43,701 nucleotides of DNA from a virus. Location of the stretch: IMG/VR virus record IMGVR_UViG_3300042507_002412, positions 1-43,701 of that record, one strand, 5' to 3'. How positions within the stretch are numbered: the stretch's first letter is position 1; every line of letters begins with the position of its first letter. The position numbers were made by a program, and so were the translations under genes. The notes below the pieces were generated by a model. That model ran no database searches. It was not told the origin of the DNA and saw nothing but the letters and a program-made list of their open reading frames with translations. Of this stretch, positions 1-43,701 are shown one piece after another.

Positions 1-748
1 CTTTAGCTTTAATCGTTCCCATACTCTTTAATCTTAAACGAACCGATGCATGGAAAGCGATTGCTTTACCACCAGAAGTTGTCCAAGGGTCAGAGAATGG
101 CATTGCGTTCATCTTCTGTCTTAATTGATTTGTGAAAACCAAAGTGATTTTCTGTCTACCAATAAGATTTGTGATTTTACGCATTGCTTTGGAAATGATA
201 ATTGCTTTATCCGTAGCGTAACCATCCTTACCATAATCAGCTTCCATCTCCTTTTCAGTTGATGCTGCTGCTACTGAATCCACAACGATTGTTACATACT
301 TATCTTTAGAGGAAGTTCTTACCTTCTCAATAATAGTTTCAGTATATTCAAAACATTGTTCAACAGTCTCAGCTGCTACATAAAGTAATTTGGTTGTATC
401 TACTCCGATGGCTTCTAAGAATTCTCTACTTACGGCGTTCTCCGTGTCAATCAATACTGCCAATCCACCTAGTTTCTGCGTTTCCGCAAGTAAGTGAGCT
501 GATACTAATGATTTACCACTTTGTTCTAATCCCGTAATTTCGGTGATTCTTCCAACCGGTAATCCACCATAAGGGCGATTTGATATTGCCACATCCAACA
601 TAGATGCTCCGGTTGAAACCCAGCCTTCTACGTTTGTTGGTGCATCATCATTATCTAAAAAGAATGCTACCTTTTGGTCTTTTGATTGTTTGTTAAGGGA
701 CTCAACGAGTACTTCCGCTAAGTCAACCTCTTTAGTTGCTTTTGCCAT
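1..748 (-). CDS. uvsX: RecA/UvsX-like recombinase (C-terminus beyond window edge)
   Basis: Strand-exchange ATPase for phage recombination-dependent replication and repair, acting in the cytoplasm on gp32-coated single-stranded DNA. The 249 visible codons start MAKATKEVDLAEVL. They contain a Walker A loop GLEQSGKS at about residue 73, a Walker B strand TIVVDSVAAA, and the RecA-type DNA-binding loop region FTNQLRQK followed by TTSGGKAIAFHASVRLRL. In cellular RecA the last part reads TTTGGNALKFYASVRL, so the protein is close to the bacterial RecA core. The reading frame is open to the left edge, so the C-terminal part is missing only because of the window. It starts 16 nt after the gp32-like stop and has no promoter of its own, which implies co-transcription with gp32, the partner of UvsX in T4. 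Confidence 0.93.
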   Translation of the reverse strand, partial: MAKATKEVDLAEVLVESLNKQSKDQKVAFFLDNDDAPTNVEGWVSTGASMLDVAISNRPYGGLPVGRITEITGLEQSGKSLVSAHLLAETQKLGGLAVLIDTENAVSREFLEAIGVDTTKLLYVAAETVEQCFEYTETIIEKVRTSSKDKYVTIVVDSVAAASTEKEMEADYGKDGYATDKAIIISKAMRKITNLIGRQKITLVFTNQLRQKMNAMPFSDPWTTSGGKAIAFHASVRLRLKSMGTIKAK

Positions 749-764
749 ATTGTTTACTTATTTA

Positions 765-1589
765 CTATGAATTGAAAAGGTCATCAAATGCTGATGCCAC
801 ATCATCTATTTTCTTAGCTGATGCTTCTGCTTTAGGTGCTGATTTTACATCAACATCAAAAGGTGCTTCGTCATTTTTTGCGGTAGATGATAACGTCTCT
901 GCTGCTGCAGTAGATGTATCTTCATCACCATTAGCAGATGGGTTTAACCAACCTTCTAATACAGATTTCAATTCCGAATAAGTCAACTCCTGGTAAAGGT
1001 CTGTGATTTCGGTTTGTCCATTGATAAACTTGTCAGTTTCTTCTTTAGTTGCTGCTAAAGGAGTTTCCTTTGGTTTAACACGGATTGTTGTTACAGGGTA
1101 AGATGTACCACTGTCTTCAGCTGATACTACTTCAACAGTAATATCTCTACCTTCATTTGGGTCAGTAATATCACCATAATCAGGATCTGCGATGTAACCA
1201 AGAATTTCTTGATATACAGTTTTTCCAAAGCCCCAGAATCTTACACCTTCACCTTCTTCACCTCTTACCAATACTGGTACGAATGTTCTAAGTTTCGGCT
1301 CCATTTTCTTGGCAGCTTTCCAATCTTCTTTATCACCCATTCTTTTCAACTTATCAGCGAACTCAACGATAGGGTCAGGTCTGCCAAAAGAAGATGGAGA
1401 TAGATAAGATTTGTTGTTAATGTTGTAGTGAAAGAATAATTCAATAAAAGGATTCTCTTTGTTGAATTTGTAAGGGACTAAACGAATAGTGTGTTTGCCC
1501 GGAGCTGGTTTCCAAAGTTCTACTTTCTTTGAAGTTGTGCTTTGTAGTTTGTTCAGTCTACCTCTGATTGCGTCTAAGTTAATAGCCAT
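765..1589 (-). CDS. 32: gp32-like single-stranded DNA-binding protein
   Basis: Coats single-stranded DNA during phage replication and recombination. The 274-aa product starts MAINLDAIRGRLNKLQ. Its core (VELWKPAPGKHTIRLVPYK, then FIELFFHYNI and YLSPSSFGRPDPIVEFADKL) follows the layout of T4-type gp32, and an acidic/Ala/Ser-rich tail ends ASAFDDLFNS, as expected for the protein-interaction tail. The ATG at 1589 is preferred over an in-frame GTG at 1646, because the extra 19 residues are Lys-rich and cover a hairpin plus A-rich leader. The protein has no cysteine: the region that holds the zinc ligands in T4 gp32 reads SPSSFGRPDPIVEF, so the zinc site appears lost. Upstream lie two host-type promoters and one late-type motif. 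recA/uvsX follows 16 nt downstream. Confidence 0.88.
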   Translation of the reverse strand: MAINLDAIRGRLNKLQSTTSKKVELWKPAPGKHTIRLVPYKFNKENPFIELFFHYNINNKSYLSPSSFGRPDPIVEFADKLKRMGDKEDWKAAKKMEPKLRTFVPVLVRGEEGEGVRFWGFGKTVYQEILGYIADPDYGDITDPNEGRDITVEVVSAEDSGTSYPVTTIRVKPKETPLAATKEETDKFINGQTEITDLYQELTYSELKSVLEGWLNPSANGDEDTSTAAAETLSSTAKNDEAPFDVDVKSAPKAEASAKKIDDVASAFDDLFNS

Positions 1590-1650
1590 TTTTTTGCGTT
1601 TTAAGAGTTTATGTTTTATGGTTTTATTTAGGTGAGTGTCCTTCACCCTC
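1590..1650 (-). promoter_or_regulatory. Candidate autoregulatory leader of the gp32 mRNA
   Basis: On the minus strand the leader contains a short stem GGTGA/TCACC (within 1631-1647; an alternative pairing GGGTG/CACTC uses the same bases). About 45 nt of A-rich, G-poor sequence follows up to the ATG at 1589. T4 gene 32 is translationally autoregulated through a 5' structured nucleator followed by an unstructured A/U-rich stretch over the start site. The arrangement here is similar, but no true pseudoknot could be established by eye. Confidence 0.35.
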
Positions 1651-1656
1651 TATGTA

Positions 1657-1668
1657 TATAAATATAAA
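1657..1668 (-). promoter_or_regulatory. Late-type promoter motif before gp32
   Basis: The minus strand reads TTTATATTTATA, the same element found before the late genes of this window. Here it lies 68 nt before the gp32 start rather than the usual 21-27 nt, directly downstream of two host-type promoters. This suggests that gp32/recA can be transcribed both early and late. Confidence 0.5.
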
Positions 1669-1675
1669 GAGATTA

Positions 1676-1707
1676 CAAATATACAACAATTTATTGGACT
1701 TTCCAAA
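1676..1707 (-). promoter_or_regulatory. Bacteroidetes-type promoter P2 for gp32-recA
   Basis: Minus strand: TTTGG (1703-1707), exactly 19 nt, then TATATTTG (1676-1683). This matches the known Bacteroidetes primary-sigma pattern (-33 TTTG, -7 TAnnTTTG). The predicted start site near 1669-1671 gives a leader of about 80 nt. Confidence 0.75.
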
Positions 1708-1766
1708 TCTTTTTTGAAGTATATTTTATAACCAATTTAAGCATTTATATGGGTTTGAGGTTTACT

Positions 1767-1798
1767 CAAAGATACGAAATATTCCTGATACTACCAAA
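1767..1798 (-). promoter_or_regulatory. Bacteroidetes-type promoter P1 for gp32-recA
   Basis: Minus strand: TTTGGTAG (1791-1798) with TTTGG separated by exactly 19 nt from TATCTTTG (1767-1774). It shares the extended TTTGGTAG and CGTATCTTTG edges with the other early promoters in the window. It lies just downstream of the ADP-ribosyltransferase stop codon (1809). The stretch 1590-1808 holds only this promoter, P2, the late motif and the leader; no small gene is seen. Confidence 0.75.
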
Positions 1799-1808
1799 TA
1801 AAAGGGGA

Positions 1809-3671
1809 TTAATTTTCCGCTTCTTTTGTATATAATAATGATGTTCTATTTGGGTATTGTAGATGTTTCTTTAAAATGTCCTTTTCGTTATCATCTATGA
1901 ATTCTCTTAACTTAATTTCGTTTTTAGTACCAATTTGCTCTAATGTTATTATTGTAAGGGTGCGACCACCTTCCATTTTTTTAACTTCTGTTTTCACAAC
2001 TTTGTATTTATTATTTGATTGTAATAATACTTCATGTTGACCTGCCCAACTTCCAAAATCTTGCGGAAACATGCTGTTTTTATCTCTACCAGATACATTA
2101 CCTATATTTGCATTCATACAAAATCCATTAAATGTATTTGTTGAGTTTACTACCTTTATTATTATAGATTGGTTGTTTGCTTTATCTATTGTTGCATTTG
2201 CGTTACCAACATTATTAGCAAATTCGGTAGCTGTGTTTGCATCAAATGAAAATGAAGATATTGGTAAATCAATAGTACTACCCTCCTTAAATGATTTCAT
2301 AAACTTAGTATAATCAGAAGATTTCATAGCCATGCCTCTATACAAAGCCTTTGCGTGAACTACGGGCGGTGGTTCTGATTTTAACATTTCATCAATTCTA
2401 TTTAGAGCGTTTTTATCTATCATTGATTGATAGGAAAACATATCTTTTATATAATTTGGATTTTTCTTAGCTTGCTTCTTAACCCACTTAGCTTGATTTT
2501 TATCATTAGCTTCCGAAATACCGAATAACTGATTGTAATTACTGATGAATTTTTCTTTTTTAATAAAATTACGGAGTCCACCATCTACAGTTGTTGGATT
2601 TTCTAATTCACTTTGCATTTTCTTACTCCACTCATCATCTGAAAGATTTTTGTATTTTAATGGATATGCTAATTGTAAGGTTGATAATTCCTCCATAGCA
2701 TCCGTTTCATTATCTTTTCCAAAATAAATAGTATTTCCTAATTTAACTAATGCATACTCTGATAAACTTTTATAACCCAATTGTTCTAAATCTTCTTTAG
2801 TTGGAGTGAATCCCAATATATCAAAATACATTTCAGGATGCTGCAATATTCTATTTACATCTATTTTATATTTGTTAGCTACCTTTGCTACTTGAGCCGG
2901 AGTAAACTCTGGTGCATCTATGATTTTATTATTTATCTTTGCAAGTTCGTTTGTTATATCTTTAGCAGTATCTACATTATACAAATCCGTTTTATCTGAT
3001 TCTTTCTTAGCTACTTTTTTATCTGCTTGCTTTTGAATTACATTAGGGTCAATTCCTCTTTTAATTGCGTTTGCTTGTTTATTTGCACTATCGGAATATG
3101 CTTTATAATAATAATCATTAGCCGCAACTCCATCGGGTGCATATTGTTTTGCTTCCAAATGTGATAAAATTAAGCCCGATATTAATTCTGATATAGATTG
3201 TTTTCTACCATCGGAATTTTTTATTTGAGTATCTACTCCTAATTTACTTATAAGATTTAAATCAATACCATATTCATTGGCAGTTGATTTAATTATCTCA
3301 GGAGTTATATCTTTTCTTGAATTAAAACGAACATCTTGTACAAGTTTACCATTTCTATTTTTTCTATAAAGGGTAACCTCACTACCGTATCCAATATTTT
3401 TAATTCCGTTTATTATATCATCTGCTACTTTTTGGGTATCATCAATTGTACCACCTCTTTCCTTTTCATAATCTCCTTTAAATAAATCAGAAGATTTTGG
3501 AGCCTTTACATCCTTTCCTTTTACTTTAGGTTTATCATGTGTACCATCTTTAACTGCGGCATCCATATTATCTTTAGTACTAAAATATACCAATCTACCT
3601 GTTTCTTTGGATATTGCCGAAAAATCAGTTGTTTTTGGTTTAGCCTCAAATAATTCTTTAAGTAAAATCAT
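1809..3671 (-). CDS. Putative virion-packaged ADP-ribosyltransferase (Alt-like in role)
   Basis: A 620-aa protein. The C-terminal third has the three signatures of ADP-ribosyltransferases: Arg in LYRGM (R445), the Ser-rich strand ISSFSFDANTATEFA (about 471-485), and GQHEVLLQ, where Q545-x-E547 forms a Q-x-E catalytic motif. Residues 1-430 are charged and not recognised. The N-terminus MILLKELFEAK resembles the capsid-targeting peptides of T4 Alt and internal proteins. It contains LFE followed by A, which fits the T4 prohead protease rule (Leu/Ile-x-Glu). The inference is that the enzyme is packaged in the head, processed, and injected to modify host proteins, as T4 Alt does with RNA polymerase. 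It is a single-gene unit with its own late motif, and a terminator upstream separates it from the endolysin. The ART fold is fairly secure; packaging is inferred. Confidence 0.7.
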   Translation of the reverse strand: MILLKELFEAKPKTTDFSAISKETGRLVYFSTKDNMDAAVKDGTHDKPKVKGKDVKAPKSSDLFKGDYEKERGGTIDDTQKVADDIINGIKNIGYGSEVTLYRKNRNGKLVQDVRFNSRKDITPEIIKSTANEYGIDLNLISKLGVDTQIKNSDGRKQSISELISGLILSHLEAKQYAPDGVAANDYYYKAYSDSANKQANAIKRGIDPNVIQKQADKKVAKKESDKTDLYNVDTAKDITNELAKINNKIIDAPEFTPAQVAKVANKYKIDVNRILQHPEMYFDILGFTPTKEDLEQLGYKSLSEYALVKLGNTIYFGKDNETDAMEELSTLQLAYPLKYKNLSDDEWSKKMQSELENPTTVDGGLRNFIKKEKFISNYNQLFGISEANDKNQAKWVKKQAKKNPNYIKDMFSYQSMIDKNALNRIDEMLKSEPPPVVHAKALYRGMAMKSSDYTKFMKSFKEGSTIDLPISSFSFDANTATEFANNVGNANATIDKANNQSIIIKVVNSTNTFNGFCMNANIGNVSGRDKNSMFPQDFGSWAGQHEVLLQSNNKYKVVKTEVKKMEGGRTLTIITLEQIGTKNEIKLREFIDDNEKDILKKHLQYPNRTSLLYTKEAEN

Positions 3672-3674
3672 ACA

Positions 3675-3686
3675 TATAAATATAAA
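3675..3686 (-). promoter_or_regulatory. Late-type promoter motif before the ADP-ribosyltransferase
   Basis: Minus strand TTTATATTTATA. Its edge is only 3 nt from the ATG at 3671, unlike the 21-27 nt seen for most other copies. Transcription from it would start at or inside the start codon, giving a leaderless or very short leader. Confidence 0.6.
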
Positions 3687-3691
3687 TGAAA

Positions 3692-3722
3692 CAAAAAGGG
3701 AGAATTTTTAGTTTCTCCCTTT
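3692..3722 (-). terminator. Rho-independent terminator after the endolysin
   Basis: A perfect 10-bp stem (AAAGGGAGAA at 3695-3704 with TTCTCCCTTT at 3713-3722, + strand), an 8-nt loop, and TTTTTG following on the minus strand. It starts 4 nt after the endolysin stop codon. Confidence 0.85.
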
Positions 3723-3725
3723 CTT

Positions 3726-4568
3726 TTATGTCAATAAATGATAATATTCCTTAAAGTGTTTAATTCTGTCTGCTAATCCGATAGTTCCACCATTTACTCT
3801 TTTAGTAATAGATGTTACAACTGCATCAGTAGCACCACCATCTGCCATCTTATGTAATCCGTTTTTAGAGAAGAACCATGCTGCTGATAATAATGCGTAA
3901 GATGATGCTACCTTATCAGGGTTTGCTGTCATATCTTCACCAATTGATTTACCAAATGCAGTGTAGTTATCTTTACCTGTTAATTGAATATATCCTCTAC
4001 CTCTAAATTTATAACCGTCACCACTTGCTTCAGTTCCGTTACCCATTCTATTTGCATATACTTTAGATGCAATTTTTTGTGGTTGTCTAGCATATGGAGC
4101 TGCTGCAGCTTCAGTTGGAAAGTATTTTTTAAAGATACCATTCAAACCTTTTGCTGAATAGTTTAAGTTTTCTTGTGTTGCTCTAAAACCGCCACTCTCA
4201 TGTCCGCATTGTGCTAAGAAGTGTGCCAATCTTAATGGAGTATTGATTTGAAACTTAGCTGCCGTATCAGGAATCATTGCGATTACTGCATCAGGAATAT
4301 GTCCTTTTAATTTATCTAATTTCAATCCACCGACTGGTGCTATTGGTACAGCTGCTACTGGGGTTGGTACAGATGTTGTTGTTTCACCCATAATCTTTGC
4401 CCAAGTTGATGGTCCTACAATACCATCTGCAGTTAAACCATTCTTTGCTTGCCATTCTTTTACAGCCGCTTCAGTTTTAGGTCCAAAGTTAGTTACCGCT
4501 GGTTCAATACCCAGCTTTTGTTGCATCAACTTAACATTTTCGTTATTATCACCTTTTTTTAATAACAT
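3726..4568 (-). CDS. Endolysin: peptidoglycan-binding domain plus GH19 muramidase/chitinase domain
   Basis: Lyses the host at the end of infection by cutting peptidoglycan glycan strands. The protein has 280 aa. Residues 1-60 form a PG_binding_1 domain (LLKKGDNNENVKLMQQKLG, then GIVGPSTWAKIMG). A Pro/Ala/Val linker covers about 61-82, and a glycoside hydrolase family 19 domain covers about 83-280. The domain is marked by CGHESGGF with catalytic candidate E124, then NGTEASGDGYKFRGRGYIQL with second acid candidate E180. There is no signal peptide or membrane anchor, so release would need a holin, and none is seen in this window. It lies 8 nt downstream of the small 4577-5008 gene and is followed by a strong terminator. 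Confidence 0.92.
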   Translation of the reverse strand: MLLKKGDNNENVKLMQQKLGIEPAVTNFGPKTEAAVKEWQAKNGLTADGIVGPSTWAKIMGETTTSVPTPVAAVPIAPVGGLKLDKLKGHIPDAVIAMIPDTAAKFQINTPLRLAHFLAQCGHESGGFRATQENLNYSAKGLNGIFKKYFPTEAAAAPYARQPQKIASKVYANRMGNGTEASGDGYKFRGRGYIQLTGKDNYTAFGKSIGEDMTANPDKVASSYALLSAAWFFSKNGLHKMADGGATDAVVTSITKRVNGGTIGLADRIKHFKEYYHLLT

Positions 4569-4576
4569 AATAAAAA

Positions 4577-5008
4577 TTATTTAGATTGTTCTTCCGTAAC
4601 TTCTTTATTTCCTTGTCCGAAATCAATTACTTCAAAAACTCTTGTCTGAATTTTCTTAGTACCTTCGGCGTTTGTTAATATAATTGAATTTTTGAATTTT
4701 TGCCAATTGATGACAAATGCGGTATCTAATACGCCACCATTTTCCTCTTTAACTAATTCGTTAAGAGCATTGATAGTGTAAAGTGAATTTGATTCTTTCT
4801 TTCTATGTATTAAGATTGTGTTTTCCAACGGAGTTTCCGGTTGGAATTGAGTATCTATGTTATATGTTACAAATAATTCCTCTAAATTGGACTTGTTTTG
4901 TAGTATATAAATATAGTTGTAGACTATATGATAAGTCTCTCTTATTTGTTGTAGAGTGTTTTGCAACTCCTCTTTTGTTGTAAATGTACAAAGTAACTGT
5001 GTCTTCAT
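4577..5008 (-). CDS. Unknown 143-aa protein upstream of the endolysin
   Basis: Family not recognised. The product starts MKTQLLCTFTTKEELQ and has a short-repeat alpha/beta look, with a middle VINWQKFKNSIILTNAEGTKK and an acidic end VTEEQSK. There is no signal peptide, no membrane segment and only one Cys. A Shine-Dalgarno-like AGGAAG precedes the ATG by a few nucleotides. A late motif lies 27 nt upstream, and the endolysin follows 8 nt downstream in the same unit. The late expression context suggests a virion-assembly or lysis-accessory role, but nothing in the sequence proves it. Confidence 0.75.
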   Translation of the reverse strand: MKTQLLCTFTTKEELQNTLQQIRETYHIVYNYIYILQNKSNLEELFVTYNIDTQFQPETPLENTILIHRKKESNSLYTINALNELVKEENGGVLDTAFVINWQKFKNSIILTNAEGTKKIQTRVFEVIDFGQGNKEVTEEQSK

Positions 5009-5034
5009 TCTTCCTCTTGTTTCTTTTTATTACC

Positions 5035-5046
5035 TATAAATATAAA
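5035..5046 (-). promoter_or_regulatory. Late-type promoter motif before the 143-aa gene/endolysin unit
   Basis: Minus strand TTTATATTTATA, with the ATAAATAT core 27 nt before the ATG at 5008. It lies in the 64-nt gap between the large polyvalent gene and this unit. No convincing terminator hairpin is seen in that gap. Confidence 0.65.
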
Positions 5047-5072
5047 AAATCAAAAGGAAGGGTAAAAACGGG

Positions 5073-8000
5073 TTATCTTCTTACTTTCTTAACAGGTGCT
5101 TTAGCGGATGCTTTCTTTACAGGCTTTTTAGTTGCTGCTTTCTTAACCGGTGCTTTAGCTTGAGTCTTTGTTTTTGGTTTTTTAGTAGCTGTTTTTGGTA
5201 CAGGTCTTTCAATTGGTTGTTTAGCACTTTCTAAATATTTTTTTCTAAACAATCTAACTTTAGGATGATTAGGATATATTTTATCTAAATCCTGAAGTCT
5301 TGCTCCTATTTCCACCATTGTTTTTTCATCCAAAGAATCTAAATCTTCTTCAAAATCATTAGTTATATCACCCAACATAGAAAGTACAACGATTGATTTA
5401 TCTTCATCAGACCAAGGTGTATTTGGATTTCCCTGCGAATCAACACCAGTACCATTATAATCAGTATGTCCATATTTGTAAGATATACCACCGAATGTAT
5501 TTTGTGACATCTCAAATGTAGGAGCGTTACCAAATCCTCTAGTTCTAATCTTAGCTTCAAATAATGGAAGTTGAGATGGTTTACCATCCGGACCATTAAC
5601 ATTGATTGCCACAGACATTACTCCTTTTTTTCTACTAATAACTATTTTACTATCAATCGTATCTTCAATTTGCTTTCTTATTTCTGCTTTTTTAGCAGGG
5701 TCTGTTTCAGATTGATATTTAGCATATAAATCATCTACTCCAAACAATTTAGATAATTCCTCTTTTTTCATTTCAATAGCTGGGTTAGTACCATATACTA
5801 CTTTCAATTCATCTAAATTAGGATTATCCGCAAATAGGATATCGGTAATATGAGTTTCATCTCTTACCAATTTTTTAACCACCGTTTGGTTTTCCGGTTT
5901 ATCAAAATCATCTGCTATTGAATCTGTCATTTCTCTATCAAGAGCTCTCATTTTACCATAGGCTGATTTCAAATATGAATTGGTTGATGTTTTACACATA
6001 TCACCAATAACTTTCATAGCATCTCCACTTAAAGGTCTTGCACTCATTACATTTTGTATAAAATTATCACATTTAACTTTTGATAAATCATTAGCTTTAG
6101 TTAATTTTAATATATCAGCTACTCTACTTTTAACTGTAGCCGGCTTACTACTCAATCTATCCGGATTCTTTTTTAAATTATCAAAATCTTTACAAAATTC
6201 ATCTTTATTAGTTTGTGCAAAATTTGAAACTTCATATAATTCTTCGTTTCTTCTTTTTTCATAATGAGATGCTTTAGATGATTCACCTAAAACAAATCCT
6301 TTTTCTTGCATTGTACCTTCTAGCTTTTTCCACCCACCACTAAATATGAATACCTTTAAATCTTTTTTAAGAGATATACCCAATCTTTTACCATTTGGAT
6401 ATTCCTTATCAGGTTTCATTTTTATAAACATATCAGCAGATGTACCATGTCCTTGTGAGCCTACTAAAGCTCTACCTTCTTGGTTATCCCATCCAATTTC
6501 TTCAATATTATGGAATCCAATTTCTTTATGAATTAAATCAATTGTATTCATAGCTGAGTCTATCCACTCTTTTGTTAAGAATGAATCAGAGCCTAAATAA
6601 GTTTCTAAATGTTTTCTAGTAATTTCTCTTGAAGCTTGATAACATTTATTTACATCTTTTGTTTTAACCATACACTTATCAAAAGCGTTCTTTAACACAA
6701 GAGTACCTTTAACTACGGCAGATTCACCTGCTCTACTTTCAGGACTACCCAATCCAACTCCTTTTGATTCAACAGATGGTTTCTTTTCAGTAAACTTTTG
6801 TCCTTTAGCTTTAGCTTTAGCTTTTCTTTTTTCCCAAGCATCTATTTTCTTTAACAAATCTAATTTTGCTTTTTTCTCTTGCTTCTCAATATCTGATTTG
6901 GTTAAACTTAATGAATCAGTTACAGACTTATCTGTAAATGCTCTCATTGCTTGTCTTTCTTTCTCAGTTTTAGGGGAATCAATTTCTTGTCTACCCGATT
7001 CTTTTTCAGCGGTATCTGCTGCTGATGTAGCTTGGTTTTGGTCTTTAGGTTCAATTACATTTACAGTAACACTCTTACCACTTGGAGTTGTTTTATTTAT
7101 AGTTTTTTCAAACAATAAATGTATCCATTTTTCATTACCCTCTAATAAAAATCCATTTACTATACTTTCAGTTCTTACATATTGTGCAGGTCCATCTGGA
7201 GTATCTGAATAATAATTACCACCAATAGGATATATTACTCCACCCGGCTTTTCATCTGCAGGTTCTGGTTCAGGTAATTTTTCTGATGGGTTTTCTTTTT
7301 TACCATTTATAATATCATCAACTAAATCAGCATGTCCATCACCTGCAACTACAACTGGTATCTTTCCATCGGAAGATATTTCGTTTTGTTTTTTTATAAT
7401 GTTTAAATCTCTTGCTCTATTAAATGCAACCTGAACATCATTAACCTGTGTTTCAGTATCACCATTATCGTCTGGGAATGATAATCTATACAATGTATCT
7501 TTATCTTGCTCCGTTGGAGTATTCCAATTTTCTATTGGAGGAAATCCAGCTTCTTTAGCTGCATCTTGTAAGAATTGTTTTCCTTCCTCATCTAAAAATT
7601 TAGATGGACTCATTGTATCAGTACCTTCACCCTGTCCAATCATACTAGCCCAATTACCAGCTTTGATTTTAGTTTGTGAAAGGCCAGTTTGTTCTTCTTG
7701 TGACTTATATAAATTTGATTCCGGAGTGTGTACATCTAATTCATCACCATCCCAAGTATCTATTTTTGCTCCTAATTTTTTAAATTCTTCTGATGCATGT
7801 ATTTGCTCATCATTGAATTGTAATTCACCACCATCACCAGTTCTACCACCTTCACCTACAAATACTATATCTTTCCATCTTTCTTTTGGTATAGTTGCTT
7901 TAACTTGATTAACAATATCATCTATTGCTTTTTCGTTTCTATGTGGTACTCCATAAAGTTGGCCACCATTATCAAATTCAATTGTTTTTACATCAATACC

Positions 8001-9422
8001 CGATGATTCACCTTTAAATGTTTTGATATTTGATTCAGGATTATCATTGTATGGTTTTAATTCTGCAGCCATTGGTTGAGTTGTCTCAGGCTTATTAGCA
8101 TCTGCTTTTTTAGCCGCAATACCCATATCTTCTGCAAACTTATTCGCCATTGGTATTACATCCTTAATATCACTATCAATTACATTAACCTTCATTTGTA
8201 TTTGAGAATCAGGATTTGCTGCGTTATATGCTGCTATTGCTGCCCAACGATGATGACCATCTACTACATATCCATCTCTACTTACATAAATTGGTGCCGT
8301 AATTTCTGGATTCTTTGGGTCTTTTTCTAATGCTCCCAACATACCAACTACTTTAGCTCCAACTAATTCATTTTGAGTTGCTTTTAATTTATCAGCAGGT
8401 ATTTCAGTTTGAGTAACCTTAATACCTTTTTGATTTAACATTTCTTTAAATACCGGCTCAGTATCAACTTCACCATCTTTATTAACCGGCATATCTGCTG
8501 CTCTACTACCAGCAATTGCTTTACCTTTGAATTGTGGCATTTCCTCTCTTGGAATTCCTAAGTTATCATCACAATATAAGTTTGTACCCGGTACAGTTAT
8601 TTGACAAAGATTAATGTTTGGTATTTTTTCACCATTAGCTTTTGCATCATCAACTATTTTTTTAACTTTTTGAATATCAGTATTAAATTTAGCTAAATCA
8701 CCAGAATCTATTCCATCTGGTATATCAGAACCTCCACCAAAAACATTCGGGTCAGCTTGTGGCATTTCCTTTGCTACATCCTGAGCCTCTATTGGATTAA
8801 ATTTAGCATCTAATGGATTTGTTTCATCTTCGGCTTTTTTATCTGCCGCCGCATCTTCCTTATCAGCCTTTGCTAATTTAGCACTTGCTGCTTTTTCTCT
8901 ATCTAATCTAGCAGCCATAGCTGGGTCCACTTCAGGATCGAACATTGCAGCTGCCTGTTTCATTTTATCTTCTTCACCTCCCGCTTGAGGAGCTTCATCT
9001 TCTTTACCACTTGGTTTTTGACCTGCTAACTCTCCACTTCTACCATCTTTCTCACTTCCCAAATCCTGCATTGCTGCATCTTTTGCATCTGCATCTGCTG
9101 GTAATAATTTCTCAGCTGCTATTCTACCGGGATGGTCTTTTGGCAATCTTAAAAGGTTACCAACAATACCTTCGGCATCTTCACCTTTGGCATTTTTATA
9201 TTTAATTGATTTATTAAGAATTGGATTAGTAAATTGTTTACCATCAGCTTCAGTAAGAGTTTGTATTAATTCATCTTTAATATCGTTCAATCCCATTTCG
9301 GAAAGAACTGATGATAGCTCATTAATATGCTTTGGGTTATTTGGATTTGGCTGGCCATCATCTACTCTATATGCCCATTCTACCAATATCTCATTAATTA
9401 ATTCAGATAAATTCATATTCAT
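5073..9422 (-). CDS. Giant multidomain polyvalent-type protein, probably virion-associated
   Basis: A 1449-aa protein with several recognisable parts. (1) An N-terminus MNMNLSELINEILVEWAYRV, with possible Leu/Ile-x-Glu protease sites (INE, LVE), followed by an acidic Ala-rich region to about 240. (2) A ParB-like domain around 370-430 with ISRDGYVVDGHHRWAAI-like sequence (VVDGHHRWAA). (3) A segment at about 470-705 starting DIVFVGEGGRTGDGG and ending VVVAGDGHADLV, resembling the TraB/ChaN/erythromycin-esterase type (weak). (4) A Lys/Glu-rich linker at about 780-890. (5) A nuclease-like domain at about 960-1060 with GHGTSADMFIKM and RLGISLKKD, fitting a PD-(D/E)xK pattern. (6) A C-terminal Lys/Ala/Pro tail like histone H1. 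Such mixtures occur in phage polyvalent proteins that enter the host with the DNA. The start may also be the ATG at 9416. The gene overlaps the nuclease stop codon (TAATG). Confidence 0.7.
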   Translation of the reverse strand: MNMNLSELINEILVEWAYRVDDGQPNPNNPKHINELSSVLSEMGLNDIKDELIQTLTEADGKQFTNPILNKSIKYKNAKGEDAEGIVGNLLRLPKDHPGRIAAEKLLPADADAKDAAMQDLGSEKDGRSGELAGQKPSGKEDEAPQAGGEEDKMKQAAAMFDPEVDPAMAARLDREKAASAKLAKADKEDAAADKKAEDETNPLDAKFNPIEAQDVAKEMPQADPNVFGGGSDIPDGIDSGDLAKFNTDIQKVKKIVDDAKANGEKIPNINLCQITVPGTNLYCDDNLGIPREEMPQFKGKAIAGSRAADMPVNKDGEVDTEPVFKEMLNQKGIKVTQTEIPADKLKATQNELVGAKVVGMLGALEKDPKNPEITAPIYVSRDGYVVDGHHRWAAIAAYNAANPDSQIQMKVNVIDSDIKDVIPMANKFAEDMGIAAKKADANKPETTQPMAAELKPYNDNPESNIKTFKGESSGIDVKTIEFDNGGQLYGVPHRNEKAIDDIVNQVKATIPKERWKDIVFVGEGGRTGDGGELQFNDEQIHASEEFKKLGAKIDTWDGDELDVHTPESNLYKSQEEQTGLSQTKIKAGNWASMIGQGEGTDTMSPSKFLDEEGKQFLQDAAKEAGFPPIENWNTPTEQDKDTLYRLSFPDDNGDTETQVNDVQVAFNRARDLNIIKKQNEISSDGKIPVVVAGDGHADLVDDIINGKKENPSEKLPEPEPADEKPGGVIYPIGGNYYSDTPDGPAQYVRTESIVNGFLLEGNEKWIHLLFEKTINKTTPSGKSVTVNVIEPKDQNQATSAADTAEKESGRQEIDSPKTEKERQAMRAFTDKSVTDSLSLTKSDIEKQEKKAKLDLLKKIDAWEKRKAKAKAKGQKFTEKKPSVESKGVGLGSPESRAGESAVVKGTLVLKNAFDKCMVKTKDVNKCYQASREITRKHLETYLGSDSFLTKEWIDSAMNTIDLIHKEIGFHNIEEIGWDNQEGRALVGSQGHGTSADMFIKMKPDKEYPNGKRLGISLKKDLKVFIFSGGWKKLEGTMQEKGFVLGESSKASHYEKRRNEELYEVSNFAQTNKDEFCKDFDNLKKNPDRLSSKPATVKSRVADILKLTKANDLSKVKCDNFIQNVMSARPLSGDAMKVIGDMCKTSTNSYLKSAYGKMRALDREMTDSIADDFDKPENQTVVKKLVRDETHITDILFADNPNLDELKVVYGTNPAIEMKKEELSKLFGVDDLYAKYQSETDPAKKAEIRKQIEDTIDSKIVISRKKGVMSVAINVNGPDGKPSQLPLFEAKIRTRGFGNAPTFEMSQNTFGGISYKYGHTDYNGTGVDSQGNPNTPWSDEDKSIVVLSMLGDITNDFEEDLDSLDEKTMVEIGARLQDLDKIYPNHPKVRLFRKKYLESAKQPIERPVPKTATKKPKTKTQAKAPVKKAATKKPVKKASAKAPVKKVRR

Positions 9423-10024
9423 TAAAATTTGTGGTCTACACTATCACATAGCATTTCCAATTCTTCCCAAGAAAATTTAGGTTTTTCATTTAGAAATACA
9501 TAACACTTCCATTTCTTTTGTTTTTCAAAATAGATGTGTTTTTGTAAATGAGATGGAATTGCTGCTCCAGTTGCTACTCTTTTAGCAGGTTTATCAAAGA
9601 ATGTTTTTATTAATACTGTAATATTTTCAGTATCATCCCATTTGCGAATTTGTTCTTCTAATAATCTCCACTCACCTCTATTAAGATACTTGTCCTGCAT
9701 TATACAATTTAAGTAAGAAAATGTTTGTTTTAGATTTACCATATTATCAGAAAATGTTGCAGCGGGTGCACCATGTCCTTTATCGTATATGTTTGCTTTA
9801 TAATCATCCCCATCTGATGTTTTGATGTTTGGTTCTTTGTAGAAATCCATAGCTCCTCTATTCACATTTGTAGGACGGTTTGTTGAACGATACTTAATTA
9901 CTAAGGGTTGTTCTAATGATTGTGAGTATAAAACCTCAAACACATTGTTTTTAATTCTTACATTTTGTCCAAACGAAATTAAAGAAACAAATAGGAAACC
10001 AATAAGAAACATTGTTTTTTTCAT
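9422..10024 (-). CDS. Secreted DNA/RNA non-specific endonuclease (NucA/EndA type)
   Basis: A 200-aa protein. Residues 1-20 (MKKTMFLIGFLFVSLISFGQ) form a typical Bacteroidetes signal peptide, so the product should be exported to the periplasm or outside. The rest matches the beta-beta-alpha-metal nucleases: DKGHGAPA (D81-K-G-H84, family motif DRGH, with H84 as general base), then TFSYLNCIMQDKYLNRGEW, which carries the metal-binding Asn region (N106/N115), and a terminal VATGAAIPSHLQKHIYF. The ATG at 10024 is chosen over the ATG at 10036 because it begins the signal peptide. A late motif sits 25 nt upstream, and the giant polyvalent gene overlaps the stop codon. Possible roles are digestion of released DNA, or blocking of incoming phage DNA in the periplasm; the sequence does not decide between them. 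Confidence 0.82.
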   Translation of the reverse strand: MKKTMFLIGFLFVSLISFGQNVRIKNNVFEVLYSQSLEQPLVIKYRSTNRPTNVNRGAMDFYKEPNIKTSDGDDYKANIYDKGHGAPAATFSDNMVNLKQTFSYLNCIMQDKYLNRGEWRLLEEQIRKWDDTENITVLIKTFFDKPAKRVATGAAIPSHLQKHIYFEKQKKWKCYVFLNEKPKFSWEELEMLCDSVDHKF

Positions 10025-10048
10025 ATTATAGCACATTTTTGTATATAC

Positions 10049-10057
10049 TATAAATAT
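10049..10057 (-). promoter_or_regulatory. Late-type promoter motif before the secreted nuclease
   Basis: Minus strand ATATTTATA, with the ATAAATAT core 25 nt before the ATG at 10024. It lies in the short gap after the polymerase-like gene and would start the nuclease/polyvalent-protein unit. Confidence 0.6.
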
Positions 10058-10063
10058 GGGTTC

Positions 10064-11347
10064 TTATAGTTTTCCGTAATCCAATCCCCAACTAGCTTTA
10101 ACAGGAAAACCACCTTCTTCAATAATATCCTTCAAATCCTTAATCATATTCGGGTCAACATCCGTAGGAACATCAAAAAGAAACGAATCATAGGTATATA
10201 AATCCAATGTAATTCCACTTCCTTCAATATAATCCAATATCGTTCTCATCTTATCCACATTCATTTCAGTCTCTACCGCTTGAAGTAGATAGTTGAATAC
10301 TTTTTGTGGGTTAGGTTGTTCTATCCACTCCAACGGAATTTCTCTATGTGGTGTTTGTAGGAATCCGTTTCTTTGTGTTTCAATCCATAGGTTATCAATG
10401 TAATCAGCTACGGAATTAAGATATGGAATTTGGCGGAAATCATCATCAATACCACCATATAACAAACGGAATGTAATCCCCTTACCTTCGTTCACATCAC
10501 ATCCATATTGTTCGGCTAACCACTCATGTACATTACCTTCCGGCATATGGAACTTAATCAACTTACCGATAAGACGAGGGTGATATGCGTTATAATCCAT
10601 TTGTAGGTATATCCCATTAGCCACAAATACCTCTCTCGTCCCATCCGATTTATTGAGGGCGGCATAGTTCACACCACCATGCCTATTGGATGGTCTACCT
10701 GTCACCGTAAATGGATTGTATTCCGTAAACACACAATTACCATTGGTTAAGTGCTTGGAAGCTTGTGGCCATCTATCAATAAATTTTTCCCTATCGACAC
10801 GAATCCCCGTCATCTCAATTCGGGCTAAGGTTGGAATGAATATATCATTATACCAATTATAAGTTTTAGAATTCTGATTTGTATATCTATTTAGTTCGTT
10901 TTCAATTGCTTCACACAATTTAAGAATGGGAATGGATTGAATGATGTCCTCTTTGTAACCCTTATGAATAAAGGGAGCCACTAAGTGTTGTATTGGTTGA
11001 GAGTAGTCTATTGTTTTACCATGCTTTAAGAAGTAAGCAGTGTCAACATCATTCAAGCCTTCCCTTACATCCGTAAAAGATTGTAGTAGCTTTTTCTTTT
11101 GGAATACCCATTTTTCTCCGGCAGTATTCAACACACTCCCTATTTCGTAATTAGAGGAGCATATAGCGTCTGTGTGTTGATGTGGTAGTATATACTTGTC
11201 CGTTTGGGTTTTAATGAATATAAACGATATATGAGTGTTATTAGGGTGCTTATCATTGTCCACCCACATAGGATACCAAATGGAAGCTTCGGTTTCCAAT
11301 TTTGTACTCAATTCGTTCAATTCATCAATAGACTCAACAATTATCAT
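10064..11347 (-). CDS. Compact family A (PolA-type) DNA polymerase-like protein
   Basis: A 427-aa protein. Residues 1-150 are not a recognisable intact exonuclease domain. Family A marks follow: IPTLARIEMTGIRVDREKF (171-189), VTGRPSNRHGGVNYAAL (215-231), motif A YLQMDYNAYHPRLIG with D251, motif B GKGITFRLLYGG with K289 and Y297, and motif C LYTYDSFLF with D387 (usually HDE). Both metal-binding Asp positions seem present, but motif C is divergent. It is far shorter than Pol I (about 930 aa) or T7 polymerase (about 700 aa). T4-type phages normally use a family B polymerase, so this may be an accessory or replacement enzyme. The ATG at 11347 is chosen because the longer frame starts with TTG inside the promoter. 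It has its own host-type promoter. Confidence 0.82.
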   Translation of the reverse strand: MIIVESIDELNELSTKLETEASIWYPMWVDNDKHPNNTHISFIFIKTQTDKYILPHQHTDAICSSNYEIGSVLNTAGEKWVFQKKKLLQSFTDVREGLNDVDTAYFLKHGKTIDYSQPIQHLVAPFIHKGYKEDIIQSIPILKLCEAIENELNRYTNQNSKTYNWYNDIFIPTLARIEMTGIRVDREKFIDRWPQASKHLTNGNCVFTEYNPFTVTGRPSNRHGGVNYAALNKSDGTREVFVANGIYLQMDYNAYHPRLIGKLIKFHMPEGNVHEWLAEQYGCDVNEGKGITFRLLYGGIDDDFRQIPYLNSVADYIDNLWIETQRNGFLQTPHREIPLEWIEQPNPQKVFNYLLQAVETEMNVDKMRTILDYIEGSGITLDLYTYDSFLFDVPTDVDPNMIKDLKDIIEEGGFPVKASWGLDYGKL

Positions 11348-11353
11348 AGGATA

Positions 11354-11385
11354 CAAAGATACAAAAAAAATCCCAAACTACCAAA
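11354..11385 (-). promoter_or_regulatory. Bacteroidetes-type promoter of the polymerase gene
   Basis: Minus strand: TTTGG (11381-11385), 19 nt, TATCTTTG (11354-11361). The ATG of the polymerase begins 6 nt after the -7 element, so the mRNA is predicted to be leaderless or nearly so. The -33 box lies in the loop of the tmRNA terminator. Confidence 0.78.
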
Positions 11386-11404
11386 TTAATGTAGAATGGG
11401 ATTT
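11361..11404 (-). terminator. Terminator of the tmRNA gene, overlapping the polymerase promoter
   Basis: Directly after the CCA end of the tmRNA the minus strand reads AAATCCCA (11397-11404). It pairs perfectly with TGGGATTT (11368-11375), which runs into a tract of eight T (11363-11370). An inner CTAC/GTAG stem extends the hairpin. The loop contains the -33 box of the polymerase promoter. Confidence 0.8.
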
Positions 11405-11790
11405 TGGTGGAGATGAGGGGAATCGAACCCCTGTCTTACAAAGTAATCATAATACCAGCATATTACACGTTTAGGTAAAGTTTAATCTTATTCACTTTCC
11501 AAAATAATTGGGGCCGTATGGTTAGTACAGCTTTCCACCAACCTATCAGTTTTTAAGAGCCGATAAGTAGAGCTCCGTTTTGTTCACTTCTATTTAAATG
11601 TTCCACGAGTGATGCGGAATGAACTAAGCAGCGTATGCGTACTCAGATGCACCAATGAATTCCATCATAGAATCAAAGGTCATAGTTGACATTTCGTCAG
11701 TTATTGTTTTGTACAGATTTAAAGACATCTAGCACTTCTGTCTACGTGTGGTACTACCATTCTCATTGCAATCAAGTCCAAGGCATCCCC
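11405..11790 (-). ncRNA. ssrA: Transfer-messenger RNA (tmRNA) with tag GASEYAYAA
   Basis: A 386-nt RNA gene. The 5' end GGGGATG (11784-11790) pairs with CATCTCC before the encoded CCA (11405-11407), forming the 7-bp acceptor stem. The 3' part has a canonical T-arm: a GGGG/CCCC stem (positions 11417-11431) around the T-loop TTCGATT. The internal reading frame gives GASEYAYAA then TAG (11624-11653), which aligns with Bacteroidetes tags of the GETNYALAA type. The exact resume codon is inferred, because the frame is open further upstream. tmRNA rescues stalled ribosomes and tags the incomplete proteins for ClpXP-type proteolysis; it works with SmpB, which is not in this window and probably comes from the host. 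The stretch 11357-11832 holds only this gene, its promoter and its terminator. Confidence 0.93.
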
Positions 11791-11800
11791 ATATAATATG

Positions 11801-11832
11801 TAAATATACGAAAAATAATCCAATCCACCAAA
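11801..11832 (-). promoter_or_regulatory. ssrA: Bacteroidetes-type promoter of the tmRNA gene
   Basis: Minus strand: TTTGG (11828-11832), exactly 19 nt, then TATATTTA (11801-11808). The mature 5' end lies 10 nt beyond the -7 element, which leaves room for a short 5' extension removed by RNase P. The -33 box starts right after the stop codon of the upstream late gene (11833). Confidence 0.72.
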
Positions 11833-12192
11833 TTAGTTTGGGGTTGCGAATTGTAAAAGGTTGGGAAGATACAAATATAGTAATGGTATCTTTTTCAAAT
11901 GCAATTTTATAGAATTAAAATTAGATTGTTTTATTTGTTCAGCATTTCCAATCAATCTCCACTTTACTTTAACAATTGTGTAAAACTTCAATTCAATACT
12001 ACCTACAGATTTACTTTCAATTTCATAAATATATGAATTTGTATCATTGGATTTTTGTGCAAAATATCTGTAAATATAAGCATTTTTATAATCATTATCC
12101 GTTGGCGTTGGGATATATGCTGCTATTTTTTCGGTAGAAAAATTATTGTTTAAAAATGAGCCATTTAGTTTATTGTATCTATTTACATCCAT
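11833..12192 (-). CDS. Unknown 119-aa protein at the end of the tail/baseplate operon
   Basis: Not recognised. The product starts MDVNRYNKLNGSF, contains a beta-rich middle (SIELKFYTIVKVKWRLIGN) and ends LLQFATPN. It is the last gene of the long late tail operon and follows the hub-like gene by 9 nt, so a small baseplate or tail-associated structural protein is the likeliest role. There is no signal peptide. Its stop codon abuts the tmRNA promoter. Confidence 0.65.
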   Translation of the reverse strand: MDVNRYNKLNGSFLNNNFSTEKIAAYIPTPTDNDYKNAYIYRYFAQKSNDTNSYIYEIESKSVGSIELKFYTIVKVKWRLIGNAEQIKQSNFNSIKLHLKKIPLLYLYLPNLLQFATPN

Positions 12193-12201
12193 ATTTAATT
12201 A

Positions 12202-14628
12202 TTATTGATATTGTCTAAAATCGCCAGATACTGTAGTAGTCCATAATGAATCACTAATTTCTTGCTCATATTGTGTTATTTGAAAAAATCCAAAATTTGA
12301 ATATCTTTTAGGGATACCATCCACATGAAATATATTGCCCCTCTCCAATCCACTAATACCATATGTTTTGAATGAATATTTTATAGGTAATAAAGGAGAA
12401 ACTCTTTTGTTTGATGATTCTGTACCTTTTTTGTATGTGTAAAATGTTTTATTTCTAATAACATCAAATAAGTTAATATCATCAAATGTATAGATATTAA
12501 AACTTAAATTAAGTTCAGCTCTGTTTGTTGGGAAGCTGAAGTTATCGGATATAAAATCTGTCTTTGGAAGTATAGTTAATTTTTCTAAATTTTCAGAATA
12601 ATAATCAGGTTCCTCTGGTGCTGCTGTATTTGTTGTTGGTTGGGTTGTTGACTCGGTTGTTCCTGCCTCTGTGGATGTTGTTACAGCCGTAGGTGTGGGT
12701 GCTGCAGTAATTTCCGCAGTTGGTAGAGTATTATTTGTACTTACTTGCAAAAATGCATCCTTAATACCACCAAAAAAAGACACATTACTATCAGAGTTTG
12801 CATCTATTATCGGTTGATTTGCATTAACTGCTATTGAGTTACGTCTAGCTATTATTTGATTTGCCATATCAGCGGGGATTGACATATCTAAACTTGCTTC
12901 TAAGAATTTAGAACGCATTCCACTATGTTGAAATTTTCTAATTCCAGTATCCGAAGTAAGTTGACCAGACCAGTTTTCATCAATTATTTTAAAAGTTAGT
13001 TTACCGTCTGTTTTTGATTTTGCTTCTATAATTTGAAAATTCCAAAATGAATTAACGGCATCGGACATTCCATTTAATAAATCTTCTAATATTTCTCTTA
13101 TATTTTTATTTGATTGACTTATTGTATTTTTAAAAAAATCAAAATTTACATAAAGGTCATTTAAATAACCCCAATAATTTGCTTCTTCTCTGTATGGTAG
13201 TGTATCATCTGTTTCTTCAATAGATTTTGGTTGGCCAAATCTAATAAATTTTTCAGAACCAATTGCTTCTCTCGTTTGAGTATCTATATTATAAGTTCCT
13301 TCATTATCCCAAGTTTTTTCATATAAATCACGCTGGTCCACAAATTGTGCATTATCAAAATATTTAGAAAAATCAGGAATAAAGCCAGGTATTACCATTT
13401 TATCTTTTTTTGTTGAAAAGATATTAGGGAATGCTGGTAATATTGTATCCGATGTATCTATTTTAATGGATACATCAGAACCAGCTGATGTGTAAATTAA
13501 TCCACCATTTGAATTTAAAATATCCATAGCTAATGAAAATTTTATATATGCTTCGGATTGAATGAAGCTTGTTTTAGGTATGGGCCCATTCTCAGCTTCA
13601 ATATCTTCTTCAAAATCTAAATTAAAGAATTTTTTCCAAGTAAGTGTACTTGAAGTTGTAATTTTATTTTTTACTACATCATCAAAGTTTATAAAATATC
13701 CAGATTTACAACTTGACATCAATTCCTTAACTTCTTCGGTTTGTCTTTGTGATGGTAATTTATTAAACATATTTTTAAATCGTCTTTTCATTAACGTATC
13801 TTCATCAGTTCCAATTGCACGTTCACCATACACCTCCGTCAATGGATATAAATTAACTCCATTATTTGAATCAACCGCTCCATCTTTTTTATTAATAACA
13901 AATGATTGATTATGAGATTGAAGGTAAGTTGGTAATGATGGTACTCCTTGCATTTTAATTTCAATATTAAAAATATCACTTTCACTTTTTACGCTACCTC
14001 CTGTTATGAATCCAAAATAACAATCATACTCTCCCTTACATTGCTTTCTTATATTTTTTAACGTATCATTATTCAATCCCCTACCTTTTGCAGCTGCTAA
14101 AATTTCATTAGAAGTTATATATCCTTTTGTATTATTTGCATTAGGTTTAATTAGTCCTAATTGCCCATCCGTTGAATTCCAGCCCCATTCAATAAACAAA
14201 CTAAATCCGGGTTCCATAAAATACTTTTGTATCAATTCTAATTGTTCTAATGAAAAACAACTTATATTCATATTAGCTTCTCTGGATATTTGGTCAGTTC
14301 CCTCTGCAATATGCAACATTGTAATTATTGGATTGGGTCTACCAGCCCTACCTACACTTGGATTTATAATTTTACCGTTCCAATTAGTACCAACAGTTCC
14401 AGATGATGTATTAGTACCATATATTGATGCTCCATTCGCAACACTTCCAAGAACACCATCTGTACGTGATGTAAATATATTTCTATTTGGGTTACTTTCC
14501 AAAATAAGACCATCATCCGCTCCAGAAATTGCTCTTATAAAAATACTTTTTTTTGCAATATTAATTGGATTTCTTGAAAGTATAGTGTTATATATTACTG
14601 AATCAATTTCTTCAAACTGCGGAAACAT
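12202..14628 (-). CDS. Large baseplate hub-like protein (gp27-like in position and C-terminus)
   Basis: An 808-aa protein. The N-terminal half contains MLHIAEGTDQISREANMNIS and YFMEPGFSLFIEWGWN, a pattern I associate with baseplate hub proteins of marine T4-type phages. A Thr/Ala/Pro-rich linker lies at about 640-680. The C-terminal part (RGNIFHVDGIPKRYSNFGFF, then ITQYEQEISDSLWTTTVSG) resembles the end of gp27/gpD-type hub proteins, where a ring domain anchors the spike. It lies 7 nt after the LysM/gp53-like gene and 9 nt before the last gene of the operon. Assignment as hub rests on these local patterns and gene order. A different baseplate wedge component is possible. Confidence 0.6.
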   Translation of the reverse strand: MFPQFEEIDSVIYNTILSRNPINIAKKSIFIRAISGADDGLILESNPNRNIFTSRTDGVLGSVANGASIYGTNTSSGTVGTNWNGKIINPSVGRAGRPNPIITMLHIAEGTDQISREANMNISCFSLEQLELIQKYFMEPGFSLFIEWGWNSTDGQLGLIKPNANNTKGYITSNEILAAAKGRGLNNDTLKNIRKQCKGEYDCYFGFITGGSVKSESDIFNIEIKMQGVPSLPTYLQSHNQSFVINKKDGAVDSNNGVNLYPLTEVYGERAIGTDEDTLMKRRFKNMFNKLPSQRQTEEVKELMSSCKSGYFINFDDVVKNKITTSSTLTWKKFFNLDFEEDIEAENGPIPKTSFIQSEAYIKFSLAMDILNSNGGLIYTSAGSDVSIKIDTSDTILPAFPNIFSTKKDKMVIPGFIPDFSKYFDNAQFVDQRDLYEKTWDNEGTYNIDTQTREAIGSEKFIRFGQPKSIEETDDTLPYREEANYWGYLNDLYVNFDFFKNTISQSNKNIREILEDLLNGMSDAVNSFWNFQIIEAKSKTDGKLTFKIIDENWSGQLTSDTGIRKFQHSGMRSKFLEASLDMSIPADMANQIIARRNSIAVNANQPIIDANSDSNVSFFGGIKDAFLQVSTNNTLPTAEITAAPTPTAVTTSTEAGTTESTTQPTTNTAAPEEPDYYSENLEKLTILPKTDFISDNFSFPTNRAELNLSFNIYTFDDINLFDVIRNKTFYTYKKGTESSNKRVSPLLPIKYSFKTYGISGLERGNIFHVDGIPKRYSNFGFFQITQYEQEISDSLWTTTVSGDFRQYQ

Positions 14629-14635
14629 ATATTTT

Positions 14636-14926
14636 TTAGTTTATAAAATTATTAATTATATTGATATAATTTGCAGGTATTCTTAACACCGTACCATCTG
14701 CTAATGCAAATTTACCATTATGTAATTTATTTGCAGCTGCTATAATCCACCAAAGAGTAGAATCTCCATAATATTCATATGCCAATGAATCCAATCTATC
14801 ACCCGTTTCAGTTGCTACATACACATCATTATCAGATAAAGGAATTTTAGTATATATTCTAGATTGATATACAACCTTACCTTCTTTATTTTTTTTGGTT
14901 GAATTATTTTGATATCTACTTGTCAT
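14636..14926 (-). CDS. 53: LysM-like baseplate wedge protein (gp53-like)
   Basis: A 96-aa protein. Residues about 38-90 form a LysM-like module (TETGDRLDSLAYEYYGDSTL, then WWIIAAANKLHNG and LRIPANYINI). T4 gp53 and many myovirus baseplate proteins carry this fold, where it ties the wedge to the tail tube initiator rather than binding peptidoglycan. It is short compared with T4 gp53 (196 aa), being little more than the LysM part. It lies between the two large baseplate genes with gaps of 3 and 7 nt, typical of a tightly packed structural operon. Confidence 0.78.
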   Translation of the reverse strand: MTSRYQNNSTKKNKEGKVVYQSRIYTKIPLSDNDVYVATETGDRLDSLAYEYYGDSTLWWIIAAANKLHNGKFALADGTVLRIPANYINIINNFIN

Positions 14927-14929
14927 TTT

Positions 14930-16867
14930 TTATTGTTTAGGAGTTGATTGTACCACAACTTCAGGTAAATCAGAAACCGCTGTGAATGGTTGTGGTGTAT
15001 AATATCTTCTACCAATTGTAGTACCAACCGATTCTATTAATTTTAGTGAAATAGCCACATCTATTATTTGAGGTAGAATATATTTAGATAAATTAGTTGT
15101 TGATGATTTTTCAGCTTTATCTTTTTCTGGTTGGGCTTTACCTTTACCGCCTATGTGAACATTTTCAACATTTACCTTAGATGCAGCGGGGTTACGTTCC
15201 CATTTCATCGTCTCTTTGTTAAATTCCAATGGACTAATTCCAGTTTCCCAAGTGTAACTATCATCAACAGTATAACTTAAACTATCTATTATTGCATATT
15301 TATTTACAAACATACTACCCAATGTAAATTCAATAAAAGGTGGAGTTACATGAGTGTAATTATCCATTTTATCGTTTTCAAAATCCGTTGGAGAATATAC
15401 ATTACTATATTCTTGTGGATAACATAATGAAGTTAAAAAATTTAATTTTTCCCAAGCTGTTACATGTTCTGCTCTATTTAAAGAAAATACTTTAAAATTA
15501 AATGTAACCATTCTTTCAACTTGATTGTATGTGTATAATGGGAATGGGTTACCAATAAATTTAGCAGTATCCCAAGTTGGCGTCATCGTTTCAGTTAATC
15601 CAGTAATAGTTGCTCTAAACCTAACAGTTTGAGCTGGTGTTAATAGTGGTGATTTAAATTTTAAAGTAACAAAATCAGCCTCATCTGCTTTACTAGCCGC
15701 ATCCTTTTCACTTAAGGCTGGTAATAACTGATTTATATAATCCGACCCATTCTTTATTCCATATTTTCTTTGTAATGAATAATCAGAATTATCTGCTATT
15801 TTTGAAAAAGTATCAGTACCATCACCTTTCTCTCCATAATAAGAATACATTTTTGCTATCTCAGCTTCACTTTTTTCTCCAGCTAATAATGCAAGTCTTT
15901 GATTATTTCCAAAAACTCTTTTATTTCGGTCTTTTCCTTTTTTGTCTTTGTATTTTTTTGCATTTTCGGGATTAAGACTTAATGCATTAAAAGGTAATTT
16001 GGCCTCATCTAATTCTATTTGCTCTTCGGTAGATGGATTATTATATAAATTTAATAATGATGATAAATCATGTCTATCTTTTATTTCCGGCGAATCTTTT
16101 TTAAGTAACAGTGAAGAGTACGTGCTATCAGGAGTATATGAAAATGGTCCTGTTTTTATATTAGCGGTGTTAGATAATATAAATCTAGTATTTGCCTCTC
16201 TAAATTGAAGTGCGTTATTTCTTAAAAATAATTTTGTAGTTATATTCTTACCTTCGGTTATTAATTCTCCTATGGTTTGATTAGTTAATAACGATGTTCT
16301 TAAATTTTTTATAGTACCATTAATAATATTTCCTATAAATGGAACTCCCTCACTTTTTTTCTTTAATCCATAAATAAAATTCATAGATTCACCTTTATCA
16401 AAAGCGTTTTGTAAATTCTGGCCTTTATACGTTTCCTTTACCAATAACGATGGATAAATCGGATATGGATATAATCCCACACTATTAACTGCACCTGCCA
16501 CAGAAACTCTCACATCAGCAACTATACCAGCAATACCACCATCTCCGGTATTTCTATTTGCAATCATCAAATCTTTTGCGTAAGTACTTTTTGTTGCAAG
16601 TCTTATAATGTTAGTACCATATAAAAATGGAGAAGATAATAATCTTAATGGTCTTAAACCTGTTAGAGTTTCTTCAATAAAAGTTTCTGAATTTGTTTCC
16701 GAGTTTCTTAATCTAAATTTATTAAAAGTAGAAATTACATTATTATTTATTAAAACACTATTTGTTCTAATTGGCCTTTCTTTACTATTCTTAGGCGCAT
16801 ATGTAACTTCAGCGGTTTGTCCGCTTGATATAGTTTTTGTTTTAAATAAATCTTTTAAAGATGCCAT
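14930..16867 (-). CDS. Baseplate structural protein, 645 aa
   Basis: Starts MASLKDLFKTKTISSG. The first 350 residues are low-similarity and Asn/Lys/Ser-rich. The C-terminal part has a structured block (ITGLTETMTPTWDTAKFIGN, ERMVTFNFKVFSLNRAEHV, then PPFIEFTLGSMFVNKYAIID and LSYTVDDSYTWETGISPLEF). I have seen this block in baseplate or tube-cap proteins encoded next to LysM proteins in myoviruses. It could correspond functionally to the T4 tube-initiator/cap proteins gp48/gp54, but the similarity is too weak to say so. It sits between the tape measure gene (13 nt) and the LysM gene (3 nt), which supports a role where the tail tube meets the baseplate. Confidence 0.65.
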   Translation of the reverse strand: MASLKDLFKTKTISSGQTAEVTYAPKNSKERPIRTNSVLINNNVISTFNKFRLRNSETNSETFIEETLTGLRPLRLLSSPFLYGTNIIRLATKSTYAKDLMIANRNTGDGGIAGIVADVRVSVAGAVNSVGLYPYPIYPSLLVKETYKGQNLQNAFDKGESMNFIYGLKKKSEGVPFIGNIINGTIKNLRTSLLTNQTIGELITEGKNITTKLFLRNNALQFREANTRFILSNTANIKTGPFSYTPDSTYSSLLLKKDSPEIKDRHDLSSLLNLYNNPSTEEQIELDEAKLPFNALSLNPENAKKYKDKKGKDRNKRVFGNNQRLALLAGEKSEAEIAKMYSYYGEKGDGTDTFSKIADNSDYSLQRKYGIKNGSDYINQLLPALSEKDAASKADEADFVTLKFKSPLLTPAQTVRFRATITGLTETMTPTWDTAKFIGNPFPLYTYNQVERMVTFNFKVFSLNRAEHVTAWEKLNFLTSLCYPQEYSNVYSPTDFENDKMDNYTHVTPPFIEFTLGSMFVNKYAIIDSLSYTVDDSYTWETGISPLEFNKETMKWERNPAASKVNVENVHIGGKGKAQPEKDKAEKSSTTNLSKYILPQIIDVAISLKLIESVGTTIGRRYYTPQPFTAVSDLPEVVVQSTPKQ

Positions 16868-16880
16868 TTATATTATATTT

Positions 16881-19295
16881 TTATAATCCTAATGTATTTC
16901 TTGTATTTTTAGATTGAACTGACATTAAACCTGAATTTAATTTCTTACCGTCTATACTTGCGTACGCTTGGATACCTCCTGTTTTCAAATCGTTTCTCAT
17001 TGCTCGTATTTCATTAATAAGAGCAAAGTTTGTTTGTTGTGATGTTTTTTGGTTTGATAAAGAACTTGCATTTTCAGAACCACCTCCGAATAAATTTGTT
17101 CCAGCTACAACTCCATTTTTATTTCCAACAAATGTATCTTCAGAATTTAATCTTACAGTTCCTTTTGGAGTACTTACAACATTTCCTTCTTTATCAATTT
17201 CACCATCATCTATACTAATACCATTTAAAAAAGAACTACCAGCAATAACCAAAGCAGCTCCACCAAATACATTACCACTTAATGCCATCATAGCTCCACC
17301 TGCTATTAACGCAACCGTAGCTATTCCTTTTAATACTTTGAAAAAACCTCTACCAAATTCAGTTGCTCCAAATAAAGATTTAGATACTCCACTTAACACA
17401 TTTCCTATTTTTCCAAATGTAGTTGCAATTCCATTAATAAGCATCGCAAATGGTTCTAAAGCCATTACCATAGCTTGTATAAGTGGAAGTACTGCAGTTC
17501 CAATTACCATACCAATTCCTTTGAATGAATTTATAATTTTTGTTAATTGTCCTTGCATTTCTTGCTCTGTCTTTAATTTACTTATTGCTAATTGTAAATC
17601 TTCTTTACTTGCATTAGTAATATCTAATCCATTTTCTATTGCTTGAAGTGCTAATGCCTTTTCATCATCACCCAAATGCGCTAATTTTTCTCGTTGGTGA
17701 ATTAATTTTTGGATAACCGCAGGTGTACTAGCTACTGTTTTTGCTAATTCTTTTTGTGTCCAAAGGTCTTTATCGGCAAATCTACCACCTCTTTCCATTT
17801 GGTCTAACACCTCATCCAATGCACCCGAATAATCCTTTGTTGCTGCTAATGCTCTTGCTTGAGTTAAATTAAATTGCCCTTGTGCAAATGCATTAGCTTT
17901 TAACTCCTGCTCTATACTACCTTCAAAATCTAAAAGTTGTTCACTAACTCCCATTACTTCTTTTAAAGTAGTACCAAGTCTTCTAGCCTCAATTGCAGTT
18001 TTGGCCATATTATCAAATCCAGTTCCAAAATATTCAGCACTATCTTTGGCTGCCTCTGCTATATCTTTAAATACTTTAGATGGTGCTACTTTTGCCAATT
18101 TTGCAACGTTTGTTACCTGTATTGCATAATTGGTTGCAGTTTGTTCACTCAATCCAGTCATTGCTTGTAATTGAGCAACAAATTCAGTTGCATCTTCGTT
18201 AGCTATTCCAAAATTAGAATTTAATACCGTTAATGCTCTTACTGTATCTTTTGATATATTAGCTATATCACCAAATTCGTTTTTAAGTTCAGTAATTACA
18301 TTATATACATCTTCAGCTTCTACTCCTAAATGAGCCATTTCTTGAGTAACTTCTGCAGCTTTATCTTTAATATCACCCATTTGAGAATTTAAAATTCCCG
18401 TTTCTTGTCTGAATTTCTTCGCTGCTGCAGATAATTCTGTGAATGCCTTTACACCCAATGCAAAGATTGCCGCGATACCAGCCCAAACAAGTACTACAAG
18501 ACTTGATATTTTAAGAAATGTACTAACACCTTCAATTATAGATTTTAAACCATCTGGTATTACATCATACATTTTTTTCTGCTGTTCTTGTATTTCCCCA
18601 ATTCTTTTTTCTTGTGCTAGAAATGCCTTTCGTTGCTCAAACATATCCATAAAGATTTTTTGAGTGTTTTCATCAAAATCTTTTATAGATTCTTTGAATT
18701 TTAATTCTTCTTTTGCAGCCTCACTCATTCCTTTAGTAGTATCTCTAATATCAAGAGTAGATTCTACTTGTGAAAGAAGAGCTTCTCTTTGCTGTTTTAA
18801 AAGTTCTTTTTCACTAAATAATTTTTGTAATTTATCAGCTGCAGCTGCTCTATCATCGTCTGTAAACTTCTTACCATCTTTTTTAACAAGAAGTATTTTT
18901 GTATTAATTTCTCTTATTCTTGCAGATACACTAGCTATAGCACTATAACCTGTGCTTTCATCATTTAATGCTGCTTTAAGTCTTGTTGATAGTTTTGAAA
19001 ATGATTTTAATTCGTTTTCACTATCTTCTAATATTTCTTTTTTAAATTGAGCCTGCTTTTTTAAAGTCTCTGACCTCTTTTGATTTGTAGATAAAAGTTT
19101 TTCAGTTACTTTGAGTTCTTCCTTTAGTGTTTCTAAACTCTTTTTTTCAGCAGCCATTACTTTTTCAAGACGTTTAGCTTCTTTAGCTTTAGATACAGCT
19201 ATCTTTTCATTTTGCGCATTAATTCGTTTTTCAGCTGCTTCAATCTGCTCTAATAGTTTTAGTCTTTGCTCTTCTTGTTGAGGTATAGTGGCCAT
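16881..19295 (-). CDS. Tail tape measure protein
   Basis: An 804-aa protein that sets tail length by spanning the tube lumen during assembly. The N-terminal 240 residues are highly charged, heptad-like coiled coil (AEKRINAQNEKIAVSKAKEA and similar). A hydrophobic segment covers about 255-285 (FLKISSLVVLVWAGIAAIFA). A long Ala/Lys/Glu helical middle follows, then two more hydrophobic stretches at about 592-622 (GMVIGTAVLPLIQAMVMALE) and 652-687. Such membrane-like helices are typical of tape measure proteins. The position after the tube and tail chaperone genes is the conserved tape measure location. Its C-terminus (SGLMSVQSKNTRNTLGL) may be processed, though no cleavage site is evident. Confidence 0.88.
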   Translation of the reverse strand: MATIPQQEEQRLKLLEQIEAAEKRINAQNEKIAVSKAKEAKRLEKVMAAEKKSLETLKEELKVTEKLLSTNQKRSETLKKQAQFKKEILEDSENELKSFSKLSTRLKAALNDESTGYSAIASVSARIREINTKILLVKKDGKKFTDDDRAAAADKLQKLFSEKELLKQQREALLSQVESTLDIRDTTKGMSEAAKEELKFKESIKDFDENTQKIFMDMFEQRKAFLAQEKRIGEIQEQQKKMYDVIPDGLKSIIEGVSTFLKISSLVVLVWAGIAAIFALGVKAFTELSAAAKKFRQETGILNSQMGDIKDKAAEVTQEMAHLGVEAEDVYNVITELKNEFGDIANISKDTVRALTVLNSNFGIANEDATEFVAQLQAMTGLSEQTATNYAIQVTNVAKLAKVAPSKVFKDIAEAAKDSAEYFGTGFDNMAKTAIEARRLGTTLKEVMGVSEQLLDFEGSIEQELKANAFAQGQFNLTQARALAATKDYSGALDEVLDQMERGGRFADKDLWTQKELAKTVASTPAVIQKLIHQREKLAHLGDDEKALALQAIENGLDITNASKEDLQLAISKLKTEQEMQGQLTKIINSFKGIGMVIGTAVLPLIQAMVMALEPFAMLINGIATTFGKIGNVLSGVSKSLFGATEFGRGFFKVLKGIATVALIAGGAMMALSGNVFGGAALVIAGSSFLNGISIDDGEIDKEGNVVSTPKGTVRLNSEDTFVGNKNGVVAGTNLFGGGSENASSLSNQKTSQQTNFALINEIRAMRNDLKTGGIQAYASIDGKKLNSGLMSVQSKNTRNTLGL

Positions 19296-19310
19296 TATTT
19301 AATTCAATTA

Positions 19311-19544
19311 TTATGGTACTAATCCTACACTTTTAAGTGCTTCGTATTCTTTAGGATTTTCCTTTTTCATTTTTTCAAATTTGGGAATAGACTGTCTTGT
19401 TATAGAATCAATCTTATCTCTTAATTTTTGTAGCTCAGGATCATCATCAATCAATTGTTGAATTTGCTTAGGCGGGTCTTTTTTTGAAAACCAACCAAAA
19501 AACTCCGTTAAATTTGATTTTTTTATTTTATACTTCTTTGCCAT
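19311..19544 (-). CDS. Small 77-aa protein between tail chaperone and tape measure
   Basis: Not recognised as a named family. It is basic at the start (MAKKYKIKKSNLTEFFGWFS) and then mostly helical and charged (DPELQKLRDKIDSITRQSIP). It lies 15 nt before the tape measure gene and starts the long operon that runs to 11833. A late motif (19570-19578) lies 26 nt upstream. A role in tape measure or tail assembly is plausible from position alone. Confidence 0.72.
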   Translation of the reverse strand: MAKKYKIKKSNLTEFFGWFSKKDPPKQIQQLIDDDPELQKLRDKIDSITRQSIPKFEKMKKENPKEYEALKSVGLVP

Positions 19545-19569
19545 ATGCGGTTATTTGTAATAATACAAC

Positions 19570-19578
19570 TATAAATAT
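19570..19578 (-). promoter_or_regulatory. Late-type promoter motif for the tape measure/baseplate operon
   Basis: Minus strand ATATTTATA, with the ATAAATAT core 26 nt before the ATG at 19544. It lies just downstream of the terminator at 19588-19622. It would drive about 7.7 kb of tail genes down to 11833. Confidence 0.62.
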
Positions 19579-19587
19579 GATATAAAC

Positions 19588-19622
19588 AAAAAAGTTAGGA
19601 CTATCTATTAATCCTAACTTTT
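19588..19622 (-). terminator. Rho-independent terminator after the tail chaperone frameshift gene
   Basis: A perfect 11-bp stem (AAAAGTTAGGA 19590-19600 with TCCTAACTTTT 19612-19622, + strand), an 11-nt loop and a T-tract on the minus strand. The 5' arm overlaps the last codons of the +1 frame, whose TAG stop (19601-19603) falls in the loop. This supports the view that the reading frame really ends here. Confidence 0.85.
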
Positions 19623-19807
19623 GATTGCTTATTTTGTTGTTCTATAGCTTCGTTTTCCTTTTTCTTAGCATTTACTAATTGTTGGTAGTAAAACATTCTA
19701 AGATAGGTTGGCATTCTATACAAATCCATTATTGTGAACCCATTACCATAGTTTACCATCTCAAAAATTTGAGTATGGAGTTGAATACTATGATTCGGAG
19801 CTAGGCC
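19601..19807 (-). CDS. Frameshift extension of the gp26-like protein (tail assembly chaperone T-like part)
   Basis: A 68-codon frame, +1 relative to the gp26-like gene, that has no good start of its own. It reads GLAPNHSIQLHTQIFEMVNY, then GNGFTIMDLYRMPTYLRMFY YQQ in shorter pieces, and ends KQSKVRINR. This helical pattern with a conserved MP-x-YLR-x-FYY block is like the second part of phage tail chaperone pairs. The frame is closed by TAG at 19817-19819, immediately upstream of a run of seven T (19808-19814), and the zero frame stops at 19788. The only place to enter the frame from upstream is therefore the slippery run. A +1 (or -2) shift after GGG-TTT-TTT gives a 315-aa fusion. The alternative is independent initiation at the ATG at 19759, which would give 52 aa with a weak ribosome site. 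Confidence 0.65.
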   Translation of the reverse strand, partial: GLAPNHSIQLHTQIFEMVNYGNGFTIMDLYRMPTYLRMFYYQQLVNAKKKENEAIEQQNKQSKVRINR

Positions 19808-20549
19808 AAAAAAACCCTACGCCCATTACTATGGGCAGTACCTCCTCTTGTCCGTCTTCATGTGTATATGTGATTCTCATATCCATGTCCGGCTGAATTG
19901 TTTTAATGTAATCTCTAAATGCTCTACTATCTTTTGCTAAAAATCCATTTATAAATTTATTAATAGCTGCTACACTATTATCACCATCTACGGCTTTAAT
20001 TATATGTCTAAATCTAGTAGTAATATCATGTGAAGTATCTTTATTAACCTTTTCTAATGCGGTAATATCTTTATCGATAGCCTTTTCATCACCATGAGTT
20101 AATAATTTAAATGTTAATTTATTTTTACTAGTTGGAGTAATAAATTCAAATTCATTTTTATTTTCAAATTTGGATATATCTACTTTTTTTGTTTCAATTT
20201 TTGATAAATCCACATCAATATTTATAACATCTCCTTTTAGAGAAGAATATGCAGATGCTTGATAAGTAGGCCCATATCCTAATAATCTTGTTGCTAATAT
20301 AATAGCGTTTTTATCTCCAATAAGAATATCATCTATATTAACATTATCAACAATAACCGATTCAAATAACTTATCTAACACAATACCTTTTTTGATAAGG
20401 TTTTGTGAAGAAAGGATATCTTCCTCCTTTGCAGTCATGTGCTTAATTGTTATTTGACCAGATGATAATGGATGGTCTTTTGGATATAATTTACCTTCCG
20501 ATGGTAAACTGATAACTTCCGTTGGAAAATCATATTGTTTTTCGTTCAT
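19788..20549 (-). CDS. gp26-like baseplate/tail assembly protein (T4_baseplate family)
   Basis: A 253-aa protein. The opening YDFPTEVISLPSEGKLYPKD and the following ITIKHMTAKEEDILSSQNLI are characteristic of the T4 gp26-type family (PF12322), whose members start with FPTEVIxLPSxGxLYP. Central KLTFKLLTHGDEKAIDKDI and FRDYIKTIQPDMDMRITYTH complete the pattern. In T4, gp26 belongs to the hub assembly group. Its place between tube and tape measure genes is where other tailed phages keep their tail assembly chaperone pair. The zero frame ends GFFWPSSES only six codons after a T7 run, and an overlapping +1 frame continues (see 19601-19807). A late motif lies 27 nt upstream. Confidence 0.85.
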   Translation of the reverse strand: MNEKQYDFPTEVISLPSEGKLYPKDHPLSSGQITIKHMTAKEEDILSSQNLIKKGIVLDKLFESVIVDNVNIDDILIGDKNAIILATRLLGYGPTYQASAYSSLKGDVINIDVDLSKIETKKVDISKFENKNEFEFITPTSKNKLTFKLLTHGDEKAIDKDITALEKVNKDTSHDITTRFRHIIKAVDGDNSVAAINKFINGFLAKDSRAFRDYIKTIQPDMDMRITYTHEDGQEEVLPIVMGVGFFWPSSES

Positions 20550-20575
20550 AACTTTACTTGTTTTAAGTTTGTATA

Positions 20576-20584
20576 TATAAATAC
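20576..20584 (-). promoter_or_regulatory. Late-type promoter motif before the gp26-like gene
   Basis: Minus strand GTATTTATA, with the ATAAATAC core 27 nt before the ATG at 20549. One base differs from the ATATTTAT consensus. Confidence 0.5.
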
Positions 20585-20610
20585 ATCTTTTTAAAAAAAT
20601 TAGAAAGCAT

Positions 20611-20639
20611 AAAAAAGGGGATATTGTAGTATCCCCTTT
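20611..20639 (-). terminator. Rho-independent terminator after the tail tube gene
   Basis: A perfect 10-bp stem (AAAGGGGATA 20614-20623 with TATCCCCTTT 20630-20639, + strand), a 6-nt loop and a run of T on the minus strand. It starts 19 nt after the tube stop codon. Confidence 0.88.
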
Positions 20640-20657
20640 AATTTTATATGTTTTTGA

Positions 20658-21146
20658 TTAGAATTCTAATACAGCGTAATCATATGCTATTTGCAATTCG
20701 ATTTGTGCTGGGTCATTAGATGTCATATCTAATTCACCAAAGTTTACTTGCAATGGAAATGCTCCATATAAAGTCCAAGTTTCAACTACATCACCAACAG
20801 GTCCTAACATTTCAATTTTGATAGTCTTTTTATAGAATTCAGAATATCCCTTTCTACCAGTGATTGATTCATGTCCTAAACGAACCCACTCCATAACTTG
20901 CTGTGCACCTGATGGTACAATTGGGTCATAAAGTGTAAGTGTGATATCTTGCCACTCACCTTTACCTTGTAACTTTCTTTTCACGTTAATGTGGTCTAAA
21001 GTTACAACTTCAAAGTTGATTTGAGGTCTATTACCTGCCTTTACCAAATATGCATCAATCCCATCTATACTCATTTTAAAACGAGCTTTGGTTTTCGGTT
21101 CCCAGGTTTTGTAGAACATATCGTTGTATTCTAATACTGTTGCCAT
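20658..21146 (-). CDS. 19: Tail tube protein (gp19-like)
   Basis: A 162-aa protein that polymerises as hexameric rings into the inner tail tube. It is marked by KAGNRPQINFEVVTLDHINV, a typical beta-strand block of T4 gp19 (163 aa), and by the C-terminal ELDMTSNDPAQIELQIAYDY. The length agrees almost exactly with T4 gp19. The ATG is preceded by AAAAGGAAAAGAAA, a reasonable ribosome site, and a late motif lies 25 nt upstream. A strong terminator follows, so it forms a single-gene transcription unit, as expected for a very abundant product. The sheath gene is immediately upstream. Confidence 0.94.
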   Translation of the reverse strand: MATVLEYNDMFYKTWEPKTKARFKMSIDGIDAYLVKAGNRPQINFEVVTLDHINVKRKLQGKGEWQDITLTLYDPIVPSGAQQVMEWVRLGHESITGRKGYSEFYKKTIKIEMLGPVGDVVETWTLYGAFPLQVNFGELDMTSNDPAQIELQIAYDYAVLEF

Positions 21147-21170
21147 TTTCTTTTCCTTTTATTTGTATTA

Positions 21171-21178
21171 ATAAATAT
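21171..21178 (-). promoter_or_regulatory. 19: Late-type promoter motif before the tail tube gene
   Basis: Minus strand ATATTTAT, 25 nt before the ATG at 21146, in the 52-nt gap after the sheath gene. Confidence 0.58.
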
Positions 21179-21198
21179 TAATTTTGTTTATTTTCATA

Positions 21199-23547
21199 TT
21201 ATGCTGAGAAAGATGCTCCTGTTGGTAAGATGTTGAAATCAATTACTATGAATTCAGCTGTCTTAGCCGGTTGTAAGAACACTTGTCCTGCTAATATGTT
21301 TCTATCGATTACATCAGGTGTATTGTTTGTTTCATCCATTACTACTTTGAATGCGTACAAACCTTGTCTTTGTTGTATGCTCTCTAAGTAAGGATTAACA
21401 GTGTTCAAGAATCTTTGTCTTGTCTCAGTAGTATTTTGTTCAAATACTAAGAAACGAGATGTAGATGCTATAAACTTCTTCATTGTGATAAGTAATCTTC
21501 TTACGTTGATTCTATCTAATGCTGATGCTCTATCTTGCAATGTTTTTTGTCCGAATGCTACAATACCTTGTCCAGGGAATGCTGCGATTGGATTTACTTT
21601 GTTCTCATATAGAGTATCTCTTTCAGCATGTGTTAATCTATCTAATACTGAAACTGCTCCAGTAATACCACCTCTATTCAAACCAGCAGGTGCGAACCAT
21701 TCAGCTGCTAATCTATCGTTTGCAGCGAATACAGCCGGCATCAATACTGATGGTGGTACAGTTATTAATTTATTTGTGTTAGTATCAATTGTTTTAACCC
21801 AAGGATAGTAAGTTGCTGCGTAGTTTGTATCAACCGCGTTAGCTGCTTCAGTTACACCTGTTATAGTTGCGTTATAATCAACAAAATCAGCTATATAAAA
21901 ACAATCTTGTCTATCTTCACAAATATCAATACCTTTAGTAACAATAGATGGATGTAAACTTCTTACAATACCAGGAGTTACTAACATATTAATATCATAC
22001 TCATCAGGATTTGAAATTGCGTTTAATGCTTTATTGTAAGCTACCGAACCAGATGTTGCTGATGTTGAACAATTGAATCCCTGAGTGTTACCCGGACCCC
22101 AATCTGCATCTCCAGGTTTTGCTACAGTTAATGTTGGGTTTAAACCATCAAATCCATATTGGAAACCTAATACAAATTGTCTCTTAACCATATCAGTTGC
22201 TGATGAACCTGTAATTTGATATGTTAATCCTATACCACTTATATTACCATCAAATCCAAAATCAAGATTTGAACCAGTTTGTGCTCCAACAGGAATTGGT
22301 TTTAAGAACTGAGCGTTATCACCAGATATACCTTCACTTTCAAAATCCATACCAGCATAATATACTGGAGATGATGAAGTGTTACCTGCTGAGTTTGTTT
22401 GATAAACTACAGATGGTAATCTTAATGCTTGTGCATTATTAGTTGCTTCAATTGGGTTTGTATAAGCCCCATGTCCAAATGGTGCTGCTGATATTGGGTA
22501 TGAACCAGGTCCAGCCAAATCAGTAGTATTTTGAACTTCAACTCTTATATATTTTGATTGATTTGAATAATTACCAAATTCAGTAATTTTTCCAGTATCA
22601 CCAATTGTAAAATATCTATCACCTATTCTTCTAGCAATATAATTTGCTGAATTAGGGTCTAAGTTTACATTTTGGAATGATTCCAAAACAGTCTTTCTTT
22701 TATCCGTATCACTATATGAACGAATCGTTACAGTAAATGTAGAATAATCAGTAGAAGCATCTTCACCAGCTGCTTTTACATTTGAAATACCAACTTTAAA
22801 TTTAGTATTGTATCCTGTACCATGTCCTTTGGTTACGAACTTAAATAGATTATATCTTGTACCATCTACTAATTGAGATTTAACCACTGGAGTTTCAGCT
22901 GCTGATGCATCAAATGCAAAGTCCTGAGTTGGTAATGTTTCAACGCTCATTATAGTACCGTTAGATGGATTACTAAATGATGATGATGCAAAATACTCAA
23001 AGTATGTATATGCATATGCGGTTTTACTACCAAAAGTAGATTCACCAAATACATCAGAAATATCGTTTGTATTTTTTGGTAATATAGATGATGATATCCA
23101 ACCAAATGAAGATGATAATAAGAATGAACCAGAGTTAGCTGCTGTATTATTACTAGCAATAACTGCAGATGGGAAACCTACTTTCTCATCACCAGTTTTA
23201 GTTGAATGTAATGTTGCAACTAATCTAGCTGCACCAGCTCCGTTGGATGCAAATATACCCAATGGTTCAATTTGTTGATATCCACCGATTCCACCAACCC
23301 TTACGATTGTTGCTGTACCAGCTTCTCTTAAATAGTTTTGTACTGCATATTCAGTATAATAAGTTCCATCAGGTTTTCCGAACATTTCTTCAAACTCTGA
23401 TTGACTTCTCACAATTGTTGGTACAAAAACAGGCCCTTCTTTGAAAGGTCCTATAAATGCTGCTCCAATTTCACCTACTCCTTGCGCTAAGAAGGATAGG
23501 TCATTTTCTCTTGTGAATACGCCGGGTGATACGATTCTTTCTGCCAT
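21199..23547 (-). CDS. 18: Contractile tail sheath protein (gp18-like)
   Basis: A 782-aa protein that forms the contractile outer sheath. It starts MAERIVSPGVFTRENDLSFL, continues with GEIGAAFIGPFKEGPVFVPT, and has the conserved C-terminal subtilisin-fold end (VNPYLESIQQRQGLYAFKVV, then AGQVFLQPAKTAEFIVIDFN). It is longer than T4 gp18 (659 aa); the extra length lies in the variable middle (about 130-450), which faces outward in known sheaths. A ribosome site GGAG lies before the ATG. A late motif sits 60 nt upstream, giving an unusually long leader that contains one arm of a 14-nt inverted repeat. Confidence 0.95.
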   Translation of the reverse strand: MAERIVSPGVFTRENDLSFLAQGVGEIGAAFIGPFKEGPVFVPTIVRSQSEFEEMFGKPDGTYYTEYAVQNYLREAGTATIVRVGGIGGYQQIEPLGIFASNGAGAARLVATLHSTKTGDEKVGFPSAVIASNNTAANSGSFLLSSSFGWISSSILPKNTNDISDVFGESTFGSKTAYAYTYFEYFASSSFSNPSNGTIMSVETLPTQDFAFDASAAETPVVKSQLVDGTRYNLFKFVTKGHGTGYNTKFKVGISNVKAAGEDASTDYSTFTVTIRSYSDTDKRKTVLESFQNVNLDPNSANYIARRIGDRYFTIGDTGKITEFGNYSNQSKYIRVEVQNTTDLAGPGSYPISAAPFGHGAYTNPIEATNNAQALRLPSVVYQTNSAGNTSSSPVYYAGMDFESEGISGDNAQFLKPIPVGAQTGSNLDFGFDGNISGIGLTYQITGSSATDMVKRQFVLGFQYGFDGLNPTLTVAKPGDADWGPGNTQGFNCSTSATSGSVAYNKALNAISNPDEYDINMLVTPGIVRSLHPSIVTKGIDICEDRQDCFYIADFVDYNATITGVTEAANAVDTNYAATYYPWVKTIDTNTNKLITVPPSVLMPAVFAANDRLAAEWFAPAGLNRGGITGAVSVLDRLTHAERDTLYENKVNPIAAFPGQGIVAFGQKTLQDRASALDRINVRRLLITMKKFIASTSRFLVFEQNTTETRQRFLNTVNPYLESIQQRQGLYAFKVVMDETNNTPDVIDRNILAGQVFLQPAKTAEFIVIDFNILPTGASFSA

Positions 23548-23560
23548 TTTATTTCTCCGA

Positions 23561-23638
23561 TTTGTGTTTTGAATGTATATTTGTAAATAGTTACATTAAT
23601 ACTCATATAAATATAAAGAAAATGTTCAAAACACAAAT
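23561..23638. repeat. 14-nt inverted repeat flanking the sheath promoter
   Basis: ATTTGTGTTTTGAA (23561-23574) is the exact reverse complement of TTCAAAACACAAAT (23625-23638). The late motif of the sheath gene lies between the arms. The distal arm also takes part in a second hairpin (23621-23666), so the two foldings exclude each other. Confidence 0.7.
23606..23617 (-). promoter_or_regulatory. 18: Late-type promoter motif before the sheath gene
   Basis: Minus strand TTTATATTTATA, 58 nt before the ATG at 23547. It predicts a leader of about 45-50 nt, longer than for most late genes here. Confidence 0.62.
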
Positions 23639-23666
23639 TTGTTTATAAATCTGCATTTTGAACATT
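23621..23666 (-). terminator. Possible terminator after the 131-aa gene
   Basis: A perfect 11-bp stem AATGTTCAAAA/TTTTGAACATT with a 24-nt loop. On the minus strand TTCTTT follows. The long AT-rich loop makes it weaker than the other terminators in the window. Confidence 0.45.
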
Positions 23667-23688
23667 GTATATAAAATCGCTTGTACTA

Positions 23689-24084
23689 CTATACCGGTTG
23701 AGGGTCTGCTCCGTATAAATTACTACCAGATGTAGGGGACCAAGGTAAATCAGCATCACTAACAGTTATTCTATGATACTTTTTAGCTTCTATTTCTTTT
23801 GTGATTTGTCCATTGATGTGGTCCCAATATGAAGTAGGAGCTGAACCACTTACTACATTTTTAACCCAGCCCAATACTAAATTTTCGGTTAAATCTCTAT
23901 AATCTACAAACCCATCACCATTAAGGTCTTGTGGTGCAAATGGAGTTGCTCCAACAAAAGTACCCACATTACCATCAGTATCGGTTGCAATTACTTTCCA
24001 GTTAGTACCAACTACAACATCACTTAGAGTATCAGTATTTTGTTTTCTAAGTCCTACTAAAGACCATTCGTATGTATATCCCAT
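23689..24084 (-). CDS. Small protein with a dockerin-like calcium loop
   Basis: A 131-aa protein resembling a small structural protein found in many marine phages (MGYTYEWSLVGLRKQNTDTL, then VIATDTDGNVGTFVGATPFA and LVLGWVKNVV). Residues 53-64 read DLNGDGFVDYRD, a perfect dockerin/EF-hand loop pattern (Asp 1, Asn 3, Asp 5, Gly 6, Asp 9, Asp 12). This part looks inserted into the small-protein framework. A role as a calcium-stabilised virion or fibre-connecting protein is inferred from its place between the fibre and sheath genes. It has its own late motif and forms its own unit. Confidence 0.72.
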   Translation of the reverse strand: MGYTYEWSLVGLRKQNTDTLSDVVVGTNWKVIATDTDGNVGTFVGATPFAPQDLNGDGFVDYRDLTENLVLGWVKNVVSGSAPTSYWDHINGQITKEIEAKKYHRITVSDADLPWSPTSGSNLYGADPQPV

Positions 24085-24108
24085 AATTAAATTATTTAAT
24101 TCTTTTTA

Positions 24109-24117
24109 ATAAATATA
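24109..24117 (-). promoter_or_regulatory. Late-type promoter motif before the 131-aa gene
   Basis: Minus strand TATATTTAT, 25 nt before the ATG at 24084, in the gap after the 2080-aa fibre gene. Confidence 0.55.
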
Positions 24118-24124
24118 TAACTTT

Positions 24125-27100
24125 TTATTTTTCTTCTATCAATTTTCTTAATTCGGTAACTTCAGCTTTTGTTTTATTTAAGTCATCACTAAGTTCTTTG
24201 ATAGCTTCTACTAATAGAGGTACTATCTTTTCGTAATCAACAGTCAAATAGTTTTCACCAGTTTTAGAACCTTTAATCTCTTTAGTTTCGTTATCTATAT
24301 CCATATCAAACGGAGCTAGAGTTACAACTTGTGGTAATACTGCTTGAACTTGCTGAGCTGATAAACCTACTTGAACCTTTTCATCTTTATATCCAAATGA
24401 ACGTGCTAAATCATTTTCAATATAGTAGAATCCATTAAGTTGATTCACTTTATCTAATGGATTTTCAATTGGTCCTAAATTAGTTTTCAATCTTTCATCC
24501 GAATAGTAAGCGATAATATTGTTTTGAGAGAAAATCCAGCTATATGAATAAACGTTATCATGTATAACATAGTTCATACGAGATGTACCATTCGGGTCAG
24601 AATAATATCCAGTATTATCTCTATCGTAAATAAAGTTTGTTCTTATTTCATAAAGATAAGTTCTATTACCAGTATAGTGGTTGATATAAGTTTCATATCC
24701 AGCTCTACAATCTAAGTGTAAGTTACCATTGGTTGTCATTACGTGTGCCCAACCATCAAGATAACCATTAGTACCAACACGTAGATATGCTCCCCAACTC
24801 CAGTTAGGTCCATGAAGTGTACCACCTCTAATTCTTAAACCTTGGTTGTCTACACCATTAGGGTCTAAATAATATCCACTATCATTTGCATCATAGAATA
24901 TAGTACCATATACAGCAGCTGGAACATATAAGGTGGAGTCTACATATAATCCTCCATTTACTCTTGCTCTATATCCACCAACGGTAGATGAACCACCGAT
25001 ACCTAAACATCCATTTCCTCTGCTCCAATACCATACCCAGCCACTTCCGTTTTGTTGATATAAACCACCATTACCACTTTCGTGCATATAGTTATTCCAA
25101 TATCCAGATGGGTCTATAACATTTAATCCTGCCCATCCATTTCTAGAAAAACCAAAGGACTCCCAGGTTCCATATGCTGATGCAAATGAAGTTCTCCAAT
25201 GTGAACCATAATCTTGTGTATAGAAGCCACTACCACCTTGTGCTCTAAACCAGTTATCGGCCATCACATAATGAAGTTGTGATACATTATTAGGGTCTAT
25301 ATAGTATCCCGTATTATTTTGGTCATAATGTATTGTAGAGTACGATTGGTTAAGTGATTGGAGATAATCATGTGCAATAAGCCAACCATCGGTTCTTAAA
25401 TTACAGTTTCCACCAGTTGAACTAAAACGGAATTCCGATGTACCACCACTTAAATCAATACCAGGCTGACTATCCCAATGAGTTTGTCCTCTTAATTGCC
25501 ACCAGCCAGCGCCACTATAAAATCTAAAACCATTAACAGGTGTATTTGGGTCTATATATCCAGCCGTATCGTTTTGGTCATAAAATATTGGAGCTCTCAT
25601 AGAACCATATGCAAACACATTTGAACCACCATCTATATAAGCTCTTTGCCCATTTCCAGTTACAAATTCAATGTAACTTTCAGAACCTAAACTTAAATAA
25701 TTACTAGAATATACACCAGGCCTTCCCCATGCTGCCCCCAATCTTACATCACTAGTACCATTACCTTCCGGATTCTGAACTCTAAATCCAGAATCATTAG
25801 TATAATAACTAACTCTATTACTAGAACCACCTCTCATTACAAACCCACCACCATCAGGATCCACATAATATGAAGTATTATTAGAATCATAAAATATTGG
25901 TGCTCTCAATGAATTAATACCTTGTGCATATCCACTTCCTACAAATAGGGAATAATTACCAGTATCCGTACTACCATCTGTGTAAAAATCCAATCCACAT
26001 CCACCAGTTCTAAATCTTGCGTTGTAGCCATCATCTATTGGTGAAATCCAAACAAAATCTGTATTGTTATTATTTTGAATTTGTAATGCCGCTGTCCAAG
26101 ATGCTGGATAAGCCCCAAAGTTAATTTCTCCCTGTCCTTCGGATAATATTGTCAATGCTCTAGTTCCAGACGAACTACCACTACTTCTAATTTTAAGATA
26201 TCTTAAATATGAATAATCAGTTGGGTCTAAACGGAATCCCGTATCATTTCTATCATAAAATATTGGTGACCTCATGTCTCCAGCTGCATCAATTGTACTA
26301 GCTGACCAAATGTATCCAGTGTAGTTAGATAACATCCATTGTGCCCATGCAGATGATGCTCCTACAAAGTTAGATGTTTGTACACCAGCTCCACTTGCGT
26401 TTGCTGCTGACATACCCACCAATTCAGCTCCTACCGTTGTATATGCTCCGAATGCATGGTGACCGGATGGGTTGTTTTTCCAATACAATCCCCAGTTTGC
26501 TGCGTTTTCTTGGAATATCCATGCATCAACTTCACTAACTGCGTGTTTCATTAGGATAGTACCACCTGGTGCGGTTGTTACCATACCACCACCCATATAA
26601 AATGATGTACCACTATTTGATGGGTCTACATAATATGCTGTGTTTGTTAATTCTCTAAATATAGGTGCATCTAAAGTACCTGTGTTTGAATCAGGTGTTA
26701 TATACACATTCTGATTATCTAATCTTAATGTAGTAAAATTCGTAGCCCCTTCAGTACCAGTATTTAAATTAATTCTTTTAGATGAACCTCTATTTGAAAT
26801 ATTGATTGCTCCAGCTCCATCTAAATTCATAGATAACCCATCCTGTGAATATGCTGCATATGAACCAAATGTTTGTGTTCTTCCACCTAAACCAAACCAA
26901 ACTCTTTGTGTTCCTTGGTCGTTATATAATCCCAATAATAGATATCCAGATGCTGATGTATTATGCCATCTCATAAATGGTGCACCAGATCCATTTGCTC
27001 TAAATATTCCGTTTGTTGTAAGTTCATTTAAAACAGATGCACCAAGTCCATCAATTCTATATGTAGTATCATCTGAATCATAAAATATTGGTGCTCTGAA

Positions 27101-30100
27101 ATCAGATGATGCGAATGTTGTGCCACTTTCATTTACAGAGAATAATTCGTTTGTTGATTTAATTGCGTTATTACCAACTACGAATTTTTGTGCAGTTTCA
27201 TTATCATTAGAATCTATACTTACTCTAACTTCACCAGCACCTGCCATAAATAATTTATTACCAGATGAATTACCTTGTAATAGTACAACATCGTAAGTAT
27301 TATCTCTATATAAACCAGCACCAGTATCAGATAGATAAAATGCTCCACCATTACCACCAGAGTTTGCTGTTACCTGATTATGTATAACATTATCCGTTGT
27401 TCTAACGTTTTGATTCATATTATATGCAAATGCTTGGTCAACACTATTTAATATTTGTTGCCAAGATGCCCAAGCAGATGATGATGTGCCCAATCTACTC
27501 CATATTCTACCAGCAGCAGTGTATGCAATTTGTATTGGATATCCACCACTTAAATCGGTACTACCACCATAACTTCTCCAAAACATTTGTCCGTTATATG
27601 TACCACCATCACTTAATCCGTTTGTACTATTTGCTTTAAAATCAAAATAAACTCCAGCATTTTTACTTGAAGGGGTATCGTTTGTATTTCTAGTATCGTT
27701 TGAATCAACAGCTTCTGCTCTATCAGCAGTTCCTATTAAAGTTGCTGTCACATTTACAAAAGTTGGTGAATCGGTTGTTCTAAGATTTTGATTCATTAAA
27801 TGAACTTCCGTAGCTCCCTGTCCAGTATCCACTGTTCCGCTAAGAACTACATTACCAGCTACATAAAGACCATCTTCAGCATACCATCTATCATTTGCTT
27901 CTTCCCAATAAAATGCTTTTGTTGCGGCATTACCTCTCTTAACTTCTATACCTGCATTTTCGGTTGGTGCAGTTGCTGCTCCAATATCTGCGTTAAGTGT
28001 AATAATATTATCACCTATGTTAAGAGTTGTTGTATTAATATATGTTGTAGTACCACTTACAGTAAGGTCACCACTAATTGTAGCGTTACCAGTTACTGCT
28101 AATGTAGTACCATCAAATCTTAAATTTGCTTCAACGGTTGCGTTTGGTGCAGTTCCGTTTAATGTGATTACACCATTATCAGTTGTACCAGTTAATGATA
28201 ATAATCCAGAAGTTCCCGATGAACCAGATGTTCCAGATGTACCTGAAGTTCCTGATGTACCACTCGTACCAGAAGTACCAGATGTACCTCTTGTTCCGGA
28301 TGTGCCAGATGTTCCAGAAGTTCCCGATGTGCCAGAAGTTCCGGATGTACCTCTAGTTCCAGATGTTCCCGATGTGCCAGAAGTTCCAGAAGTTCCTGAT
28401 GTGCCAGATGTTCCATCACTACCATTAACCCCAGATGTACCAGATGTTCCGGATGTACCAGAAGTTCCTGAAGTTCCACTGCTTCCCGATGTGCCCGATG
28501 TTCCACTTGTACCAGAAGTTCCCGATGTTCCAGAAGTTCCACGTGTACCGGATGTACCTGATGTTCCAGAAGTTCCAGATGTTCCTGATATCCCAGATGT
28601 TCCCGATGTTCCAGAAGTACCAGAAGTTCCCGATGTACCTGATGTGCCAGATGTTCCCGAACTTCCACTAATTCCAGATGTGCCACTTGTACCAGATGTT
28701 CCACTTGTGCCAGATGTACCGCTACTACCATTTATTCCAGATGTGCCAGATGTACCGCTACTACCATTTATTCCCGATGTACCTGACGTTCCAGATGTAC
28801 CTCTTGTTCCTGATGTTCCTGATGTACCAGATGTTCCACTACTACCTATACCAGATGTACCGCTTGTGCCAGATGTTCCACTTGTTCCTGAAGAACCAGC
28901 CGAACCACTTACACCAGATGTTCCAGATGTACCACTACTTCCATTAACTCCAGACGTTCCAGATGTTCCACTTGTTCCCGAAGAACCAGCCGAACCACTT
29001 ACACCAGATGTTCCAGATGTACCACGTGTTCCAGAAGTTCCAGATGTACCAGACGTTCCAGATGTTCCCGATGTTCCAGCTGTACCACTTACACCACCAG
29101 CTCCACTAATTCCAGAAGTTCCTGATGTTCCAGAAGTTCCTGATGTTCCAGATGTTCCAGAAGTACCGGATGTTCCAGAAGTACCAGATATACCAGACGA
29201 ACCAGAAGAACCACTACCACCACCAGCACCAGTTAATCCAGAAGTTCCAGATGTACCAGATGTTCCTGATGTGCCTGATGTACCAGCAGTTCCACTTATT
29301 CCAGAAGTTCCCGATGTACCATTTGTACCACTTAATCCAGATGTTCCAGATGTTCCTGTCAATCCAGATGTACCGCTTGTACCGGTTAATCCAGATGTAC
29401 CAGATGTTCCACTACTTCCAGATGTTCCACTACTTCCAGATGTTCCACTACTTCCGCTTGTTCCGCTTGTACCAGATGTTCCTGAAGTTCCACTAACACC
29501 AGACGTACCGCTTGTACCAGATGTTCCTGATGTACCGCTTGTTCCCGATGTACCTCTAGTTCCCGATGTACCACTTGTACCACTTGTACCACTTGTACCA
29601 CTTGTACCAGATGTACCAGATGTTCCTGAAGTTCCAGATGTACCCGATGTTCCGCTTGTACCAGAAGAACCACTTGTACCACTACTTCCAGAAGTTCCAC
29701 TACTACCAGAAGTTCCAGATGTACCACTTGTACCAGACGTTCCCGATGTTCCAGACGTTCCTGATGTTCCAGATGTTCCCGATGTTCCAGATGAAGCTGC
29801 TGAAGTTTTAATACCAACCTTACCAGTTGTTATGTTATAAACTAAAACTTCTTCAGTTGTTATATCTTGCTTTAAAGAGCCCGTTCCAAAAAATAATGAA
29901 CCAGTTATATTAACACTACCAGTAAATTCTTGCTTATCATTTTGTGCATCACCAAATTTAGATGAACCACTTGCGTAGATTATTGATGATGATATATATG
30001 TTACTTTTAATTCAGTTGCATTTATTGTACCTGCTACTGTTAAATCAGTATTTACTACTAAACCTTTATTTGGAGAAATAATTGCTGTTGCCGAACCTGA

Positions 30101-30367
30101 TTTTAATCTATCTAAATCTCCTACTGAAGCTGCATTAATATTAAATAATCCACCACCATCACCATTAAATAATGATGCTGTTATTGAACCACTAATTTTT
30201 GTATTAGCTGTTATCTCAAGGGTTGTATTAGAAAATGTACCAACCTTATCAATCTGCAATCCAGACGCAGATGAAAAGTTAGCTATTCTACTTCCACTTA
30301 CAAATAAAGAAACTAAACTTGCGCTTAGTTGATTTAAACCATTAGGATTATTACCTAAATTCTGCAT
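24125..30367 (-). CDS. Tail fibre with collagen-like array and C-terminal S74 chaperone domain
   Basis: A 2080-aa fibre protein. Residues 1-193 carry an N-terminal part with one copy of the SGSATAxISPNxG module shared with the 3401-aa fibre. Residues 194-721 are 176 consecutive Gly-X-Y triplets, mostly GTS and GSS, without proline. Residues about 722-1090 are beta-rich with phage-fibre patterns. About 1090-1930 holds eight APIFYDxNDTxYYxDP modules. The end, about 1945-2080, is an intramolecular chaperone of the Peptidase S74/endosialidase type: YSDERLKTN (Ser-Lys dyad candidates), VGLSAQQVQAVLPQVVTLAP, then a coiled-coil end. Such domains trimerise the fibre and then cut themselves off. It is probably a host-binding fibre. 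It starts 11 nt after the 110-aa gene. Confidence 0.9.
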   Translation of the reverse strand: MQNLGNNPNGLNQLSASLVSLFVSGSRIANFSSASGLQIDKVGTFSNTTLEITANTKISGSITASLFNGDGGGLFNINAASVGDLDRLKSGSATAIISPNKGLVVNTDLTVAGTINATELKVTYISSSIIYASGSSKFGDAQNDKQEFTGSVNITGSLFFGTGSLKQDITTEEVLVYNITTGKVGIKTSAASSGTSGTSGTSGTSGTSGTSGTSGTSGTSGSSGTSGSSGTSGSSGTSGTSGTSGTSGTSGTSGTSGTSGTSGTSGTSGTRGTSGTSGTSGTSGTSGTSGVSGTSGTSGTSGTSGSSGTSGSSGTSGSSGTSGTSGLTGTSGTSGLTGTSGTSGLSGTNGTSGTSGISGTAGTSGTSGTSGTSGTSGLTGAGGGSGSSGSSGISGTSGTSGTSGTSGTSGTSGTSGTSGISGAGGVSGTAGTSGTSGTSGTSGTSGTRGTSGTSGVSGSAGSSGTSGTSGTSGVNGSSGTSGTSGVSGSAGSSGTSGTSGTSGTSGIGSSGTSGTSGTSGTRGTSGTSGTSGINGSSGTSGTSGINGSSGTSGTSGTSGTSGTSGISGSSGTSGTSGTSGTSGTSGTSGTSGISGTSGTSGTSGTSGTRGTSGTSGTSGTSGTSGTSGSSGTSGTSGTSGTSGTSGVNGSDGTSGTSGTSGTSGTSGTSGTRGTSGTSGTSGTSGTSGTSGTRGTSGTSGTSGTSGTSGTSGTSGSSGTSGLLSLTGTTDNGVITLNGTAPNATVEANLRFDGTTLAVTGNATISGDLTVSGTTTYINTTTLNIGDNIITLNADIGAATAPTENAGIEVKRGNAATKAFYWEEANDRWYAEDGLYVAGNVVLSGTVDTGQGATEVHLMNQNLRTTDSPTFVNVTATLIGTADRAEAVDSNDTRNTNDTPSSKNAGVYFDFKANSTNGLSDGGTYNGQMFWRSYGGSTDLSGGYPIQIAYTAAGRIWSRLGTSSSAWASWQQILNSVDQAFAYNMNQNVRTTDNVIHNQVTANSGGNGGAFYLSDTGAGLYRDNTYDVVLLQGNSSGNKLFMAGAGEVRVSIDSNDNETAQKFVVGNNAIKSTNELFSVNESGTTFASSDFRAPIFYDSDDTTYRIDGLGASVLNELTTNGIFRANGSGAPFMRWHNTSASGYLLLGLYNDQGTQRVWFGLGGRTQTFGSYAAYSQDGLSMNLDGAGAINISNRGSSKRINLNTGTEGATNFTTLRLDNQNVYITPDSNTGTLDAPIFRELTNTAYYVDPSNSGTSFYMGGGMVTTAPGGTILMKHAVSEVDAWIFQENAANWGLYWKNNPSGHHAFGAYTTVGAELVGMSAANASGAGVQTSNFVGASSAWAQWMLSNYTGYIWSASTIDAAGDMRSPIFYDRNDTGFRLDPTDYSYLRYLKIRSSGSSSGTRALTILSEGQGEINFGAYPASWTAALQIQNNNNTDFVWISPIDDGYNARFRTGGCGLDFYTDGSTDTGNYSLFVGSGYAQGINSLRAPIFYDSNNTSYYVDPDGGGFVMRGGSSNRVSYYTNDSGFRVQNPEGNGTSDVRLGAAWGRPGVYSSNYLSLGSESYIEFVTGNGQRAYIDGGSNVFAYGSMRAPIFYDQNDTAGYIDPNTPVNGFRFYSGAGWWQLRGQTHWDSQPGIDLSGGTSEFRFSSTGGNCNLRTDGWLIAHDYLQSLNQSYSTIHYDQNNTGYYIDPNNVSQLHYVMADNWFRAQGGSGFYTQDYGSHWRTSFASAYGTWESFGFSRNGWAGLNVIDPSGYWNNYMHESGNGGLYQQNGSGWVWYWSRGNGCLGIGGSSTVGGYRARVNGGLYVDSTLYVPAAVYGTIFYDANDSGYYLDPNGVDNQGLRIRGGTLHGPNWSWGAYLRVGTNGYLDGWAHVMTTNGNLHLDCRAGYETYINHYTGNRTYLYEIRTNFIYDRDNTGYYSDPNGTSRMNYVIHDNVYSYSWIFSQNNIIAYYSDERLKTNLGPIENPLDKVNQLNGFYYIENDLARSFGYKDEKVQVGLSAQQVQAVLPQVVTLAPFDMDIDNETKEIKGSKTGENYLTVDYEKIVPLLVEAIKELSDDLNKTKAEVTELRKLIEEK
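24585..27095 (-). repeat. Eight tandem fibre modules (FYDxNDTxYYxDP)
   Basis: Within the 2080-aa fibre the block [A/S]PIFYD-x-N/D-D/N-T-x-Y-x-x-DP recurs eight times (for example APIFYDSNNTSYYVDP, TIFYDANDSGYYLDP, NFIYDRDNTGYYSDP) with variable 60-200-aa segments between copies. The conserved part likely forms the stalk, and the variable segments protrude. Confidence 0.8.
28205..29788 (-). repeat. Collagen-like Gly-X-Y array, 176 triplets
   Basis: 528 consecutive codons of Gly at every third position, nearly all GTS or GSS with occasional GVS, GIS, GRG-type variants. No proline is present, so it cannot be a classical hydroxyproline-stabilised collagen helix. Synonymous codons are mixed within the array. 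On the + strand the complement gives Pro-Val-Asp/Glu-rich open frames that are artefacts. Confidence 0.95.
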
Positions 30368-30378
30368 TATCTAAAACT

Positions 30379-30711
30379 TTATGTTATTTCCAAAACCGAA
30401 ACAATTACATCTGCTGAATTTGCTAAAGATGATGTCACCGATAGAAAATCCGTAGATTCTAAAACCAATTTTTGCTCACCACCAACTAAAACAGATGCAC
30501 CGCCAGGAACAATTAAAGCGTTCTTAACTAGATGTACAGCTTTAGCTGTTGAAGTATCATGTATCATTACACTAACTGAAATGTTTTGTGTATTAACATT
30601 AGCTACACTAACTCCTATAACTGTTGTTGATGTTGCCGATGGTGCTTGATATACATTAACACCGGTTGTTCCTACTAAACTTGTTATACTATTTTTAAAT
30701 GTATTTGCCAT
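30379..30711 (-). CDS. Small virion structural protein, 110 aa
   Basis: Family not named, but the pattern MANTFKNSITSLVGTTGVNV followed by VSVANVNTQNISVSVMIHD and VLVGGEQKLVLESTDFLSV is familiar from small beta-rich proteins near fibre genes of marine T4-type phages. Entirely beta/Ser/Thr/Val-rich, with no Cys. It lies between the 92-aa and 2080-aa genes with gaps of 13 and 11 nt, in one transcription unit. It is probably a fibre-associated or fibre-connecting subunit. Confidence 0.72.
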   Translation of the reverse strand: MANTFKNSITSLVGTTGVNVYQAPSATSTTVIGVSVANVNTQNISVSVMIHDTSTAKAVHLVKNALIVPGGASVLVGGEQKLVLESTDFLSVTSSLANSADVIVSVLEIT

Positions 30712-30724
30712 TTCTTTTTTATTT

Positions 30725-31003
30725 TTATCCTAATGCTATTGCAAATGCTATAGCTGAATCTAATACGTTTACCCCATCTACTAAATATCCGCCTTGTGTC
30801 AAATAAATAGACCCAGACATAATTTGTGAACCACTTACATATAATCTTTGATTTACATCAAGGTAATCAAACGATGCTTGTGACACATTGATTGTACCCT
30901 TAAATGAACCAGTAAAGGACCCAGTAAATGAACCACTTAAATTTGCGTACGCATTTGAAGCTTGTGAAATTGAGCCTGAAAATATGGGACTGTGTATTAC
31001 CAT
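30725..31003 (-). CDS. Small fibre-related protein, 92 aa
   Basis: Starts MVIHSPIFSGSISQASNAYA and contains LSGSFTGSFTGSFKGTINVS and LYVSGSQIMSGSIYLTQGGY. The GSFTGSF and YVSGS repeats are the same building blocks as in the 3401-aa fibre, so it is a mini-version or shed module of that fibre. A late motif lies 27 nt upstream, and it is the first gene of the unit that includes the 2080-aa fibre. Probable role: small fibre or fibre-attachment component. Confidence 0.7.
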   Translation of the reverse strand: MVIHSPIFSGSISQASNAYANLSGSFTGSFTGSFKGTINVSQASFDYLDVNQRLYVSGSQIMSGSIYLTQGGYLVDGVNVLDSAIAFAIALG

Positions 31004-31029
31004 CTATATTTATCTACGTTTGTTATGTG

Positions 31030-31041
31030 TATAAATATAAA
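31030..31041 (-). promoter_or_regulatory. Late-type promoter motif for the 92-aa/110-aa/2080-aa fibre unit
   Basis: Minus strand TTTATATTTATA, with the ATAAATAT core 27 nt before the ATG at 31003. Confidence 0.65.
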
Positions 31042-31051
31042 AAATTTCCTT

Positions 31052-31495
31052 TTAAGGTTTCACAGGCCAATTAATAGAAAAAGGATTAGGTTGAGATGTA
31101 ATATCTCTTAATTGTGTTCTATATGATGTCCACAATTCTTTTGTTTCATTCGGAATATCTGCTAATTGTGTCCAATCACATTCTGCCAATAATTCATTTC
31201 TAGTTTCTCTAACAACAAACCATTGATTTTCTATTCTATAATCAATTTCAGCTTGAGATGCATCGGTTTGAATCCAATTTTGATAATATATACCATCCGT
31301 TAAAACAGGAGTTCCTTCGGTAATATTTTTTGTGTAATCATTTGGCTTTGGATTTGGTGTAACCTCATACATACCCCATTCAGCCAAAACTTCATTTGTT
31401 AAATTAACAGGAAAACTTACATTAGGATGCGATTTTCTTAATGTAATTATATCATATGGATAATTAATTATATTGTCTATTATTCTTAAATACAT
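31052..31495 (-). CDS. Fibre-assembly-chaperone-like protein (Phage_tail_APC type)
   Basis: A 147-aa protein. The C-terminal block VRETRNELLAECDWTQLADI, then LWTSYRTQLRDITSQPNPFS and INWPVKP, is a close match to the phage tail assembly chaperone signature (PF16778; RN-x-LLAxCDWTQLPD ... W-x-x-YRxxLRDI ... PF-x-I-x-WP). The ATG at 31495 is chosen because it lies 1 nt after the stop codon of the preceding adhesin gene; a longer frame to 31558 would overlap it. Proteins of this family sit next to fibre genes and are thought to help fold or attach them. Here the neighbour is the PKD/LRR adhesin. Confidence 0.8.
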   Translation of the reverse strand: MYLRIIDNIINYPYDIITLRKSHPNVSFPVNLTNEVLAEWGMYEVTPNPKPNDYTKNITEGTPVLTDGIYYQNWIQTDASQAEIDYRIENQWFVVRETRNELLAECDWTQLADIPNETKELWTSYRTQLRDITSQPNPFSINWPVKP

Positions 31496-31496
31496 A

Positions 31497-32399
31497 TTAT
31501 TTAAAGTTTGCAGGTATTGATGCGAAATTTGATAAACCTGTACAATTATTAAACGCATCTACACCAGATGGTGTTGGTGTTCTAGTCCACAATGTAGGAG
31601 CATTTCCTACTAATGCATTTGTTGTAGAACTCATATTATATACGTTATTAAATGTAGATACATTTAAATTATTTGTAAATTGTAATACATTTGTTAATGC
31701 TCTACAATTTCTAAATGTTGCAGAAAAGGATGTTACGTTTGGGCAATTATCAAATAATGTAGATGGTACATTAGTTAAAGATGTACAATTGAAAAAACAA
31801 GATGCAAACGTAGTTGCATTAGTAACTTCATCAAATAAACCATTTGGTACTGTTGTAATTGGCGTAGTTGAAAAAGCATCCGTAAATATTGTTGCGCTTG
31901 GGGAATAATCAAAAAGGTCAGCTGGTATTGATGTTATTCCAGTACCTCTCATAAAATATACAAAGCTTTGTACTTCATTTAGTCCAGTATATCCACCCAC
32001 TAAATCCAATGCTGCACTTCCAGGTATTACTGTTAAATTATTACATCCATAAAAATTGACTGTTCTCAATCCAACGATTCCCCATTGAACTAATTCAGTA
32101 ATTAAACTTCTAATTGATGCATTATTGTTTACCACAAAACCTGGCATAAATCCACTAATAGTTATTATATAAGTAGCTGCAGATGCGTATGTATGAATTC
32201 TATCCGGAGATGTAGTTGATGTTATTAATGGCGATGATGTGCCATCTCCCCAATCTATTGTTACAGATGGAGTTAAACCTAAATAATTAGCTAATGGTAC
32301 AGTAAATTGAGTATTAGCAGACGATGTTGTTATCTTAAATACAAAGGGAAACACTGCTGTACTTTCTGTTGATTCTGTTAATCTTCTAAATATTCCCAT
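31497..32399 (-). CDS. PKD + BspA-type leucine-rich repeat adhesin, probable receptor-binding tail protein
   Basis: A 300-aa protein. Residues about 15-85 form a PKD-like beta domain (VTIDWGDGTSSP, later HTYASAATYIITISG). Residues about 95-300 are BspA/DUF285-type leucine-rich repeats with recurring units such as FFNCTSLTNVPSTLFDNCPN and ATIFTDAFSTTPITTVPNGLF. This combination is common in surface adhesins of Bacteroidetes. In a phage, placed directly after the giant fibre gene (4 nt) and before a fibre-assembly chaperone (1 nt), it is best read as a receptor-binding tip. Its short N-terminus (MGIFRRLTESTEST) lacks a signal peptide, as expected for a virion protein. Acquisition from a host adhesin is plausible. 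Confidence 0.78.
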   Translation of the reverse strand: MGIFRRLTESTESTAVFPFVFKITTSSANTQFTVPLANYLGLTPSVTIDWGDGTSSPLITSTTSPDRIHTYASAATYIITISGFMPGFVVNNNASIRSLITELVQWGIVGLRTVNFYGCNNLTVIPGSAALDLVGGYTGLNEVQSFVYFMRGTGITSIPADLFDYSPSATIFTDAFSTTPITTVPNGLFDEVTNATTFASCFFNCTSLTNVPSTLFDNCPNVTSFSATFRNCRALTNVLQFTNNLNVSTFNNVYNMSSTTNALVGNAPTLWTRTPTPSGVDAFNNCTGLSNFASIPANFK

Positions 32400-32403
32400 A
32401 ATT

Positions 32404-35400
32404 TTAACTTAAATTTTTAGCGCTTACAAATCCATAATAGGTTGTCCCTGCATCATAAGTATAGAATACTAAAACATCTACACCAGTATTTGTTAATAGT
32501 GGAAATTCAATTCCACCCGGCCATTGGATATTTGCTGGCCAGTTTAATGTATATGCTCCTGCATTTACAGTAAGTATTGTAAATCCAAATGCGTTTGATG
32601 CAGGAGGATTAGTGAATGTTATTGTTGCATTTGCATTAAATTGTCTTCTAAAGTTATTAGCCGTTGATAGGTCTAAATTAACACTACCACCAGTTCCTAA
32701 ATTATTAAATGTTTCTCTAAATGTTGTTGAAGTTATATGTGTAGTTGCTGTTACTGCTCCTGTTACATTTACATCCCCAGTTTGAGTTGTATTTCCTACA
32801 ATTGTTAAAGTAGAACCATTAAATGTAATATTAGCTTCTACGTTTGCTCCAACAGTTGCTACATCATATGTTAGTAAACCATTATCAGTATTTCCATTTA
32901 CAGGGAATTGAGATGTACCCGATGTACCAGATGTCATACCAGGAGGAGTTGTGCCAGATGTTCCAGCTAATCCAGATGTACCACTACTACCAAATAAAGT
33001 TCCATCTTGTCCAGATGTTCCCGAAGTCATACCCGGAGGTGTTGTACCAGAAGTTCCACTATTCCCAGATGTACCACTACTACCAAATAAAGTTCCATCT
33101 TGTCCAGATGTTCCCGAAGTCATACCAGGAGGAGTTACACCCGATGTACCAGACGTACCAGCAATACCAGTACCAGATGTACCAGATGTACCACTACTAC
33201 CAAACATTGTACCATTTACTCCAGAAGTTCCGGATGAACCCGTTGTACCAGATGTACCGCTTACTCCAGATGAACCACTTACACCGCTTGTACCAGACGT
33301 TCCAGATACACCACTCGTACCACTACTACCAAAGTATGTACCATCTAAACCAGACGAACCAGTTGTACCAGAAGAACCTGTTGTTCCAGATGAACCGCTT
33401 ACACCAGATGTTCCGGAAGTTCCAGATGTTCCCGATGAACCAGACGTTCCACTACTACCAAAGAAAGTTCCATTAACCCCAGAGGTTCCCGAAGTACCAG
33501 ACGAACCACCACTACCAGAAGTACCAGAAGAACCACCACTACCAGCTGTACCGGTTGAACCAGATGTTCCAGACGTTCCGGATGTACCAGAAGTACCACT
33601 ACTTCCAAAGAATGTACCATCCAATCCAGATGTACCAGATGACCCAGATGAACCAGATGAACCAGCACTACCAGCAGAACCATCAGTACCAGAAGTTCCA
33701 GATGTTCCACTTTCTCCGCTCGTACCACTACTTCCAAAGAATGTACCATCTAAGCCAGATGTTCCAGAAGTTCCCGATGTACCACTTGAACCAGAAGTTC
33801 CCGATGTACCAGATGTTCCCGATGTACCACTACTACCAAATAAAGTTCCGTCTAAACCAGATGTTCCCGATGTACCAGCAGACCCATTAGTACCAGATAC
33901 ACCCGATGTACCAGCAGAACCAGAAGTTCCACTTTCTCCGCTTGTACCACTACTACCAAATAAAGTTCCATCTAAACCAGATGTACCACTTGTGCCAGAT
34001 GAACCAGATGTACCACTTGTACCAGATGAACCAGATGTTCCCGATGTACCGGATGTTCCACTACTACCATTGAATGTTCCATCAACACCAGATGTTCCCG
34101 ATGTACCACTACTACCAGATGTTCCAGACGAGCCAGATATACCAGAAGTTCCCGATGAACCAGAAGTTCCCGATGAACCAAAATATGTACCATCTAAACC
34201 AGACGTACCAGATGTTCCAGACGTTCCAGATGAACCAGCTGAACCATTAGAGCCAGATGTTCCAGAAGTTCCAGACGTTCCTGATAATCCAGAAGTTCCA
34301 CTACTACCATTAAACGTACCATCTTTACCAGAAGTACCACTTGTACCACTTGTACCAGATGTACCAGACGTTCCAGATGTTCCAGACGTTCCCGATGTAC
34401 CAGATGAACCAAAATATGTACCATCTAAACCAGATGTACCGCTTGTACCAGAAGTTCCAGAAGAACCCGCCGAACCAGACGAACCAGCAGAGCCCGATGA
34501 ACCAGCTGAACCAGAAGTACCAGACGTTCCATTTGTTCCAGACGTACCGGATGAACCAGATGTTCCCGATGTACCAGCTGAACCATCAGTACCAGAACTT
34601 CCACTTGTGCCAGATGTTCCATCAGTTCCAGACGTTCCAGATGAACCATTAGTTCCCGATGTTCCAGACGAACCAGATGAACCAGATGAACCCGTAGTAC
34701 CAGCTGAACCATCAGTACCAGAAGTTCCAGAAGAACCTGCCGAACCAGATGTTCCATCAGTTCCAGACGTTCCTGATGTACCACTACTACCAGATGTTCC
34801 AGACGAACCCGTAGTACCAGCTGAACCATCAGTACCAGATGTTCCAGACGAACCAGACGTTCCAGATGTACCATCCGTTCCACTTGTCCCACTACTTCCA
34901 GAAGTTCCCGATGAACCAGTTGTACCAGCAGAACCGGTAGAACCAGATGTTCCGGATGTACCAGAAGAACCAGAAGAACCATTTGTACCAGACGTTCCAG
35001 AAGAACCAGAAGTTCCAGATGAGCCAGTAGAACCACTCGTACCAGATGTTCCAGATGAACCAGCTGAACCAGATGTTCCAGATGAACCCGAAGTTCCATC
35101 TATACCAGACGTACCAGAAGAACCAGCTGAACCAGTTGAACCAGATGTTCCCGAAGTTCCACTACTACCAGATGTACCATCTTTTCCAGAAGTACCAGAA
35201 GTACCAGAAGTTCCCGATGTACCAGATTGACCATCAGAGCCAGATGTTCCGGATGAACCAGACGTTCCAGACGTTCCAGAAGTTCCAGATGAACCAGAAG
35301 TTCCAGACGAACCACCACTACCACCAGTACCAGTAGTACCACCAGAACCACTTGAACCAGAAGAACCTGCCGAGCCACCACTACCAGCCGAACCAGCCGA

Positions 35401-38400
35401 ACCAGACGTTCCCGATGTTCCACTACTACCAGATGTTCCCGATGTTCCAGATGAACCAGATGAACCCGTAGAACCAGATGAACCAGATGACCCAGCCGAA
35501 CCAGAAGTTCCTGATGAACCAGATGTACCAGATGAACCTGATGTACCAGATGAACCAGATGTTCCCGATGTTCCACTACTACCAGATGTTCCAGAAGTTC
35601 CTGATGAGCCCGATGTACCACTACTACCAGATGTTCCAGACGAACCAGTTGACCCAGATGTTCCAGATGTTCCAGACGAACCAGATGTACCAGAAGAACC
35701 AGAAGTTCCCGATGAACCAGAACTTCCAGATGTTCCAGACGAACCAGAAGTTCCACTACTACCAGATGTTCCAGAAGAACCGGATGTGCCAGATGAACCA
35801 GATGTACCAGATGAACCTGATGTGCCAGATGAACCAGATGTTCCTGATGTTCCACTACTACCAGATGTACCAGATGAACCAGACGTTCCAGATGTCCCAT
35901 CAAAACCAGATGTTCCGCTACTTCCAGATGAGCCAGCTGAACCAGACGTTCCAGATGTTCCACTACTTCCTGATGAACCAGATGAACCAGTTGTACCACT
36001 ACTACCACCTGTACCAGATGAACCCACTGCTGCTGCTATATTTCGTCTTTCTAATCTTTTTGTTACATTATTCCAAACTACAACTTCTTCCGATGAACCT
36101 GTTGGTAAATTATTTAATTGTACTGAACTATTTGCTACAACCGGTCCAGTTAAAAAACTACTACCAGTAACACCCAAGCTACCACTAATTGTAAGTGATG
36201 CGTTTATTGTTTGGTTTGTATTAATTTGTAAGAATGATGATGTATCAGATGATGGAGTATTTAATGCAAATAATGCATAAGATGCAGTTCTTGCAAAGGT
36301 TATACTATCCATTCCCAAAGGCCCATCAACATCAGATGATGCAACATACGATGCGGTTAATGATGTTACTCCACCACCTAGTATGGTTACCAATACACCA
36401 TCTGACCCAGATGATATTACATCAACACCAGAACCAGTAAAATGAATTTTTCCTACTTGTGCTTTTACTAATGAACTTGTTTGATATATAAATAATTCAG
36501 TACCACTACCTACACCTGCGTTTAATGCGTATGATGCGGTTAATGCGTAAGAAGAACTTACTGCACTAAACACCGCCATTGATGATGTTTGTGAATTTCT
36601 TACAAAGTTTTGCAAGTCACCTAATGCTGCTAATGATGATGAATCAAATCCAACAAGACTATTAGCTGTACCAGCTACTTGTGCAAATGATGCTGATAAT
36701 ACCGTACCAATTACTCTACCACCTTCTATTGTACCACTAATTAGAGAACCACCACTACCAATTACAGCATGTCCACTTGTCAATCCACTAAATACAATTT
36801 GAATAGTATCATCATCTATTGATTTTATTGTACCTGGTAAAATTTGGTCTTCCGAACCAGTGGCGTAAACCTGTACCATTGGATATCTAATCCCTAAATT
36901 ATGTACAATAGTTAAACTACTTACATTATTAAACGATACAGTTTCAGTTAATGAAGTTTCAGGTTGAGGAATATAATGCCCTCTATTTTCATCAAATCTT
37001 AAAATATCATATTCAGCAGATGCAGTTGGTCCATTTCCTTGATATGTGTATGTACCCAATAAACCACCACTTACTATTGGAGAATATATTTGAGTACTAC
37101 CAGTTATAGTTGTTGCTCTTAAATTATCACCAACATATAAATTACCCCAAATACTAGCCGATGTATTTACTACAAATCCTTTATCAGGAGAAATCGATGC
37201 CGTAAATGAGCCCGATTTCATTATAGATGTTTCAAATGATAAATTAGCAATAGTAATATTATATAATCCACTACCATCACCAACAAATGCAGAACCACTA
37301 CCATTTAATACTATATTTCCACCTGTTACAAATAATCCACCACTAACAGATAATGATGATGATATTCTAGTCTTTGTATTTACTTCCAATCCGTTGTTAG
37401 GAGAAATAACTGCTTCAACAGAACCAGATCTAATTCTATCTAATTGTAAATCTTCCAATGCATTTGCAGGGATATTGAATAATCCACCACCATCACCTAT
37501 GAAAAGAGCTGCTGTTATTGGTACATTAACATTTAATTCCTGCGGGCTTACTATTGCTCTACCAGAACCAGATTGTATTCTATCCAATTCAAGATCTTGT
37601 AATGCTGATGCCGGAATGTTAAATAATCCCCCACCATCTCCGTCATAACGAGATGCAGTGATTGAACCACTAATTAAAGCTGCTCCACTTACTATTAAAC
37701 CAGCAGATGAAGATGGTACAGTTTGACTAATGTTTACATATGAATTTACTAATAATCCAGTATTAGGTGCTACCGATGCCGTTACAGAACCAGATGCGAT
37801 TCTTGGTGCAGCCGCAGCTGCTACATTTGTTAAATTAGAACCATCACCAAAATAAGTAACAGCTTGAATACTTCCACTAACTGAAATAGAACCAGTAAAT
37901 TGAGAACCAATCCCAGAACCAGTTGCTTGTGTTTCTACTCTAAACCCAAAGTTAGGTGATACGGATGCGGTTACACTTCCACTAGCAATTTTAGGAGATG
38001 CTGCAGCTACTACATTTGTAATAAAAGTACCGTCACCAATTAAAAAGTTAGATACAATTAATGAACCACTAATTTCAACAGAACCAGTAAATTCAGAACC
38101 TATTTCAGAACCAGTCTTTGCAGTTGTTACTACAAATCGTTCACCATCTGCTACCGATGCCGTTGCAGAACCACTTGCTATCAATGGAGATGCTGCTGCT
38201 TGTACATTTGTAATAAATCTACCATCACCGAATATAAAATCTTTAACAGTTAGCGAACCACTAATATCAACCGAACCAGTAATTTGGGCCGCTACTTGTG
38301 AACCAGTTCTATCACTTATTACTCTAAATCCATAATCAGGAGAAACAGATGCTGTTACCGATCCTGATTTAATTTCAGTTGAAACTAATGCATCTTCGGT

Positions 38401-41400
38401 TAATGCTGAACGAGGTATATTTCTTAAATAAGTACCATCGGAATATAAGAATGAAGATGATGCAATATAAACACCACCGCTAACATCATTTATAAATAAA
38501 CTTCCACTTACATTAATAGAACCAGTAAATTGAGAAGCAATTTGTGTAGCGAAATATCCGTTTGCATCAATTGAAGATGTAAATGGAGTTGTAACTCTAA
38601 ATCCATAATCAGGTGCCACCGATGCCGTTACCGAACCTGATTTAATTTCTGCTGATATTAATGCATCTTCAGTTAATGCTGCTCTAGGAATTTGTCTTAA
38701 GTAAGTACCAACTGCATATAAGAATGAAGATGAATCAATTCTAATACTTCCACTAAAATCAGAACCGCTATCAAATGATTCTACTCTAAATCCAAAATCA
38801 GGAGATACAGACGCACTTACACTACCACTTGCAATACGGAATACTTCTTCTGATAATGCGGAACGAGGAATATCAAATAATCCTCTACCACTACCACTAA
38901 ACATTGAAGCGGTAACATTTCCTTCAACTTTTGTTTCACCAATTAATTTTATTTCGGCCGGTACATAAAATGCATCTACTACATTAATAGTGCCGGCCAT
39001 TGAACCATGCAATTGACAATTATAATAAAGTGTATCCGGTGCACTTCCTGAAACTAAAAATGTTATAACACCAACATCATCACCATTATTAGTTACCCAT
39101 GTATCATATGAGTTTGCAGTACCTGTGCTATTTGTATCTTTAATCCAAAATGGGTGGCCACTAGCATTTACATTAAATACATATTCTACATTTCTAACTA
39201 AAGTTAAAGTTGGATTTGAACCACTTACTAATCTATTACTTATGTTATATGCACTACTTCCAGCATTAGTAACAGTAAATACAGTATCTATATCAGAATT
39301 AGGCCTTTCTCTTGCTGATGATGATACAATAAGGCTGCCACTAATTGTAGAATATGAATTTACTACAAATCCAGTATTAGGTGCTACCGATGCTGTTACA
39401 GAACCACTAGCTATAAATGTAGAAAGTAATGCATCCGGAGATAACGCAGAACGAGGAATATCTAATAATCCCTTACCACTACCACTAAAGAATGAACCAG
39501 TTGCTACTCGTACATTTCCACCAGTTACAAAAAGAGAACCAGTAAATTGAGAACCACTTGCTAATGATATTACTTTAAATCCTTCTGCTGGTGATACAGA
39601 TGCCGTTACAGATCCTGATTTAATTTCAGTTGCTGTAAGTGCATCATCATTTAATGCAGAACGAGGTATGTTTAATAAACCAGCACCACTTCCACTAAAG
39701 AATGAACCAGTTGCTACTCTAATAAATCCACCAGTTACAAATAGTGAACCAGTAAATTGAGAACCACTTGCCAATGATTCAACTTTAAACCCAGTGCCAG
39801 GGGATACTGATGCAGTTACACTACCACTGGTAATTCTAAATAATTCTTGTGAAAGTGCTGAGAATGGTATATTTGTCAATCCTGCACCACTACCACTAAA
39901 TATTGATGCTGATATTGAACCAGAGAATTTAGATGTTGCCGCAAATACCTCAAATCCTCTATTTGGAGAAATGGATGCTGTTGCAGAACCACTAAATATT
40001 TTTGATGTATCTAAATCCGAAAGAGCTGCTACAGGTATATCAAATAAATCTCTACCACTACCACTAAACGAACCAGACATTAATCTAATGCCGGCATTTG
40101 CAAATATACTTCCAGTAAATCTAGAACCTAATAGAGATGATTTTACATCAAATCCAACGTTAGGTGATACGGATGCTGTTACAGAACCAGATGCAATAAA
40201 TGTTGTTAATAATGCATCCGGAGTTAATGCTGTTCTTGGAATATCAAATAATCTAGCACCACTACCAGAGAAAGAAGAACCAGAACTAATTTCAACACTT
40301 CCAGTTACTCTAATACTTCCAGTAAATTCAGAACCAATTCCAGAAGATTCAACTCTAAATCCTCTTGTTGAGTCTACTGATGCGGTTATCGAACCCGTTG
40401 CTATTCTAGTTGCAATTTGAGGTGGTACAGTTACATTAATTAATCTACTTCCATCTCCCTCAAAGAAAAACGCATTAACACTACCACTAACACTTACACT
40501 TCCCGTAAATTGAGAACCTATTCCAGACCCAGTTGCTGGGGTTTCTACTTTAAATCCAAAATTTGGAGATACCGATGCGGTTACACTACCACTTGATATT
40601 CTTGGTGAATCTCCGGTAAATGCAGAACGAGGTATATTATATAATCCACTTCCATCCCCTTGGATGAATGATGCACTTAATGAACCAGTAAATTCTCTTG
40701 CTCTTACAACATCTCGTACATTTAAACTACCCGTAATAACTTCATCACCATATATAAGAACACCACTATCTCTTTGAACTATTGCATCAACTACATTTAT
40801 AGTACCAGCCATTATTAAATGCAACTGACAGTTATAGTATAACATATTAGGTGCATTACTTGGTACAGTAAACGTTATTACTCCATTATCATCGCCATTA
40901 TTAGTTACGCCAGTGTTGTATGCATTTCCTGTTCCACTACTACTTGTTGTTTTTATCCAAAACGGATGCCCAGTTGCATTTAGATTAAATGTATAAGTAA
41001 TACCTCTTACTAAAGTTAATGTAGGATTGTTACCTTCTGTAGCTCCACTAAAAACATATTGACTAACTCCGCTATTAGTTACATTAAATACAGTTTGTAT
41101 TGATTCGGATGGCAAATATTTTATAGATGCCGATACTATCATACTTCCAGTAAATGTTGAAAATATATTTACTTCCAATCCTCTATTTGGAGAAATTGAT
41201 GCTGTTGCCGAACCGGATTTAATTCTAGTAAGGTCTAAGTCTCTAAGAGCAGAAACAGGTATATCAAATAATCGTTCACCACTTCCAGAGAAAGATGAAC
41301 CAGAAGTTATTTCAATACCCCTAGCCCCACTTACGAAAAGAGAACCAGTAAATTGTGAACCACTTTGAAATGATTGTACTCTAAATCCAAAATCAGGAGA

Positions 41401-42609
41401 AGTTGAAGCTGTTACACTACCACTTGCTATTAATGTTGCAACTAACGCATCAGGAGTTAAGGCTGAACGAGGTATATTAAATAATTTCTCACCACTACCA
41501 CTATAATATGCACCCACTGCTAATTCAATATTACCACTAACAAACATACTACCAGTTATTTGAGAACCTACCGTAGCGGATTGTACTCTAAAACCAAAAT
41601 TAGGAGATGCTGATGCAGTTACACTACCACTGGCGATTCTAAATACTTCTTGTGATAATGCAGAAATAGGAATATCAAATAGTCCTTTACCAGAACCAGA
41701 ATACATTGATGCAGTGATAGTTGTATTAACTACCAATCCTCTATTTGGAGAAATTGATGCCGTTGCAGAACCACTAGCTATTCTAGTTGATACTAATGAA
41801 TCAATATTAAGTGCTGATAATGGAATATTAAATAATCCCTCACCACTACCACTAAAGAATCCACTTCCAGATGGTATTACTACATTTCCACTTACAAAAA
41901 GTGAACCAGTAAATTTAGAGCCACTAGCTATTGATGTTACTACAAATCCCGTATTAGGCGCTACAGATGCTGTTACACTACCACTTGCTAATCTAGTAGC
42001 TTGTGGTAAATTAAATAAATCTCTTGCATCTCCAAAAAATGAACCCGTAAAAGAACCACTAAACGATGAACCGGTAACAGTATTAACTATTAATTCTGAT
42101 TGTATTTGTACAGAACCAGTAAACTCTTGCTTATCATTTTCTGCATCACCAAAAATATTTGAACCAGATGAATAAATTACAGAAGAAGAAATTATATTTA
42201 CAATAAGTTGGTCAGCTATAATTGACTGAGATACATATAAATTACCTAAAATAGTAGTATCTACATTTATTTGCAATCCTCTATCAGGAGAAATTGATGC
42301 TGTTGCCGAACCACTTGATATTTGTGGAGATACATCAGCTTTTACACCTGTTAAATTAGAACCATCTCCTTGAAATGAACCAGAAAAAGAACCTGAAATT
42401 TGGTCTAAACTAATTGTTCTTGCAAATCCTCTATTACCCTGGTCATCCGAAACTACAATAGCAGGATTGGTTAATAGAGAAGCTGAGAAATTAGGAACAC
42501 CCAAATTTGGCTCTGCTTGAGATATATCCAAGAATTGATACCTATCAGATGTTACATTTTTCGGGTTTACTACCCTTACCCTACCCGTTAATAGATTACT
42601 TATTGCCAT
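32404..42609 (-). CDS. Giant 3401-aa modular fibre with cupredoxin-like domains and collagen-like array
   Basis: Begins MAISNLLTGRVRVVNPKNVT. From about 95 to 1815 it has 22 copies of a module built around SGSVTASVSPNFGFRVES, linked by GSQFTGSLFVSG and FSGSGxGLFDIPRSAL segments. Two domains interrupt this array, at about 505-606 and 1106-1213, and resemble cupredoxins: GHPFWIK supplies a His, and YYNCQLHxxMAG a Cys-x2-His-x2-Met, the spacing seen in amicyanin. A beta-rich part follows (about 1815-2195). Residues 2196-3233 form a proline-poor Gly-X-Y array with inserted DGTxFGSSG cassettes. The end (about 3234-3401) is a beta domain finishing YYGFVSAKNLS. It is clearly a very long trimeric-type virion fibre. 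A Shine-Dalgarno-like GGAAAG precedes the ATG, and two late motifs lie upstream. Confidence 0.88.
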   Translation of the reverse strand: MAISNLLTGRVRVVNPKNVTSDRYQFLDISQAEPNLGVPNFSASLLTNPAIVVSDDQGNRGFARTISLDQISGSFSGSFQGDGSNLTGVKADVSPQISSGSATASISPDRGLQINVDTTILGNLYVSQSIIADQLIVNIISSSVIYSSGSNIFGDAENDKQEFTGSVQIQSELIVNTVTGSSFSGSFTGSFFGDARDLFNLPQATRLASGSVTASVAPNTGFVVTSIASGSKFTGSLFVSGNVVIPSGSGFFSGSGEGLFNIPLSALNIDSLVSTRIASGSATASISPNRGLVVNTTITASMYSGSGKGLFDIPISALSQEVFRIASGSVTASASPNFGFRVQSATVGSQITGSMFVSGNIELAVGAYYSGSGEKLFNIPRSALTPDALVATLIASGSVTASTSPDFGFRVQSFQSGSQFTGSLFVSGARGIEITSGSSFSGSGERLFDIPVSALRDLDLTRIKSGSATASISPNRGLEVNIFSTFTGSMIVSASIKYLPSESIQTVFNVTNSGVSQYVFSGATEGNNPTLTLVRGITYTFNLNATGHPFWIKTTSSSGTGNAYNTGVTNNGDDNGVITFTVPSNAPNMLYYNCQLHLIMAGTINVVDAIVQRDSGVLIYGDEVITGSLNVRDVVRAREFTGSLSASFIQGDGSGLYNIPRSAFTGDSPRISSGSVTASVSPNFGFKVETPATGSGIGSQFTGSVSVSGSVNAFFFEGDGSRLINVTVPPQIATRIATGSITASVDSTRGFRVESSGIGSEFTGSIRVTGSVEISSGSSFSGSGARLFDIPRTALTPDALLTTFIASGSVTASVSPNVGFDVKSSLLGSRFTGSIFANAGIRLMSGSFSGSGRDLFDIPVAALSDLDTSKIFSGSATASISPNRGFEVFAATSKFSGSISASIFSGSGAGLTNIPFSALSQELFRITSGSVTASVSPGTGFKVESLASGSQFTGSLFVTGGFIRVATGSFFSGSGAGLLNIPRSALNDDALTATEIKSGSVTASVSPAEGFKVISLASGSQFTGSLFVTGGNVRVATGSFFSGSGKGLLDIPRSALSPDALLSTFIASGSVTASVAPNTGFVVNSYSTISGSLIVSSSARERPNSDIDTVFTVTNAGSSAYNISNRLVSGSNPTLTLVRNVEYVFNVNASGHPFWIKDTNSTGTANSYDTWVTNNGDDVGVITFLVSGSAPDTLYYNCQLHGSMAGTINVVDAFYVPAEIKLIGETKVEGNVTASMFSGSGRGLFDIPRSALSEEVFRIASGSVSASVSPDFGFRVESFDSGSDFSGSIRIDSSSFLYAVGTYLRQIPRAALTEDALISAEIKSGSVTASVAPDYGFRVTTPFTSSIDANGYFATQIASQFTGSINVSGSLFINDVSGGVYIASSSFLYSDGTYLRNIPRSALTEDALVSTEIKSGSVTASVSPDYGFRVISDRTGSQVAAQITGSVDISGSLTVKDFIFGDGRFITNVQAAASPLIASGSATASVADGERFVVTTAKTGSEIGSEFTGSVEISGSLIVSNFLIGDGTFITNVVAAASPKIASGSVTASVSPNFGFRVETQATGSGIGSQFTGSISVSGSIQAVTYFGDGSNLTNVAAAAAPRIASGSVTASVAPNTGLLVNSYVNISQTVPSSSAGLIVSGAALISGSITASRYDGDGGGLFNIPASALQDLELDRIQSGSGRAIVSPQELNVNVPITAALFIGDGGGLFNIPANALEDLQLDRIRSGSVEAVISPNNGLEVNTKTRISSSLSVSGGLFVTGGNIVLNGSGSAFVGDGSGLYNITIANLSFETSIMKSGSFTASISPDKGFVVNTSASIWGNLYVGDNLRATTITGSTQIYSPIVSGGLLGTYTYQGNGPTASAEYDILRFDENRGHYIPQPETSLTETVSFNNVSSLTIVHNLGIRYPMVQVYATGSEDQILPGTIKSIDDDTIQIVFSGLTSGHAVIGSGGSLISGTIEGGRVIGTVLSASFAQVAGTANSLVGFDSSSLAALGDLQNFVRNSQTSSMAVFSAVSSSYALTASYALNAGVGSGTELFIYQTSSLVKAQVGKIHFTGSGVDVISSGSDGVLVTILGGGVTSLTASYVASSDVDGPLGMDSITFARTASYALFALNTPSSDTSSFLQINTNQTINASLTISGSLGVTGSSFLTGPVVANSSVQLNNLPTGSSEEVVVWNNVTKRLERRNIAAAVGSSGTGGSSGTTGSSGSSGSSGTSGTSGSAGSSGSSGTSGFDGTSGTSGSSGTSGSSGTSGTSGSSGTSGSSGTSGSSGTSGSSGTSGSSGTSGSSGTSGSSGSSGTSGSSGTSGSSGTSGTSGSTGSSGTSGSSGTSGSSGTSGTSGSSGTSGTSGSSGTSGSSGTSGSSGTSGSAGSSGSSGSTGSSGSSGTSGTSGSSGTSGTSGSAGSAGSGGSAGSSGSSGSGGTTGTGGSGGSSGTSGSSGTSGTSGTSGSSGTSGSDGQSGTSGTSGTSGTSGKDGTSGSSGTSGTSGSTGSAGSSGTSGIDGTSGSSGTSGSAGSSGTSGTSGSTGSSGTSGSSGTSGTNGSSGSSGTSGTSGSTGSAGTTGSSGTSGSSGTSGTDGTSGTSGSSGTSGTDGSAGTTGSSGTSGSSGTSGTSGTDGTSGSAGSSGTSGTDGSAGTTGSSGSSGSSGTSGTNGSSGTSGTDGTSGTSGSSGTDGSAGTSGTSGSSGTSGTNGTSGTSGSAGSSGSAGSSGSAGSSGTSGTSGTSGLDGTYFGSSGTSGTSGTSGTSGTSGTSGTSGTSGKDGTFNGSSGTSGLSGTSGTSGTSGSNGSAGSSGTSGTSGTSGLDGTYFGSSGTSGSSGTSGISGSSGTSGSSGTSGTSGVDGTFNGSSGTSGTSGTSGSSGTSGTSGSSGTSGTSGLDGTLFGSSGTSGESGTSGSAGTSGVSGTNGSAGTSGTSGLDGTLFGSSGTSGTSGTSGTSGSSGTSGTSGTSGLDGTFFGSSGTSGESGTSGTSGTDGSAGSAGSSGSSGSSGTSGLDGTFFGSSGTSGTSGTSGTSGSTGTAGSGGSSGTSGSGGSSGTSGTSGVNGTFFGSSGTSGSSGTSGTSGTSGVSGSSGTTGSSGTTGSSGLDGTYFGSSGTSGVSGTSGTSGVSGSSGVSGTSGTTGSSGTSGVNGTMFGSSGTSGTSGTGIAGTSGTSGVTPPGMTSGTSGQDGTLFGSSGTSGNSGTSGTTPPGMTSGTSGQDGTLFGSSGTSGLAGTSGTTPPGMTSGTSGTSQFPVNGNTDNGLLTYDVATVGANVEANITFNGSTLTIVGNTTQTGDVNVTGAVTATTHITSTTFRETFNNLGTGGSVNLDLSTANNFRRQFNANATITFTNPPASNAFGFTILTVNAGAYTLNWPANIQWPGGIEFPLLTNTGVDVLVFYTYDAGTTYYGFVSAKNLS
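32911..36024 (-). repeat. Collagen-like Gly-X-Y array with DGTxFGSSG cassettes
   Basis: 1038 aa of Gly-X-Y (mainly GTS, GSS, GSA). Between 32980 and 34430 the array is broken at 85-145-nt intervals by about 13 cassettes of the type GLDGTFFGSSGTSG or GQDGTLFGSSGTSG. Three TPPGMTSGTSG units occur near the C-terminal end; apart from these, proline is absent. The cassettes may be kinks or trimer-registration points. Confidence 0.93.
37180..42330 (-). repeat. 22 diverged copies of an approximately 65-aa fibre module
   Basis: Counting the core SGS-x-TAS-x-(S/A)P-x-x-GF-x-V in the translated fibre gives 22 copies, usually paired with a GSxFTGSLxVSG strand and a (F/Y)SGSGxxLxxIPxSAL strand. Copies differ enough that the DNA repeats are imperfect. 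Related single copies occur in the 2080-aa fibre and partly in the 92-aa protein. Confidence 0.85.
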
Positions 42610-42629
42610 GCGTTACTTTCCAGCTTTGT

Positions 42630-42659
42630 TATAAATATAGAGAATCCCTTATAAATATC
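42630..42659 (-). promoter_or_regulatory. Two late-type motifs before the giant fibre gene
   Basis: Minus-strand TATATTTATA (42630-42639, core 21 nt before the ATG at 42609) and ATATTTATA (42650-42658). The second overlaps a 7-bp hairpin AATATCA/TGATATT (42654-42672) just after the upstream stop codon; it has no T-tract, so it is not a clear terminator. Confidence 0.6.
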
Positions 42660-42676
42660 AATCAATGATATTATTG

Positions 42677-43594
42677 TTATTCATTCGCACTTTCTAACAA
42701 GGAAAGAACCACAGTTAATTCAGTTGAACCAGAAACAATAAATCCGTATGTTTCTTCTAATACTAATTTACCAGAAACTACCGGTGAAAGTGAGTCTGCT
42801 GGTGGTATTGTTACATTAGTAACCAATCTTACAGCTTCTTGCTCAATAAATACAGGAGATTCAATTGTAGCTTTAATAACATCCACTAAAGAATTCACCA
42901 AATATATAGATGCGGATACACCAAATTCAGTTCCATTATTAAATCCAGTTAATACAGATTGAGTAACACCATTTTGAAATAATAATGGAGATGCATCAGA
43001 ACCAGTTGTTGATTGATTTTTTATAATTTGATTTGATAACACTTTTAAATAATCTAAAGCAAATATAGATGCAGAATATTCAGTTGGGAAGATAAGAGAT
43101 TTACCATTTTTATCAAAGTACGCTTTTGCTGCTTTATTTGTTCTAATTGTTGTATTATTAACTATATCGTACTTTATAGCATCCACATCATCCAAAGTAT
43201 TTTGTTCAAAGTAATCTGATATAAAAGTAAATGGAGTTTCTGATAAACTATTTTGATTTTGTGTATATGCTGCTATTTCTTTTCTTAAAAATTGTCTATT
43301 TGCATTTAATAATAAAGATGCGCTTGAAAAGCTTCCACTAAAGTTTAATAAGGATACAGACGAACTTATAAATGAACTACCACTATATACATTTCCAAAT
43401 TCAGGTACAGGTATTTCTTTGTTTGATGTTACAAAAATAGTTACAGGTTGTGTTGCCAAACTATTATTTGTAATTTGACAAGATAACACAATTGATGATA
43501 CACCCGCTGGGGTTGTGTATATTTCATCCGGCTCTCCAGTCAATCCTGTTACTACTGACTGAAACCGATTTAAGGGTACAAAAACTTCTGCCAT
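42677..43594 (-). CDS. Virion structural protein, 305 aa
   Basis: Starts MAEVFVPLNRFQSVVTGLTG and continues with EIYTTPAGVSSIVLSCQITN and QPVTIFVTSNKEIPVP, a beta-rich N-terminal domain familiar from T4-type marine phage virion proteins. The middle is helical (DVDAIKYDIVNNTTIRTNKA), and the C-terminus repeats the beta pattern (FIVSGSTELTVVLSLLESANE). The two similar ends suggest a protein with paired beta domains. It lies upstream of the giant fibre and may link fibres to the baseplate or head. No late motif is seen in the 24-nt gap upstream, so it is probably co-transcribed with the gene that ends at 43619. Confidence 0.75.
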   Translation of the reverse strand: MAEVFVPLNRFQSVVTGLTGEPDEIYTTPAGVSSIVLSCQITNNSLATQPVTIFVTSNKEIPVPEFGNVYSGSSFISSSVSLLNFSGSFSSASLLLNANRQFLRKEIAAYTQNQNSLSETPFTFISDYFEQNTLDDVDAIKYDIVNNTTIRTNKAAKAYFDKNGKSLIFPTEYSASIFALDYLKVLSNQIIKNQSTTGSDASPLLFQNGVTQSVLTGFNNGTEFGVSASIYLVNSLVDVIKATIESPVFIEQEAVRLVTNVTIPPADSLSPVVSGKLVLEETYGFIVSGSTELTVVLSLLESANE

Positions 43595-43618
43595 TTTTTT
43601 ATTTTTTTATTTTCTTTT

Positions 43619-43701
43619 TTATATTTGTAGTGCCAATGAGAACGGAGTTACTAATGAGAATAGAGATTTACTAAATGTTCTACCCACAAGAGTACCAGTT
43701 G
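43619..43701 (-). CDS. C-terminal end of an unknown gene (runs off the right edge)
   Basis: An open frame enters from the right edge and reads TGTLVGRTFSKSLFSLVTPF then SLALQI before a TAA at 43619-43621. Only 27 codons are visible, so the product cannot be named. The 24 nt between its stop and the next start contain only A/T-rich sequence, consistent with an operon. Confidence 0.45.
   Translation of the reverse strand, partial: TGTLVGRTFSKSLFSLVTPFSLALQI

Follow-up and report, generated by a model that had tools for sequence, protein, structure and literature searches.

A probable T4-type phage tail assembly chaperone locus with a predicted +1 frameshift at UUU_Y, and relatives whose T part lies in the -1 frame

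A virus record of 43,701 bases, referred to here as the window, very likely encodes a T4-type tail assembly chaperone in two forms, a shorter protein, TAC-N, and a 315-aa fusion, TAC-NC, that would be produced by +1 slippage at a UUU_Y site. The ribosomal shift, its +1 direction and its efficiency are predicted from sequence comparison. The comparative evidence for a programmed shift joining a gp26-like protein to a small helical T part, as had been proposed from a sequence-only reading of this DNA, is strong.

Layout of the probable chaperone locus and its neighbors

The elements of the locus are the following.

19788..20549, minus strand: TAC-N (lambda G-like, gp26-like) frame, 253 aa, with ATG at 20549 and TAG ending at 19788
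19808..19814, minus strand: T7 slip site, predicted from the sequence GGG TTT TTT TGG; TTT_Y is present in 71/71 cluster representatives among the matches listed
19788..19808, minus strand: zero-frame tail WPSSES and stop, for non-shifting ribosomes
19601..19807, minus strand: putative T part (TAC-C), +1 frame, 68 codons and TAG; three-helix model, weak phrog_634 match

The sequence-only reading had described the zero-frame end, the T7 run and the 68-codon +1 frame correctly, coordinates included. The 3' end of the TAC-N gene reads GTA GGG TTT TTT TGG CCT AGC TCC GAA TCA TAG, with six sense codons after the second TTT. Past the T7 run, the +1 frame is open for 68 codons (19807-19604), ends with a TAG at 19603-19601 and reads GLAPNHSIQLHTQIFEMVNYGNGFTIMDLYRMPTYLRMFYYQQLVNAKKKENEA..., so that the predicted TAC-NC fusion would consist of TAC-N residues 1 to 247 and the T part, 315 aa by codon count. 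That reading had also drawn attention to a +1-frame TAG directly upstream of the run. Such a stop is indeed present in the window (19819-19817, immediately 5' of the T7 run at 19814-19808), but it is not conserved, and the +1 frame of many relatives opens further upstream.

In the proposed mechanism, most ribosomes would terminate at 19788 and yield TAC-N, the counterpart of lambda G and a member of the gp26 family. In a minority, the P-site tRNA-Phe would move one base forward, from UUU to the overlapping UUU (UUC in relatives), beside a UGG codon in the window, and these ribosomes would read on in the +1 frame to yield TAC-NC, the counterpart of GT. By analogy with lambda, the N part would coat the tape-measure protein and the T part would recruit tail tube subunits, and both would depart before the virion is completed.

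The genes around the locus were assigned from profile matches, position and length.

21199..23547, minus strand: tail sheath protein gp18 (PF04984, E 2.9e-14; phrog_23, E 2.1e-72)
20658..21146, minus strand: tail tube protein gp19 (PF06841, E 7.1e-12; phrog_4542, E 2.9e-32)
19311..19544, minus strand: small ORF of 77 aa that separates the T part from the tape measure (phrog_23470, of unknown function, E 8.6e-4)
16881..19295, minus strand: probable tape-measure protein, 804 aa, so called for its size and location (E 8.8e-4 to phrog_4200, tail length tape measure, over a short stretch)

The order in the window is thus sheath, tube, G, T, small ORF and probable tape measure, which is the place of G/GT in lambda. 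The same order of sheath, tube, G and tape measure is found in Flavobacterium phage immuto, where the T part lies in the gap between G and the tape measure. The immuto counterpart of the probable tape measure carries a tape-measure annotation, the window's own profile support being weak (E 8.8e-4). Elsewhere in the window, a 1,449-aa ORF (5073-9422) has as its sole match at E<=0.001 a phrog of unknown function, and a very large ORF of 3,401 aa occupies 32404-42609.

TAC-N of the window matches the baseplate hub family phrog_150 (E 3.8e-7) and scores 22.9 bits against PF12322 (T4_baseplate), below the cut-off of 24.5; among the matches listed, 31 of the 43 aligned TAC-N relatives match PF12322 at E<=0.01. 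The AF2 model of TAC-N (pLDDT 88.4, pTM 0.83) has 57 fold matches at E<=0.001 in BFVD, several of them named baseplate hub subunit. Its top match in the PDB is the HK97 tail assembly chaperone 2ob9, a weak one (Foldseek E 0.49), and the same chain ranks first among 957 chains re-aligned with VIA-align, again weakly (Z 4.8, rmsd 4.0 over 80 residues). Comparison of TAC-N with two gp51 sequences by hhalign gave nothing significant. A chaperone role is predicted from the gene order, the family and the weak match to 2ob9.

The predicted slip site across related loci

Related loci were collected from IMG/VR with three queries, namely, the window (55 loci), immuto (the best 80 of 599 loci) and Mel-JY01 (the best 80 of 599 loci), and annotated phage records were added; the G proteins of SP-15 and of KVP40 type, used as scan queries, gave 1 and 2 loci. 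A T profile seeded with 17 +1-frame sequences was then run over all three forward frames. Of 233 records scanned, the copy of the window (L001) was omitted and seven had no G match (L062, L063, L064, L065, L067, L068 and L072), leaving 225 loci. Among the matches listed, 211 of these have a +1-frame T part and 2 a -1-frame one (L066 and L070); in 4 no match falls in the searched range, and in 8 too little sequence follows the stop. The four loci without a T match above the cut-off are L053 and L055, in which G and T are split, and L059 and L069, which are too divergent for the profile and are +1 by eye. Removal of two loci with weak G scores (L060 and L071) from the 211 gave a set of 209, which form 71 clusters at 80% and 21 clusters at 60% protein identity among the matches listed.

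All 209 loci among the matches listed have, near the end of G, an in-frame TTT whose next base is T or C. In the 71 cluster representatives, it lies within the last 12 codons in every case (71/71), whereas 67 of the 994 remaining 12-codon blocks in these genes contain one, and three to seven sense codons separate the TTT from the zero-frame stop (both among the matches listed). Since TTT is a common Phe codon in these G genes (464 TTT and 119 TTC elsewhere in them, among the matches listed), TTT alone is unremarkable; what stands out is its fixed position and the pyrimidine (T or C) after it. Conservation of the T run and the overlap in related phages had been named beforehand as a check, and both TTT_Y (209/209) and the +1 T part (211/225) are conserved among the matches listed.

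The sites fall into a few types, all counted in the 209 loci among the matches listed. The most common is TTT TTT TGG CCT (147 loci), and 147 loci share TTTTTTTGGCCT; TTT CTT TGG CCT (36) and TTC TTT TTT CCC (13) follow, and the rarer types are TTT CTA TGG CCT (4), CTT TTT TGG CCT (3), TTT TTT TAC CCT (3) and three singletons. In 42 of the 209 loci, the run is interrupted, with TTT CTT or TTT CTA in place of T7, and the same frames are kept. At the immuto type of site, TTT CTT TGG, both TTT_C and CTT_T could be used; at the TTT CTA TGG type, only TTT_C could. Streptococcus phage GXN1 has TTC TTT CGT at this place, with the same two-frame layout. Part of a review describes UUU_Ynn as prone to +1 shifting and gives UCC_UUU_CGU as the minimal cassette of influenza A; UUU_CGU is common to this cassette and the GXN1 site.

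The interrupted runs bear on three other explanations of the layout. The first is an assembly or sequencing error at T7, to which homopolymers are prone, with a plain in-frame fusion as the true sequence. The interrupted-run relatives need the same shift and keep the frames, 147 of the 209 loci share the window's motif (both among the matches listed), and three separate metagenome records (L002, L003 and L004) are identical to the window here. A T6 or T8 error, which the sequence-only reading had raised against itself, is thereby refuted, and its probability is practically negligible.

A second explanation would place the slip in transcription, with RNA polymerase slippage on the homopolymer making some mRNAs one base short or two bases long and no shift by the ribosome. 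A run of 7 or 8 T within the last 15 codons, as found in 151 of the 209 loci, would suit it, although seven T are few for slippage of this kind. However, the last 15 codons contain no T run longer than 3 in 42 of the 209 loci and a run of only 6 in 16, and the frames are kept (all counts among the matches listed). Transcript slippage was rejected as the shared mechanism on account of the interrupted-run loci that keep the frames, and we regard it as highly improbable.

Finally, the +1 frame could also be reached by a -2 shift as in phage Mu, in which the tRNA-Phe would step backwards by two bases within the T run, adding one residue. This has the precedent of Mu, according to part of PMC5009743, and on T7 the re-pairing of TTT with TTT would be perfect. 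Among the matches listed, it could occur in 167 of the 209 loci and in 56 of the 71 representatives; Phe re-pairing is impossible in the other 42 loci, with TTT CTT or TTT CTA, and at the TTC TTT CGT site of GXN1. By comparison, re-pairing one base forward (TTT to TTT or TTC) is feasible in all 209. The -2 shift was rejected as a mechanism common to all loci, 42 of which do not allow it, and is considered unlikely. Thus, of the "+1 (or -2)" shift first proposed, the +1 option is supported and the -2 option is disfavored.

A conserved RNA structure around the slip site was also considered and is not supported by the folding scores. No structure common to the 71 representatives among the matches listed stood out: their mean folding z-scores around the site were -0.56 and -0.70, within the range of two control windows (-0.46 and -0.80). 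The window alone folds more stably than its shuffles (z of -1.9 at the site, -2.0 upstream and -1.4 downstream), and this is not conserved.

The T part and loci with separate genes

The T part forms a coherent domain. Alignment of 39 T parts among the matches listed gave the consensus FFGLTxxYRxxLxxQIHEIVFHGxGGYxxxxVYNMPIWLRxF, in which F1, F2 and L4 are nearly invariant, partly because the zero frame overlaps there. The model of the window's T part consists of three helices (pLDDT 82.9, pTM 0.59). Its match to phrog_634, the "baseplate hub assembly catalyst" (gp51) family, is weak (E 0.0081), and 8 of the 39 relatives among the matches listed match that family at E<=0.5. Comparison with gp51 of T4 and Phi1 by hhalign was not significant (E 0.13, probability 0.4%), the model had no match at E<=0.001 in BFVD by Foldseek, and neither Pfam nor NCBIfam profiles supplied an informative name.

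Straight after the G stop, the +1 frame already changes in the manner of coding sequence. The coding test used 23 chosen close loci, 18 of them distinct. In all 18 distinct relatives, +1 is the sole frame open for 50 codons past the zero-frame stop, and pairwise differences over 40 T part codons of this frame number 1,155, 453 and 2,388 at codon positions 1, 2 and 3. One further locus, L032, was left out of the sample; its T part is broken near the end by an apparent single-base insertion or deletion in A-rich sequence, which may be a sequencing error.

The T part could conceivably be a separate gene, translated from an internal start or by coupling to the G stop, with no fusion. Start codons were counted in 70 of the 71 representatives (L128, which lacks the motif, was omitted). 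Among the matches listed, some possible start precedes the T domain in 45 of the 70, an ATG in 26; loci of the L040 type, for example, have an ATG in FMTEVF. In the window, no ATG occurs in the +1 frame until inside the domain. However, 25 of the 70 lack any ATG, GTG or TTG ahead of the domain, and an ATG with a Shine-Dalgarno-like motif occurs in only 2 of the 70 (again among the matches listed). In the group of the window, moreover, the +1 frame is conserved 5' of its first ATG, and the near-invariant FF and L at the shift site, an invariance that comes partly from the zero frame, would be needless for a free T protein. An internal start was rejected as the conserved route on these start-codon counts (25/70 with none, among the matches listed), and a separate T gene without fusion appears very unlikely. 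The same counts bear out the earlier observation that the helical T part has no good start codon.

Nevertheless, a separate T gene is possible and the fusion is not universal, since three loci, L053, L055 and L070, have such a gene. In L053 and L055, a 192-aa ORF (5769-6344 in each) lies precisely between the G and T parts, and the T part begins with an ATG overlapping the stop codon of that ORF. The inserted ORF matches phrog_314, "homing endonuclease" (E 9.7e-10 and 4.1e-8); it has no family in Pfam or NCBIfam, and its name rests on phrog_314. G and T occur once each in both records, which may be fragments. The overlap region is seemingly present on both sides of the insert. For the inserted ORF of L053, a group I intron was considered and rejected, a search against Rfam at E up to 1 giving one weak, unrelated hit only. 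The two loci would illustrate how, in nature, a fusion made by frameshifting can become a pair of separate genes. In L070 (LR756511, a 595-kb phage record), the ATG of the T part shares bases with the stop codon (TAATGG) that ends an extended G frame, and this phage seems, from its sequence, to use coupled separate genes. A separate, well-initiated downstream gene, which the sequence-only reading had set against its own proposal, is thus seen only as an exception, in these three loci.

Predicted shift direction among T4-type phages

In other relatives, the T part lies in the -1 frame. This was seen by eye in S-RIM8, Melnitz, PhiW-14, a KVP40-like phage, ZPAH1 and Serratia phage 3M. For the cyanophages, all three forward frames were scanned with a T profile built from two -1-frame sequences. 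The pair that Kyanoviridae such as Synechococcus phage S-RIM8 carry, gp26 and "baseplate hub assembly catalyst," resembles the locus in the window in its homologous place, in the FF at the end of G and in its short, helical-looking T part. Unlike in the window, the T part occupies the -1 frame and G ends with NNT TTT TTC, in 80 of 80 loci found with S-RIM8 G (the best 80 of 598). In T4 and Phi1, genes 26 and 51 are separated and lie on opposite strands. T4 gp26 is like the window's TAC-N in belonging to the same tree and in ending with KEFFELL, and T4 differs from the window in its separate genes.

In an unrooted tree of 39 chosen G proteins, from which L053, L055 and L070 are absent, 27 +1 rows are split by a 100/100 branch from 10 -1 rows together with T4 and Phi1. 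The +1 clade consists of environmental phages including the window, immuto, Mel-JY01, RM378, SP-15, LIS04 and GXN1. RM378, 3M and PhiW-14 have long branches and unsure places in the tree; their frames were read directly from the sequence. A reading of moderate probability is that a single deep branch divides the T4-type phages into a clade with +1 shifting at UUU_Y and a cyanophage/KVP40 side with -1 shifting at U_UUU_UUC, at corresponding FF codons, with the separate genes of T4 on the -1 side. The same product architecture would have been kept while the direction of decoding changed, and in two relatives the T part would have been freed by the homing endonuclease-like insertion.

The sequence-only reading had held that frameshifted chaperone pairs are not an accepted feature of T4-type tails. 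A 2022 study by Vladimirov, Gautam and Davidson (Virology 566:9-15) reportedly found frameshifting to be conserved in several groups of T4-like phages and genes 26 and 51 to be those used by T4. The chaperones it addressed, a gp26-type TAC-N with a TAC-C, are like that of the window, and papers that cite it contradict the claim; because the study addressed T4-like chaperones and the citing papers fit, the claim of novelty for T4-type phages falls. On this account, gp26 and gp51 are the same chaperones and not something else at this place. Both are listed as hub assembly chaperones in part of PMC3004832. Part of PMC12846349 describes poly-T -1 signals in TAC-N genes of T4-like phages, and part of PMC10885494 reports that some T4-like phages carry separate short and long genes instead.

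Frameshifts in tail chaperone genes are classical, being -1, -2 or +1 across the tailed phages, and T4 was still an exception in 2016, as set out in part of PMC5009743. According to the same part, lambda G/GT uses a -1 shift, unlike the window, which was likened to lambda on gene order and two-product logic alone; Mu (-2) and the haloarchaeal myovirus HSTV-2 (very likely +1), by description only, reach the chaperone via the +1 frame, as would the window. The chaperone of Vandenendeviridae, described for Pseudomonas phage Adele in part of PMC12846349, resembles the window in the invariant poly-T motif that its TAC-N gene carries at the 3' end, but it shifts by -1, at GTTTTT. The T4-like signals in that part are likewise poly-T with a -1 shift, whereas the T part of the window is in the +1 frame. 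A literature search over listings and text passages, with the text of the 2022 Virology paper outside its scope, found no report of a +1 shift in T4-type chaperones. The +1 direction in a large clade and the single deep +1/-1 split may be new.

No joined CDS is present at the chaperone locus in the feature tables of the annotated phage records examined, and in these records the T part is either absent or a short separate CDS. For example, it is annotated as a separate 36-aa "hypothetical" in immuto (L057, 6854-6964), as a short separate hypothetical protein in Mel-JY01 (L058, 5755-5991) and as a separate "baseplate hub assembly catalyst" in S-RIM8; such annotation would be corrected by the fusion. 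The slip-site variants (TTT TTT TGG, TTT CTT TGG, TTT CTA TGG, TTC TTT TTT CCC and TTC TTT CGT) would offer material on the slipperiness of UUU_Y in bacteria. The logic of G/GT would be extended to a large environmental group of T4-type phages, with decoding by +1 in place of -1. The two sides of the split would provide a natural comparison, a like fusion arising on each through shifts in opposite directions at matching codons.
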